Of a stretch of 64,000 nt of DNA, positions 1 to 64,000 are shown one piece after another; within the stretch, counting starts at the first letter, position 1, and each line of letters starts with the position of its first letter. Below the pieces are notes generated by a model. It worked only from the letters and a program-made list of their open reading frames with translations. It made no database searches and had not been told where the DNA came from. The stretch comes from Isoetes taiwanensis (taxonomy: Eukaryota; Streptophyta; Lycopodiopsida; Isoetales; Isoetaceae). The stretch spans positions 731,864 through 795,863 of the forward strand of contig JAJEKV010000042.1 of assembly GCA_021234155.1 (NCBI GenBank), written 5' to 3'. The position numbers were made by a program, and so were the translations under genes.

Positions 1-1138
1 ATTTACAAATATGAATATCATTTTACATATAAGAAGATTGTTGCTAGAATTCTTAGTGTTCGGTAGGCAAGGATAGAGTTCATCTTGTTTTTTTCTTTGG
101 ATTGCCTAATTGGGTAATATTCACTATGTGCACTTTGGAGATTAGGGTAATCACATACCATCATCATTGGATGCATGTGTAGCCATGAAGTCCAATACGC
201 TAGCCAATGTCTTGCAACGAAACAACTGCTGTAACCTTTAATATTAGAATAAATTAAACAATATGTAGGTACTGTATCTACGACTATTTGTGAGAAGTGG
301 CGATGCATATACCTTGGGATTATTGGAAAGTGTTGAATAACCTTCTAAGGTATTGTCTTCCTTTTACATCATTCTTGTATCTCGGTGCATTACATACGAG
401 GCAATACGTGGACTTTTCATGTTCGTTAGATGGATAGAAGATCATACAATTATTTGGACAAGCATGCATGACTTTATAAATAAGGTTGATCACTTGAATC
501 ATTCTCTTAAGTTGAGATCTATCAGTAGGCATATTGTTGATCTCTACTCGTGCAATAACCTACGTATCTGAGAATGGTAAGATTAAAAGATGCAGAGAGT
601 GGTAAGATAGAAAGAGTTGATAAGTATATCACCTTAGCCGAGCAGAATAGAAGAAGAAGAAGAAGAAGAAGAATAGAATAGATTTTTTAACATCTATGAA
701 GACCAAGAGGCCAAGGAACCACTTAAACTTGGTTTGGAGATTGAGAATTAGCAGGCAAGCCAACAAACAAGAGATTTGAGAGGTAGGAGGAAACAATTGA
801 ATCTCTGCTTCGATGACAATACGGACCTCGTCCAAACAACTACTCATCGACGCATATTGCACACCTTTTGCAATGTCCTCTCCACCACCATATTCGAAAT
901 CATCTAAATCAATATCATGCAATTCTTGAAGAGCGTGCAACATATCGAGCATCGGCTCGTCATCAAAGATTTCCTTCTCAGGTTTGGTCAATAGGCTCAT
1001 CCTCTTCATATTAATCATGTGCAACATCTTCATATTGGTAGACTCCACATTAAATTCATGACGATAGATTTCCCTTTGCTTGTAACTCAGAACTAATGGA
1101 TCAAGATGGAGACCACTCTGGATGAGTTCATTAAACAA
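1..1138 (-). pseudogene. CACTA (En/Spm, TNP2-like) transposase remnant
   Basis: Broken transposase of a CACTA DNA transposon, read right to left and running off the left edge. At 1138-c.740 an acidic segment (DIDLDDFEYGGGEDI, then SMSSCLDEVR) resembles the stretch before the TNP2 core. At 532-320 comes the diagnostic part with Cys pairs (KVMHACPNNC, then CLVCNAPRYK), as in TNP2 proteins. At about 230-165 a third frame reads RLQQLFRCKTLA, matching the RLQRLF segment that normally follows. Several frameshifts and stops separate the pieces, and a short LINE tail interrupts it near 640-735. No terminal CACTA inverted repeat is in the window. Old and inactive; family call fairly sure, exact limits not. 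Confidence 0.6.
640..735 (-). repeat. 3' tail fragment of a non-L1 LINE
   Basis: A (GAA)n run and AATAGAATAG are followed by TTTTTTAACATCTATGAAGACC and a GGCCAAGGAACC stretch. This closely matches the 3' end of the LINE fragment at 16473-16530 in the same orientation, so it is read as a heavily 5'-truncated copy lying inside the CACTA remnant. The simple-repeat tail is on the left, as expected for a minus-strand insertion. Confidence 0.5.
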
Positions 1139-1768
1139 GGCGTGTACTAAGAATATACTAAGAAATGATGTACTTTATTTAATGATTTTTTTAATACAAT
1201 AATACTATTGTTCCCTCTCGAATGGGACAAGGGGGATGCACTCATATGTAAGGGGGATATCCCATCTGTGTGCAAGGGGCAGCAAAAAACACCCCATATA
1301 TGGATTTTCAGAAGCCAATTTTGGCCCCTTCTGAATAAACTTTATCTAGGCTAATGCCCAAAACCCTAAAAGAAGAACCCCCTACTGAACATATATGTAC
1401 GTAAATGGTTCCCATCTCGTTCATGCAGATAGGTTATACATAAAAAAATGGTGTACCCCCTTGGAACTGGAGAGGTCTATCATAATGATAGTTGATGAAC
1501 AACTCATCCCCAATATTTGTGCTTCTAATAGTGCACACCATGGTAATTTTTTATTTTTTACGTCTCTTGTAAAACATCCCTCCCCGTGGACACTCTAAGA
1601 ATGCACCTTTACATATCTCGCAGTTGTCAATAGAACTGTTGATGAACCCTGCAATATTTTCATGAATTCCTGATGGATCATCAATAAACATCAGTTCCTC
1701 AATACATATTCCAACCTTAACCGATGCGGCATTGGAATTCATTCCATAAATCCTCATACGCCAAGCCC
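1139..1768. other. No gene seen
   Basis: AT-rich sequence with short chance open frames only. Nothing recognisable on either strand. Confidence 0.5.
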
Positions 1769-3965
1769 TTTTTTTTTTTTTTTTTTTTTTTGGAGGGTAA
1801 GAAATTTTTTGATTAATATGAAAATGGTACACGACCTTCTTGTGGGCTCCACAATAGGCCAGATAGGAAGTATACAATGCTCCTGGTCACCAGATAGACA
1901 GAATTGTCACGAGAAATACAAGCAGCCATCAAACTAAAGAACTACCTTAAGATCATATCCATGTACTATGGTCACAGTCCTCAACCTCTTCTTCGTCCCT
2001 GCAAGATGATATGCTCCTCATTGTTTTAGTTCTTCCAGTACTTTAGTGCATGGCCTTCTTCCCAACTGTTGAAAGTACTATGGGAGAGTAGTTACATTTG
2101 TAGAGTGCAACAAAAAATCATTCCTCAAGATCCTGAAGAACGCAGCCGAAGGAATACCTAGAAGAATAAGATATGTTGCTAAAAGGATGCACTAGACTGC
2201 ATGGGAATACCTGAAGATCTGCCTTCTTCTCCTATTAGCAGTACTATACAGGCTAACTTCCTCTTCCAGAAATACAGTCCACTACCAAGAAGCCCAACCC
2301 GCAAGATTTTAAGCAGAAGTATAACTGTACTAGGCAAGATTGCCAATTATCTTCCCACTAGCAAGGTACTATAGGCGCTTCTCCAAGAGCACCCTTCAAT
2401 ATTAGAGCAGCCCACTATTCCACTTGTGTAAATGCCTCAACCTCTTCTCTGCAATAGAGGTACTATAAACCAAGCTACTCTTTCCAGGTAAAACCTCAGG
2501 GCAAAGAAGCACATGTCTAACAGTTCAGAATACTACAGGAGAAAGCTGACAACAATTCCAATGAAAATTATCCTAAAGAAGCCTCCAGCAAGATGTTGCA
2601 CCCAAAAAACCAGGTCCAAAGATAGATATAGACCTTTTCAGTCCGAATGATGATTGAGGTCGATTTACAGACTCTAATTGTAACCATTTGAAGCTCACCC
2701 CGTAAGATGCAGATAACTAAAGGGCACTGGCAAGCAATCATCCTTCCATGCGTTAACTCGGCCAAGAATCCATCCTGCAGCATTGTACTAAAGAAGATCA
2801 TGTCCCTGTTCCAAATCTGTACTGAGGGACCCGATGCTTCATCTTCCAATAACACAGAAAATCATGCTGGCCTGCCCAAAAAGGGTGGTCCAATTGCTCA
2901 CTATATGCTCCTCCAACTATTAGCATAGGTCACAGTAGAAGATGCTCAACCATCTTAAAGATCTGAAACTCGAGTTCCCCAAACTGAAGCACAGCTCAAT
3001 AAGTCAGCAGCGGTAAAGTTCCCTTGGTCTCCCACCCAAGGTTCCTAAATGTAACCCTGTTCATCACTCAAAAAAAGTTCAGTACTATACCAACCCATGG
3101 GTTCTGATTTTCCCCTTGCTGGGAAAGGGGGAGGGGACACTAAAGCATCCAAGCAAAGACACACAAAGTAAGCAAACAAATAGTGCCCTGACACTGGTGC
3201 TTAAGCATCTTTTGGTGCTCTTGAAAATATCGCAGCCAGCAACACATAAGTCTGGAGGAGTATGCCACATTATCATAACTCTTTGGTTGCATCAATTCTG
3301 CACTGAGTGCAGTCCCAACCGCAGTGAGTGCGGACATAAGTCTGGAGCAGAATCCAAGAAAAGAGCTATGCACTCTACACCGACTGAAAGATCAAGCTGA
3401 AATATTAACCAAAGCCTAGCAATATCCTGAAAAGATAGGACCCAAATAACTCTGGAGAACATCTGCCGTAGCATGGGCTCTCACAGATCTTGAAGAACAT
3501 GGTTTTGCTAGTTTTTTGCCTATCTATCTCAAATGATTGAACAGTTGCTCGAAATCATCCATTTCCTAATCAGAAATCTGAAACAAGAAGAAAAATACCA
3601 AAGGCAGCGGCAATGCTCTGGCATCCTTTCTATTGTAGAAGATTCGTACAGACCAGAAAATAGCTCTCTAGAGCTAAAGCACATCCTCGAGATGAGACGA
3701 CAGCAGCTCTTTGGCTGCTCATCCAGCTGCTCGTCGCCTTAGGTTCTGTAAGAAGATGGGCGGCGGCCGCCGCCGCCCTAACTCGGGAATCATGCTCAAA
3801 AGCTACATATGGCAGCAATGAAACGTTGGTGTCTGGCTCAACTTCTACATGCATGGCGGAGACAAGGACAATTCCCGCTTTGATATAATATCAGTTTGCA
3901 TTATGATGTACCTTCTTCTCCAATAAGCCATTTCATGTTCCATAGGGATAGATAGGTCTATTGGC
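1769..3965 (-). mobile_element. Probable poly-A-tailed retro-insertion (LINE-derived)
   Basis: A run of about 22 T at 1769 followed by GGAGGGTAAGAAATTTTTTG is the reverse complement of a polyadenylated 3' end and matches the style of the L1 3' end at 21724 (T-run then GAGGGTAAG). Repeated AGTACTAT/GTACTATAG motifs at 1960-2460 also occur in the 3' part of that L1. A GC-rich stretch near 3730-3790 lies toward the proposed 5' end. Possible imperfect target duplication: ACGCCAAGCCC before the T-run and AAGCCAAGCAC at about 3970. No coding domain found. The right limit is approximate. Confidence 0.35.
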
Positions 3966-4352
3966 CATAAGCCAAGCACTTTGCGGTCCCTAACAAAGGG
4001 TCAGACCAACATGTGCAAGTTATCCACAATGAAAAAATACAAGGAATATCTAGTTATATCATCTGGACCCCAAAACAATTCTACAGATGTCGGTTAAGTG
4101 TACCTATCGAGAGCTTATCGTCGGGATTAAAAAACCCCGCCCTTTCGGGTTTTTGAAGAAAAACCCTAGTGATAAGCCCTCGACAAGAGGCTTGGACAGA
4201 ATGTAAGGTTGCAAAAAAATGCTCCCACAAAGGAACCCACGAAACCTGAAGGAGACGGAGTCGCGCATCCCACTGTACCTGCACATCAACAAACTAGAAC
4301 ACAAAGATAAGAAAAGAATAACCTCAAAAAGCGAGGGGCTGGTCGCGCATAC
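3966..4352. other. Flank of the split Copia element, with a LINE-like scrap
   Basis: Positions about 4118-4180 (GGATTAAAAAACCCC ... GAAAAACCCT) resemble 16557-16605 in the 3' region of a LINE. The last 50 bases before 4353 hold AACCTCAAAAAGCGAGGGGCT, the reverse complement of a unit also present just left of the other LTR (8999-9060). CATAC at 4348-4352 is the target-site duplication (GTATG on the minus strand). No gene seen. Confidence 0.55.
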
Positions 4353-4933
4353 TGAAAAATGTTGTTAACAAGATATTTTGATCCAATTCTATGATCTCTA
4401 GCTTATCTTAACAATACAAAGCAATTTTCAAAACCATTCAATTAGCATAGCTATTCCACAACCAAAGCCTTGGAGATATTTTCAAAACTCAATGGTTGTT
4501 AAGGCAATCTCAATTATTCACTTATTCATCTTCGATAGCCCAAGCCGGCTCCAGAATCAATCCGCAAGCCTCATCGAATCGAACTACTATAGCAACAAAA
4601 ATACTTCTTAGTTTAATCTGTCTCAGTCCGGCATTCATGCCGGACCGATCTGCTATCTGCCGCTAAGGACCAGATAATATTTCAAGTTTACTCTTTTTAG
4701 CTTAAACGGATTCGGCCATTGAAGTATCTTCTAAAAATATTGACCCTTATTATAACTAAACCTTATCCTTTAACTTTTCGACCATATAACCATTGAAACT
4801 TCATCTTCAACCATCAACCATCTATGAAGTTCTCCTTGTTTGATTTGCTCTTCAAGTCTATGTTAAGCAATAGAGCTTGAGCTATCATAACCATCACAGA
4901 TCTCTTTGACATATTACATGAACAATACCTTCA
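4353..4933 (-). repeat. Copia-1 3' LTR (inverted relative to the 5' LTR)
   Basis: 581 bp beginning TGAAGGTATTG and ending in CA when read on the minus strand. It is nearly identical to the 581-bp LTR at 9061-9641; I counted about four differences by eye. It is preceded on the minus strand by a polypurine tract and the end of RNase H, which makes it the 3' LTR, and is followed by GTATG, matching the five bases left of the other LTR. Confidence 0.92.
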
Positions 4934-4943
4934 TTCCCCCTTT
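4934..4943 (-). other. Copia-1 polypurine tract
   Basis: AAAGGGGGAA on the minus strand, directly before the 3' LTR. This is the usual position of the plus-strand primer of LTR retrotransposons. Confidence 0.8.
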
Positions 4944-5252
4944 CATGTAATATCTGGTTTGCAGCATTTCATCAGCTCTCTTAGCTTTATAAATCTGTGT
5001 ACTGGCAGAGCTTTTGTCAGAATATCTGCCTTTTGCTCATCTGTGCATATATATTGCATCTGTATCAAATTTTTGCTTACCATGTCTCGTATGAAATGAA
5101 TCTCCAATTCTATGTGCTTAGATCTTTCATGCTGAACTGGATTCTTAGACATAGCTATGCAACTAGTGTTATCACAAAACATAGCAGTAGCTTTCATTTG
5201 ACTGTATCCCAGCTCATTCATCAACCTTCTTTCCCAAACAACTTCTCTAGGT
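4943..5252 (-). pseudogene. Copia-1 RNase H C-terminal piece
   Basis: C-terminal part of a Copia RNase H: REVVWERRL, then MFCDNTSCIAMSKNPVQHER, KHIELEIHFI and QKADILTKALP. It is cut off upstream within the domain, and sequence beyond about 5252 belongs to an unrelated intron. The missing N-terminal half of the domain lies on the other strand at about 13500-13615. About 25 residues that should join the two halves are in neither piece, so some sequence was lost at the break. Confidence 0.9.
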
Positions 5253-5291
5253 TTAAAAACAGTGATCCAGAATTATTTCTTTGTGCATCAC

Positions 5292-5781
5292 CTTGATATG
5301 AACGAAGGTCAGGCTTCAAGGATTGTCCCTTTCTGAATGCTAATACAGCAGCCTCCGAATAACTCAATGACAATGACAAATTTCCCTTAACAAAGCAAAT
5401 GCAGTCAAGATAGTATGCTCAAAATGCCATAAAATGAACAAAAAACAATTACCTTCATTAAATATGCTGGCACATGTCTTTCATCCACCCGGATGCTCTA
5501 AAAAGAATTAGCAAACATGAGCAATTGCAGCAATTAATTGATGCCTACAAAAGTTGCATAGCCATAAATCGAAAATAGCACTTATTGTCGAATCAGAAAA
5601 AAAACACTGATAGCAATGTTTCTGTGTCCTACTACTGAACAAAAGGTTTATATGCCACCTACCTTTTCAGATATGTTAGCACCTGTGCTTTGTCATCACG
5701 GTTTTCCCAATAGACAGAGCTGGCAACCCAAACTTCAGGCCTCCCTGGATCGACATTTAAGAAAGATATAAAGAATAAATT
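5292..5781 (-). pseudogene. APC7: APC7-like TPR gene fragment (three exons)
   Basis: Three consecutive exons with GT/AG borders and compatible phases: 5781-5663, 5495-5453 and 5385-5292. They read VDPGRPEVWVASSVYWENRD, then SIRVDERHVPAYLMK, then KGNLSLSL...KPDLRSYQ. This follows the order of a TPR region of plant anaphase-promoting complex subunit 7, a scaffold subunit of a cell-cycle ubiquitin ligase (recalled, not searched). The frame is clean. The acceptor of the first exon is uncertain. The intron after 5292 runs into the inversion breakpoint near 5252. I could not find the next exons on the plus strand from 13616, where they should be if the gene was intact before the inversion. It may be a cut host gene or an already partial copy. 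Confidence 0.7.
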
Positions 5782-6147
5782 CTTGAAAACATGTGCTTAC
5801 AGAAGGCCAGCGATCTACCTGGCTTTGGCCACAGGACCCGAACTCTGCCGCATGTATCCCTGATACCCTAGACCTAACGATGTACTTATCAGAAATTGCA
5901 ATAGCCACTGTGAGAGTACAGAACTAATCATAGTTGGACAAAGACACCAAAAAAGATATATCTGATTTCTAGACCAGCAAGAGTTTCATAAAAGAACTAT
6001 AGATATGCTCTCGAACTCTAAATGAAGACTTGACAAAAATTGAAAGCATGCAGGCAAGTGGAAGATGAAGAAAACAATAAAGTTAGTCACTGCGGTTCCA
6101 GGCAACTTTGCAATAGACAGAGAAAATTGTGGCAGCCTCTACTGGAA

Positions 6148-6265
6148 GCAAACTTAGTCTGTGGCATGAAATCCATGACCCAGTATGCAACCATACCCCA
6201 AAGAAGAAGCAAAGTTAGTTTGAGGCATCCAATCCATGACCTGGTATGCAACCACACCCCAAAAC
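6148..6265. repeat. Tandem duplication, unit about 60 bp, two copies
   Basis: GAAGCAAACTTAGTCTGTGGC ... ATCCATGACCCAGTATGCAACC is repeated directly with a few changes. No coding content. Confidence 0.7.
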
Positions 6266-6808
6266 CATTCCATAACATGCATCATCTGATTCATGTACTC
6301 CAATACCCTCTTATTTACATGAACAAAGAAAAAGGAAAAGGAAAAATTAAGTAAGTCTGTTATGCATCACACCATGCCTAATACTGCCAGAATCATCCTC
6401 GGGCAACCACAATGCTTGAAAACCCTGGAAGCAGCTGCAGTATTCAGCAATTAGCCTGAAAGAAAAAAAGAAGAGAGGATAGAAACTTGCAGTAGAACAT
6501 GCCACAGAGTTCATAAATCCAAAGCTCTCTTATGGCGGTCGGCAATCCATCCCGAAGTGGTCCTGGACGCCACCTGTAAGCATGCACCGCGATTTTACCA
6601 AAATACGATGCGCAAATTCCTCGATATCATCGTCTCTGTGGTGGAAATCGAAGAGCAAAAAATCATAGAAAAACTCACACGATTTTTGGAAATCGGTAAG
6701 TTTTTCCGGAGTTCAGAAATCCCAAAATCATATGAAATTAAGTTAAAAAAAATTCCAAAAACCTTTTTTGCCATACCGGATAATCCCAAATTAACAAAGT
6801 AGATATTC

Positions 6809-7415
6809 TAAACGAGGTGCACCCTGGACTATCACAGTCATCGGATTCATCAATCCTACGACCCAGATTGTATGTTGAAGCCTCTGGGCACCTCTCATTC
6901 GCTTATAGTTGTTTATGATTGGAGGCGCCTATGATTTTGAAATATAAAATACGATTTCGCCTAAGGTTTTGAGGGAATATCGAACCACGGCTTTAGCCTA
7001 AGATTTTAAATTATGGAATATGGGGGCTCGAACCTCTACTAAAATAATTCAATATCCTAATAAGACTACTTTAACCAATGTACCCAGTAAGCTAATGTAA
7101 TTATTTTTTATCTTGAATCTATGTTTTTTTTTATAACAACCTATTCAATTGTTTTAGGGATATATGGTCTATGGTTTCAGGAATTGTTATTTTTACATCC
7201 ATATCAAATCCCCCTAGAACCCCTGTTATTTTACTACATAGAACCCCCTGTTATTTTGCTACATATTCTAAATGAGACGCACTCTGGACTACCACAATCG
7301 ACAGATTCGTCAATCCTACGACCCAGATCGTATGTTTGGGGTTCAATGTCCTAATAAGGCTACTTTAACCAATGTACCCAGTGAGCTAATGTGATTATTT
7401 TTTATCTTGAATCTA

Positions 7416-7446
<31 letters not shown>

Positions 7447-7560
7447 CAACCCATTCAATTGTTTTAGGGATATATGCTCTATGGTTTCAGGAATTGTTAT
7501 TTTTATTTTACATCCATATCAAATCCTCCTCGAACCCCCTGTTATTTTGCTACATATTAT
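6809..7560. repeat. Diverged local duplication of a non-coding block
   Basis: Segments starting at 6809 and 7269 share CTGGACTAYCACARTC...CAATCCTACGACCCAGAT. A longer stretch at 7041-7260 is repeated at 7338-7556 (TAATAAGRCTACTTTAACCAATGTACCCAGT through CCTGTTATTTTRCTACAT). The second copy has an expanded T-run at 7411-7442. A (CTTAT)n microsatellite follows at about 7557-7590. Confidence 0.75.
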
Positions 7561-7590
7561 CTTATCTTATCTTATCTTATCTTATCTTCC

Positions 7591-8485
7591 CACATGTCAT
7601 GCCACCTAAGTAAATTTTGATGTGGACTATTTCAAACTTCGTTTCTTGATCTAAAGGCGATGAAAATTATAGTTATAAAAAATTTATCACACTTTTTTGC
7701 TGGAGATTTTAAACTAAGTTCTAATTTCTCTATGAAGAATTCTTTACATTGTAATACAGACTTCTATACATAAGAAATTTGCATTTGTGACAAAATAATA
7801 TTATGCATATAATGTTATCAAGATTGTCGGAGAGAGAATAAATGATATATATTCAGCATCTCCTGTTGGTTTCCTCAATCGCTATTCTTCTCACAGTAGT
7901 CTTGTAGCATTAAGAACATCCCTCTTTATACCTCTCCTCTTTATCCCTATTTTGAGTCTCTCCGTTTCCCTCCCACGGCCATGTCTCTTCACCAATGTGG
8001 GATGATTGAGTCTCACCAATGTGGGATGATTGAGTCCGATCTTACATCCAATTCTTTTTTGGGTTGGAGTTGTGCAACCCTCTTGATGGTGTGGCTTCTC
8101 TAAATAATCCTCTGGGAGGTGCCTGTCCTTACCTCTACTATTCTTTAGTTTTAATTCCTGCATTCGTGGTTGGTATATACGCTATGAGTGGATGTTCATT
8201 TTGTGCATGTTGTCCATGCTGAAATTTAATAATGTTTCTATTGATCATAGTCTTTTGGTATCATAGATCTGGCTTGATTTTTCTATTGTATTTTTGTTTG
8301 CATGTTGGGATCCAACACATTTTCTTGTTTTGCAAAGATTATAGATAATCTGATTGACATGACAATTGTTTTGGTGATTATTCGTTTGAGCGAAATTATT
8401 CTCCATGCTTATGAATTTTGTTTTGAGCTTTCTACTTCTATCGATTTGAGCATATGGGAGCCATGCATATTTCTTCTTCCTTGTA
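7591..8485. other. No gene seen
   Basis: Non-coding. A 24-base unit around TCACCAATGTGGGATGATTG is repeated twice at 7987-8035, reminiscent of plant LTR ends, but no paired LTR was found. Confidence 0.4.
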
Positions 8486-8965
8486 ATGCCATCGATCAAA
8501 GCCATCGGATCGGTATTCTCGAATGGGCAAACATGCATCTCTTGCATGCATGCATGCATTTTTTGGGGCTCTGGTTCATTTGGAGATCGTTATTTCTTGC
8601 AGTATCTTCATCGACTTCTCACCGGTGTTTTCTCCTCTCTCAGCAGTTCCCTCGACTCTCCTTTTTTGATAATGGGCAGGGGAGGGGCTTCTTCCTGCTT
8701 GGTTTGACAATTTGATATCTTTTTCCATGTTGGGACATGTTCTTTCCCGATATTGTCCTTTTTTTGGCCATCCTTCAACCTTCGAACTCGATCCCGTTTT
8801 GATAAGGAAGTTCACTTTTTGTTGCGAGCTTTTATCTGTATTCACTCGAGCCCTTATTTGAGAATGCCATCGATCCGAGCCATTGGATCGATATTCTCGA
8901 ATGGGTAAGCATGCATCTCTTGTATGCATGTATGCATTGCATGTATTGTTTGGGGCTCTCCTCCC
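8486..8965. repeat. Two copies of a 90-bp GCATGCAT-rich unit
   Basis: TGCCATCGATCAAAGCCATC...CTCGAATGGGCAA near 8486-8575 recurs at 8866-8958, each ending in a run of GCATGCAT/TGTATGCA and then TTTGGGGCTC. Spacing is about 380 bp. No coding role seen. Confidence 0.7.
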
Positions 8966-8998
8966 TTAATGTGTATATTATTGTACATGTTGTTTTTT

Positions 8999-9060
8999 AT
9001 CGCGTGGCATGCATGACTAGCCCCTCGCTTTTTCGAGGTTGTGTTTTGTCGCGTGGTATG
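8999..9060. repeat. Pre-insertion tandem repeat at the Copia-1 target
   Basis: CGCGTGGCATGCATGACTAG followed by CCCCTCGCTTTTTCGAGG is a unit of about 49 bp. A second unit starts CGCGTGGTATG at 9050, is broken by the LTR at 9061, and continues as GTATGCGCGACCAGCCCC on the minus strand at 4352-4300. The Copia element thus inserted in the second copy of a short tandem repeat. GTATG at 9056-9060 is the left target duplication. Confidence 0.8.
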
Positions 9061-9641
9061 TGAAGGTATTGTTCATGTAATATGTCAAAGAGATCTGTGA
9101 TGGTTATGATAGCTCAAGCTCTATTGCTTAACATAGACTTGAAGAGCAAATCAAACAAGGAGAACTTCATAGATGGTTGATGGTTGAAGATGAAGTTTCA
9201 ATGGTTATATGGTCGAAAAGTTAAAGGATAAGGTTTAGTTATAATAAGGATCAATATTTTTAGAAGATACTTCAATGGCCGAATCCGTTTAAGCTAAAAA
9301 GAGTAAACTTGAAATATTATCTGGTCCTTAGCGGCAGATAGCAGATCGGTCCGGCATGAATGCCGGACTGAGACAGATTAAACTAAGAAGTATTTTTGTT
9401 GCTATAGTAGTTCGATTCAATGAGGCTTGCGGATTGATTCTGGAGCCGGCTTGGGCTATCGAAGATGAATAAGTGAATAATTGAGATTGCCTTAACAACC
9501 ATTGAGTTTTGAAAATATCTTCAAGGCTTTGGTTGTGGAATAGCTATGCTAATTGAATGGTTTTGAAAATTGCTTTGTATTGTTAAGATAAGCTAGAGAT
9601 CATAGAATTGGATCGAAATATCTTGTTAACAACATTTTTCA
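9061..9641 (+). repeat. Copia-1 5' LTR
   Basis: 581 bp, TGAAGGTATT ... TTTTTCA. It contains an inverted repeat GTCCGGCAT-GA-ATGCCGGAC at about 9350-9369 that could form a hairpin in the RNA. It is followed directly by the primer-binding site. Confidence 0.93.
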
Positions 9642-9654
9642 TTGGTATCAGAGC
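9642..9654 (+). other. Primer-binding site, initiator tRNA-Met type
   Basis: TTGGTATCAGAGC immediately after the LTR end. It is complementary to the 3' end of plant initiator tRNA-Met, the usual primer for Copia reverse transcription. Confidence 0.9.
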
Positions 9655-9665
9655 AGTTTTGAAAA

Positions 9666-10670
9666 ATGTCTACACGATTTGGTGCCAATCTATTGACTTC
9701 TATTGAAGTGTTTAAAGGAGAAGGTGGTTTCCAGATCTGGAAACAAAGCATCAGGCAAGTACTGGAATTTGAAAATCTATGGTACCTTATTGATGAAGAT
9801 GCTGTTAAGGCCTCACCAGGATCAAGTTCAGGAGATTCAAACGCACAAGAAGGTGAGAGCTCAGAGGTTGGAAGACCAGCAACAGGAGGGGGAAGTAACA
9901 CTAGTGGTGCTGTTACTTCAAGATTGACTGCAGGAGTTGCAGAACAGAGTGAAGTTATGAAGATTATGGAAGCTCAGGCTATAATTACTAGCAAGGTTGG
10001 AGCTGCAATCAAACTCAAATTAAGAGGTATGAGTCCTAAGAAAATGTGGGAATATTTGATCAAACAATATGAAGTTAAGACTTCGTCACAAATAGATGTT
10101 TTGGAAAAACAGCTTAGAAGGCTTAAGCTGTATGAGAAAGATAATATGACAGACTATTTTGAAAAGTTTGATTCAATAATAGCTGACCTTGAGGGAGCTG
10201 GAATTGTGTTGAATGAGGAGTACCAAATATTGTCTTTGGCTAGAGCTGTATCTCACAATGTTCAGCTGGCCACCTTGATAAGGAATGTTGTCACTTCAAA
10301 AGAGCATGCCATAAGGATGATCAGAACTGAATTTGAGCAAAGGAGAGGTGGAATTGAAGATAATGATCAATCGGCTGAAATCTTGTATGCTGCAAAAGCA
10401 AAAAGAAAAGGAAGTACCAGCAAAGAAAAACTAGGGCCGTGCTTTAATTGTCATCAATATGGACATTTGAAGATGGACTGCCCAAATGAGACCAAGATAT
10501 TCAAATGCTTCAATTGTGATGGCAAGGGACATATAGCTGCAAACTGCCCAAGTCCTAAGAATGCAACTGGTAAAGGGCGAAGTAAGGATAGAAATGGTAA
10601 CACTAGAGGAGGTTTTGGAAGAGGAAAAATCAGAGGAAATCCAGCAATGAACATAGTACAGCTGAGGTAA
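9666..10670 (+). CDS. gag: Copia-1 gag polyprotein
   Basis: 334 residues from an ATG 11 bases after the primer site. It begins with a Copia gag/UBN2-type region (FQIWKQSIRQVLEF; later KLKLRGMSPKKMWEYL and SQIDVLEKQLRRL). Near the C-terminus are two CCHC zinc knuckles, CFNCHQYGHLKMDC and CFNCDGKGHIAANC, which bind RNA during packaging. It ends at a TAA at 10668-10670. The pol frame is already open a few codons earlier in another phase, so either a one-base change or a frameshift separates gag from pol. Otherwise intact. Confidence 0.9.
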   Translation: MSTRFGANLLTSIEVFKGEGGFQIWKQSIRQVLEFENLWYLIDEDAVKASPGSSSGDSNAQEGESSEVGRPATGGGSNTSGAVTSRLTAGVAEQSEVMKIMEAQAIITSKVGAAIKLKLRGMSPKKMWEYLIKQYEVKTSSQIDVLEKQLRRLKLYEKDNMTDYFEKFDSIIADLEGAGIVLNEEYQILSLARAVSHNVQLATLIRNVVTSKEHAIRMIRTEFEQRRGGIEDNDQSAEILYAAKAKRKGSTSKEKLGPCFNCHQYGHLKMDCPNETKIFKCFNCDGKGHIAANCPSPKNATGKGRSKDRNGNTRGGFGRGKIRGNPAMNIVQLR

Positions 10671-13615
10671 AGCATGATAATATTTTGTCTGTTTCAGATA
10701 ATTTGGACAAAAACAATAACAAATTCATGATAATAGATTCAGGAGCAGAGAAAACCGTGACATGCAATTTAAAGCTTTTGAAAAATTGCAAGAAGTTTGG
10801 AGCTGGACATGTACAATTAGGAGATGGAGCCTTGCAAAAAATAGAAGACACTGGAGTTTTGGAGATCTTTGATTTAAAAGGAAAAGCTGTTGAGCTGAAG
10901 GAAGTCTTATGTGTGCCAAACTTAGTTAGAAACCTTATTTCTGTGTGTCAGTTAGTTGACCTTGGTTATAAGGTCGTGTTTGAGAAACGAATGTAAAATC
11001 TATTTTGGCAATGAATTAAAGTTTGTTGGAAAAAGAGTTGGCAATTTGTTTGGTCTTGATCTTGAGCATCTACCTGCTTTGAATGTGATAGAATATGCAT
11101 CCTTAAATACTTGGCACGCTCGATTATGCCACACTAATATGGTCAATGTAGAATTGATGGCAAATAAAGGCATGATAGCAGCAAAGAATGAAGATATAAA
11201 GAAGACATTATGTGCAGGCTGTATTTTGGGGAAGCAGACAAGATTACCTTTCAAAAAATCAACTAAAAGAGCAAAGGGAATCTTGGATTTGGTTCATACA
11301 GATTTGTGTGGACCTATAAATGTCACTAGCATGACTGGAAATAGATACTTCATGACATTTACAGACGATTTCAGCAGGAAAACTCAATGCTATTAATCAA
11401 GGATCAAGCATATGATGCACTAAAATTGTTTGTTGCAGAGGTACAAACACAAACAGGGCGAAAAGTGAAATGCATAAGATCAGACAGAGGAGGCGAATAC
11501 TTGTCTTATGAATTTAAAAAATTTTGTGCTGACAGAGGAATCAGGAGGCAAATGACTTGCAGATTTTCTCCTCAACAAAATGGAGTGGCGGAAAGAAAAA
11601 ATAGAACGATTCTAAATGCTGTTAGATCTATGATAAAATACTTAGGACTTCCAAATTTCATTTGGGATGAAGCAGTTAAAGCTGCTGTTCATGTTCAAAA
11701 TTTGCTGCCAAATTCCAGCATAAATGGAGCTGTTCCAGAGATGTTATGGTCTGGAAAAAGGCCCTGTTATGATCACTTAAGAGCATATGGTTGTCTTGCC
11801 TTTGCATATGTACCTAAGGAGTTGAGAAAAAAATTAGATAACATGGCGTATATAACATATTTGGTTGGATATGACTGGAACTCGAAGGGATGGAGACTGT
11901 ATGATCCTGAGAAGAGAAGAATTATAATCAGCCGAGATGTTATATTTGATGAGCAGCAATATTACAGAAAAATTCCACAGGTTAACATGAAGAATAATAA
12001 TGAGAACACAAACCTTATGGTACAAGAGGACAAGAGTGACACGGTTATTCCCGAAGAGGATGCAAATAGACGAAGAATAGTCCACTTTGATGATGACAGT
12101 GAAAATGATGAAGATCAAATAGTATCAGGGCAGCACACTAGCAATGACTCATTGTCAAAACTTATGCAAGAGAATAATGATCATTTGGAATCTGATATGG
12201 CAAATAATTCTGAAGCAGAAATGCAGCAAGAAAATAAAATCATTGAAACTATAGAACCAAAAAGGAAACCAAGAAGAACAGAAGCTCAAATCCTTAAGGA
12301 TGAAAATAGAGATTTGCTGGAATTGCATGGCAGAAATGAAGGTGGAAAAAGCAAAAGGCTCCAAGCTCATGAAGGTGAATTACATAGTATATTTGATATA
12401 CTTGTCTTGGAAAATTTAGAGGTACCAAAGAATTACCATGATGCAGTAAGTGGGAAGAATGCCCAAAAGTGGATAGAAGCAATGAATGAGGAAATGAATG
12501 CATTTAAGAGAACAAATACATATGATCTTGTGGATCAGCCAGAAGATAAGAATGTTATAGGCAATAAATGGGTGTTCAGGATTAAGCCAGGAAGCAATGG
12601 CAAACCTAACAAGTTTAAGGCAAGGTTAGTAGCACAAGGGTTTACTCAGAAACGTGGCTATGACTATGACGAGACCTTTTCTCCATTAGTCAAGATAAAT
12701 AGTCTGAGAATTCTCTTGTCCATTGCAAACTCGTGTGATTTGGAGATACATCACATGGATGTCAGCACGGCTTTCTTGAATGCTAAATTAGAAGAGGAGA
12801 TATACTTAAGGCAAGTTCCAGGTTTTGAAACAGAAAAAGGGAAAGTGTGGAAGCTAAAAAGAGCAGTATATGGGCTGAAACAATCTCCGAGAGAATGGTA
12901 CAAATGCATGAATGGTTACTTACAGGAGCAAGGATTTGAAAAGCTTAACCATGATGGAAATTTATACAGATTCAGAAATGAAGATGAATGGTGCATTATT
13001 GCTCTTTATGTTGATGACAACATAATGATTGCTAAGGGTACAAAAACCTTAAATTATTGTAAAGGCATTCTGAATAAAAGATTCCAAATGACAGATCTTG
13101 GTGAATTAAGGAGATTTTTGGGGATTGAAGTATACAGAGATAGGAACAAGAAAGTATTAGGGTTGAGTCAAAGAATACATATTGAAAACATGTTGGAAAA
13201 ATTTGGGATGAAGGATTGTAATTGTGCTGACTCGCCAATAATACCTGGACATAAGATATCAGGGCAACAATGTCCTCAGACAGAAGAAGAGATGAGACAA
13301 ATGCAAAAAACACCGTATAGATCACTTATTGGATGCCTATCTTATGTTGCTAACTGTACCAGACCTGATATAGCCTTTGCAGTAAACTTGCTGAGTAGAT
13401 ACAATCACAATCCAGGAAGAATACATTGGATTGCAGCAAAGCGTATATTGAGGTACTTAAAAGGTACAATGGATTTTGGAGTCATGTATAATTTGAATGA
13501 TTTGAATTTGCATGCTTATTGTGATGCTGATTGGGGAGGTGATTTGGATCAAAGGAAATCAACCTCAGGCTATTTAATAATGCTAGGTGGAGCTCCCATT
13601 GCCTGGGATGTGGTT
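10671..13615 (+). pseudogene. pol: Copia-1 pol: protease, integrase, RT, partial RNase H
   Basis: Protease has FMIIDSGAEKTVTCN (10720s). A pre-integrase zinc region has WHARLCH and CAGCILGKQ. The integrase shows Asp in HTDLCGP and FTDDFSR and the Glu-bearing SPQQNGVAERKNRT. Reverse transcriptase has HMDVSTAFLNA and LYVDDNIMIA. RNase H begins YCDADWGGDLDQRKSTSGY and breaks off after GGAPIAW at about 13608-13615. Frameshifts occur near 10985 and 11390 and the frame returns after the second. Reading beyond 13615 is unrelated sequence. Defective despite young LTRs. Confidence 0.92.
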
Positions 13616-14640
13616 GGTATGCTTACTTGACAGGATCATATTTGTTTTTGTGTAGAAATTTCTCATCTACTCTGATGCAGCCATCACATTCACTAAGTCC
13701 ATGCATTTGCAAGGCAGATAAGGCGGACGGTGTGAAATGCAATCTCTTTATTCAAATATAAATGTACAAGTTCAGAGACATACGGCAATGAGAAATTTTT
13801 TAAGCACTAAGGGCAGAATGCTCAGATCTTATGGAATGCATGTCCTATAGTAAACCGTCTATGTTGAAAGTAATCATCCATTTTTTATTATTGATTGTCG
13901 TGATACTGCCAGAGTGGATGTCATGGTTATAACCAGTTCATGCATAACCCGCAGTGTTTTCGTGCACCACCTCTATCTCATGCACTGACCACAGATTACA
14001 TGGACATTTATATCTGGCAGTATGGGCTGAGTCATGACATGACTTTATTCCAGAGCATATATTATCAATGGATCATTAATTCACTTTGCATCCACCTTAT
14101 TTATTGATTGCCTTATGATGCTCAACATTTACTGCCTATCATTGAGAAAATGGTTCTAGAAGAGACTGGTGGTGATACTGTGGCATATGGCACTGAAAGT
14201 AATTTTCGAGAAGGTATTAGAGACATGGTGGCATCAAGTTTACTATATCCATGCATTTGCAGGGCAGATAAGGCGGACGGTGTGAAATCCAATCTGTTTG
14301 TTCAAATATAAATGTGCAAGTTCAGAGACATAAGGCAATGAGAAATGTTCAGCACTAAGGGCAGAATGCTTAGATCTTATGGACAAAAATCTGTTGGAGA
14401 AAAAGCTTTGCATATGGGCAGGAACAACCTGTGTCGCTGGAGCGCTTCCATCATTCAAGATTATTTGTTTAAGCATCTCGGTTGTGCAAGTTTCATTTAG
14501 CTTTAATTTCAAGGCCCTGTTTTCCAAGCTATCTTGCCTTCACTATACACATGGATCTCCTAGAGGAGATTACGTAATTTAAGCATCTGATGTGGTATTA
14601 ACGTACATGCTTCAGTTCAGGCCATTCCAGGCTAATCCGA
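13616..14640. repeat. Non-coding block with a 135-bp direct repeat
   Basis: 13700-13835 and 14250-14384 share CATGCATTTGCARGGCAGAT...AAGGCGGACGGTGTGAAAT and then CAAGTTCAGAGACATAMGGC, about 85-90 percent alike by eye and spaced 550 bp. This is the far side of the inversion breakpoint at 13615. Confidence 0.75.
14108..14311 (+). other. Unrecognised short open frame, possible exon relic
   Basis: 67 codons. The first part, LLPIIEKMVLEETGGDTVAY then NFREGIRDMVAS, has the look of a real protein. The last 18 residues fall in the 135-bp direct repeat, and its other copy also carries an open stretch there. TTTGCAG before GGCAGATAAG could be an acceptor. I do not recognise the family. Confidence 0.25.
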
Positions 14641-15719
14641 CTACTGCTTAATAACAGGTTTCTCTGCTGAAGCCAACAAAAGCTTTTGCTCTCTTCAGAA
14701 TGCTCATATCATTTGCCCTGTCATTTTTTCGCTCTTAAAAGTCCTGCATGTTATACAATGATTATTCCAGTATTCAAAAAATTGGGCCAGGTTAGTCTGT
14801 TCAGCTTTGAGATTTTGAAATTAAGATCTTGGGTCCAGTTTATTAGGGCCTTTGGGGACTTCATACGGTTATTAGCTCTTTGGTACGGTATTGAGAGTTC
14901 AAAAGCATGTTCAATGTTCAGTATTCTTTGTTCGAATAAAAAAATAGAACTATTTACTTCTATTCTTAAGCCAAATATTTTTTTTTGTAACAGTAGTTTC
15001 TTCTGAATCCAGCATGACTCTGCAGATTACTCTTAATGATCAGGTATGATCTTCATCCTACACAGTGTCGCTAAGATGGATCACAACATTTATGATGTTT
15101 GCCTATCTTTGGAATCCTTTGCCAAACTTTCTGCAATAATTGAATCATGGATATCCACATTGTGAAACCACATTGCTTCGAATCCCTGATAATAGCTTTC
15201 TTTGCTTTTCTATAAACTCTGGACAGGCAACAAATTGTAAACTTTTCTTCAAGTCGAGAGATATACTTAATGGCATTTTTAGAGGAGGTAGACATTTGCT
15301 TATGTGGCAGATTTGTTTAACTTAGATTAAATTTACAGGTCATAACAAAGGTTCATATGTAATAGGATCTTTCCATTTTATTTCGTCACTTCCAACAACC
15401 GTGTTGCTGGCATTCTAAAGGAGGTATTAATATTTAAAGTGGAGTTATTAAGATGTGCACTGATATCTATGTTCCAATGCAGGACTAAGGATTTCCAACC
15501 AGAATTTGAAGTATAGCACTGGACGTTCCAAGCAACAATTTTGTTGTAGCATCTCTATTATATCTTTTTTGTAAATTATACACATGAAATGTAGAGGGCT
15601 TTCTATGTTTACAGTGCACTTATTAGATGTAGTTTATATTAGATCTGATACATACACCTTATGTATTCTACAAAGTCATGAAACGCAGTATAGATGCATA
15701 AAGACATGTTATGGAAAAA
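14641..15719. other. No gene seen
   Basis: AT-rich; only chance open frames. The missing APC7 exons would be expected on the plus strand hereabouts, but no matching coding stretch was seen. Confidence 0.4.
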
Positions 15720-15889
15720 TGGCGCTTTGGTAGTGCTTTTCTTGCCATGTATCATGCTTACAAACATCAAGCATGCAATAAGCTACATCTTTGCTCTATG
15801 GTTGTGGCGCTTTGGTAGTGCTTTCTTGCCATGTATCATGCTTACAAACATCAAGCATGCAATAAGCTACATCTCTGCTCTATGGTTGC
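15720..15889. repeat. Tandem duplication, unit about 85 bp, two copies
   Basis: TGGCGCTTTGGTAGTGCTTT ... AAGCATGCAATAAGCTACATC is repeated head to tail with very few differences, so it is recent. No open frame is conserved between copies. Confidence 0.85.
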
Positions 15890-16472
15890 ACATGTTTAAA
15901 AGCATTTGAACTTTTTTTATGGAAGCATTTGAGGCTATTTAGCTAGATCGTCTATTTAGTTTTATAAGGTTTCTTAAATCGATGAATCCAAATTGCAAGC
16001 TCAGGATCTTTTAAAGATCAAGCTCAAGACCCTTAAACAGGGCATTTATAGGATAGGATTTTAATTGAGTATAAACTAGGGGATATTGTTATGAAATTGA
16101 GTATAAACTAGGCGACATTGTTATGAATTTTTTCAAAGGTGTTATGTCTTTGTTTAATAAGGATGCACAGCATTAGAGTGCATCAAATCTTCCAAGTGAG
16201 AAGCCATTGACTAGCTATGCATTCTACCAGGAAATATCAATAGAATTTGATAATAACTTTAATAATGCTAAACATGTTGCTTTCATCTGTTCCAAAGTTA
16301 TTTCATCAACAATTAGTAATTGTTCAAATGTTGATCGTGTGCCGGGAAAGAATGAGCCCATACCCGCCATGTGGGCATCTATAGGGTGCAACATGGCATC
16401 CCTGCAATGCAACATGGCATCATTGCAATGTAACAACGTCCTTTTTAAATGCCATTGCCAAGCCTAATGAAT

Positions 16473-17814
16473 AGAATAGAATAGTTTTTTTAACGTCCAC
16501 GGAGACCAATAGGTCATGGGACCCATACAATGGGCTAGTACAATCATTACTACTAGGATTAAAAAACCCCTGCCTCGAAAGGTTTTCAAGGGAAAAACCT
16601 TTGCAGTAATGATGATACTAGACAAGCAGAGATAATGACTACTGAAGGCTCAGTAATTGCCGACGTTTATCTAGAACCTCAAGTATGTATAATGCCAAGT
16701 CATGCACAGATGGTGCTCTGAGAAGTTGTGGAAGCGTGGAATGGAATGCTAAGGTCAAAAAATGATTCCGGACTATCTCAAAAGCAGGGCAACTCAGAAG
16801 AGTATGGCTTTCATCTTCAATAACCTGTGAATCGGCAAACAGCACATAGTCTCGCTTCGCGGCAATTGCGGCGCTCCCATCTACTGTCTCAATCCGTGAA
16901 CTGTGGGACCCCGCATTTAATTGATGCAATGGCTACAAGCTTGTTCCTGGACAATGAAGCAAGCAAATAAGCTTGGGGCGCTGGTGCCAAGATGGGATTT
17001 ATGTGTGCATGATAATGACCAGTTTTCACTTGGGCCAAAGTAACTGCGTCCCATATCTTTTGAGAAAAATGACCATTGAGATATTGTTGCAAAAGCTCAG
17101 GATCAGAACTGGCAGTGCTCTGGTTGCACAGCCCAACGGGCAAACCATGTAGTGCAATGCTCTTTCCAACATCGTTTCAAACGCTGAGGAGATTCAGCCA
17201 TGGCAAGTGCAAGAACAGGATACCTAACATCATCCATGTGGTGCACCTTGCAGATATAATGGAGATGGCGCTTCATGGCAGAATGTTGAAGAGGCCAAAA
17301 ACCTGTCTCTTGTAAAAGAATAGCATAGGGTACCGTTGTTTTAACTCCGAGGCTGTAAGTGAGAAAGGACTTTTGCACCCGCTCCAAGCTCTCCCAAGCA
17401 CTAGCACTAATGGCGTGCCCCCACACTTCGTAACCATACAAGAAAACAGGCTCTACCAAAGCCCCAAACAAGTGGGCTTTCCGTGGCCAATCATGAATTT
17501 CGCGAAAACAATTATTTTGCATTGCATAGAGTGCTCTCCATCCAGCAGCTACCCGCTTGGTAATACATCGCTTTCCAAAGTGTGTTCTTCTGTAATTCTA
17601 CACCAAGATACTTGTAGCTATCTACAACTTCAACTTCGCGGCTATCATAGTGCATAGGGGGAACATTGTGACGAGAAGATTGAACTACCAAAAGCTTGGT
17701 CTTTTGGAGATTAACACGCAGACCTGTGTTCTCACAGAAACTGTGCAGAGCATGTAAATGTTGCTGCATACTAGCAGCGGTATGTGCCAGAAGTGAAACA
17801 TCATCAGCATACAT
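16473..17814 (-). pseudogene. Non-L1 LINE fragment: RT palm to 3' end
   Basis: Three degenerate frames read right to left. 17814-17512 begins MYADDVSLLAHTAASMQQHL (RT catalytic motif C) and continues to YKYLGVELQ. 17522-17103 has the thumb-like region VFLYGYEVWGHAISASAWES. 16929-16639 has a zinc-finger-like HTLLSCPAF ... R. The 3' UTR (CCATGACCTATTGGTCTCC, then GTGGACGTTAAAAAAAC) ends in ATTCTATTCTATTC, a simple-repeat tail rather than poly-A. It is 5'-truncated at about 17814 and frameshifted. It belongs to the same broad group as the element at 61.6-64 kb and is unlike the two L1 copies. Confidence 0.75.
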
Positions 17815-20202
17815 AAGTTGCCTAATGATATAGTGTGCCTAATGATATAGTTGGTATGATGATTTACAAATTCATTGGTTCTTTAGTCCAAAGTTCAAAT
17901 GACAGAGAATAAGCTTGAAAAAACCCATGTATTTTTTATGTTGAACAAACAAATAGTCCCTATGCGCCAAATTATGAATGACACATTTCATTCACATCGC
18001 CACGTTCCATTGACAAACTAATCCTCACCTTTTTCTCACATAACTAACAAACAAATTAAGGAAATACACCTTTTGCTATTTATACACCCAAGCACTCCAA
18101 GCACACATAGCATGTTCTAGCTAAAGCCCGGCATATTTTCATGCTCCAAATCTTCTTTTGTTACTAAACAACCGCCTTTCAAATCGTTACTAGGCCCGAC
18201 AACGAGATAAGCAGGTAGGTATGATTTTAACGTCCACAAAGGCCAATTGGCCATGGGATGCAACAATACAAGGGATATAAAAGCTTAAATTTGCAAAGAG
18301 TTATTAACAAATAGCAACATAGATAATGCCAGTGATAATATTGTGATACTATTCTACTACTTAAATTTTCTAGACATAACTAGCGCAAGGGTTGGAAGGA
18401 CATTGGTCTAGAATAATGGATGCACATCCACTATAAACTAAAAAGAAGGAACTAAATGGGAAGATAAATAGAACTTATTCAACACCTCTTCCAATGATCC
18501 CAAACTCATCTAGTTTAGTGTCTCTTTAAACATGCGATAATTAAAAGCATGCAACTCAAGATCCAAACATTTCGACGAAGGTGGGGCAAAAGCTATTCCA
18601 GCTTCCTTTCTGGACAAAAATTATAGAATCAACAAGCTTTCAAATGTACTTGAAATTGTGATCATGAGACATTTCTTTTCTTCTCATCATGTCAATTCTT
18701 TCAACTTTTATAGATCCTTATCCTTAATTTATTATCTTGTAATATGTTCCAACCATTTTTCTTTGAAATGATATTTTGAACTCAAGAGCAACCAACTAAC
18801 TACTAGAAATGAAAATTCCCTATAGAAATTAGATGAAAACTTCATTTAACATCATAGTGTTCCTCCTCCTCTCACAAAGCATGCCCCACCCTTCAACCCC
18901 TTGCATAGACCACATGCTTCATCATCATTCTTCTTACATAAATTGTTCGATAAGATTTCCACGCATTAAGCACTCATTGGACACTTTATTTAAAGCAAGC
19001 AATGATATAGATGCACCATCTCTTGGCCATGTTATAAGTGCCCCTTGGACCACTTTACATGTTACTAGCAATTTGGGAATATTATATATATATCCTTAAA
19101 ATTTGCCATGCATTTGGTGATCATGCATGTCTGGAACATAGCAAGAGGGGACTTTTAAAATCTATTGAACCAATTGGTCTACAAGACGCATGAGCCAACC
19201 TTGGCATGTTTGGATATGTAAAAGAATAATGCATCCAACTAAAGAATGGACGAAAAGGAGTGGAAATCTATGTTATGTAATCCATTACTAGGAACTACTA
19301 AGCAAATAAAGTGGCTGTATGGATCCACCAAATACGAGCATTATTTATACAGATGAGATTTGCATGATTGTGTTGTGTGCGTGCCTTCCAAGCAGGGGGT
19401 TAAACAATGCACAGCATAATCGTTGAAGGCCCAGCAAAGTGTAATGGGCTAAACAGTGCACATCATAATGGTTGAAAGCAGTGCGTGATACATGCAAGCA
19501 TATATAGAAGGATTTGGTGGCGACTGGACAAAAGAGAATGAACGAAGAAGAAGCAATTTTTTATGTCATGCCACAATGAACGTGTGGAATCTGGGAGACA
19601 ATGAAGGAAAAAGAAATTTATGCATATAAATATAATTAGTAGAAATACAGGCAGAATACAAAGTGTTGGTAGATAGGAAACAAGCAATTTAATTTCAATA
19701 TTTCCAGCTATAAATGCCACGTTTAAATGTCCACAAAGACGCGTAATGCAAATAATTAAAAAAATAGGCCGCGTTATTACTGCGCTGTCACTGTAACGGC
19801 GCTCCGCAACTACTGCCGGATCTAACCGTCACCGTTGCAGGTAAGGGTTTTACTAAAGCGGAGCTCCGGAGCTGGGGTCCTCCATAGCTAATTTCTTGCG
19901 TCTTTTTCTGTGGCTTTAGTCCATCTGTGTGGGTGCGATTTTGAAACGCGGGTTTGGGTTTTCCGAAACGCGTCGATTGGAGTTTTTTTTTGTCTTTTTT
20001 CTTCTTAAACTCAGGTTTCTTGAATCTCTAAGTTTGAATTGTTTCCTGAATCACTGTACTTCGTTTGCCTTCTAGCGGCCGTGATCTAGGAAGAAGTAAA
20101 CTAGAAGCATTTTTTTCTTCCTTGCAAGGAAGCATCTCTTGTCAAAGTCTTGCTTGGCCCTTGGGATACATTCCCTCTTTGCTCTATAAGCTTTGGTGCT
20201 AT
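17815..20202. other. Intergenic; LINE tail scrap and EF-hand gene 5' flank
   Basis: At about 18222-18265, TTTTAACGTCCACAAAGG-CCAATTGGCCATGGGA is another copy of the LINE 3' motif seen at 16490. Shorter echoes occur at 19722 and 50533. 19770-20202 is more GC-rich and is probably the promoter and 5' leader of the EF-hand gene. CAGGTAAGGG at 19838 could be a leader splice donor. No other gene seen. Confidence 0.45.
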
Positions 20203-21000
20203 ATGGGCGAAGAATCTTTGAAAAATCTCGATTGCGTTACTATTTCTCGCAATCAAGAGTCTCTTAAGGTAAATTCCATGAAATCAGAGAATGGAATGAT
20301 AGATCTTATGCTTCCAGTGGTAATTCCGGCAGATCTAAACTGCAAAAAGAGATCTACAGAAATTTGTTGCTGTAAAGACTCTTCAAATGATACTTTTCTA
20401 GAGTTGGATGCTGCGAATAATTTAGATGGGTTTTCTGCTCTGAGGGGCTATAAATATGAAAGGAGTCTTAGCAATTGCTCTATTGAATCTGGGGATAGTT
20501 ATGCAAGTGCAGTATCGAAGCTGGAGCCAGAGGCAGATCAAGAAGAACTGCATAAGATGTTCAAAGCATTTGATGAAAATGGAGATGGAGCCATAACCCT
20601 AGAAGAGCTTCGAAATACAATGAAAAAATTGGGGTTTGAACTTTCTGAACAAGAACTAGGTGTTATGGTTATGTCTGCTGATAAAAATGGAGATGGGAGA
20701 GTTGATTTTGATGAATTTTTGTCACTTTATTCTAACTTGTATGCAGAGGATAGAAAAAAAGATGAGGAAAGGGATGTTGAGCTTTTGGAAGCATTTCAAG
20801 TATTTGATAAGAATAGTGATGGTTTTATAAGTGTGCAGGAATTGCACTCTGTTTTAAGCAGTCTTGGTCTGAAAGAGGGTACTAGGCTTACAGATTGCCA
20901 AAGTATGATCAGAGGGGTGGATTCAGATGGAGATGGAAGGGTTAACTTTGAAGAATTCAAACAAATGATGAATTCTTCGCCATTTCGGCAAAGCTATTGA
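20203..21000 (+). CDS. Calmodulin-like protein with four EF-hands (CML)
   Basis: Calcium sensor of the plant calmodulin-like family. 265 residues from the ATG at 20203. The frame is open 46 codons further upstream but without an ATG, so this start is preferred. Residues 1-110 are a variable Ser/Cys-rich extension (a CCC cluster near 55-57). Four canonical 12-residue loops follow: [12 protein letters not shown] (124-135), [12 protein letters not shown] (160-171), [12 protein letters not shown] (202-213) and [12 protein letters not shown] (240-251), each with Asp at 1 and Glu at 12, so all four should bind calcium. Paired EF1-2 and EF3-4 with a charged linker follow the calmodulin plan. Intronless. 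The N-terminal extension could be targeting or spliced; no clear membrane helix is seen. Confidence 0.9.
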
Positions 21001-21591
21001 TGGTTTTCACATCCAACTGAGGCAAAATTCAGTGATCGTTTATGTTCCAAGGTTGTTCAAAGTTGAAATGCATCAATTTGCATGTAAAAATGTTGTAATT
21101 TGTGTGGCCAGAAGATTGTGCAGTGCTTGGAGGAAAATTTCAATGCCAGGTACTTACTTCTATGGCACGTTTGTTGATAATATTCTAAATATCCGTTTTC
21201 CGTTCAACGTCCTCCACAAAAAAACATTTCTTTATTTATTGCCACACATTTGTGGTCAATTACGATCTTGTAGATTTTGAACTTTGAACTTGAAATCTAG
21301 ACGTTTTATAATAGGCAAGAAACTATCCCCTTCCAATATTTCTCTTTAGGACCCAGTTTTCTTCCAAAAGCTACTAGAAAGCATATTCTTCTGAAAGCTA
21401 CTAGAAAGGATATGGACCTCTTTTGCATGTGACTTAGTGGGAATTCATGCCGTCTTCTTATCGTGCAATCTTGAGCCGTAGTTTTTTAGTACTCTAATTT
21501 GTTTCATCATGCTCGTGCATTACAATTAGTAATCAAGATGCAGCACAATCAACTAATGGCTTGGAAAAGCATCTCAACTGTTATACATGAT
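21001..21591. other. 3' flank of the EF-hand gene
   Basis: Presumed 3' UTR and intergenic DNA. A small imperfect duplication AAGCTACTAGAAAG occurs near 21370-21410. No gene seen. Confidence 0.4.
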
Positions 21592-21723
21592 GTTGCTTGA
21601 ATGTCTTTAGAGGCTGAAATCAAATTTTGAATTCTTGCAAGTTGATAATGGTCATATATAAGCGGTGTATGTTGCTTAAATGTCTTTAGAGGTTGAAATC
21701 AAATTTTGAATGCCTGTAATAAT
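21592..21723. repeat. 79-bp tandem repeat interrupted by the LINE
   Basis: GTTGCTTGAATGTCTTTAGA ... AATGGTCATATATAAGCGGTG (21592-21670) is followed by a second copy that breaks off at 21723. The sequence expected next, ATAATGGTCATATATAAAAGG, appears at 30086, across the LINE. ATAAT is present on both sides, a possible short target duplication. Confidence 0.7.
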
Positions 21724-22005
21724 TTTTTTTTTTTTTTTGAGGGTAAGAGTGCAATTTATTAATTTTTAAAATAGGGTACAGTGAGTCCCCTCAAAAAGAT
21801 ATAATCCAATGGGAGGAATACCCAAGGGCTCGACAATTGAAGGTGTACTAGTGGCACAGCCAATTCTTCTTCCTCACTGATGTAGGTACTATAGGGCAAA
21901 ACAACCTTCTTCTCCACAAGAGCGAGTACTATAGATAAGGCTGTGCATTTCCACCTAACATTTGCCACTTGGGGGTTGTTCACTTTGTTCAAGAGTTTAC
22001 CTTCT

Positions 22006-25000
22006 TCATCGATGGTTGCCTTCATCCTTGTCAACCCAGTTACATTTGAAGTACGCGTAAAAACCTTCAAGTCTACCAATTCTGTCAACTGCCTTGTCAT
22101 AGTTCCTACCCATCTTTCTATGATGGGCTAGCGCCATTAAGGCCACTTCCATATTGAAGAGACTTTTAATATTTTCAATGCTAACCTCCTGCCCTCCTTA
22201 AGCAACCTGGCATCGATGCTTCCAGACCACCCAAAGAGCAATTGACACCAGCGAAGAAGTGATTTGACAGCTTCCAGATGAAATTATAATACCTGGCCAG
22301 TTGAGTTGGTGTAAGTCAAGTCCGAGAATAGGAGTAGCCCACCTCCAGAAATAAAAAATCCTAGGGCAGAAAAACACGTGTGCAGTAGATTCGCTTTCTT
22401 GACAACCCAGAGGGCATAACTTGCTTGCTGAGATACCTCTGAGGAAGAGTTTAGCATTGGAGGAGAGACCACCTTGAAGGGCTGTCCACTGCAAGAACTG
22501 GATTCTTCGGGAACACATAGACTTCCAGGAGTTGGCAAGGAGTTGAATAGCAGCTGGTCTATTGACCCCTAGAATGAGCTTAGCTTTAAGGGGGACTTCT
22601 CCACGAAGCGCTCGATATACCTTTCCTACCTTGTAGGAAGGGGATTCCACACACTCCCACCTTTCTTCAGGACCCTCCAGCCCAGAGAGACCAGAGATAT
22701 TAGCTTGGATTTCCCTTAGGATCTTCCTGTCACCCTCACCCAGCCTTTTTAGTTTGGACCAGGAGATCCATCTACCATTCTCCCAAAGGTGAGATAGCCT
22801 GGAGATCCCATGAACCCTCCACTTACTATAGATCCGGGGATGTACTAGTGCAAGAGGAAGATGCCTTGATCCCCAAACCCTAGTATTCCAAAAAGGATTG
22901 ATCTTGCCAGCGTGTGGAGGTAGCTCAGCAGGAGAGCATAATGGTTGCACCTTCGCCCATGCCTGGAGTATTCTTCTCATAACAGGAGAGGTACCTGGGG
23001 CTATCTTAAAGTCTCTAAAAGCCGCCCCAAAATCATCTCTTGGGAGGGAGGGCTTGCTTTTGAGTTTACAGCGTTGAAACCAATATCTGACAAATGCTAG
23101 GGCAGGGGAAGTGTCCCCTTGCAGTACTCTCCATACGTATCTGGCTGCTAATGCCTGAGCCTGAGAGAAGGGATCTTTGCAACCAAGATCACCTTCTTTC
23201 TTATCTCTACATAGTTCAGACCAACCCACCTTGGCCATACCTCCCCAGATAAATTTCCTGATTATGACCTGGATCTGGTTGTACACAAATTTCTGCGCCA
23301 CAATTACAGACGAGAAAAAAATGTGAGAGGCTGCAAGGACAGCATTGGCCACTGTTACACGCCCAGACACAGCAAGACCTTTGGCTAACCATAGGGCAAC
23401 TTTCTTCCGAAGACGATCCAACAGAGGCGACCAGAGTCCTTTGATATTATCCGATAAGGAAAGTGGAAGGCCCAGGAGAGTAATTGATTCACCTGCTTTC
23501 ACCACCGGAAACCCTAGCGCACTGACTCGAGGGTCAAGAGGAGTATCTAGTGCCCATAGAGTGGAGCATTTGTTAGGGTTAAGACCAATTCCAGATATGA
23601 TCTCAAAAGCCAAAAGAACATCCCGAAATGCCTGAAAGCTACCATCATCAAATCTGAGAAACATGAAGGTATCGTCAGCATATTGCATAATTGTGAGCTC
23701 ATCACCACCACCAAGTAGAGAGAGACTACTCATTGAGCCTTCTGAGGTTTTAAGTTTCACCATCCTAGAAAGTAGATTTGCCATGATGAGAAACAAGTAA
23801 GGAGCCAAAGGGCACCCTTGCCTGATACCTTTTCGGAGGTCAAAGAGGCCAGATGGTTCACCATTGACAAGCACCGATGCTGATGCTAATTTGTTGATGC
23901 CCATAGAGATGTCAACAAACCGCTTATGAAAGCCCATATGAACCATCACCTCCTGCAGACCCTCCCATCTAAGAGAGTCATAGGCCTTCCTGAAATCCAT
24001 CTTTATCAGCACACAGTTCTGCCTTGATATCCTACACCAATGTAGCCCTTCCCTTGCACCCAAATAATTATCCAGAATGTTTCTTCCAGGGAGAAAGGCT
24101 AATTGTTCTCTACCAATAATCCTATTTAGAATAGGCTTCAGACGGTTAGCCAGAACTTTCATGATGACCTTATATAGGACATTGATCAGGGCAATAGGTC
24201 TCCATTCGTTGATAACCTGAGGTCTTGGCACTTTAGGAACAAGAGTGATGAATCCAGCTGCCAAGGAGGGATGTAAAAGCTGGGAGTTCCATGCACCTTT
24301 GATAGCCCTGAGGAAGTCCTGTCCCAAGAATTCCCAAAATTCCTTAAAAAACTCTGGGGGAAATCCGTCTGGACCATTTTTCCAGTTGCCAAGGAACAAA
24401 GAGTTCTGTAAACTTCTCCATCCCCTAACGGTTGAAGTAGGGATTGATTATCAGCTTCCGAAACCAAGTGCGCCCACTCGACCTTTGGTAGCCATCTAGC
24501 AATTTCTGATCTATAGGTGGATGGAAGTGGCTCTTCTTTAAATTGGTCCTGGAAGTTTCCCCTGATGAAGTGCTTGATTTCATCCTGGTCTGTTAAGAGG
24601 GCCTGCTTTTGATCTTTGATAGCAGTGATGCTATTTTCTGCTAACCTAGCCCCAGCCAATCTAAAAAAACACTTAGAGTTCTCGTGATCAAGTTCAGCAT
24701 ACCACTTAGTTTTGGAGCGTATAGCTGCACCCCTTGCCTCCTCCTCTTCTATAGCTTTAGCTTTGGTTTCAAGCTCCTCCTCCAAAGCCTGTTTACCTCA
24801 ATTGTAGGGGTCGCTAAAAAGTTCCTGCTTAACAATCCGGAGAGTATTGTAGACAAGATCCTTTTCCTTTTTAAAAATCAGGGCCCGATTCCTTCCCCAC
24901 TTCTTGATCCAAGCCTTCATGAGGTTGAGCTTGTGGGCCCAAGCCTTCATAGAGGGGGAATTATCCCCATTTTCCAGTGAGCCTAGAAAAGCCTTAAAAG

Positions 25001-25796
25001 GACTACAGAACGCTTCTTTGGTTAACCATGAGACGTTGAACTTGAAAGGAATATTACCTGATTTCCTAGCAGAGGGGATATCTTCCAGCGTAAGCCTCTG
25101 CGGAACATGATCCGAGTGAGTGAATGCAAGATCACCTTCAACATAAGACTTATCCATAAATCCAGCAGATTTGTTGGTCAGGTAGAACCTATCAAGCAGA
25201 CAGTACACTCTATCCTGACCCTTCTGTTTGTTAGACCAAGAAAATGTAGAATTGGAGGGAGGAACTAAAGAGAAGCCTGCACTGTTGATTAGAGAAAGCC
25301 AGGCACGCTCTTCTCCTTCCTGCAGATTCCTGTGCAAACCCACTTTTTGATTCCACGTGTCAGTCATATTTAGGTCGCCCCCAAGTATCCAGTTATCAAT
25401 CACGTTCTCATGTTGGGATATCCAACTTTCAATATTATTCCACATTATTGCTCTTTCAGCAGGTTTATTGGAGGCGTAAACATTAATAAGCCCCCATTGA
25501 CAGTTATTGTTTTCAAATATAACTGACTGCCATCTGCCCCCCAATCCTGAGAAATGACTTTTCGGGGCCTGACCTTTCCAAAGAATACAGGTACCTCCCT
25601 TAGTGCCCTGAGCTGCACAACTAAAGGAGGAATATCCATTACCCACCCAACTTCCAAGAGAACTTGCCTCAAAGTCAGGGAGCCTGTGTTCCTGTAGCAT
25701 GACAATGTCCGCCTTCATTGATCTGATAGCCGCTAAGACTCTAGCACGTTTGAGTGCTCCTTTTATGCCACGCAAATTCCAAGAAATAATGATCAT
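22006..25796 (-). pseudogene. LINE-1 ORF2: endonuclease, RT, zinc finger
   Basis: Starts MIIISWNLRGIKGALKR (APE-type endonuclease), with Glu in MLQEHRLPDF, GGDLNMTDTW and SDHVP near its end. An in-frame TGA at about 24798 separates it from the linker, and a frameshift lies at about 24300. RT shows WRPIALINVLYKVIMKVLANR, KMDFRKAYDSL, GIRQGCPLAPYLF and MQYADDTFMFL. A C-terminal zf-RVT has CPLGCQESESTAHVFFC. A TAA at 22198 ends the main frame, but the same frame continues past it (NYDKAVDRIG, matching YDREWDRIG in the second LINE) to about 22006, so that stop is a lesion. Plant L1 lineage; inactive. Confidence 0.88.
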
Positions 25797-25826
25797 CCCG
25801 AAGAGGTTATGACGACAGCCCACCAT

Positions 25827-27274
25827 CCAGCCCTAGGTGCAAGGGCATATCTATGCTCCTTTCTGGCAGGGTCATATCTCCTCAGCTGGTACCAAATGGG
25901 AAGGGTCACATCAAGGGAACAGCATCTAAGAAAACATCTGGGTTCCCTTATTAGGGGAGATAAGGTTTTCAACACCAGAGAGGGTAAATGGTTTAGGGAA
26001 GTCCCCTTGTGAATGGGCCTCTTTAGACATAGTGAAGGGGGGCAACTTGAGGTACCCCTATTGACCCTAAGTGGAGAGAGTTCCCTATTGACCCAAAGGG
26101 AGAACAAATTTCTGGAAGTACTCAGGATAACGTGGAACCCCCCTTCAATAGCCTCCAGCATATATAGGGAGGAGGGGTATGATAACGGACACTTCTTTGT
26201 CCTTTTTGCAAAAGTCCAAAGTGCCCAAACTTGTGCTTTTAAAAAAGGTACCAAGGTGTCCCATAGGGGCAACCGATTCCAGATATCGATATTGATGGAA
26301 TATATCAAAAGCCTCCATGTGGGTGCCAAACCATGTGTGCTAAAATTATCATTCACAGTGATTAGAGATAGGGACGTCCTTCCCTTTCACAACCATAGAA
26401 CCCAGAATCATTCTGCTTAAAAGACTATTCGAGAAAAAGTGCCATAGAGGAGATAATATATGATTGGGAGGCAGCATATCCCCCATCAGAAGGATAAGAC
26501 CCTGCCATATATTGTTGAGGCGACCATTATGCATCTCCGTTTTAATGGTAAGAAACAAGGAGAGATAGAAATGCTTGCTTAGGGTCGGAAGAAGTGTCAC
26601 CCAAAATAGAGAAAGGGCAGCGATATCACCTTTATAGGGATTCGATTGCTCACCCCAGAAGCAGCCAGAAAACCAATTCGTTGAATATGTTTGGAAAACG
26701 GCAGCCAGAAAACCCTTTAGAACATGATTGGAAAACGACAAGGGACCCCAATGACCGTTACAATACTGTTGGCTGAGAGAGTTGCATGGCACGGTAAAGC
26801 CATCAGGGACCTTATGATCCAAGAGAAGAACATTAAGGCCATTACTATGAAACAGGCATGCTTCATATCTTTTATACCAGCACCAAACAAAGGCATTTGC
26901 AGAGCCGATTATTATGTTTTGCAGGTAGTAAGTAAGCCAAAATACTCCAGACCATATACATATAACAGGAAAGAGATCTAGTTGCACAAACCAGATAACT
27001 GCCATAACCGTAATAATGAGATTATAACAACCAGCAACCATCACCATAATTTGAATCATACTGAGCATATTATATTAATCTCTGATACAAAAAGCCTGCC
27101 TTACAGGAGCAGCCATATCTGATACAAAAGCGCTGTCTAACAAGAACAGCCATACATAATACGCCTAATGTAAGACGGATATAAGCCTGGTATCTTGTGG
27201 CTAAGAGACAAAATGGCCACAGAACTAGGAAGTATATAAAACATAAACCTTGGAAGAAGCTTCCAGCTTCAGCA
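25827..27274 (-). other. Unusually long LINE-1 inter-ORF region
   Basis: 1.45 kb between ORF1 and ORF2, where the second L1 in this window has a one-base stop/start overlap. On the coding strand it is open in two long frames: 27068-26349 (239 codons, hydrophobic, Trp-rich) and 26356-25793 (187 codons). Neither resembles a family I know. It could be a spacer, an acquired segment or a decayed insertion; no terminal repeats were found at its ends. Confidence 0.35.
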
Positions 27275-28861
27275 TTAAAGAAGACTATTACCATCTTTGT
27301 TTGCAGGGAGGATCGCGCTTCCTTGCTCCAGAGAATGCTCCAAACACACTTTTGCTATTGAAGCTTCAAAAGTGTTCCTACCTGATTTACTCCCAGTATC
27401 CTTCCCTTTCTTTCTTCCATTAAGTTTCTTAGCCATTAATGTATTGTTGCCATCAGTATTGAGGGGTTGTACCACTGTGCCCCCATCATTCATCTGGCCT
27501 GTAAGATCTGCAACCAAAAGATTAGAGGGCGCAGCAGAAATGAGAGCCTGATTGTTCTTCATCCCAGCAGACGGAGCTTCCTTGGGGCTGGCGGTAACTA
27601 GAGGTTGGGACTTCAAAATAGAAGAGCAGGGGCTCTCCTGACCAGAATCATCGCCCATCAGGCTAAATCGAGCACTGTGGAGCTGGGTTGGGGAAGCAGA
27701 GAAGGAAAGATCATGGATCAGGCAGTCACTCTTGGGCGAAGAGATACAGATTTCCCCATTGGGAGGGCCAGGTTGATCTTTTGGTTTCTCTGCAGCAGAT
27801 TCTGGAGCAGACTCTGGAGGAGCTTTCACACTCAATGACCAGCCCTCTTCAGAGGGATCGATACATTCTTCGACAAGGGCAAGTGGGCTGAATCTATTGT
27901 GACATAATAGGCCCTCGGGAGGCAGAGAGGGTTCTACAGCTGATTCAAGAGCACAGAGCTTTTCCATTGGAACAGGGGAATGCGTTGGGCTGTCAAGGGG
28001 ACAGGCCTTCATGGAGCACTCGCCCCCAAAGTCTGGGGCAACAGCCACGGTCTGCTTCTTAGTGGATTTTTTGGGATCAGTTTCCATAAATCCATCAGAG
28101 TCAATCATATGGGCCAGACTAATTTTGTCTTGAGTGTGTGATCTGTTGTGCTCACAGACCGGAGAGTGGTCTGAACATATGTGCCCAGCATGCACCCTGG
28201 CTCCACATCCAGAACAGGGGAAGGGGAGACCAGAGATAGAGAGAGTAAACTCTATTAAAGTATTATTAAAGCCCATAAAGAAAACAGAACGTGGAAGTGG
28301 CTTTAGAATATCCACTGTGATGCAGATCTTTGGGGCCTCCGAGGAGTTCCCACCCATGCATACGTACTCCCCAAGATATGAGGCAATAGCTTTGAAAGCC
28401 TTCTCTGTCCAGTACTCAGCACTAAGATCAGAGAGTGAAAACCATAATGGATAGAACAGAGCATCTGGCTTTTTGGGGTTGAAATCCGGCCTCCATTTCT
28501 GCAGCAAAACTTGGCCATTTAGACAGGTGATTATCCCCTTCTTGAAAAGAAACTGGGTTTCCTTCTCAGTTTGCAAGGTGATGAGAAAGTATAAGTTTCC
28601 CAAAGGCTGGATCCGAGGTAGGATTCTGCCACGGCATACACGCTCAACAGTCTTCTTAATCTCTGCTAAAGATGGATTACCCCTTATAATCTTAGCAATA
28701 AGGGCCTGATTATCTAGGTGGCGAATCCGGTTCGCCACCTCTGGAATACGCAAGGAGATATAAGTCTGATCACCAATATCAGGGCTTACAAAAGTATCAG
28801 CATGCTCAACGAGCAGAACAGGCTCCATAGAGGTCATGCTCAGAAATAAGTCTCCAACCAA
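27275..28861 (-). CDS. LINE-1 ORF1, DUF4283-like RNA-binding protein
   Basis: 528 residues, uninterrupted. The N-terminal half has the layout of plant L1 ORF1 proteins (DUF4283/RRM-like): GNPSLAEIKKTVERVCRG, FLITLQTEKETQFLFKKG, PLWFSLSDLSAEYWTEKAF, CITVDILKPLPRSVFF. A CCHC knuckle CSGCGARVHAGHIC follows near residue 230. The C-terminal half is Pro/Ser-rich and low-complexity. It probably binds the element RNA to form the retrotransposition particle. The second LINE has the same order and knuckle spacing. Confidence 0.82.
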   Translation of the reverse strand: MVGDLFLSMTSMEPVLLVEHADTFVSPDIGDQTYISLRIPEVANRIRHLDNQALIAKIIRGNPSLAEIKKTVERVCRGRILPRIQPLGNLYFLITLQTEKETQFLFKKGIITCLNGQVLLQKWRPDFNPKKPDALFYPLWFSLSDLSAEYWTEKAFKAIASYLGEYVCMGGNSSEAPKICITVDILKPLPRSVFFMGFNNTLIEFTLSISGLPFPCSGCGARVHAGHICSDHSPVCEHNRSHTQDKISLAHMIDSDGFMETDPKKSTKKQTVAVAPDFGGECSMKACPLDSPTHSPVPMEKLCALESAVEPSLPPEGLLCHNRFSPLALVEECIDPSEEGWSLSVKAPPESAPESAAEKPKDQPGPPNGEICISSPKSDCLIHDLSFSASPTQLHSARFSLMGDDSGQESPCSSILKSQPLVTASPKEAPSAGMKNNQALISAAPSNLLVADLTGQMNDGGTVVQPLNTDGNNTLMAKKLNGRKKGKDTGSKSGRNTFEASIAKVCLEHSLEQGSAILPANKDGNSLL

Positions 28862-29624
28862 TAAAAGGAATTATTGAGCCAAGGGCAATGCACCAAGAAG
28901 GATTGAGTAGGCTCTGTTTCCACGTTACTGAAAATCAACAGCCTGACCAATCTCCGGACAAATGCTGTATCAGCTCCCCGTATAGCAAAGCCTCCAATAC
29001 AAGAGAAATGCTCCTGCTGCAGCAGTCTTCGATCAATAATAGAATTCCACAGCTGCAATACTGGACCTTCAATGTATCCCCACCAAATGTAGTCAGTGTT
29101 CACAAGGATAATAGATCGAGTTATGGTGGAGATATCAAGCGAAAAGGAAGATGGAATGGAAAAAACAGAAGACGCAGTTGAAGCTTGAGAAGCTTGATGG
29201 CTAGAGTCAGAAGAAAAAACTAAATACTCCATGCTGAGACCACATCAGGAAGATCAGGAAGACTTGTAGAGCTCCAATGTTATGTAATCAGAGAAGGCTT
29301 CGGAGTATAGGTAAAACTTCGCAATAGGTGGTCTGTCTGCACCAAGGTAAGCAATTCTGAATTCCACTGTATCAGCAGACGGATCTTGCGTGGATGGGAG
29401 TGTTCTCCTATAAAGAAAATCTCAGGGAAAACAGATTCCTCCATCAAGAAGGCCCAAATACCCGCAGGAGTTCCCTCAAGCCACCCAGAGCAGATCTGGG
29501 AGGTGCTATAGAAGACAACAAAATATTTCGAAAGTTCCACTGGTGAACTAGACGATCCAGAGGACTGGGGAATGGCAGAGTTAGAGCAGGAGCAGGCAAT
29601 CGCAAGGGGGAGAGGCTGCCCCAT
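28840..29624 (-). other. Two small open frames in the LINE-1 5' region
   Basis: 29624-29280 (114 codons) and 29232-28840 (130 codons; overlaps ORF1 by 22 bases). Both are Ser-rich at the N-terminus and then carry a hydrophobic stretch with a W-x-EG-P core (GWLEGTPAGIW; WWGYIEGPVLQLW), so they may be diverged duplicates. No known domain recognised. They may be 5' leader ORFs or chance. Confidence 0.3.
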
Positions 29625-30085
29625 TCAAGCTTGACATTGATAGAAAACTATGCAAAGTATGGCTGCTGAAAGATACAGAGAGCAGCTATGGACCCGAGAG
29701 AAAAAAACCGAAACTTGCAAATGGATTGATAGATTGAGAAAGCAGGATAAGCAGAGCTTAATGATCCAAGGAGAGTTGGGAATGATTATACGAAGTCAGA
29801 CAGCCGCTAATCCTGTCAGAAGCCAGTTTACGTATCATTCCCATCCTGCAGAATCAGGTCCAAACATGATTGTTTGGTCTTGGTCTTAGAGTCAAAAGCA
29901 GCCACCGAATCCAGCCCAGGCATGAAACAGGGAAAGTCCCCCTCTACAAGGGGGAGAACCAAGAGGAGTACCGGCCGAATCAGCAGCCGATTTGCCTCAT
30001 CTCGATCCAAGTTAATAGGAAAAAGGTCGCAGCTGTTTTAAGAAAAAAGTCGAAATTGCATGGCGCTAGGCGCTAACTTTTCCCT

Positions 30086-30417
30086 ATAATGGTCATATAT
30101 AAAAGGTGTATGTCCTGTGTTATGGTTTACATGCTTTGCAATTGGGTCTATGCATTATACACAGCGGTTCTGATTCCAGTTTATCCAGGTCTCGCATTTA
30201 CCAGCCTCTGTTTAAGTCCCAGTTTATACAGCCGTTCCTACCAAGCCTCGATTTCACCAGGCAGCCACAGTCATAATCCTGTCTCTAGCATGGTCTCATC
30301 AGCTTATATATCAACCACAGCAGTAGCTCAGCCTCATCCCCATCTGCAATTAGTTTTATAATCTTCTTGTATTTCTCTTCTATTCCCATTCCTTTGCGTG
30401 TGTCCTTACGACGAGAA
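30086..30417. other. Host sequence between LINE-1 and Copia-2
   Basis: Starts with the continuation of the 79-bp repeat. It contains a 90-codon Ser/Tyr/Pro-rich open frame (30089-30361) without recognisable similarity. GAGAA at 30413-30417 flanks the LTR and nearly matches CAGAA at 49581-49585. Confidence 0.4.
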
Positions 30418-30645
30418 TGTTGCAAAAAGTAAAGAAGAAGTGAAGAAAAGTAACAGATCTATTGATAGAAAAAAGACGTACAAAGCATACAAAACTGAAT
30501 GTTGATCTATATTTTATATAGATAAAGTCCTAAGTGAATCTATGCTAGAAATAAAAACTAATAAGTGTTGGGCAGTTTGATAACTACCTGAGATTCCTTC
30601 TTTTACTGCTCATCATGGTTAGGACTTCGATCGGTATTTGCAACA
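30418..30645 (-). repeat. Copia-2 3' LTR
   Basis: 228 bp with matching ends TGTTGCAA ... TTGCAACA. Aligns with 49301-49580 (AAGTAACAGATCTATTGATAG, TCTATGCTAGAAATA and others). On the minus strand it is preceded by AGTGGGGG, a polypurine tract. Confidence 0.88.
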
Positions 30646-32617
30646 CCCCCACTCAGTGACAAGGAATCTTGACCCCCACTGGATGTGAGCCCAAGTGCAA
30701 GAGTGAACCTGTTGTGTTTCAGACGAGCAAGTGCTTTGGTAAGCATGTCTGTAGGCATTTGATCAGTGGGACAATACTTGAGAGAAATAACTTTGCCATG
30801 TACAAGTTTGTGGATAAAGTGGAATTGAAGGTCAATATGTTTGATCCAGCGATGGAGGGGATTATGAGCTATAGCAAGAGCACCTTGATTATCAACATGG
30901 AGTAGAGTTGCAGTATCAGCAAGTTGGAGTTTAGTGCATAAACGTTGAAGGTAGGCATGAGTAAGGGCAACATACTCAGCTTCGGTGCTGGAAAGAGAGA
31001 TGCTAGGCTATTTAAAGCTGCTCCAACTAATGGCACCCGCAACTAACAGGAAAACAAAGGCAGATATTTATTTGCAATAATGATGGTCGTCGGTCCAGTC
31101 GGCATCCGAAAAACCTTCAATGGTAAAGGAATAGGGTTGAGAAGAATAGTGAAGGCCATGGTGAATGGTTCCTGCAATATATCGAAGAACTCATTTCAAA
31201 GAGGAGCAGTGAGAGTTCTTGGGATTAGTACTGAACTGGGACAGTTTGCACAAAGGAAAGGCTAGATATGGACGAGTTGAAATTGTGGCGAAATTGATCA
31301 TGCCAAGAACACTTCGGTATTGGGAATGAATATGATGAAGCACAAGGGAGCATGGAGGATCATCAGGGAGTGGGTGAAGACCAAATTCGAGGAGAATGGA
31401 GACTGAATTACAGTTTTCCATGTGGGAAGTGCAGAGAATATCCGAGAGATACTTGGGCTATGTGAGCGAAAGAGTACCAGCAGCTTGATGATAGGAAATT
31501 TCAAGACCAAGAAAATAGTGTATGGTGCCGAGATCCTTCATGTGAAAACAAGGGTGGAGCTATAATTTAATGTCATTGAGATAGCCTCAGAAGCAGCAAC
31601 AATGAATAAGCCGTGCACATAGCATAAGATGGTGAGGAAATGAGGTTGAGTGCAAAAGTATATAATTGGGTCTGCTTGGCTATGCTGGAATCATAGTTGA
31701 AGGAGAGTCCGATCAAGACATGTGTACCAGGACCTAAATGCTTGACGAAGACCATATAAAGCTTTGTGAAGATGGCAAACTTGAGTCTGATCAGAAGAAA
31801 CGAACCTTTGAGGTTAGCATTATAGACATTCATCTGATGGATGTGGTATCGATGAAGAGTAGCATAAGCCATAATTGTTCTGAGGAGACCATACGAACAA
31901 CCGGTGCATAGGTTTCTTCAAAATCAATGCTCTCTATTTGATTAAATCCCCGTGCGACAAGACAAGTTTTAAAGTGGGCTATGAAAACATTTGAATTTAA
32001 CTTTGAAAACCCATTTGCATGAGACAACTAGACGATAGGAAGCACGAGGAACTAGGGATCAAGTGTTGGCGACATGAATTGTGTCAATCTCTTCTTGCAT
32101 TGCACGAATCCATTCAACTTTGTAGGGATTATGAGTGGCATGATAATATGTGAGGGGATCAGTAGGGAGATCTTGCGAAACAAAGATATAATCATGGAAC
32201 CAGACTCGAGGCTTGCGTGTACGAACAGGTCTGTTAGAAGCAGAAGGTGGGATGGTGGAAAGGGGAGAATCGGAAGGGAAATCTGGGGCAGCAAGACTAG
32301 AAGGTGTGGAATCGGGGAGGGATGGTGGAGTATCAGGAACATAAGGTGTAAAAGGTTCAGGTTGTGCTGAAATGGGATCAAGGGGAATTTTCAGAAGAAC
32401 AAGATTAGAAGGTAAGGGAGTGTGATGCCAAGGCAGGTGCTCCAGAAATTTAACATGGCAACTCAGAATGAGACGATGATTTTGAAGATCATAGAGCCAA
32501 TAGGCTTTGCTTGTAAGAGTGTAGCCCAAGAACATACATGGGATGGATTTAGGACCAAGTTTGGATGTGGGTTTAGGAAGATGAACAAAAACCTGACAGC
32601 CAAAAACTCTAAGATGA
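30646..32617 (-). pseudogene. Copia-2 pol 3' part: integrase end, RT, RNase H
   Basis: Read right to left: integrase C-terminal region HLRVFGCQVFVHLPK, MFLGYT, YWLYDL (32617-32450); a Pro/Ser-rich linker; RT N-part CLVARGFNQIESIDFEETYA (c.31990-31920), HQMNVYNANLKGSF, then thumb VLGMINFATISTRPYLAF; RNase H with SISLSSTEAEYVAL, DNQGALAIAHNP, KHIDLQFHFIH and TDMLTKAL before the 3' LTR. The RT YVDD box region is badly decayed. Several frameshifts. It continues the gene fragment at 46448-48504 across the large insertion. Confidence 0.85.
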
Positions 32618-32622
32618 TGAAG
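32618..32622. other. Target-site duplication of the 13.8-kb transposon (left)
   Basis: TGAAG, identical to 46443-46447 on the other side. Taking one copy out joins the Copia-2 integrase frame without loss or gain of bases. Confidence 0.8.
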
Positions 32623-32654
32623 AACTATCATTCAATTAAATTGGGATTATATCT
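32623..32654 (+). repeat. Left terminal inverted repeat
   Basis: AACTATCATTCAATTAAA then TTGGGATTATATCT. It pairs with 46412-46442 read in reverse complement, with two substitutions and one indel. Confidence 0.8.
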
Positions 32655-33538
32655 ATTCCAAAATCGCGTCGTATAAGCCTATTATTTACCTTTGTATTGA
32701 ATTAACCATGCTTTTGCACTGAGTTCATTTTCAACCTGGGAATATGCATTTTGTGTTGAAATTGAACGACATTCAAAAATACGATGCAAATCACCCATAT
32801 TATGACAGAATGTTGGCAATATAAAAAAATAAAAAATTGTATATTATTTTATACCATCATGGACGATTACGAAATTTATAGAGTAAAATAAGAAGCCTTT
32901 TTTCAATAAATAACGACAAGCAAGTGGCTACAAAACTTAGATTTTCGTAGTTCAAATCGCGCCTGGCACGATTTTGTTGGCATAAATATAGCATGATCAA
33001 ACAAAAAAACTATTTCGATTCATCATCAACAGGCGCTGAGATCCTTTTGATCATGAACAAACTATGATATGGATTCCATAGCAGATGGAGACAACATCGA
33101 AGGGATCAGGATAGAAGCGGACGGGATTCATAGCAACGACAGTCAGCCAGTCTTCAAGTTCTATGCCTCACTGGCGGCACCTATATAGAGTTCCTCGTGG
33201 TTCATCTTACAGGTAATGGAATGTGCCATAACAAGAAGAAGCAGGCGGGGGCCAAAGTCGATGGCTTGGTGATGCATATCTATTTATACCCACCTAGATT
33301 ATTGACGGTATATACATACAAATTATTGGACGTATAGCAAATTATATACATAATAGAATAATACAAAACGTATACGGAACCAATAATGCTGCTACAGTTG
33401 TATTTCGTCTCTAATAACCAGAGAAGATCAACGCCATAGAACATTGCAAAGTAACACAATATATATTCAAAAGCTTTTGTGTAAAGTATATTTCATATTC
33501 AAAATATTTATGCAAAGTATATTTTCGGTATACATATA
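32655..33538. other. Left arm of the transposon, non-coding
   Basis: AT-rich. One CGCG half-palindrome at about 32665 and one full near-palindrome at 32954-32974. No open frame of note until the HAD C-terminus ends at 33539. Confidence 0.5.
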
Positions 33539-33768
33539 TCAAAATAGTTCCCTTTCTAGAACAATTTTCTCAAAGTCCCGGTCAATTTCCCCCGTCCGAT
33601 CGAGTTGCGGGTATCGTGTTTGTATCTCTTTGACCGATTTTCCTGAAGCTATTTCTTGTAAGACACTGATAAAACGAAGTAGAAAGTCATTTGTGCTAAA
33701 CATATCAGGATGATAGGATGGCAGATTTAAGGACTGTGACTGATTGAAGCAACACTTGAGGGCGTCAT

Positions 33769-35152
33769 TTTTTTTTTTTTTTTTTTTTTTTTGGAGAAAA
33801 GGAAGTTTTTATATTTTATATAATAAAAAGTACAGAGTACAATGTTTCAGACTTCACAGAGGATTACTACAGGAGTAACCATAACCTCTTCATCCTCTAT
33901 GAACTATGAACTAAAACTTATTCAAATGAGTAACAGCAAAACAAAAGAAATATAAGATAGCTAACAGTGGTTAAAGAAACCTGATTCTCAAAATGTTGTG
34001 TCTGAGGTGCATAGTAGAGTGCTGCATTGTCGGGGTCACGGATAGCCTAAAGCTAGCTAGGCTTAGTACAAGCCCGGCCCTTGAGACTCCTCCCTAAAAG
34101 CCGGTGCGGGGATATGGAAGCTCCTGTATAGCCCCTAGCTCGGCAATCTCCACCGAAAGGGTCACCCCAGTAAGGGGAGTCTTCCACTTCCATTGTCCCA
34201 TCAAGGAGCCCATACATCCTTGATAAATAAGCACATCCATTTTGTTAATCATGGCAACTACCACCAAATCTACCTGTATACTACTTTTGAAGCAGCATAG
34301 AAGACCGGCTATACCACAAGCCATCCTTTGCACATTTTACTCTTACCGAGATACAAAGAAGTGAAATAAAGAGTCGATGCTGTAAGAAGAGCGACCGCCA
34401 CTCACGCTCATAGAAGCCGCCACCGCTTCATGGATTACGGTCTCGGCTTTACTCAAAAACTCACACGTGAATTGCATCAAATAAAATCTTTGCATTTGGG
34501 GTAGACAATCCAATTGAAGGCTGGCTAGACAAAAAATATGCCCAACCGCCGGACTCCTCCCTCAAAAAGCCGGTGCAAGATGTGTAATCTTCCTGCCTAC
34601 ATCATATCCCTAGCTCGGCTATTCTATTCAAAACAAATCCAGCAATTTATTTGCATAAAACTAGAAAGCCCCAAAAGTGCCTGGACTGTTCTTAATACAT
34701 ATTTTGTCTTTCCGCCAGCAAGAAAGGGTAAGAGTAAATCCAAGATACTTCACAGAACTGCAAGACTTTACCTCTTGAGATGAAGCTTACCCCATACTAA
34801 ACCGGAACATGAGCCTGCTTCAGTTTGATCCAGTTAGCCTGCATAAATCCCATCCATCCCAGGTCGACCCAGCCTCAAAGGAATCCTTCGAGAACTGCAA
34901 GGAAAGAGTGGGAAATGCAACCAAGACTGACCCAAAGTTGAAGATCGCCTACAAACTACATCCCTGGAAAAATCTGGAGAAAACCTGTGATAATCAATCT
35001 TGCGGTTAGAAAGCATCATGGCCTGGCATCCAACTCTAGATCTTTGCTTCTTCATGCCTCGCTGCTAATCCGGAAGCAAGGTGAAGCGGCGGTAGCCTCA
35101 CCTCCGCCACCGCCCTAGCCGCTGCCGTTGCCGCTTCCGCTTTTCATCCCCC
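33769..35152 (-). mobile_element. Poly-A retro-insertion inside the HAD-like exon
   Basis: T-run at 33769-33791 (poly-A on the minus strand) and an 11-bp target duplication GAGGGCGTCAT at 33758-33768 and 35153-35163. About 1.38 kb. The 5' end (35152) is very GC-rich with GCGGCGGTAG/CCGCCACCGCC repeats. Its 3' end style (TATAAAAACTTCC before poly-A) resembles the LINE end at 60230. Two related segments, 34075-34145 and 34548-34620 (CTCCTCCCTMAAAAGCCGGTGC...CCCTAGCTCGGC), form an internal direct repeat. No protein recognised: a truncated LINE, a SINE-like unit or a processed transcript. Confidence 0.75.
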
Positions 35153-35600
35153 GAGGGCGTCATCATCAACCATGATCATGCCTTCCTTTTCCTCAACACC
35201 GAGAGCATCCATCATAGTGCGCAAGCATTTCACAAATATCGTTTTGCCTGTCAGATCCTTAGAGTTTGTGAATGAAGCACATTTGCTTTGCTCCCAGATG
35301 GACGCCCAATCTCTATTTAGCTCAGGCACTACTCTCAAAACTTACTGTATATTTCTATATTCTATAGATGACCAAATTGCAAAAGGCCGAGTCCAACATC
35401 TCTTTTAGATAAGAGCACGGGTAAACATGTTTGGTACGTATTTCAAATGGTTTCTGTGCATATTATGACTTATCAAATGTTGCTTTAGGTAACGTTCTGC
35501 ATAGCACACCATTCAAATCAAAGACCAATATTTTTTGGGAAGCCGAATTATGTCTATAACGCAAACAGATACGTATGAGATGAAAGAAATGGAACAAGAA

Positions 35601-35693
35601 AACACGCCAGGCGCGATTTATATAAAGAAGCATGTCAACAAATTCTAAAAATATGAAACCAAAGGAAACTCTAAATCGCGCCAGGCGCGATTT
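35601..35693. repeat. CGCG palindromes in the exon 3/4 intron
   Basis: 35601-35619 (CACGCCAGGCGCGATTT) and 35673-35693, the latter a perfect palindrome AATCGCGCC-A-GGCGCGATT extended by one base each side. Both lie in the 197-base gap between exon 3 and exon 4 of the cargo gene. Confidence 0.85.
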
Positions 35694-37750
35694 CCATATG
35701 CGTATCATTAGTAAAATGCATGGATAAGACAACGAGCTTGGTCACAATACCTTTCTTCTTCATCAATCCTCGTGGTATCTTCTTCTGTTGCTTCCTTATT
35801 ATGAGTTGTCTCCGGTCTGCTAGAAGCATCAACCACATCAGTTGAGATCTGTATAGTTTGAACTATGGTTGATAGTTCATTACTCTTTACGCTAACCTGG
35901 CTAGAGCTTTCAGATTTCGAATCTCGATCCCTGTCATATCTTCATCCTTGTTATTTTCACCCCGTTCTTTATCTTCATCTACAAGGATGTTCACAGGCAT
36001 GTCGAACGTTTCGACAGGATCCGAAACCAGTGTCTGCTCTTTGGTGATATCCATATTGATGCTAGCCAGGTGTCGTCTCATAGCCTCCCGTCCTTTAGTC
36101 AAATTTGCAGGTATTTCAGCCTTAAATCTAGAAGCTTTGCTTTTTGCACTGTCGATAAGACCCCTAGGTGCTTCCTCTAGCACTTTCTCAAAAAAGAGCT
36201 CTAAGAAATGCTTGGCTCGATCATCGGAGATGATGCTCTCGCAGTTGCTAACTTCAAAGCTTCCCTACCGATATAACCTCCGACGTGAGGCTCCCAGCAA
36301 GTTGTCCCCAATGGGCAAAATGCTTCAATGAGATAATGAGAAAGGGCCATCAAGAACCCATTCTTGTTTAGCCTCCCCTTATGTGACGTTAGGAGCTCAT
36401 ACTTAATATGCTCCACAAGAATGGGGTCCGCCTGGTTTTCTTCCTCATCCTACTCTTCAAGTTCTACTTGTTCCACGTTCACAACATCCTTCCCCTAATC
36501 TTCAGTAGTTTGCTCAAGATAGAAGACGTTTCGCAAGAGGGGTTCATCTAGCTGATAGCACTGCTATGCAAGTTTTTTGCCTTCTGGTTTTCCCTTAAGC
36601 CTTTCATATTCCTTATCATCCATCATGGCTATCATAATGATTAGCACATGAGATATTTTACTTTCTGTGCTAAACTCACTGTCCTTGTTTTCATCTATAA
36701 GGATTGCTTGCCGATCACTTTAATACATTCTTAATCCTTTGCAGCAGATAGAGCATATGCATAGGACATGTCGGAGGGGCACATTGTGACGATTGTGTAA
36801 TGCATTTCTGTCGTAAAACCACCGCATGTATTATAGAAGGTATTATAGTTATCAAGTGACCATCTGGTGCCTCGGCTATCAAGCATGAAGAGTTTGATAT
36901 CGTGCGGTCCTTTACCCACATCTGGCATTGCACATTTAAAACCAATGGACACTTGGTAAAAAAATGTGGATTCTTCTTCCGGGGTCTGCTTCATCAATGC
37001 GACTTTTCTTTCCAAGTTGGATGCCACTTTCGTGTGAATCCCATGCAGGTTTGCAACTTTTTCAACTTCTGCTGTTTGACAAAGTCTTTTGACTAAAAAA
37101 CATACTTCTTCAGATCATCGTTGGAGACATTGAATTTTTACATTAGTCCTAGCTTCGACAATGACTCCCCTGTAAGCCTTTGTAATTCCTCTCCAACTGC
37201 CTTCCTGAGCACTCGAATATTTTTGAGTTGGTCGCAGGCGTCTTCAAATGATACCTTATCCTTCGCTACAAAACTTTTCTTGTAAAGGACTTCATTTCTG
37301 ATGCACCTGTCCAGAAGCGAGATCAGTTATTCATCGTCTAATCCCTGGGCCTTCCTCATCTCTGTGACATGGAGGTCGAATATTGATGTGTCGACAGGAG
37401 GAAATCTGCCTTGTGAATCATACAACTTCTCCACGTAAGCATCCCAGAATTCATTCCATTTTTCCCAGATCTGGTCAGAAGCAAAAATTATTTTGCAGGC
37501 ATCCTTGGGTACAGTAGGGGCTTTGGAAGCATCTCCCATTTCATCTCCTTTTTTTTTCTTCAGTCTGGTGCTCTTACTCTTGTCCTATATTATAGTCTGA
37601 CAAAGTGTCCTTTCTAGCAATTTGAATTTAGCACTTTTGGACTGACCTGTCTGGTCAGCATTGGTTTCCAATATTCTATCCATTGGTTACGAGCATGCCG
37701 CAATTGCTAGGGACTGCAAAAAATAAATTTGTTGGTTTCAGATTAACAAC

Positions 37751-37981
37751 AAATCGCGCCAGGCACGATTTGCGTATTTTGAAAAGAGACTGCTTTCACT
37801 GGTTGAAGCACTCCCATTTCTGAAAATGCAAATCGCGTCCGGCGCGATTTCAGAATAGAAGGAAAATCGCGCTACTCTGAAAGGAAACGGCTTTCATTGG
37901 TTGAAGCACTCTCGTTTCTGAATATGCAAATCGCGCCTAGCGCGATTTCAAAATGGAAGAAAATCGCGTCAGGCGCGATTT
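37751..37981. repeat. Cluster of four CGCG palindromes
   Basis: Near-perfect 21-bp palindromes at 37751-37771, 37830-37850, 37928-37948 and 37961-37981, with a half copy at about 37863. They alternate with a repeated spacer (TTTCAYTGGTTGAAGCACTC). They sit in the presumed exon 2/3 intron. Confidence 0.9.
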
Positions 37982-39275
37982 GACTAAGCAGAAACCGGTT
38001 AACTAGTGCTACTCAATCAAACGTATCGAGTTTCTGAATAGGCGAATCATGCTTGCAAATACAAAAACAAAAAAGAGGGAAGAAAGAGGTACCTTTTGTA
38101 CAGAAACGTTTTTCCCATGTCGTTAAGAAGTGCATTGATTTCGGCTAGCTCGGCAGGTGTTGTTTAGCACTCAGGAACCGGCAGTTTCTGACCAAATACA
38201 ACCTAAGAACAACTGATTTCCAGTATTTTGTGTCTTCCGAATCAGAACCTTCTGAGCCTCAATTGAGTGTTGGCCATCTATTATCATGAAATATACGTCT
38301 TGATTGTCGATGAAGTCATCCAGCTTGTTCCACATGAGTACCTTCCTCGTCTTCGTATCGTAAGGCACTACATCTACAAGCATTGGTACCTGCCCTGGAT
38401 TTTCGATCATGTTGTTGACTATCTACAAGGAGTGCTGCTTGTCGTATCTTCTACGGACATAAATAGCTTTAGTGGACCTGAAAAGCCTATCGACGTGGAC
38501 GGGATGGGTGAAGCTAAGGCCCAGTGGATATTTGTCAGCATATTTTTTGAGCTTGCTCATCGCCTCCAACTGCCTGGCCTTGTCATGTAAGGCCTGTTGT
38601 AACTTCTGTAGTGTCCCTGCATCTAGAACTTGCATCTTCCTTGTCCTTCAATGCCTGCATGTAGACACTGCCTGAGGGCCTCGTGCTGATGGCTCGTCGC
38701 ACAGTTGAAAGCCCTTCGCATATTCTTTTAGGCGTCAATGGCTCGCCAATTGTCCAACCAAATTTGAACAGGGTGTCGGCAGTGTCGTCTGATCTTATGA
38801 CAGTCTCTTTAAAACAACTATAACTGCACCGATTAATCTTCTTTAGGATCTTCTTATTTTTTTTGACTCACTTCAACTAACACTGAACAATATGAATCGT
38901 CATGTTCTTCGCATGTGATAACAATTCCTTGCTTCTTCATTTGATCAGTCTCTTTTACCCTAGACATGAAAATAAGATCTATCTTCCCACTAGTCTTGAA
39001 GATCTTGACATACCAGTCTGACCCCTCTATAAGATCTTCTTCTGAACATGGAGGTTCTACCTGAGCATTTATTGTTCCAGATGTTTCTTCTAACATCAAC
39101 ACATGTTGTAGGTCTGTAAGGTAACGTCTTCATCTGTCCTTTGCCTTTTCTGGGCTGAAGATGTTTGACTGAGTTTGGTTTTCCTTTTGATTGTCCTTTG
39201 TGTTCCTGCAGAATGATAGCATAACATTAATGTTGAAATGCGAAAATATATGGTAACTTGCAATGTATGCAACAA

Positions 39276-39442
39276 AAACGCGCTTGGCGCGCTTTGAAAC
39301 TTGAGAGATTATAATCTTAGTCTAAATTGCGCCAGGGGCGTTTTATCCAAAACAAAAGGGGTTTCTCAATATAGATTCCAACGATAAGAAACTAACATAA
39401 TGCTTGGAATATATGCAACAAACACGCGCTTGACACACTTTA
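39276..39442. repeat. Cluster of CGCG palindromes, TTGG-centred variant
   Basis: 39276-39296 (AAACGCGCTTGGCGCGCTTT), 39324-39344 (AATTGCGCCAGGGGCGTTTT) and a decayed copy at 39421-39442. They lie in the intron between exons 1 and 2. Confidence 0.85.
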
Positions 39443-39897
39443 AAACCGGCCTTAGAGATTTTAATCTTCATCTGAAAGCATAACTAACTATAGAAAGCAC
39501 AATTAACTACGGAAGACTGTTCAACTAACTATAGAAGACTAAAAATAGCGGATATAGAAATGAACGAAAACACAATATGAAGAAATATCCAAAAAATAAA
39601 GATATCTCGTCATAGCATATATTTGCATACATCTTGGGACATATGAACTGAAGTATTAGAGGACATATACTTCTTAGCGGATAATAACTCTAGTATTAAA
39701 GAAAGACATCCTGAAAACCTAATGTAATTATGTAAGGAGGGTCACAGAAACAAAATATATAAGAAAAACTGATGACTACCTGAACCGCTAGCTGGATTAG
39801 TGCTTTCAGCTTGTTCAGCAAGATCCTGGGTTGCTTTGACATATCGCCCACCTCTACCTGTGCCTCGGCCGCGGCTGCCAGATCCTCCAGACGCCAT

Positions 39898-40946
39898 AGA
39901 ACTGCAAGTTCGGAAGATATGTTATGAGACTGGAGGTTTGGTTCAAATTTATATGTATGGATTGATAATCTAAGCCGTCATATTCGAACTTTCATTTCAA
40001 ATTCTCGTCACTTTAAAATTATACCGCCTTAAGTAACCGCCCGTCTCGCTCATTTACATTTTTTAAATGTGCTTTTCTTTTTATTGTAATTTCAAGAAAA
40101 TAATTAATTCTTATTTTCAAGGAACGCATATGTGGCAAGCACTTCCACCTAATCGACCACCTAATCGACCAAGATCATCGACCCGCTTCCGATAGTGTCT
40201 TGAGCGCCTTCAATTGACCATCCCATGTTGGCTGAACTACGGTGAGCGTCATTCCATTCTGAATATGCACAGCTTCGGCCAGTTTTTTTTTCATGCCAAT
40301 TCTATCATTCTGGTTGTTTATCAGTGTCGGAGAAGAATATTATCTTTTAACAGCAAACGTGAAGCGCCGAGTAGGATTATGTAAAGTCGAAGATCTGAAT
40401 CCAAGTTCTATGTGCCATGGTGTTCCTCTTGGAAACAGTTTCTATAAGATTTCGATTATAAATTGCAATTATGAGGATGAGGCTCTTCCATGAAGACATC
40501 CCAATGGCGATACAGTTGGCGAAAGCGTGGGCACATTTGTAGCATGGCCAAAAGACATCTGAAAAAAGGTATGTGTATAACTATTGACTACTGAAACATA
40601 ATCTGAATATATCATAACATGTGCGTCATGGTGTGAATATTGAATTCTTTGATGCTCTTTAGCCAGTATTATCAACCCCAAAAACCACGTTAATCAAAAT
40701 ATGTGTAGTTTCTTGGGGTTGGTCAAACTGGCTAGAAGGCATCAAAGGATTTCAATGTTTCCGACATTGCATATAAAAGAAAGCATAATAAAAGTCTTGT
40801 GAGACAAAAGTCTGCGGTACAAAATTGCGCCAAGCGGGAGATTGTATTAATATTCACAAAATAAAATGTACATATTTTTTTTTTGTGTCAAAATGCGCCA
40901 AGCGCGAGTTTTTTCCAAACTAACATAGAGTCACGTGGCCACTTTA
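39898..40946. other. Spacer between the two minus-strand cargo frames
   Basis: AT-rich with small chance frames (for example 40681-40469). It may hold the promoter of the 39897 gene. Nothing recognised. Confidence 0.4.
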
Positions 40947-41453
40947 TCACTTTGATATGACACCATCATCCCATTCATTGGGAATATCGAGTCTCCATAT
41001 CAGAGTATCCCGTCGACCTCTGGCCTTCCTAATCATATCCACATATTTATTTGTTGGCATGAGATACACCAAGAGCATGAGGAGTCGCATAAACCCCGTG
41101 ATGCGATGGTAGCATTCCCATGGCCTTACATAAAGACTGTCAAATGGCTTATCGACCTCTTTTTGTAGGTTTTGAACGGCACAATTAAGACGTAACTTGT
41201 ACAGGGTCCAGCGTTGATTGTCGTCTAAAGGAAGCGTACTTGAACGAGAATCAGCCATGTGAAATGCACTAGAACGAGAGAATAAATAATATTCCTCTCG
41301 TTAGAAAATAATCTGAAAAGTTTTATGTTCAAAACGCGTCAGGCGCGTTTTCTAAAGGGTGTTTTTTTTTTTTTAACTACACGTGCTTGGCGCGTTTTAA
41401 ATAAATTTGCAGGAAACGGAACGGGCAAAATTAAAATGCGCCAAGCGCGATTT
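40822..41453. repeat. Five CGCG palindromes around the 103-codon frame
   Basis: Copies at about 40822-40843, 40890-40912, 41332-41350 (AACGCGTCAGGCGCGTTT), 41379-41398 and 41433-41453. They surround the open frame at 40947-41258 on both sides. Confidence 0.85.
40947..41258 (-). CDS. Unrecognised 103-residue protein
   Basis: Open from ATG to stop: MADSRSSTLPLDDNQRWTLY, then CYHRITGFMRLLMLLVYLMP and ending in DIPNEWDDGVISK. One hydrophobic segment around residues 55-70, otherwise charged. It starts about 1.3 kb upstream of, and on the same strand as, the ParB-like gene, with palindromes on both sides, so it may be another cargo gene or a 5' exon. No family recognised. It is the only undamaged-looking frame in the transposon. 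Confidence 0.4.
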   Translation of the reverse strand: MADSRSSTLPLDDNQRWTLYKLRLNCAVQNLQKEVDKPFDSLYVRPWECYHRITGFMRLLMLLVYLMPTNKYVDMIRKARGRRDTLIWRLDIPNEWDDGVISK

Positions 41454-41629
41454 CGTCCATACTAATGTATCATAGTATAGAAAAAAAAAACTAGCATATG
41501 ATACATAGATCTGCTTATGGGCAGAGAGCATTACTTACCAGATTTTATATGACAAAGAGGTGAGCCACGAACTTGAATAGCAAGGTTCAAATTTGGATCT
41601 GCAAGGATGAAATAATAAAAGCAGCTACG

Positions 41630-41950
<321 letters not shown>

Positions 41951-42567
41951 CAAAATTAGAACAGAACTATATTATTTTGTTCTTTTTCTATATATGAGTG
42001 TTCTTTCAAATACCTAGAAATAAGAACAGAGAAAGACCTAGAATAGAAACCATACTTGTTCTTCAAAAACCTAGAAATAAGAACAGTAGAAGACCTAGGA
42101 TAAAAACATCTGAACTAGAACTAGAACTAGAATAAGAATAAGAGGACTGCAATAAGAATAAGAATAAGAGAACTAGAATATAGGAATAAGATAGAATAGG
42201 AGAACTAGAAATAAGAACAGAAATATCAGAGTTTAATAAAGCTTGTCAGATTAGAGATTAAATAACAGAGATTAATCAACCTCTTCGAGTTTTTGAGCCG
42301 ATATTTGAAGAGCCTCAGAGAAACCAAAAGCCTCAGAGAAACCAAAAGCCACAGTCGAAAAAGCCAGAATTTGAGATTGAAAACAAGCACCAAAGCTTCA
42401 GATCGATTTCAAGCGCCTCAATTTTAAGCAAAAGTTCGAAAGAAAAGTTCGAGATTGAAAGAGAAAATTTCGATGGAGAAAAGTTCGAACAGAAATAATA
42501 ACTGCTTTAAAAAATTCGTACCATGCCATAATAACTGCCGCGAAAATTTATTACTATATATTTATAA

Positions 42568-43354
42568 TATCTAAAATGTTAGAGGTTTCATTTAGAGGTT
42601 TTATTTATATATAATGTTATAGGTTAGAAGTTAGAAGGTTCTACATATGTTAGAAGTCATTACAAAGTTATGAAGCTAGGTTTATATGTAAAATTCAATA
42701 GATGTAATTTAAGATCCTTAGATGTAATAGAAATGAAATGCCATCATAAACAAAGATGCATACATATAGATAGATAGTATCAAAGAAGTTATTATAGAAA
42801 TTATCAAAGAAGTCCCTCTTATAATTTTTTATAGAGCATGCTTTCCTTTATTTATTAAAAAAAGTATTCTTTCATTTAATACTTAAAATGTTAGAGGTTT
42901 TATTTAGAGGTTTTATTTATATATAATGTTATATATGAGAAGTTAGAAGGTTCTACATATGTTAAAGTCATTACAAAGTTATAAATCTAGGCTCATATGT
43001 AAGCCTTTATACCCATTACTATTAATTTTACCTATATAATTTCTAAAGTATTTTTTCTAGAAAATATATCCTAGAAAATAATTATATATAAATGTTGAGG
43101 AAAATAACTTGGGCAATCCTATTATATAAATAGAATGAGAACATAGAATAATACATATGAGGAAATTGATAACATGCATAGCCTTATGGTGCCTTAGATG
43201 TAATAGAAATGAAATGCCATCATAAACAAAGATGCATACATATAGATAGATAATATCAAAGAAGTTATTATAGAAGTTATCAAAGAAATCCCTCTTACAA
43301 TTTTTTATAAAGTATGCCTTCCTTTATTAATTAAAAAAATATGTTTTCATTTAA
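42568..43354. repeat. Duplicated AT-rich block upstream of the transposase
   Basis: Segment A (42568-42690: AATGTTAGAGGTTT...GTTCTACATATGTTA) recurs at 42882-43003. Segment B (42718-42880: TTAGATGTAATAGAAATGAA...CTTTCATTTAA) recurs at 43193-43354. Copies are about 92 percent alike by eye. They end just before the transposase-like gene, so they could hold its promoter. Confidence 0.85.
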
Positions 43355-43425
43355 GAACATGTTGGAAAGATGTTTTTTGGATATATTAACTTATTCTATG
43401 TTTGTATGTATTTTAGGTCAATGGC

Positions 43426-46247
43426 ATGCAACATGCTAAAAAAAATGCCCCCAATGATGATGACCAAGGCAAGGAAAAATCCCTAAATAATGAAGATGAT
43501 GCCCAAGGAAAGGAAAAGTCTCCAAATAATGTTGATGATGGCAAAGGAAAGGAAAAGACCCCAAATGAAAAGGATGATGCCAAAGGAAAGGAAAGGAAAT
43601 TGTACTTTATACTCGGGTCGATTGGAAAAACAAAAAGGTCAAGATCCTGCATGAATGCAACAGAGAGGTAGTAGGAGAAGGGATTGTTGTTCTAACAGAT
43701 TCTATCAATGTTGTCAATGATGAAAGATTAAGGGAGGACAGGTTAGGTGTGGCAATCTCAAAATTATATGACAATTGGAAGGAAGAGGGGTCAGGCAAAC
43801 AACAATGCCTTGCTTGTATGAAGCAACTAGAGGTTGCAACTATTGTGGCATGGTCTAGGGACATTATTCAACTGGAGAGGAACTACATGTTTCTTATAGA
43901 TGCAGAACCATTGTCAATAATGTTCACACAGTGTAGCAAGGGGCCACTTCCAACTTTCAAAAGTGAATGTTGTTGGGCCTCTTGTATCAGAATATTCACA
44001 ATAGATGAGATGGTGGGAGCAAGAGCTATATATCAGGAACATAAGTGTGATAGTAGGAGGAATTTCATGTACACTATATTTGGCAATGCAACTCAGGATG
44101 AAAGATCAAAGAAGAAAATATTTCCATTGAACGGAAAGTGGATATGTTCAAAAGCATGGATGGCTATACATGGAATTCCAACCTCTTCCTGGGACAACTG
44201 GCAAAAAAAACATGAAAATGGCAGTAGAATTGCATTACATGGGAACACTGGCCTGGTAAGGCCTACCTCAAGAACTATAGCTGCAAAGGAAATATTTGAA
44301 AGATATGTGGATTTCAATACAAAAAACATGCCACATAAGAGTAAGAAAGATGAGCAGGGTAGAGTTGTTGTTAAAAAGAGATTGCCATCCCACTGTACCC
44401 AGAAGAGCATATTAGAGAATAAATGCATTGCTTCGGGAACTTGGAGTGGCCTCTATATCCCAGCCCAGTTTTAGTAGGCTATGGAATAAGCATTTCAAGC
44501 ATGTGACCATAGCAACTTCAAACAACTTTGCAAAGTGCAATTTATGTGCTAAGCTGAAGGAGACACTAGATAAGACTGTGCAACCAAGTCTAAGAGCTAA
44601 GATAAGGGAACATATGAAGGACCATATGACATATCAACTATCATGTAGATCAACTTATTGGATGTGTAGGACCTTATCTGCAATGGAACCTAATAACTAT
44701 CTGTGTATTATACATGATAAAATGGACCAACAAAAGACTTGCCTTCCACAATTCAAGTACATACCTAAGTTATGTGGAAGATCATACCCTTTGCAGATTT
44801 CAATTGACTGGGGCAATCTTGCATGGGCAGTCTCAAACCTACTATGGACATTTCAGACATTGGGAGTATCATGAGGTGTTCAAGAAACTATGAGAATGGT
44901 TGTAATGGTCACCTCCAGGATCCTACAGCTAACCAGGCACTATATAGTGCATTGTTGGATGGAAACCCTAATAGTATTGAAAAGTTTAGCAAGGCAAGGT
45001 TTAGGAGGCATGGACCTAATGAACATGTTGGAGCTTCAATATCTCGTGCTAAACCTCAAGATCTGCCTAGAAAGCTCCTCTTGCAACTTGATAATTGTGC
45101 TGGTCAAAATAAGAATAGGTGGATGTTCTCTTTCCTATCCTACTTAACAGCTGTGGGTACTTTTGAAAGAGTCAATTTGGGGTTCCTAATGCTCGGACAT
45201 GCTCAGGAGGATGTGGATACATTGTTTGGAAAATATAGTCATGTCTTGAGACAGCAGACATTGACCAACTTTCCTAGGCTACTGAAAATATTTCATGGAT
45301 GTACTACTCCATCTCCTATAGGATCTCTCATAGAAGAAGTGCCTGGTTGGAAGAGTTTTGTGGATGGTTATGCTCTCGACGTGGAAAATCATTCGAGACT
45401 TCTTCAATTCACTTTTTGGGTGAGAGAAGGGATTCCAATCATGGAATGGAAAATGAGACCTTCAGAGGAGAAGTGGAGAGGTGGGGCAGAAATTTGGCAC
45501 AGGGATGCGAATGGCAAGTCTATGATACCTCCAAGTCAACCAAAAGCTCTAAAATCAACTAAAGAAGTGAAGCAATTGGGATTGACTAAGGATGACATCA
45601 ATGACTACATAACTAATTCGGATGAGACTAATCGTGCATTGATAGATTACTCGAAGAAGGTGATTAACTTGTTGGATGAGGTAAACACATCATGAGAAGA
45701 GCTGGAAGAAGGATGGTTCCCTTAAAGTAGGTGGAAAACATTAGCAGGTGCTGACGAAGATGATGGTACTACTAGTAGCATTGGTAAGGCATATGCTCCT
45801 CCTCAATCTGACAAACACTATGTTGGCCCTAAGAAGGATAGGCCAAAATATCTAGGCATGGATTGTTATGAACCTTCTACTGACGTGGAGTGCCACCAAT
45901 TTGTAGAAGTAAAACCAGCAGATCTAGAGACCTATCTAGTGTGGTTGGGATACACCATCTCGGATATTTGCAAAGAAGAAGGTAATGTTAACTTCAATAA
46001 GGTGTGTTTGAAATGGTGGTGTCCAGTGCATCAGTTCAGTAATGTCACTGATAAAGAAAGATATTCATATTGTTGGACAAAGAGGTGGAGGAGAAATCCT
46101 TGTGATCCTGATCTTTGGTTAGACATTGAAACCGTATTGTACTCATGGACTCCAAAAACTATTCTAGATAGAAATGTGAGAGTTACAATACCTCAGGATG
46201 TAAGGAATAAGGCTATCATATCATTGGGGATACTGGAGGAAAAATGA
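43426..46247 (+). pseudogene. DUF7869-like (DDE-type?) transposase relic
   Basis: Likely mobilised the 13.8-kb element. Four N-terminal units of the form NxDDxxGKEKS (43450-43600) are followed, after a frameshift, by a segment like plant transposase-associated domains (VLTDSINVVNDERLREDRL). The middle region has ISQPSFSRLWNKHFKHV, a Cys pair CNLCAKLK and CIIHDKMDQQKT. Then come LLLQLDNCAGQNKNRW (c.45078-45125) and FLMLGHAQEDVDTLFGKYS (c.45185-45240). The three Asp-bearing blocks look like a DDE catalytic triad (inference). The C-terminal domain (45858-46247) is Trp/Cys-rich (LKWWCPVHQF). Frameshifts lie near 43605, 44430 and 44850, and stops near 45694 and 45724. The family name is from memory. 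Confidence 0.6.
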
Positions 46248-46411
46248 AACTATGTAAATATGCTTTCTTCATTAATATGTATCAGTCACAGCCATGAAAA
46301 GTTGTGTACTATATGAGTAGTGTGATATATGATTTTGTAATATGAAGTTAAGGTGTGTGAATTTAATCAAGTTATTAAAAACTTGCAATTCAAAATGGTA
46401 TCCCAAAATCA

Positions 46412-46442
46412 AGACATAATCCCAATTTACTTGAATGATGGT
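46412..46442 (-). repeat. Right terminal inverted repeat
   Basis: Reverse complement reads ACCATCATTCAAGTAAAT then TGGGATTATGTCT, pairing with 32623-32654. It is followed by the TGAAG duplication at 46443-46447. Confidence 0.8.
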
Positions 46443-46447
46443 TGAAG

Positions 46448-48504
46448 GGAAATTTGCTTATGAGTCCAGATTTCTTCGGGTTTCTGATGATTGAGACTCC
46501 GATGTGGCAAATGATTCAGCAGGTACACAGTAGTATGGGCTGTCTCTCTCTAAAATTTGAGTGGTACATGCATGCCAAATAAAAGAGTGCGAATCATCTC
46601 AAGTAAGGTGCGATTGGCACGCTCAACTCCCCCATTCTGCTCTAGAGAGTAAGGAATAGAGAAATCATATTATACACCATGTTGAGAACAACAGTGCTAA
46701 AGATTCTGGAGTTGGATTCTCCTTCCCCATTAGTGCGAAGTGTAACTAGTTTAGATCCACTCAAGGGGGGTTCACTTTTGGGTGCCATACAATGTGCCTG
46801 AGTGACTTGTAGGGGGGTTTTTTGGACCCATTTCCACACGTATACGACGGAGTTAAGGGGGTTTTTGACCACTACTTGGAGTAAGTTTTGTATGGAAGGG
46901 GTCAAATTTGCCTTTCAAGAACCGTATACGGGGGTGTTTTTGGTCACCCTCTGCACGCACATGGCGTACCCCTTTTTGCATAAGTACATCCCCCGGGGAT
47001 CCACTGATGCATTCTGCAGAGGTGTGAAAAGATGTGAAGCAAGAGAATGTATCACTTTTGTGGGTCAAAAGATATAGAAATAGCTTTCCACTACAATCGT
47101 CAAGAAATATGAGGAAGTATTTATTACCATCAAAGATGGGTTCAGAAAAAAGGCCACAGAGATCGCTATGCACAAGCTGTAGTAGTTTGGTGGCAGAGCT
47201 GATGATTGGGAAATGCAGAAGGCATGGAGGAGATGCAAGCACGTTCAGGTGGAGATACAATATCAAGTTGACAGAGATTATCAATTTTGGTACCAGCGAG
47301 AAGGATGTGGCCATGAGCATTCTGAATTTTGCAATGATCAGAGAAGAAATGATCTTGAAGCCGGGCAGAGGGGAGTTTGCTGACAGAAAGAAGCTGCTTG
47401 TAGAGATCAGGCATATGAAGAACTTCGAGAGTGAGTTTTGGAATACCTGAGTGAAGGTGAAGAAGAACATTATTAGTGGCTATGCCATGTTGAGAATTGT
47501 TATCACCCATAAGAACAAGTCGTGGAGTAGACAAAGGATGATAAGAAGTGAGGATGTGACAGAGGAGTAACATGTGGCAGGTTGCTCCAGAATCCAAATA
47601 CCATGATTAGAGAGAGAGAGATACTGGATTCTTAAGCGTTGAACAAGAACTCAACAGGTGATTGTGGAGTGGCCAAGGTAGTTGAAAATTTGTCTTGTTC
47701 TTGAACAAGATTTCCATGCTTATGGATAAGATTCCCTTGCTCAATGTTGGTGGGGCGCTTGACTGGAGTAGGGGCAGTGCATTTGTTTGCAAAATGCCCA
47801 GCCTTGTGGTATCAATAGCATGTCATAGTATTGTAGTCAATCTTTGGGTGTCTGGGCTTAGAATCCATTAGCATGACTGAATCAGATGAAGGTCTGTGCT
47901 GGCCTTGATGAAGTGCCTCCGCCTTAATCTGATCTATAGTGACTCAAAAGAATAATATGAGAAACACCCTTCTAAATTGATGATGAAGCCCTCATAGGAT
48001 CGTGGAAGGCTGTTGAGAAGAAGACATACTTTTTCATCATTGGGGCATCAAGATCATCCAACATAGTTTTCATGGAGCAAATGTGAGAAATGGCATCTCC
48101 TCCTTCAGATAGGCGGAGTTCATATAGAGATTTTTGGAGGGCCAGGCGATTGCCTGCCATCTTGGAGGCATAGTAATTATCAAGAACAGCTAATATCTTG
48201 CTTGCAGTTATGGCTCTTTTTACCAATCTTGCAGGCATATCGCTCAGGCTAGTACAAATTAGTAACCAAGCCTTGCGGCCTTTTTCCAATGCACCAAGAT
48301 TCTCATTCGCCCCATCAAGGACGATTTCAATGTTACTGTTGCTAGAAGAAGCAGGAGCCATGTTTGTAGCAAAAACAATATCCCATAATTTCTTGTCTTC
48401 CAATATTATTTTTGGCGCCAACGCCACATTCGATAGTCTTTGCCTTCAAAACGAGGCAAAAGACGCCAGTCAAAGAAAGAAGAAAGATTCATGGCTGGAT
48501 CCAT
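46448..48504 (-). pseudogene. Copia-2 gag, protease, integrase N-part
   Basis: ATG at 48504 starts gag (NLSSFFDWRLLPRFEGKDY). After a frameshift it continues to LWDIVFATNMAP and KSLYELRLSEGGDAISHI. A decayed zinc knuckle (YHKAGHFANKC) lies near 47790-47825. Protease: MDSGATCHM at 47597. Pre-integrase zone, then integrase LQLVHSDLCGLFSEP and FLIFLDDCSGKLFLYL (c.47170-47060). The Glu block QNGGVERANRT lies near 46620 and the frame ends at the transposon insertion, where KQISL is cut. Many frameshifts and stops. Confidence 0.82.
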
Positions 48505-48574
48505 TTGGGCAGAAAAGAAAAAAGAGTGAAAAGAAGTTTCAATAAAAGAGGAGCTCAGTTCAGAGTATGACTTA

Positions 48575-49263
48575 TGGGCCGTTCACATGGGCCTTTTTTT
48601 AGCCCGCACTGAAACAGCGCTGGAGCAAACTTCAGCGGCTGAGAAATCTCTATTCAGCATCGCGCCGTTCATGGCGCGCGAGCTGAGCCTGAAATTTGGG
48701 CTCGGCTGATTCAGGGCTTACTCAGCTGGGAGGATTCAGCAGGGCAGCAAAACACATTCACATGAACCCATCAACGTGATTGCTGGAATCAGGGGGAAGA
48801 AACTAGCCGGAATGGACTACATATGAATGAATCGAATGAATAAACACTACAAACTTATCAAGAAGGCTGAATCCGTCCTTGTAATTCAGATCATCCATGT
48901 GTTTTTTGCCGTCTTGGCTCGATTTTTTCCTGATCTGGATTCCGCTCCTGCCATTCCTATTCAATTTCTGATCTCGATTTTTACAGCTTTCGGACTTGTT
49001 TTAACAATTGGGTTCTCTCAGATCTCAGATTGGCCTTTTCGAGCCTGGAATCCAAGAAAAGAAGCGAGGTCGATTCTTCAACGAGGTCGATTCATCCAAG
49101 CCGGTTTTATCGTGGCTGAAAAGCGGTGCCACCTACTGTTTCTAAAATCAGCTGATGCGATTTTCGGGTCAGCCCTATGTGAACGGCTACGGGGAAATTT
49201 TCTTCAGCGCAGGGCAGCTGGACTTCAGCCCCCGCAAAACTTCATGCCCATGTGATCGGCCCA
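48575..49263. mobile_element. PIF/Harbinger-like MITE
   Basis: 689 bp with terminal inverted repeats TGGGCCGTTCACATGGGC / TGGGCCGATCACATGGGC (one mismatch in 18) and a 3-bp TTA duplication at 48572-48574 and 49264-49266, the target preference of PIF/Harbinger elements. It lies in the Copia-2 leader between LTR and gag. A 142-codon frame (48827-49255, +) runs through most of it but has no transposase motif and is probably chance. Confidence 0.85.
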
Positions 49264-49300
49264 TTAGGCGGAGAATGCTATAGGTCGCGGGCCTATAGCC

Positions 49301-49580
49301 TGTTGCAAAAAATAGAGAAGAAATGGAGAAAAGTAACAGACCTATTGATAGAAAAAAGGAGAGAACAAGTAGTCAGCTGGTATGTCAGATGACTGGAACT
49401 CAGAACAAGACGTACAAAAACATACATAACTGAGAGTTGATCTATATCTTATACAGATCAAGTCCTAAATGGATCTATGCTAGAAATAGAAACTATTAAG
49501 TGTTGAGCAGTTTGATAACTGCCTGAGATTCCTTTTATTACTGCTCATCATGGTTAGGACTCAGATCGGTATCTGCAACA
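49301..49580 (-). repeat. Copia-2 5' LTR
   Basis: 280 bp, TGTTGCAA...TGCAACA, alignable with 30418-30645 apart from an extra 49-bp segment (c.49357-49405). No tRNA primer-binding motif follows on the minus strand. Instead there is CTATAGG-CCCGCGA-CCTATAG, an inverted repeat, so the leader has been altered. Confidence 0.85.
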
Positions 49581-50694
49581 CAGAAGAGCCCGAAACAAGA
49601 CCCCCAGACCAAGATGGTGATCTTCATGGTGAAGAGATTAATGAGAACTTATACGAGGTATATGGGTTGAGGATATTTTGCATTAGTTGTTCACCCTGCA
49701 GCAACAAGTTATATCACAGTTGTCTTTTGTTTATCAGCAGGTCGCCCTCAGTAATTTCGAACTGGCAATGTTTGATGGCCTAATTGTTCTATTAAAAGGG
49801 AAGTTAATGGTTCAAACACTGGTTTTGCTTTACTCCGCAATTTTGGAAGATTGTACCTTAGATCAGCAAGGCATTTCACCGCTTAGAGAGGATCTATGTA
49901 CAGATGCAACCGTTCATACACCAACCCCTAATGATGTAAACACAAGCTCCAAAAAAAGCTCCATGCACAGATGCCGCAATTCAAACTGAACTTACATAGC
50001 GGGGGGTCCAGGTCACAGGTTCATGTTTAGACACGGAGGCCGCGACACACTTCTTCACAGACATGATGCACATAAAAAGGCCAGGCACTTTCATGGCACA
50101 CAGAATAGGGAAACACAGACCAGATCGACCAAGCCATCTTCTAGTCTATTTTTTTGCGTCAGAAGACAGGTTATATATCCTACAGCATGGCAACCACCTC
50201 AAGGGTATCAACTTCTCTGTACAGGAGGACCTCTCCTTAGTACAGTTAAACCAGAACATGAGGAGTTGCACAAGGTGAGAGAGGCAAGGCGAGGCTTCAG
50301 AAAAAGTGGGTAGCCTATAGGGGAGGCATAACCCTTATTTGCGACGAATGGCCCAAAAACCCCTAGTTAGGTTATCTTTATTGCCTCCAACATCAATACT
50401 TATTTTTGGGTTGCCCAAAGGGCGAATCCTAGGTGTGGAGGAGATGAGCAAAGGTGTAAGAGGACGTATGAGATTTCTCATGAGAAAAGCCATGAGAGCT
50501 AGAGAGTAGATACCGTTCTAGTGTTTGCATGTTATTTTAATGTCCATAGGGGCTGTCTCGAACTGGACACATGCATATTGTAGGTGTGTTACCAGTAAAC
50601 CAAGGCCCAAGTGCAAAATATTATCAAACCTGAATTATATACGGTGGAATTCGTCAAAAAATAATGGGTATTTTGTAGTTTTTTTTTTTCGCCT
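49581..50694. other. Host sequence right of Copia-2; possible exon relic
   Basis: A frame at 49687-49989 reads QLSFVYQQVALSNFELAMFD and LIVLLKGKLMVQTLVLLY and looks protein-like, but no family is recognised and it has no clear partner exons. The remainder up to the eS6 promoter shows nothing clear. Confidence 0.3.
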
Positions 50695-50800
50695 AAACTT
50701 ATTCCGCCCTAGAAGAACCCTAAATCTCTATCTCTCGCGTCCTAAGAAAACCCTAAATCTCTCACCGTGCTGTTCCTTCCGGTGTGTAGCCAGGTTAGAC
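50695..50800 (+). promoter_or_regulatory. eS6 promoter/leader with two telo-boxes
   Basis: AACCCTAA at 50716-50723 and AAACCCTAAA at 50748-50757, interspersed with pyrimidine-rich CTCTATCTCTC and CTTCCGG. The telo-box (AAACCCTA) is a standard element near the start of plant ribosomal protein genes, and pyrimidine-rich starts are typical of growth-regulated mRNAs. The exact start site is not determinable. A leader intron between here and 51015 is possible. Confidence 0.65.
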
Positions 50801-51014
50801 GAACTCTTTGCTTTTGCTGCATGTGTTATTGTTTTGCAGTCATCTGTTTAGTTACAAACTCAGCAGAATCATGTTTAGAAAGTTTAGAAGCTACACTTTA
50901 TTTTCCTTCCTGAGAGGGCATGAGACTTCAAAATAATGCATATATAGCTTTTTACATAATTGAAGTGCTACAAATGTGGTTGCAGGTGCGCGCAGTGCCC
51001 CACCCTTGGCTGCT

Positions 51015-52274
51015 ATGAAGGTAGTCTTTCTTTTCTTTCTTCCCTCCCTTCGTTCGTTTCTTACCCTTTGGTAAGTATCTTCTGATGGTTTTGCTTGCTC
51101 GTTGTTACAGTTCAATATTGCCAATCCCACGACGGGATGTCAGAAAAAGCTTGAAATTGATGATGATCAAAAACTGTAAGTTTGTCTTTTGTGTCAAGAC
51201 CTTTGACTGTAGTTGCTCAGTCTTGAGGCCAATTTGCAGCCGTGTTTTTTATGACAAGCGGTTGGCTCAGGAAGTTAGTGGCGATGCATTAGGAGATGTG
51301 AGCCTACTTTTATGTACAATTATGCCTGTATATATTAGTTGTGTACTTTATACTAATTCCTGTTTTTGCAGGAATTCAAGGGTTACGTGTTCAAAATCAC
51401 AGGAGGCTGTGACAAGGATGGTTTTCCTATGAAGCAAGGAGTGCTCAAAACTGGGCGTGTCCGGCTTTTGATGCATAGAGGTAACAAGCTTGCTGGGAAG
51501 TTCTTGTTTTCATGTATCGCATCTATTTGAGCAAGGACTCGAGTTAGTAATTAACGGGTAACTATCTGTAAGGATAGGCACTCCATGCTTCCGAGGTCAT
51601 GGACGACGAGATGGTGAGCGGAGAAGAAAATCAGTAAGAGGATGCATCGTTAGCCACGATCTTTCAGTTTTGAATCTTGTGATTGTGAAGCAAGGTAAGT
51701 TTTTTGTTACCTATTTATTGCATTTCAACAAAGTTTCTTATCCAAAATTTTGTAGGCGAGAACCATCTCCCTGGTTTGACTGATATGGAGAAGCCAAGAA
51801 TGCGTGGTCCGAAAAGAGCAAACAAGATTCGGAAGCTTTTTAACTTGTCAAAGGAAGATGATGTGACAAAGTATGTAAATACATACAGGAGGACATGGGT
51901 GACTGAATCAGGTGATTTTGTACTTAGACTACTTCTGTAATTGGATTGTTTGAGCTGTTGATGTGTTGTGTCAGTATTTTTTTTTTCTTGAACCATTGAA
52001 GCCTAAGATTTGTATGTTGAAATTTGATGCCCTTGCAGGCAAGAAGCGCAGTAAAGCACCTAAGATTCAGCGCCTTGTTACTCCTTTAACACTTCAAAGG
52101 AAACGTGCTCGCAAAGCTGAGAAAAAGAAGAGATGTGCCAAGGCCAAAGCTGAGGCAGCTGAATATCAGAAACTCCTCTCTCATCGTTTGAAGGAGCAGA
52201 GAGAGCATAGGACTGCGAGTTTGGCAAAAAAGAGGGCTTCACGGCTTTCAGTGGCATCCAAAGGTTCCAGTTAA
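51015..52274 (+). CDS. RPS6: Ribosomal protein eS6, seven coding exons
   Basis: 40S subunit protein and target of S6 kinase. Coding exons: 51015-51020 (ATGAAG only), 51111-51175, 51240-51297, 51372-51480, 51578-51694, 51756-51911, 52039-52274; together 747 nt, 248 residues plus stop, the family's usual length. All introns are GT/AG and short (63-127 bases). Exon 2 reads [20 protein letters not shown]. Later come [75 protein letters not shown] and [16 protein letters not shown]. The C-terminal tail is basic with [10 protein letters not shown], a likely kinase target region. No lesion is seen, so it is probably the functional gene. Confidence 0.96.
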
Positions 52275-52796
52275 GAACTTCTGTTGCAGCTTGCGTTTGT
52301 GCTATTTTACTTTGATAAAGTTGGAGATACATTACATGAGCAAAGTTGGGATTCTCTTTTATCATAATTTTGTGGTCTATTGCAAGCATTAAGCGGCTTG
52401 AAGCTTTTTTGTTGTAAACTCTGGCTTTTTGTTGATATAGCTGATCCATAGTATTTGCTTTTTGTTCCAGCCAATACTCATGGTATTATCTTTCTCATAT
52501 AGTGATAGGTTAACACCGCACAATATATTAATGCCAACATCTTATGCTATTTATGTTATTAAGAGATATACAAAAGTACAGTGATATAGACTGCAGTGGA
52601 TGTATGATATCAGACAATATTCTTGCTGGAAGAAAGATATTTCTGAACGTAACTTTCATACACATGCTATAGAAACACGAGTCAAACTGCAGTGACAGTA
52701 GTAATGTTTTTGAAAGCTTAGGTTTAAACTTATGGATTATTAGAGCACGCCTGTGGATCTGGTCATTAGCAGAACACACCTATGGATCATCAGTTT
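52275..52796. other. 3' flank of eS6
   Basis: 3' UTR and intergenic DNA up to the LINE-2 target site. No other gene seen. Confidence 0.5.
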
Positions 52797-52808
52797 AAAC
52801 TTCCTATG
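52797..52808. other. LINE-2 target-site duplication (left)
   Basis: AAACTTCCTATG, repeated at 60279-60290 directly after the poly-A tail. Confidence 0.85.
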
Positions 52809-52862
52809 GGATTGGACCTGAAACGGATGGCGCTTAGGGTTGGCGCCTAGGTAAGCGAGGTT

Positions 52863-55168
52863 TTGGCTATGGAGGGCCAACAGGTCCAACAGGGCCATGG
52901 TACGGACAACAGCAGAGGTGACATGGATTGTAACAAGAAAGAGGGACAGATTGGGAATGTGAATGGGCAGATTGCAGGTACAGGGTCCCAGGTTTTAGAT
53001 TTGGGGGGGACCACTGGACCCAGAGTTCGAGAATCAGAAGAGGTACAGCCCGGGTCAGAAAGGGACACTTTGGATCATAAGAATGAGCTTATTTCATTAT
53101 GTTGAAAGATGTCAAATCACGAAATGCTTCAAATCTTAGACCTTGTAAAACTCTTGGTGGGTACTGAACGCTCCGAAAAACAGAGTAACTTTATAGCGTT
53201 TGGAAGTTGAGTGGTGGATCTTAAACAAATGGAGAACCAAATGGAGAACCAGAGGATTACCCGAACTCGGACAGGGATCCATTTGGTCCAGATGCAGTCA
53301 CAAATCGTTCAACCCATATTGGACGCAATTAACAAAGATCAAAAGCAAATCTTGAAGTCTCGCATCTTGAAGCAGAAACCAGAGTTCAAAGGTATACCTT
53401 GTCTTAAGCATTCTTTTGTGCCTAATAGATTAAGAGCTTTAGAATCCAATGCGGTCATTGGGTGCATCAGACATGAGGGGGTTAAATTGGGATCGATTAG
53501 AACTGAACTCAGTAAGATGGATAAGAGAGTGGAGATCACTGGCATGTACTGGCTGGATTTTCCTTTTTTTGTTGTTGAATGCGCCAATGAGAAAGTGGTG
53601 CAGTATTTGCTAAAACAAGGGACTATATATAAAGCAAATACCCAGTTCTATTTCCAAAAGTCCACAAAACCTAGAACAATTGTTCCATCCCGCAGCTTGC
53701 TCTGTGCAAGGTTTAAGTCCAATATATTGGCATGAAGACATCTTCAAAAACCTTTTCCATGGGATTGGAGATTATATAGGATGTGAACGAGTCTTGAAAC
53801 GGGCCCCAAAAGTATGGATTCAATTGGATATTCTGAAACCTGTTCCTAAGCAATTGGAGTATCGGGATTATTTTGAAAACCCTAAGACTCTGAAACTGAA
53901 TTGGACGGGATTGCCTACTCCATGTAGCATATGTGGCATCAGGCTACATGGTGGAGGAGTTTGTAAGGGTAAGTGGATAAAAAATGAGGTGGTCCCACAA
54001 GTGCAACATGCACAAGTACAAAGACAAGCCTGTCAGGGTTGGTTGGGAGCAAAACCACCTGGCAGGTCTGGAAGGGGATCACATGGGAGACAGAGTAAAT
54101 AGGGATCAAAGGAAGATGACTGATGAACAGTACAAAGTAGGTTGGACTCCTGTCACAAAGAAAAAGAATAACAATGGGAGTGCAAATAGAATAGCCAAAA
54201 AACAGGCTGTAAGGAAACAGATGGAAGAGATCCAAACTACCAGAAAGAAAAATAAACAGGAAAAAAGAGAATGGAGGAGAAAAATCCAGGATACTAAACT
54301 ATGTAGTCAAATCAAGGTCCTTGTAAGTCCAAACCATGGTCAGGCTAGTACTGTAAACCCATGTGGCCAAGGAATTGATGAGGAGGAAGTGATTAATGGC
54401 TAGGGGATTAGTTCTAATCAAGTCAATGGCCCTATAAGTCTAGTTGACCATGGTCAAACTGGCCAGGGAGTGACTTTGGTCAAGACTAAAGACCTTATAA
54501 GTCCATTAGACATAAAGGCTCAAAAAGGTAAGGAGATTATAAATGGAGGCCTTACCATTACTCCAGCTCATCTGATGAGGAGTTGTAAGTTAACCATTAT
54601 GGAGACTAATCTCCCTCCAATTAATGAATACCCTGAATCTTCTGAATCAGAGGTGTCCACTGGAGGCACCCTATTGCTAAGGGAGGAAGCTTCTAAAACC
54701 AATAAAATAGAGTCTCCAGTTCTTCCAAACAAAATGGATTTTAACACTCCATATAAAGAAAATGAAGATAAAACCCAGGTTGAAGGAGATCTTGTGGAAA
54801 CTGAGATGCATGAGGTTCTTCTGAAGATAATGGAGGCAGATGAACGGTTAATGGAGGTGCCAAATACCCTAGATACAGAAGTTGTTCCATGTACCCCTAT
54901 GGAGAAGTATCAGACACCAGCTCCAGCTAAAGAAATTTTTAAATTCTTCACTAAATCCCCCATGGAAGGAGGCACAGAAGAATTGAATCTCGAAGTTGAG
55001 GATACTGAGGAGCCCTATGAAGAGACCATGGAGAAGACTATTGAAAAGGAGCCTGAGGAAGATAACTATTTTACTCCCATGATTAAAAAGAGCAAGAAGG
55101 GACAGGTCACAAAAAATAGTCCAGCTTTCAACCTTAGGGTTCAGCCTAGGAAAAAATACCTTGTTTGA
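52863..55168 (+). pseudogene. LINE-2 ORF1 (DUF4283-like, CCHC knuckle)
   Basis: Broken over several frames: 52863-53105 (Gly/Gln-rich leader), 53211-53735, 53680-54102, 53984-54403 and 54470-55168. The RRM-like part reads VKLGSIRTELSKMDKRVEI, YWLDFPFFVVECANEKVVQY and VWIQLDILKPVP. A knuckle CSICGIRLHGGGVC has the same C-x2-C-x4-H-x4-C spacing as LINE-1. The C-terminal part is acidic/Lys-rich. Its TGA overlaps the ORF2 ATG by one base (TGATG at 55166), suggesting termination-reinitiation. Confidence 0.75.
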
Positions 55169-58100
55169 TGGAAATTGTTACCTGGAACATGAGGGGAATT
55201 AAGGCCCCCCTAAAAAGGAAAAGAGCTTTTATAGCCATACGAGAAATGAAAGCAGATATTGTAATGCTACAGGAACACAGATTATCCAATTTTGAAGCTG
55301 ATAAACTGGGTAGTTGGATCAACCCTGGAGGGGATTCAGTCTGGGGAGAAGCAGATGGCACTAAAGGAGGAATTTGCACCACATGGAGCAAATTCAAATG
55401 CAGACAAAAATATGTCCACCCATCATGGAGATGGACTGTTGCAGTTCTAGAGTTTGGGAAAGAAATAGTTGGCATCATCAATGTTTATGCCTCTACTGAT
55501 CCTGCTGAGAGGGAGAGTCAGTGGATTGATATGGATAATTGGCTGCAGACACAAAGATTTAATAACATTCTGATGGCAGGAGATTTTAACAATACACCAG
55601 CCTAGGATCAAAAATTAGGGAAGAAGATAAATATGACCACTAAGGAGAGAGTAAGTTGGGATAAGCTCATGGAAAATTTTTGTTATATTCCTCCTTCCTC
55701 ATCCAACATCTACTCTTGGAGTAATAATAGAAAAGGAGATCAAAGGGTATATTGTTTGTTGGACAGATTTTATGTCAACAATAAGTCAGTGATAGATTGG
55801 GATCATGTTACTGTCACATGTGATATGGGAAACTCGATCTCAGACCATTATCCTCAGATCTTGGAAAACATAGATGGAGCTCAAAAAGGAGGGGAAATAT
55901 CCCATTCAAAGTCAATACAGATTTGTTGAAAAACAAGACTTTCTGCCAGGAATTCACAGCATATTACAACTCTCTCCCAGCAGTTCAAAAAACCGAGTCC
56001 ATGAAAAGTTTTCTGGATAAAGTGAAAAAATGCAAAGCCTGGATAAAAATTTGGGAGAAAAAGTGGCATATGGAGAAGAAAAGGCAAAAGCAGACAATCT
56101 ATAATGAGATTAAGCTGATTAGGAAAGAACTTTTCTTGGATAAAAACAATGTGGCTTTACAGGAAAAAGAAGGAACTCTAGAAATGCAAGTTAAAGGCAT
56201 TGAAGAAGTGGAAGCTAGGGCCCTTGCAGTCAGAAGTAAATGTACTTACATCAATCATATGGACAAAGGGAGTTCTGCCTTCTTTTTTAGAGCAGCCAAA
56301 AGTAGAATTTTGAACAATGGCATTATGAAGGTTAGGGACCAAAATGATAAGTGGATTGAAGGTCAACAGGGAATTGAAATTTCTTTCATAAAGGATATAC
56401 TAAACTATTTGCTGAGCTGCCAGTGGACCAGATCAAATTACAGGAGTTCTTTGACAAAATCCCACGGGGACATAGGAGATGAGGAGATTCTTAAGACCCC
56501 AGTTGAACATGAGATTCTCGATACTCTTAGGGGAATGGCCACAAGGAAAAGCCCTGGACCAGATGGTTTCCAGCCAGAATTCTATGTGGAATTCTGGGAG
56601 ATCATGAAAGATGACCTGGTTATATTCTTTCAAGGGGCCTGGAAAGCCAAACAGTTGAACCCTGCCATAAATGCTGGCCATATTGCCTTAGTTCCTAAGG
56701 TAGATAATGCTGAGGGGTTAGGAGACTGGAGACCAATTACCCTCACTAACTCCACATATAAGGTGTTGGCCAAAATTCTAGCAAACAGAATCAAAGGAGC
56801 TCTCATGGAGATCATTAGCTCCTGCCAATCTGCTTTCCTTCCCAATAGAAATATTCTGGATGGGCTACTGAGGGGCTACATTGGAACAGACTTTCTAATC
56901 AAGGTTGCATGCTCCTAAAACTGGACTTTAGGAGGGCATATGACACCATCAACTGGAGCTTTCTTCAAAAAGCAATGGGACACTTGGGATTTTCAGACAT
57001 GGTCTATCAAAAGGTATGGGGTATGAATATTACTGCATCCTCTGCTCTTTTGATTAATGGTACTCCCTCCAAACTATTTGAGTGTAGAAGGGGTGTGAGG
57101 CAAGGATGCCCTTTGGCTCCATATTTGTTTCTCATTGTTGCTGATATGGTAACCAGGATGGCTCTTAGCCTGCAGGACACCCAAAGGATAAAGTGTTTAA
57201 ATCTTCCAAAAGATGCAGGAGCTTTTGTATTGATGCAGTATGCAGATGACACATTTGCCTTCCTGAAACAAGGTGATGATAGTCTCAAAAACTTTTTGGA
57301 AGCACTCAGATATTTTGGAGAAGTGTCAGGTGTGCTCCTAAACAAAGGAAAAAGTGCTATAATTCTTGACACTTTGGAAACAGAATTGGAGGGTATCAGG
57401 ATTATTGGGAACAAGGAGGCTACCAAGATTCTTGGCATCCCAATTGCTCTTAATATGTCAATTCAGGGTCTATGGAACTCAATTGTCACAAGGATCAAAA
57501 AGAGATTGCTAATGTACCCTTCTTCCCTTTCTTTGGCTGGGAGAGTGGAAATTGCAAATGCTGTCATTGCAAGCACCCATGTATTCTTCTCCTCAGCTTT
57601 GGTGGCAGATAGAGCCTCATATAGAAATATTGAAATAGCCTTAAGGAAGTTTATTTGGCAGGGATCTCATAAGGTTGCTTGGAGTGATCTTATCAAACCA
57701 AAAAAACAAGGGGGTTTGGGGTGTAAGGATCTGTTTATCCAAGCACAGGCTCTGGCTGCTAAGATGATATGGAGGGCAATCTATGCAAAAAACACTTCTC
57801 CTGCTCTAAAACTTGTTCAGTATTGGGTGGAGGTATCCCACCCAGTAGGAAGCCACACCCTAAGATATCAATTACCTGACTCTGCTTTCTTTCAATTATC
57901 TCCATGTACAGGTACTTCGAATATGATCAGGAAAATGATGGCAGCTTGGAATGAGGCTGCATTATGCTATAGGTCCCCAGAGATTAATACCAGATGCAAG
58001 GACATTAAAATGTTTTGGCACCCTAAATTTGTTTCTGAAGAAATAGGATGTATGGCCTTCAAGCATCCACAAAAATACATGCAATGGTATAGAGCTGGGT

Positions 58101-58834
58101 TCTGGACTATAGAAGACCTGAGAACGAATGACAGATGGATCAGCTGGGAGGAATTGCAGGTTAAGATCAGGGGTTCAGATATTGATAAACAAATATTTAG
58201 GAAGTTTATGGAATGAGCATCAGGAGTTGGCAAATGTTTCCAACCATTGGAATTTGAACCAAAAGGAAGGATAGTGTCAAGGACATATATATAGGATTAA
58301 TGAAATTGAAACCTTCCAGGGCAAATTCTCTATGGCAGCGTGAGGAAGAACAGTTGACAGATACATGTAAAAAAGGCTGGAAAACATATCTGGCAAATAA
58401 GATAAAGGTCTTTAGATGGCTGGTCTTACATCAAAGCCTCCATACCAATGAAGTTAGGAGCAAATATAATACCACAGTGAGTAAGGAATGCCCTATGGGA
58501 TGTGGCTTCAAAGAGACCTCAAATCATGTCTTTGAATGCCCATGGTTGAAGAAGTTCTGGACCTGGACCTCACAACTAAATCGAGGGTCCCCGGATTGCT
58601 TGAAGAAATTTCTAGATGCTGATTCGAAAATTGTGAATACTACCAAAGCTCTTTGCTGCTGGATCATTTGGAAGCATAGGAATCGAGTAGCCATGGAAAA
58701 AAAGAATCCAAACTTGATCTGGCTAAAAAGTTGCTTTCTGTCCCTGTTGGCAGAGGCTGCCATGGCTCACAAACAACAAAAAGGGAAAAAATATGACAGG
58801 GAATGGGATAGGATTGGAACTTATAAAGGTTGTT
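55168..58834 (+). pseudogene. LINE-2 ORF2: endonuclease, RT, zinc finger
   Basis: MEIVTWNMRGIKAPLKRKRA starts the APE-type endonuclease (MLQEHRLSNF; MAGDFNNTPA, then a TAG at 55605; SDHYPQILEN). Linker, then RT: PGPDGFQPEFYVEFW, WRPITLTNSTYKVLAKILANR, LLKLDFRRAYDTINW, GVRQGCPLAPYLFLI and MQYADDTFAFLK. The zf-RVT reads CPMGCGFKETSNHVFEC. Frameshifts near 55920 and 56905 and stops near 55605 and 58216-58300. The C-terminus (YDREWDRIGTYKG) is cut by the TIR element at 58835. Confidence 0.87.
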
Positions 58835-59603
58835 GGGCAAAAGTATGCTGGTGGGTATCAAATAAACGCGGTTCAGCACCCAGCACCCAGCACTTTCCAG
58901 CACTTTCCAGCACCTTTGTTTTTTTGTTTTTCATAATCGGCCATGCAATTCGATCATACATGCAAAATTTCAGGGCCTAATTTGGGATATTGAATGAGCA
59001 ATTAGAGAAAACCCATTTCTGCAGCAATTTTGGTAAAAGAGAACAAAATTTCTTAATTCAGCCCAAATTAAGCTAAATCAGATGGGGCTTTTCAGATTTT
59101 CATAATCGGCCATGCACCCATATCCTATGTGCAAAATTTCAGAACCTAATTTGGGATATTGAGTGAGAAATTAAAGAAAAACCATTCTTGCAACAGGTTT
59201 TTTTGTAAAACAGTGAGAAATCTCTTAAGTCAGCCCAATTTAAGCAAAATTAGATGGGGCTTTTAGGCTGAATATGGTCGAAATGACAATCCTACCTTGG
59301 TGGATAAGTTTTATGAAAAGATATGATGGATTGAGCAACTAATTGGAGATTCACATGCCAATTTGGAGTTTGGGTCAATCTGCGCACTAATCAGACTCCA
59401 ATCTAATGAAATCGATGCTAATCTGATGGAAAATTCGAGCATTGTGGAATGATTCTTGGCTGAAGAATCCTCTTAACAAATGAAGGGTGTAAAAAAATGA
59501 ACCCACCAGCACCCACCATCACCCAAAAAAAAGCACGAAGCATGGGTGCTGAAAGCATGCGTCCGGACGCATGCTTTTGATACCCACCAGCATACTTTTG
59601 CCC
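58835..59603. mobile_element. 769-bp TIR element (MITE) in LINE-2
   Basis: Perfect 28-bp terminal inverted repeats (58835-58862 and 59576-59603, starting GGGCAAAAGTATGCTG). A second inner inverted pair TTCAGCACCCA / TGGGTGCTGAA (58872-58882, 59543-59553). Possible 4-bp duplication TGTT at 58831-58834 and 59604-59607. Inside are two tandem 169-bp units (from 58932 and 59101, starting CATAATCGGCCATGC) and a perfect 24-bp palindrome at 59553-59576 centred on TCCGGA. No transposase. The superfamily is not decided by these ends. Confidence 0.88.
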
Positions 59604-59634
59604 TGTTTCAATTTCTTTTTTCTTATTCTAACTG

Positions 59635-60018
59635 ATGCAAATGGTTTACTCCACAGAGCAGCAGACGAGGCTGGCTAGCCTTGCCCCTTTTGTTCGAGCA
59701 GGAGCAGGTGAAGTCAATGCTATATCCAGGACTATGGTAGCTGACACCATGATCCATCTTAAACAGGAAGTCGTTCATGCCATGGCCTTACGAAGGATGT
59801 TGGATCGAAAGGAGGTCTGGTATTACAATGGCCTAAGGCCATATTTTGAGAACTTATTCCATCAGTGGCAGCAGAAGCGTGAGGCCCATGTACTGCTATT
59901 CCTGGAATTCTCTACATACACTATTAAGCAGCTAGATAAGATGCTGCTTATATTTGGAAACACTACTATAGCAGATCTAACAATACAGGATCTGATTGAT
60001 GCAGCTGACTATGTTTGA
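59635..60018 (+). other. Intact 127-codon frame in the LINE-2 3' region
   Basis: MQMVYSTEQQTRLASLAPFV to IQDLIDAADYV, uninterrupted, predicted mostly helical and Gln/Leu-rich. It lies after ORF2 and before the poly-A tail and has no counterpart in the shorter 3' UTR of LINE-1. Unrecognised. It may be an accessory ORF, a captured segment or chance; being undamaged beside a wrecked ORF2 is notable but could be luck. Confidence 0.3.
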
Positions 60019-60290
60019 AACTCATGCTAGTGAAGTGGCAAACTATTAACACTAAGGTTTATAAGTGGTTCTATAATCTATGGTTTTGGTTAACCTTTGG
60101 TCTTACCATGCCAATGGTTAAGTTTAGGCTATTATTGTTCATCTTTTATATTTTGATATATCCTCCTTTCAGGAAGGATGACATGAAAGTGAGTTTCTCA
60201 CTCCTTTATCTTATGTAATTTTCTAAATGAAATATAAAAAACCAACCTTGCCTTCAAAAAAAAAAAAAAAAAAAAAAAAAACTTCCTATG

Positions 60291-61511
60291 TATCTGGTCC
60301 TCTGATCATCAGCTTATCAGAATACATAATGCAGGCCAGCTTTGCTTTTAAAAGTCCTGAATGCTATCCCTGCAAAATTTTCAAACAGATGGCAAGCATC
60401 TACACAAAAAAGAAGCCGCACCTTTGATATATGCTCCCATGGACATCAAAGCAAAAGTGTGGACATAGAGACGTGATTCATGGAGTATCCATTAATGAGC
60501 GTCATGAATGGACACCCCAAAAGAAATGTATTTGGAAATAGCAAGGTGACAGAAAGGTGGTGCACTTTTACTACATGGAAAATTCTACCATGAAAATACT
60601 ACCTTCACTACATGAAATACTTCATCAAGTTAAATCCAAATTCCTCTTGACAATTGAGAATTAAATTTCATTACATTCATATATATGCCGTGAAACTAGA
60701 CTCATGTGTACTTCCAGAATGATAATGGCAATCATGAGGGTCAGTGAACACCATAAAAAAGGAAAAAAAAAAAAAAAGGGGGGGGTGGGGGGGGACTAGG
60801 AAAAAAGGCACAACAGAAGCCTTAGGCAATTTTAGGCTTGGATTCATTTTCCATTTGATTAGGTTAGATGGGTTTTAGATTAGGTTTTGGATGGGTTGGT
60901 TATGTTGTATCCTTTAGTGGTAGGTGGCTATTGTTGGGCTATACCTTTTTATAGTGGGGTTGCGCCCTTTTTTTTAATCATTGGTTGTATGAAAATTTTG
61001 GATTTCTAAATGTTCATTGGATGGTGTTGTTGGAGGATATGTTTGATAAGCATGTATAAATAATGGATTCGGTCCAGTTGCTTAGGTTTGTTCATTGTGA
61101 GCTCACCTTCGGAGGGGGGTTACTTGTTTCTTCTTTGAATGGACGTGGTTTCTACTCTCGATAGAAGAAGCTCAAAATGGTGCATGCCAAATAAAACCTA
61201 TGGTAGGAAAAAGGGCAAAATATTTTAGAAAAAAAGGAACCATCCATGAATGTAATGAATGAAACAATCAAGTGCCAAGAAGAAATAACCAAATATTTTA
61301 ATAGTAGTATGTTATACAGAGCTGGTAGACAAAGGAAAAAGCATTGTGAACAGGACAAAGCAATGAGCAAATTTTCTAGCTTGGCCAAAAACTTCACTTT
61401 TAGATATTGAGCATCAGAGAACGAATTCTGTTACTATAGAGGTAGATAATGCAATTTATGGTCTGGTGGCTACATTTTTGTTATTATCGTGTTCACTTCT
61501 TACTTGATATA
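60291..61511. other. No gene seen
   Basis: Non-coding, with an A-run then G-run at about 60762-60795 and only chance open frames. Confidence 0.5.
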
Positions 61512-61630
<119 letters not shown>

Positions 61631-64000
61631 CCTTAGGACCTTGAGGTCATGGAGTGACTGTTCCAATCACATGTTCACTTGTATTTGAGCCAACAACAGT
61701 CTATGTGACTCCACTTTTTTGAAGTAACATCCTAGTTTTTTAGGATCTATGTCTAAAAGACTATAAAAATTGCGACCATTAATATTATATGACTCTCGGA
61801 GTTCCGCATATGCTGCACATACTAGAAATACATGCTCTTCGTCTTCCATGTCTCCATTTGTGCATATGGAACAAATTCGTTCCTGCTTTGGGATACCAAC
61901 CCATCTGCCCACCTCGATCTGAAGCTTATGTGAGCTTGTGCAATACCGTGCTATAGTTTGCTTCAAACTCCGTGGAATCCTAGCCTCAAGGTATGCTTGA
62001 TCCGAGCATACCAACATCGGATTCACCTCCTTCATGTAATATACCATTTTAATACCAGGTTCTTCCCAAGTCCGCCTCGAGGCTAGTGATTGCACGATAT
62101 CCCGTACACCTATCTCTGAATCTGGCCAACTTGTTCTATATATTCTCCAGCTTTCAGCCCAGTTCAAGACATTATTATACCAGCCCACGGATTTAGACAC
62201 CTCCATTGTTTTCTTTGGAAGTCGGTTTTCATCCAAGATAACCTGTTTACATACTGGATTAGCGCCTCCACTTCCAAAGGTAATAATCCTGCTTCTGCCA
62301 ACATTATGGGATAAGATGTTTGCTGCTTACTCCCAAACTCCTCCTGCACAAATATTTTTTGAATACCCTCAATCTGTTTCCATAGTCCTTTCGATAATGT
62401 TGGCCCCCAAATCAGAACACCATATAATATGACTGTTTAAACTAGAGTTTTAAATAGCATTCTTTTCAGCCCTCAATCCTGTAACGATGCTTTTTTGCAC
62501 TTCTGGAGAGTATATTCTTTCCATTTGTAATCTGCACTAAACTCAATTCCAAGGTACCTATAGTGGTTCACAATCTCCAATGCTTCTCCATTATAAGTAA
62601 AACTTGGCTTGTTAACTATGTCGTATACCATAACCTTAGATTTAGACCGATTTACCTTCATCTTCTTTGTTTTGCAAAACTCGCCCAAAGTCTGCAGGTG
62701 TTTCTGAAGTACTGTCGATGTGGCTACCAATAGTACCACGTCATCTGCATAGAGTAGCAGTTGGATCACATAGTCTCCTAGTTGAGTTCCTGCAAGCCCA
62801 TTCCATCCACAATTGCAATTCATCTATGTACAGCCCAAAAAGTATAGTCGACATTGGACAACCTTGCCTCACACCTCTTGTGCTATGAATCTCGGTTGAG
62901 TTATCTGCTAACCGTGCGATGACTTTCTTGTACATTTTAGATACTTCACCCATGACTGAGGTCGGAACTCCAAGCTCTTTCATTCTGTTACACAACCCAT
63001 CCCTTGGTACTGTATCGAAGACCTTAGAGAAGTCAATAAATGCAAGAAATGGTGTCTTCCCTGGTTTCTTAGCCTTTTCAATCACATCCATTTCCTCCAT
63101 CCCTGGTGCATCTTTACAGTAATATATGGACTGTACCAGCTGCAAAAGATCTTCCTCCTTTAGCAGTTGGTGTTCTATATGCCCACGGAGCTTATTCCAA
63201 AAAGTTTTTAGATGCTCGGATAACCAACTCCATAGTTCTTCTTGCCTTTTGGACTCATAAGCTCTTTTCTTACCTCTTATAAATTGTCTGTACTATTTTG
63301 GTTTCAGTCTCTAGATGGAGCCCTTGCCACGGAGCATTCATTATCCCACCAAGTGTTGCATAAAAGCCCCACCTTCCTGGGTTTAGTATATCCAAAGCAC
63401 TTTGCAACCTCTCTCATTATAGTGTCTGTGAGTAGGCTAGAATCTTCTTCTAATGTACCTTTCCAAGTTATGCAACTTAATGCCTGATTCATTCGTTCCT
63501 GGAAGGCCTCCCGTTTGGCATGATCTAATTTCAACCTAGGCTTGAAACAGATGTGTGTCTTTCCCACGTTCAAGTCTCATTTAATTTGTAAGACCAAGCC
63601 TACGTGATCAGACTCTGGTACCATATTCAGGAATTTAAACTACCTTAATAGATCACTATCAGGTAATAGGAGCACATAATCTACAATGCTCTCTCCCATC
63701 GGAGTAATGGAAGTGCTGGCATCTGTCTCTGGATATCTCTCTATTCCATTCATTATCTTAAGACCACATGTTGTGCCAGAATCCAACATCTTGTCATCCA
63801 TGCCATTCTTTAACTGATCTGTGGAATATCGTTTAAAGTTCTTATCATCTTCTTCAAGTAAGAGTAGATCTCCTTCCCTCACATATGATGTAGATTGCAA
63901 ACCCTTGATTCATGCGTTGAAGTCGCCCACAACTAATACTTCTCCTTGATCCTTCTAAACCCCAGCTCCTCTCTGTTAAGTCCATGTAATTGGTTGTCCC
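61631..64000 (-). pseudogene. Non-L1 LINE (LINE-3), endonuclease to 3' end
   Basis: Runs off the right edge. Right to left: endonuclease C-part (SIVDYVLLLPDSDLL, 63700s; WWDNECSV, 63330s); RT with FLAFIDFSKVFDTVPRDGL, GVRQGCPMSTILFGLYID, LLLYADDVVLLV and YRYLGIEFSADYKW; and a C-terminal zinc-finger-like CSICTNGDMEDEEHVFLVC (c.61860-61800). The 3' UTR contains CCATGACCTCAAGGTCC, close to that of the fragment at 16.5 kb, then the (TCA)n tail. Several frameshifts. RT motifs look like the I/Jockey/CR1 group rather than plant L1, but the clade cannot be fixed by eye. Confidence 0.8.

Follow-up and report, generated by a model that had tools for sequence, protein, structure and literature searches.

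A multi-copy DNA transposon family in Isoetes taiwanensis, probably Sola-type, with a constrained NIF-like cargo gene

As published, Sola transposons have a DDD transposase, create 4-bp target site duplications, and are 2-9 kb long, with some members above 15 kb; they are present in moss and uncommon in flowering plants (PMC10741241). The published range of their terminal inverted repeats is 11-1124 bp, and a Physcomitrella Sola1 is on record (PMC9033089). Chimeric Sola2-Fanzor elements, in which Sola2 has an extra gene, have been described from Dictyostelium and Polysphondylium (PMC3627910). Ginger elements have a Gypsy-type integrase in the transposase (PMC10741241).

The transposon described here lies in a 64,000-nucleotide stretch of Isoetes taiwanensis DNA (the window, C1048:731864-795863; the genome searched has 1,658,258,908 bases in 1110 contigs). 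Genome searches with both ends identified 32623-46443 as one transposon copy of a multi-copy family. We are fairly confident that this is a family of cut-and-paste DNA transposons, most likely large and Sola-type, with a selected, divergent NIF-like cargo gene. The features are listed in Table 1.

Table 1. Features of the transposon copy and its insertion site (positions in the window)
Feature	Position	Strand	Basis or remark
Host Copia, downstream part at insertion site	32059..32622	-	rejoined frame
Target site duplication GAAG, left copy	32619..32622	.	flank comparison; siblings differ in sequence, all perfect 4-bp
Left terminal inverted repeat, 32 nt	32623..32654	+	arm comparison; border common to 33/39 other rows exactly
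Palindrome span, 13 copies	32958..41449	.	core CGCGCCWGGCGCG, full AAATCGCGCCWGGCGCGATTT; 0.05 expected
Palindrome core positions	32958, 35603, 35677, 37755, 37834, 37932, 37965, 39279, 39328, 40894, 41335, 41382, 41437		
Cargo coding region past retrocopy (FLLRFISVLQEI...LERELF)	33542..33757	-	third-position excess and copy alignment
Nested later insertion, a retrocopy carrying a 25-T tract (minus-strand poly-A)	33769..35152	-	11-bp duplication GAGGGCGTCAT
Cargo NIF/FCP1 phosphatase-like region, starts RHNSASQKILVFDLNGVLC	35153..35555	-	split by retrocopy; PF03031 in sibling
Cargo middle exons	35711..37584	-	frame-broken; 373-aa open frame of C1028 spans part; first described as methyltransferase-like
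Cargo exon piece with DGQHSIEAQ motif	38174..38867	-	in-frame stop and frame change here; first described as ParB-like
Cargo exon piece	38857..39129	-	within 382-aa open frame of C1028; third-position excess
Probable first cargo exon (MASGGSGSRGRG...)	39769..39897	-	predicted splicing; 3' limit approximate
DUF7869 DDD transposase gene	43426..46247	+	several frameshifts in window copy
DUF7869 domain PF25273 with DNCAGQNKN and HAQED motifs	45051..45452	+	Pfam, E 2.3e-30 (scanned 44808-45692)
Right terminal inverted repeat, 32 nt	46412..46443	-	arm comparison; border common to 23/41 other rows exactly
Target site duplication GAAG, right copy	46444..46447	.	flank comparison
Host Copia integrase, upstream part at insertion site	46448..47479	-	rejoined frame

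The inverted arms are 91% complementary and have 13,757 nt between them, in agreement with the preliminary description, which had reported the inverted ends of one inserted unit (26 of 28 bases matching). A 600-base query from the left end gave 40 rows, one of them the window's own; of the other 39, 33 share the start at query base 24 (= 32623) to the base and six start within 4 bases of it. With the right-end query, 23 of 41 non-window rows stop exactly at base 577 (= 46443), while 9 stop at 578-581 (1-4 bases past 46443) and 9 stop elsewhere. The left border had been placed correctly at 32623; the right border, first given as 46442, is at 46443. Since the best 40 of 1419 (left) and of 1925 (right) first-look candidates were scored, the copy number is a lower bound. 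The proposed check, a genome search with the ends, did find further copies with common borders, some of them less broken.

The unit is 13.8 kb long here, including a later insertion, and the family element is 12-13 kb. The unit was rightly called a transposon, but a 1.38-kb segment inside it is a nested retrocopy foreign to the element: it starts with 25 T, is flanked by the 11-bp GAGGGCGTCAT at 33758 and 35153, and is missing from all 10 copies inspected at the junction. It sits in the cargo gene of the window copy and, as a retrocopy, was rejected as part of the cargo. Four pieces of the retrocopy, compared to Pfam for a source, had no match.

Target site duplications of 4 bp were perfect in all six end pairs compared: GAAG in the window and, in five siblings, TAAT (C1028), TATA (C953), AATT (C434), GCAT (C1045), and TTGT (C907). 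C1028 and C953 were read from end to end in fetched sequence; for C434, C1045, and C907, position alone links ends that are about 25-47 kb apart, a distance that suggests nested insertions, and the C907 right end has two candidate left ends with identical flanks. A 5-bp duplication, TGAAG, had been reported earlier. This is ruled out because the siblings agree over 4 bp only: the additional T belongs to the right end, as its final base, and has no match as a fifth base in C1028, C953, or C434.

The insertion site itself can be reconstructed. Excising the unit and one GAAG rejoins an open Copia integrase frame over the junction (...KQISLHHLRVFGC...), so the empty-site check that had been proposed gives a restored frame with a single GAAG. 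Stops are present elsewhere in the Copia flanks, away from the rejoined junction. The transposon has long open frames around it, at 9663-13627, 22201-28870, and 53211-58977, that by eye resemble one Copia element and two elements of LINE type.

Two complete siblings, C1028 (13,071 bp) and C953 (12,187 bp), share the ends of the window copy and contain both gene regions, each within a 4-bp duplication of its own. The window copy alone, with both genes broken, could be taken for the relic of a transposase next to a large gene unrelated to it, with inverted repeats around them by chance. The complete siblings refute this, the Copia frame restored on excision also argues against it, and we regard it as exceedingly improbable. 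The two gene sets are jointly present in complete copies, not merely at unrelated places, and the large cargo gene is part of the unit, as first described: cargo-region sequence is found in 15 of the 20 left-end copies that were fetched over 10 kb. The other five (L020, L023, L027, L031, and L033) diverge from the element after 0.5-0.9 kb, which suggests that they are sister families or truncations; L020 includes a diverged NIF-like piece (49% identity). When C1018, C1030, and C907:37374374 were extended by 5-7.5 kb, the right end was not reached. At C907:31844088-31855673, two left ends (L047 and L048) lie 11.5 kb apart with identical 40-base flanks, which is a local duplication. Inside or beside the C1030 copy, on the opposite strand, is a second, diverged DUF7869 transposase gene (L039, about 16716.2-16718.9 kb).

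The preliminary description had recognized a relic of a DUF7869-like transposase, and the Pfam match to PF25273 agrees, as does the broken frame of the gene. In C1028, the transposase is one 784-aa stop-to-stop frame (L037:194-2545) with the frame broken near the 3' end. In a 60-row alignment of relatives, the DDD triad is apparent: D425 is invariant and D302 and D465 are near-invariant, while the E at position 464 is not near-invariant. The predicted structure of the relatives has an RNase H-like core, and Foldseek with the transposase model found no match at E 0.001. A piece of the window's transposase is 37% identical to P0001. A literature search with the transposase motif found no transposase paper by title. 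Across the transposase pieces and P0001/P0002, DUF7869 was the sole Pfam match over its curated cut-off; there was no Gypsy-type integrase, which speaks against Ginger. Relative to C1028, 9 of 11 comparisons of the transposase gave dN/dS of 0.31-0.76, and the pooled pN/pS was 0.60, with the diverged C1030 paralog included. DUF7869 proteins were also found in Physcomitrium and Ceratodon. These have PF25273 in common with the window's transposase and are likened to it by domain, not by direct identity.

The family has 4-bp duplications (six of six pairs, three of them by position), DDD columns, and 32-nt inverted ends with 91% complementarity. Together with the inverted ends, the DDD transposase, the 4-bp duplications, members above 15 kb, and presence in moss are points of likeness to Sola as published (PMC10741241, PMC9033089). 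Unlike Sola elements as described, the window family has a NIF-bearing cargo and a palindrome array, and we place it beside Sola by description, not by protein comparison; our literature search found no Sola element with either a NIF-bearing cargo or a palindrome array. It resembles the Sola2-Fanzor elements in combining a Sola-type transposase, an extra gene, and 4-bp duplications, but those elements have a Fanzor1 cargo and AT-rich duplications (PMC3627910), whereas the window family also has GAAG and GCAT. The preliminary description had offered no named plant superfamily for this gene set. That was too strong, as the duplications and the DDD triad fit the Sola description, although the gene set itself matches nothing that we found. 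From its sequence features, the element is probably Sola-type, not proven Sola.

It might instead be a DUF7869 transposon of another superfamily whose 4-bp duplications are a coincidence. The element exceeds the usual 2-9 kb of Sola, the Sola likeness is by description and not by protein, and a literature search for DUF7869 found no paper. On the other hand, the DDD columns, the 4-bp duplications, and the moss relatives agree with the published Sola descriptions (PMC10741241, PMC9033089), and we consider a different superfamily somewhat unlikely. For a Sola-type element, the DUF7869 transposase, with its RNase H-like DDD core, would cut at the 32-nt inverted ends, and the element would insert at 4-bp staggered targets. 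We infer Sola membership, the cut-and-paste chemistry, and the splice structure of the cargo.

The cargo gene lies on the minus strand, extends leftwards from about 39.9 kb, and is back-to-back with the transposase; the two genes had been described as facing each other, and their orientation is instead divergent. Its exon pieces recur in many of the fetched copies, and in C1028 the stop-to-stop frames have 382, 183, 373, and 232 codons. The predicted product has at least about 1,000 residues and a NIF-like domain towards the C-terminus. In C1028 (L035:1283-1978), Pfam reports NIF (PF03031) at 60.6 bits (E 1.9e-16, cut-off 21.8); HAD family profiles match the cargo exon below their cut-offs, and the broken pieces of the window's cargo, scanned alone, had no Pfam match. 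The catalytic signature of NIF/FCP1 phosphatases is DxD. In the window and in 11 fetched copies that cover the site, it reads FDLNG, with the second D replaced by N, and phosphatase activity of the cargo is doubtful for this reason.

Three cargo domains had been proposed (ParB-like, methyltransferase-like, and HAD-like). The HAD-like one holds as NIF-like in C1028; the other two are neither confirmed nor disproved. Neither region had a meaningful match in Pfam, PHROGs, NCBIfam, PADLOC, PDB sequences, or phage tblastn. The single-sequence fold of the ParB-like piece had low confidence (pLDDT 40.8). DNA methyltransferases of the N6/N4 type have DPPY and FxGxG motifs, and by eye we saw no DPPY in the translated cargo exons. 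A 1,222-aa composite of the cargo had no homolog at E 0.001 in a set of 5.8 billion proteins (the best 7985 word-sharing candidates were scored; protein lengths covered, 672-2138 aa). The 382- and 373-aa frames had no match in phage, and among viral contigs the 373-aa frame gave 600 pattern-matching stretches and 0 confirmed relatives.

The cargo has evolved under constraint, and selection was kept up while the copies diverged. Over two of its exons, 18 of 23 comparisons gave dN/dS of 0.15-0.35. Relative to C1028, dN/dS was 0.11-0.49 for E2 (n=11), 0.13-0.34 for E4 (n=12), and 0.14-0.52 for E5 (n=14 with a value; the fifteenth comparison, L020, was too diverged for one). Pooled pN/pS was 0.38, 0.28, and 0.39 for E2, E4, and E5. 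Comparisons of under 60 codons were left out, and stops were skipped and counted (41, 28, 21, and 56 for E2, E4, E5, and the transposase). Furthermore, third positions account for about 0.46-0.56 of the changes in the clearest coding bins versus 0.33-0.43 in most others (frames and counts are from the alignment, and the coordinate labels are partly off by about a base).

NIF-like proteins belong to the ordinary repertoire of a host. The cargo could be a host gene that was captured recently and is a passenger without function for the element; the diverged NIF-like piece in L020 and the unequal synonymous divergence of the cargo and transposase halves are compatible with this. In the window and, to a lesser degree, in C953, the transposase shows less synonymous divergence than the cargo, and recombination between element lineages is therefore likely. 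Against a passenger are the cargo-region sequence in most of the fetched left-end copies, the selection that went on while the copies diverged, and the element-specific palindromes at corresponding places across copies. We consider a recent passenger quite improbable. In our main reading, the cargo gene has travelled with the element and been kept by selection.

The 21-bp palindrome, with core CGCGCCWGGCGCG (at most 2 mismatches), occurs 13 times in the element versus 0 times in the other 50 kb of the window. C1028 and C953 each have 18 by the core and 20 by the longer form (at most 5 substitutions), at corresponding places. In C1028, 19 of the 20 are outside the exon ranges used, and the remaining one overlaps the E5 frame at its margin. 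As single-stranded DNA, the palindrome cluster folds far better than shuffles do (z -8.6). Between the cargo and the transposase, at 41637-41950, there is also a long AGAT tetranucleotide repeat with related tandem units.

Across the genome, AAATCGCGCCWGGCGCGATTT with at most 1 mismatch has 1553 sites, versus 0 for a reversed control. Among 50 listed sites, taken from the start of the contig order and not at random, 7 are within 14 kb of a known end. We fetched 10 other sites with 250 bp per side and found element-like sequence at 9 of them. The longest match had 84-90% identity at five sites and 71-74% at four, the latter indicating older or sister families. The match covers the palindrome at eight sites and is about 130 bp off in L056; L057, with 250 bp per side, had no element-like sequence at E 1e-6. 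The palindrome mostly occurs within, and is largely restricted to, the element family. The CpG observed/expected ratio is 0.51-0.58 in three elements (palindromes left out) versus 0.39 for the remainder of the window; weaker methylation or a younger age would fit this difference.

The cargo protein may help the element, perhaps through an action on the palindromes that the element itself carries. Because the palindromes are family-restricted and mostly outside exons, and because the cargo is constrained, we put forward, as a tentative reading and on balance an unlikely one, that the element encodes its own regulator in the cargo protein, which would bind the CpG-rich 21-bp palindromes of the introns and non-coding parts and shield the family from silencing or otherwise mark its own copies. 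The VANDAL/Hiun elements of Arabidopsis are Mutator-like and carry VANC anti-silencing proteins. The likeness, which is one of general description, is in a second element-encoded protein and many short motifs in the non-coding parts of the family; VANDALs differ in being Mutator-like.

Among plant cut-and-paste transposons, few are known to carry a second gene that is large and long conserved, and this multi-copy lycophyte transposon would add to this small set. It also gives the unnamed domain DUF7869 a setting: an RNase H-like DDD transposase whose element has real ends and 4-bp duplications. The CpG-rich, family-restricted palindromes allow a direct test of whether the cargo protein recognizes its own element, which bears on how plant transposons evade silencing. 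If it does, this would be a protein-plus-sites system on a Sola-type plant transposon, akin to VANC for VANDAL.
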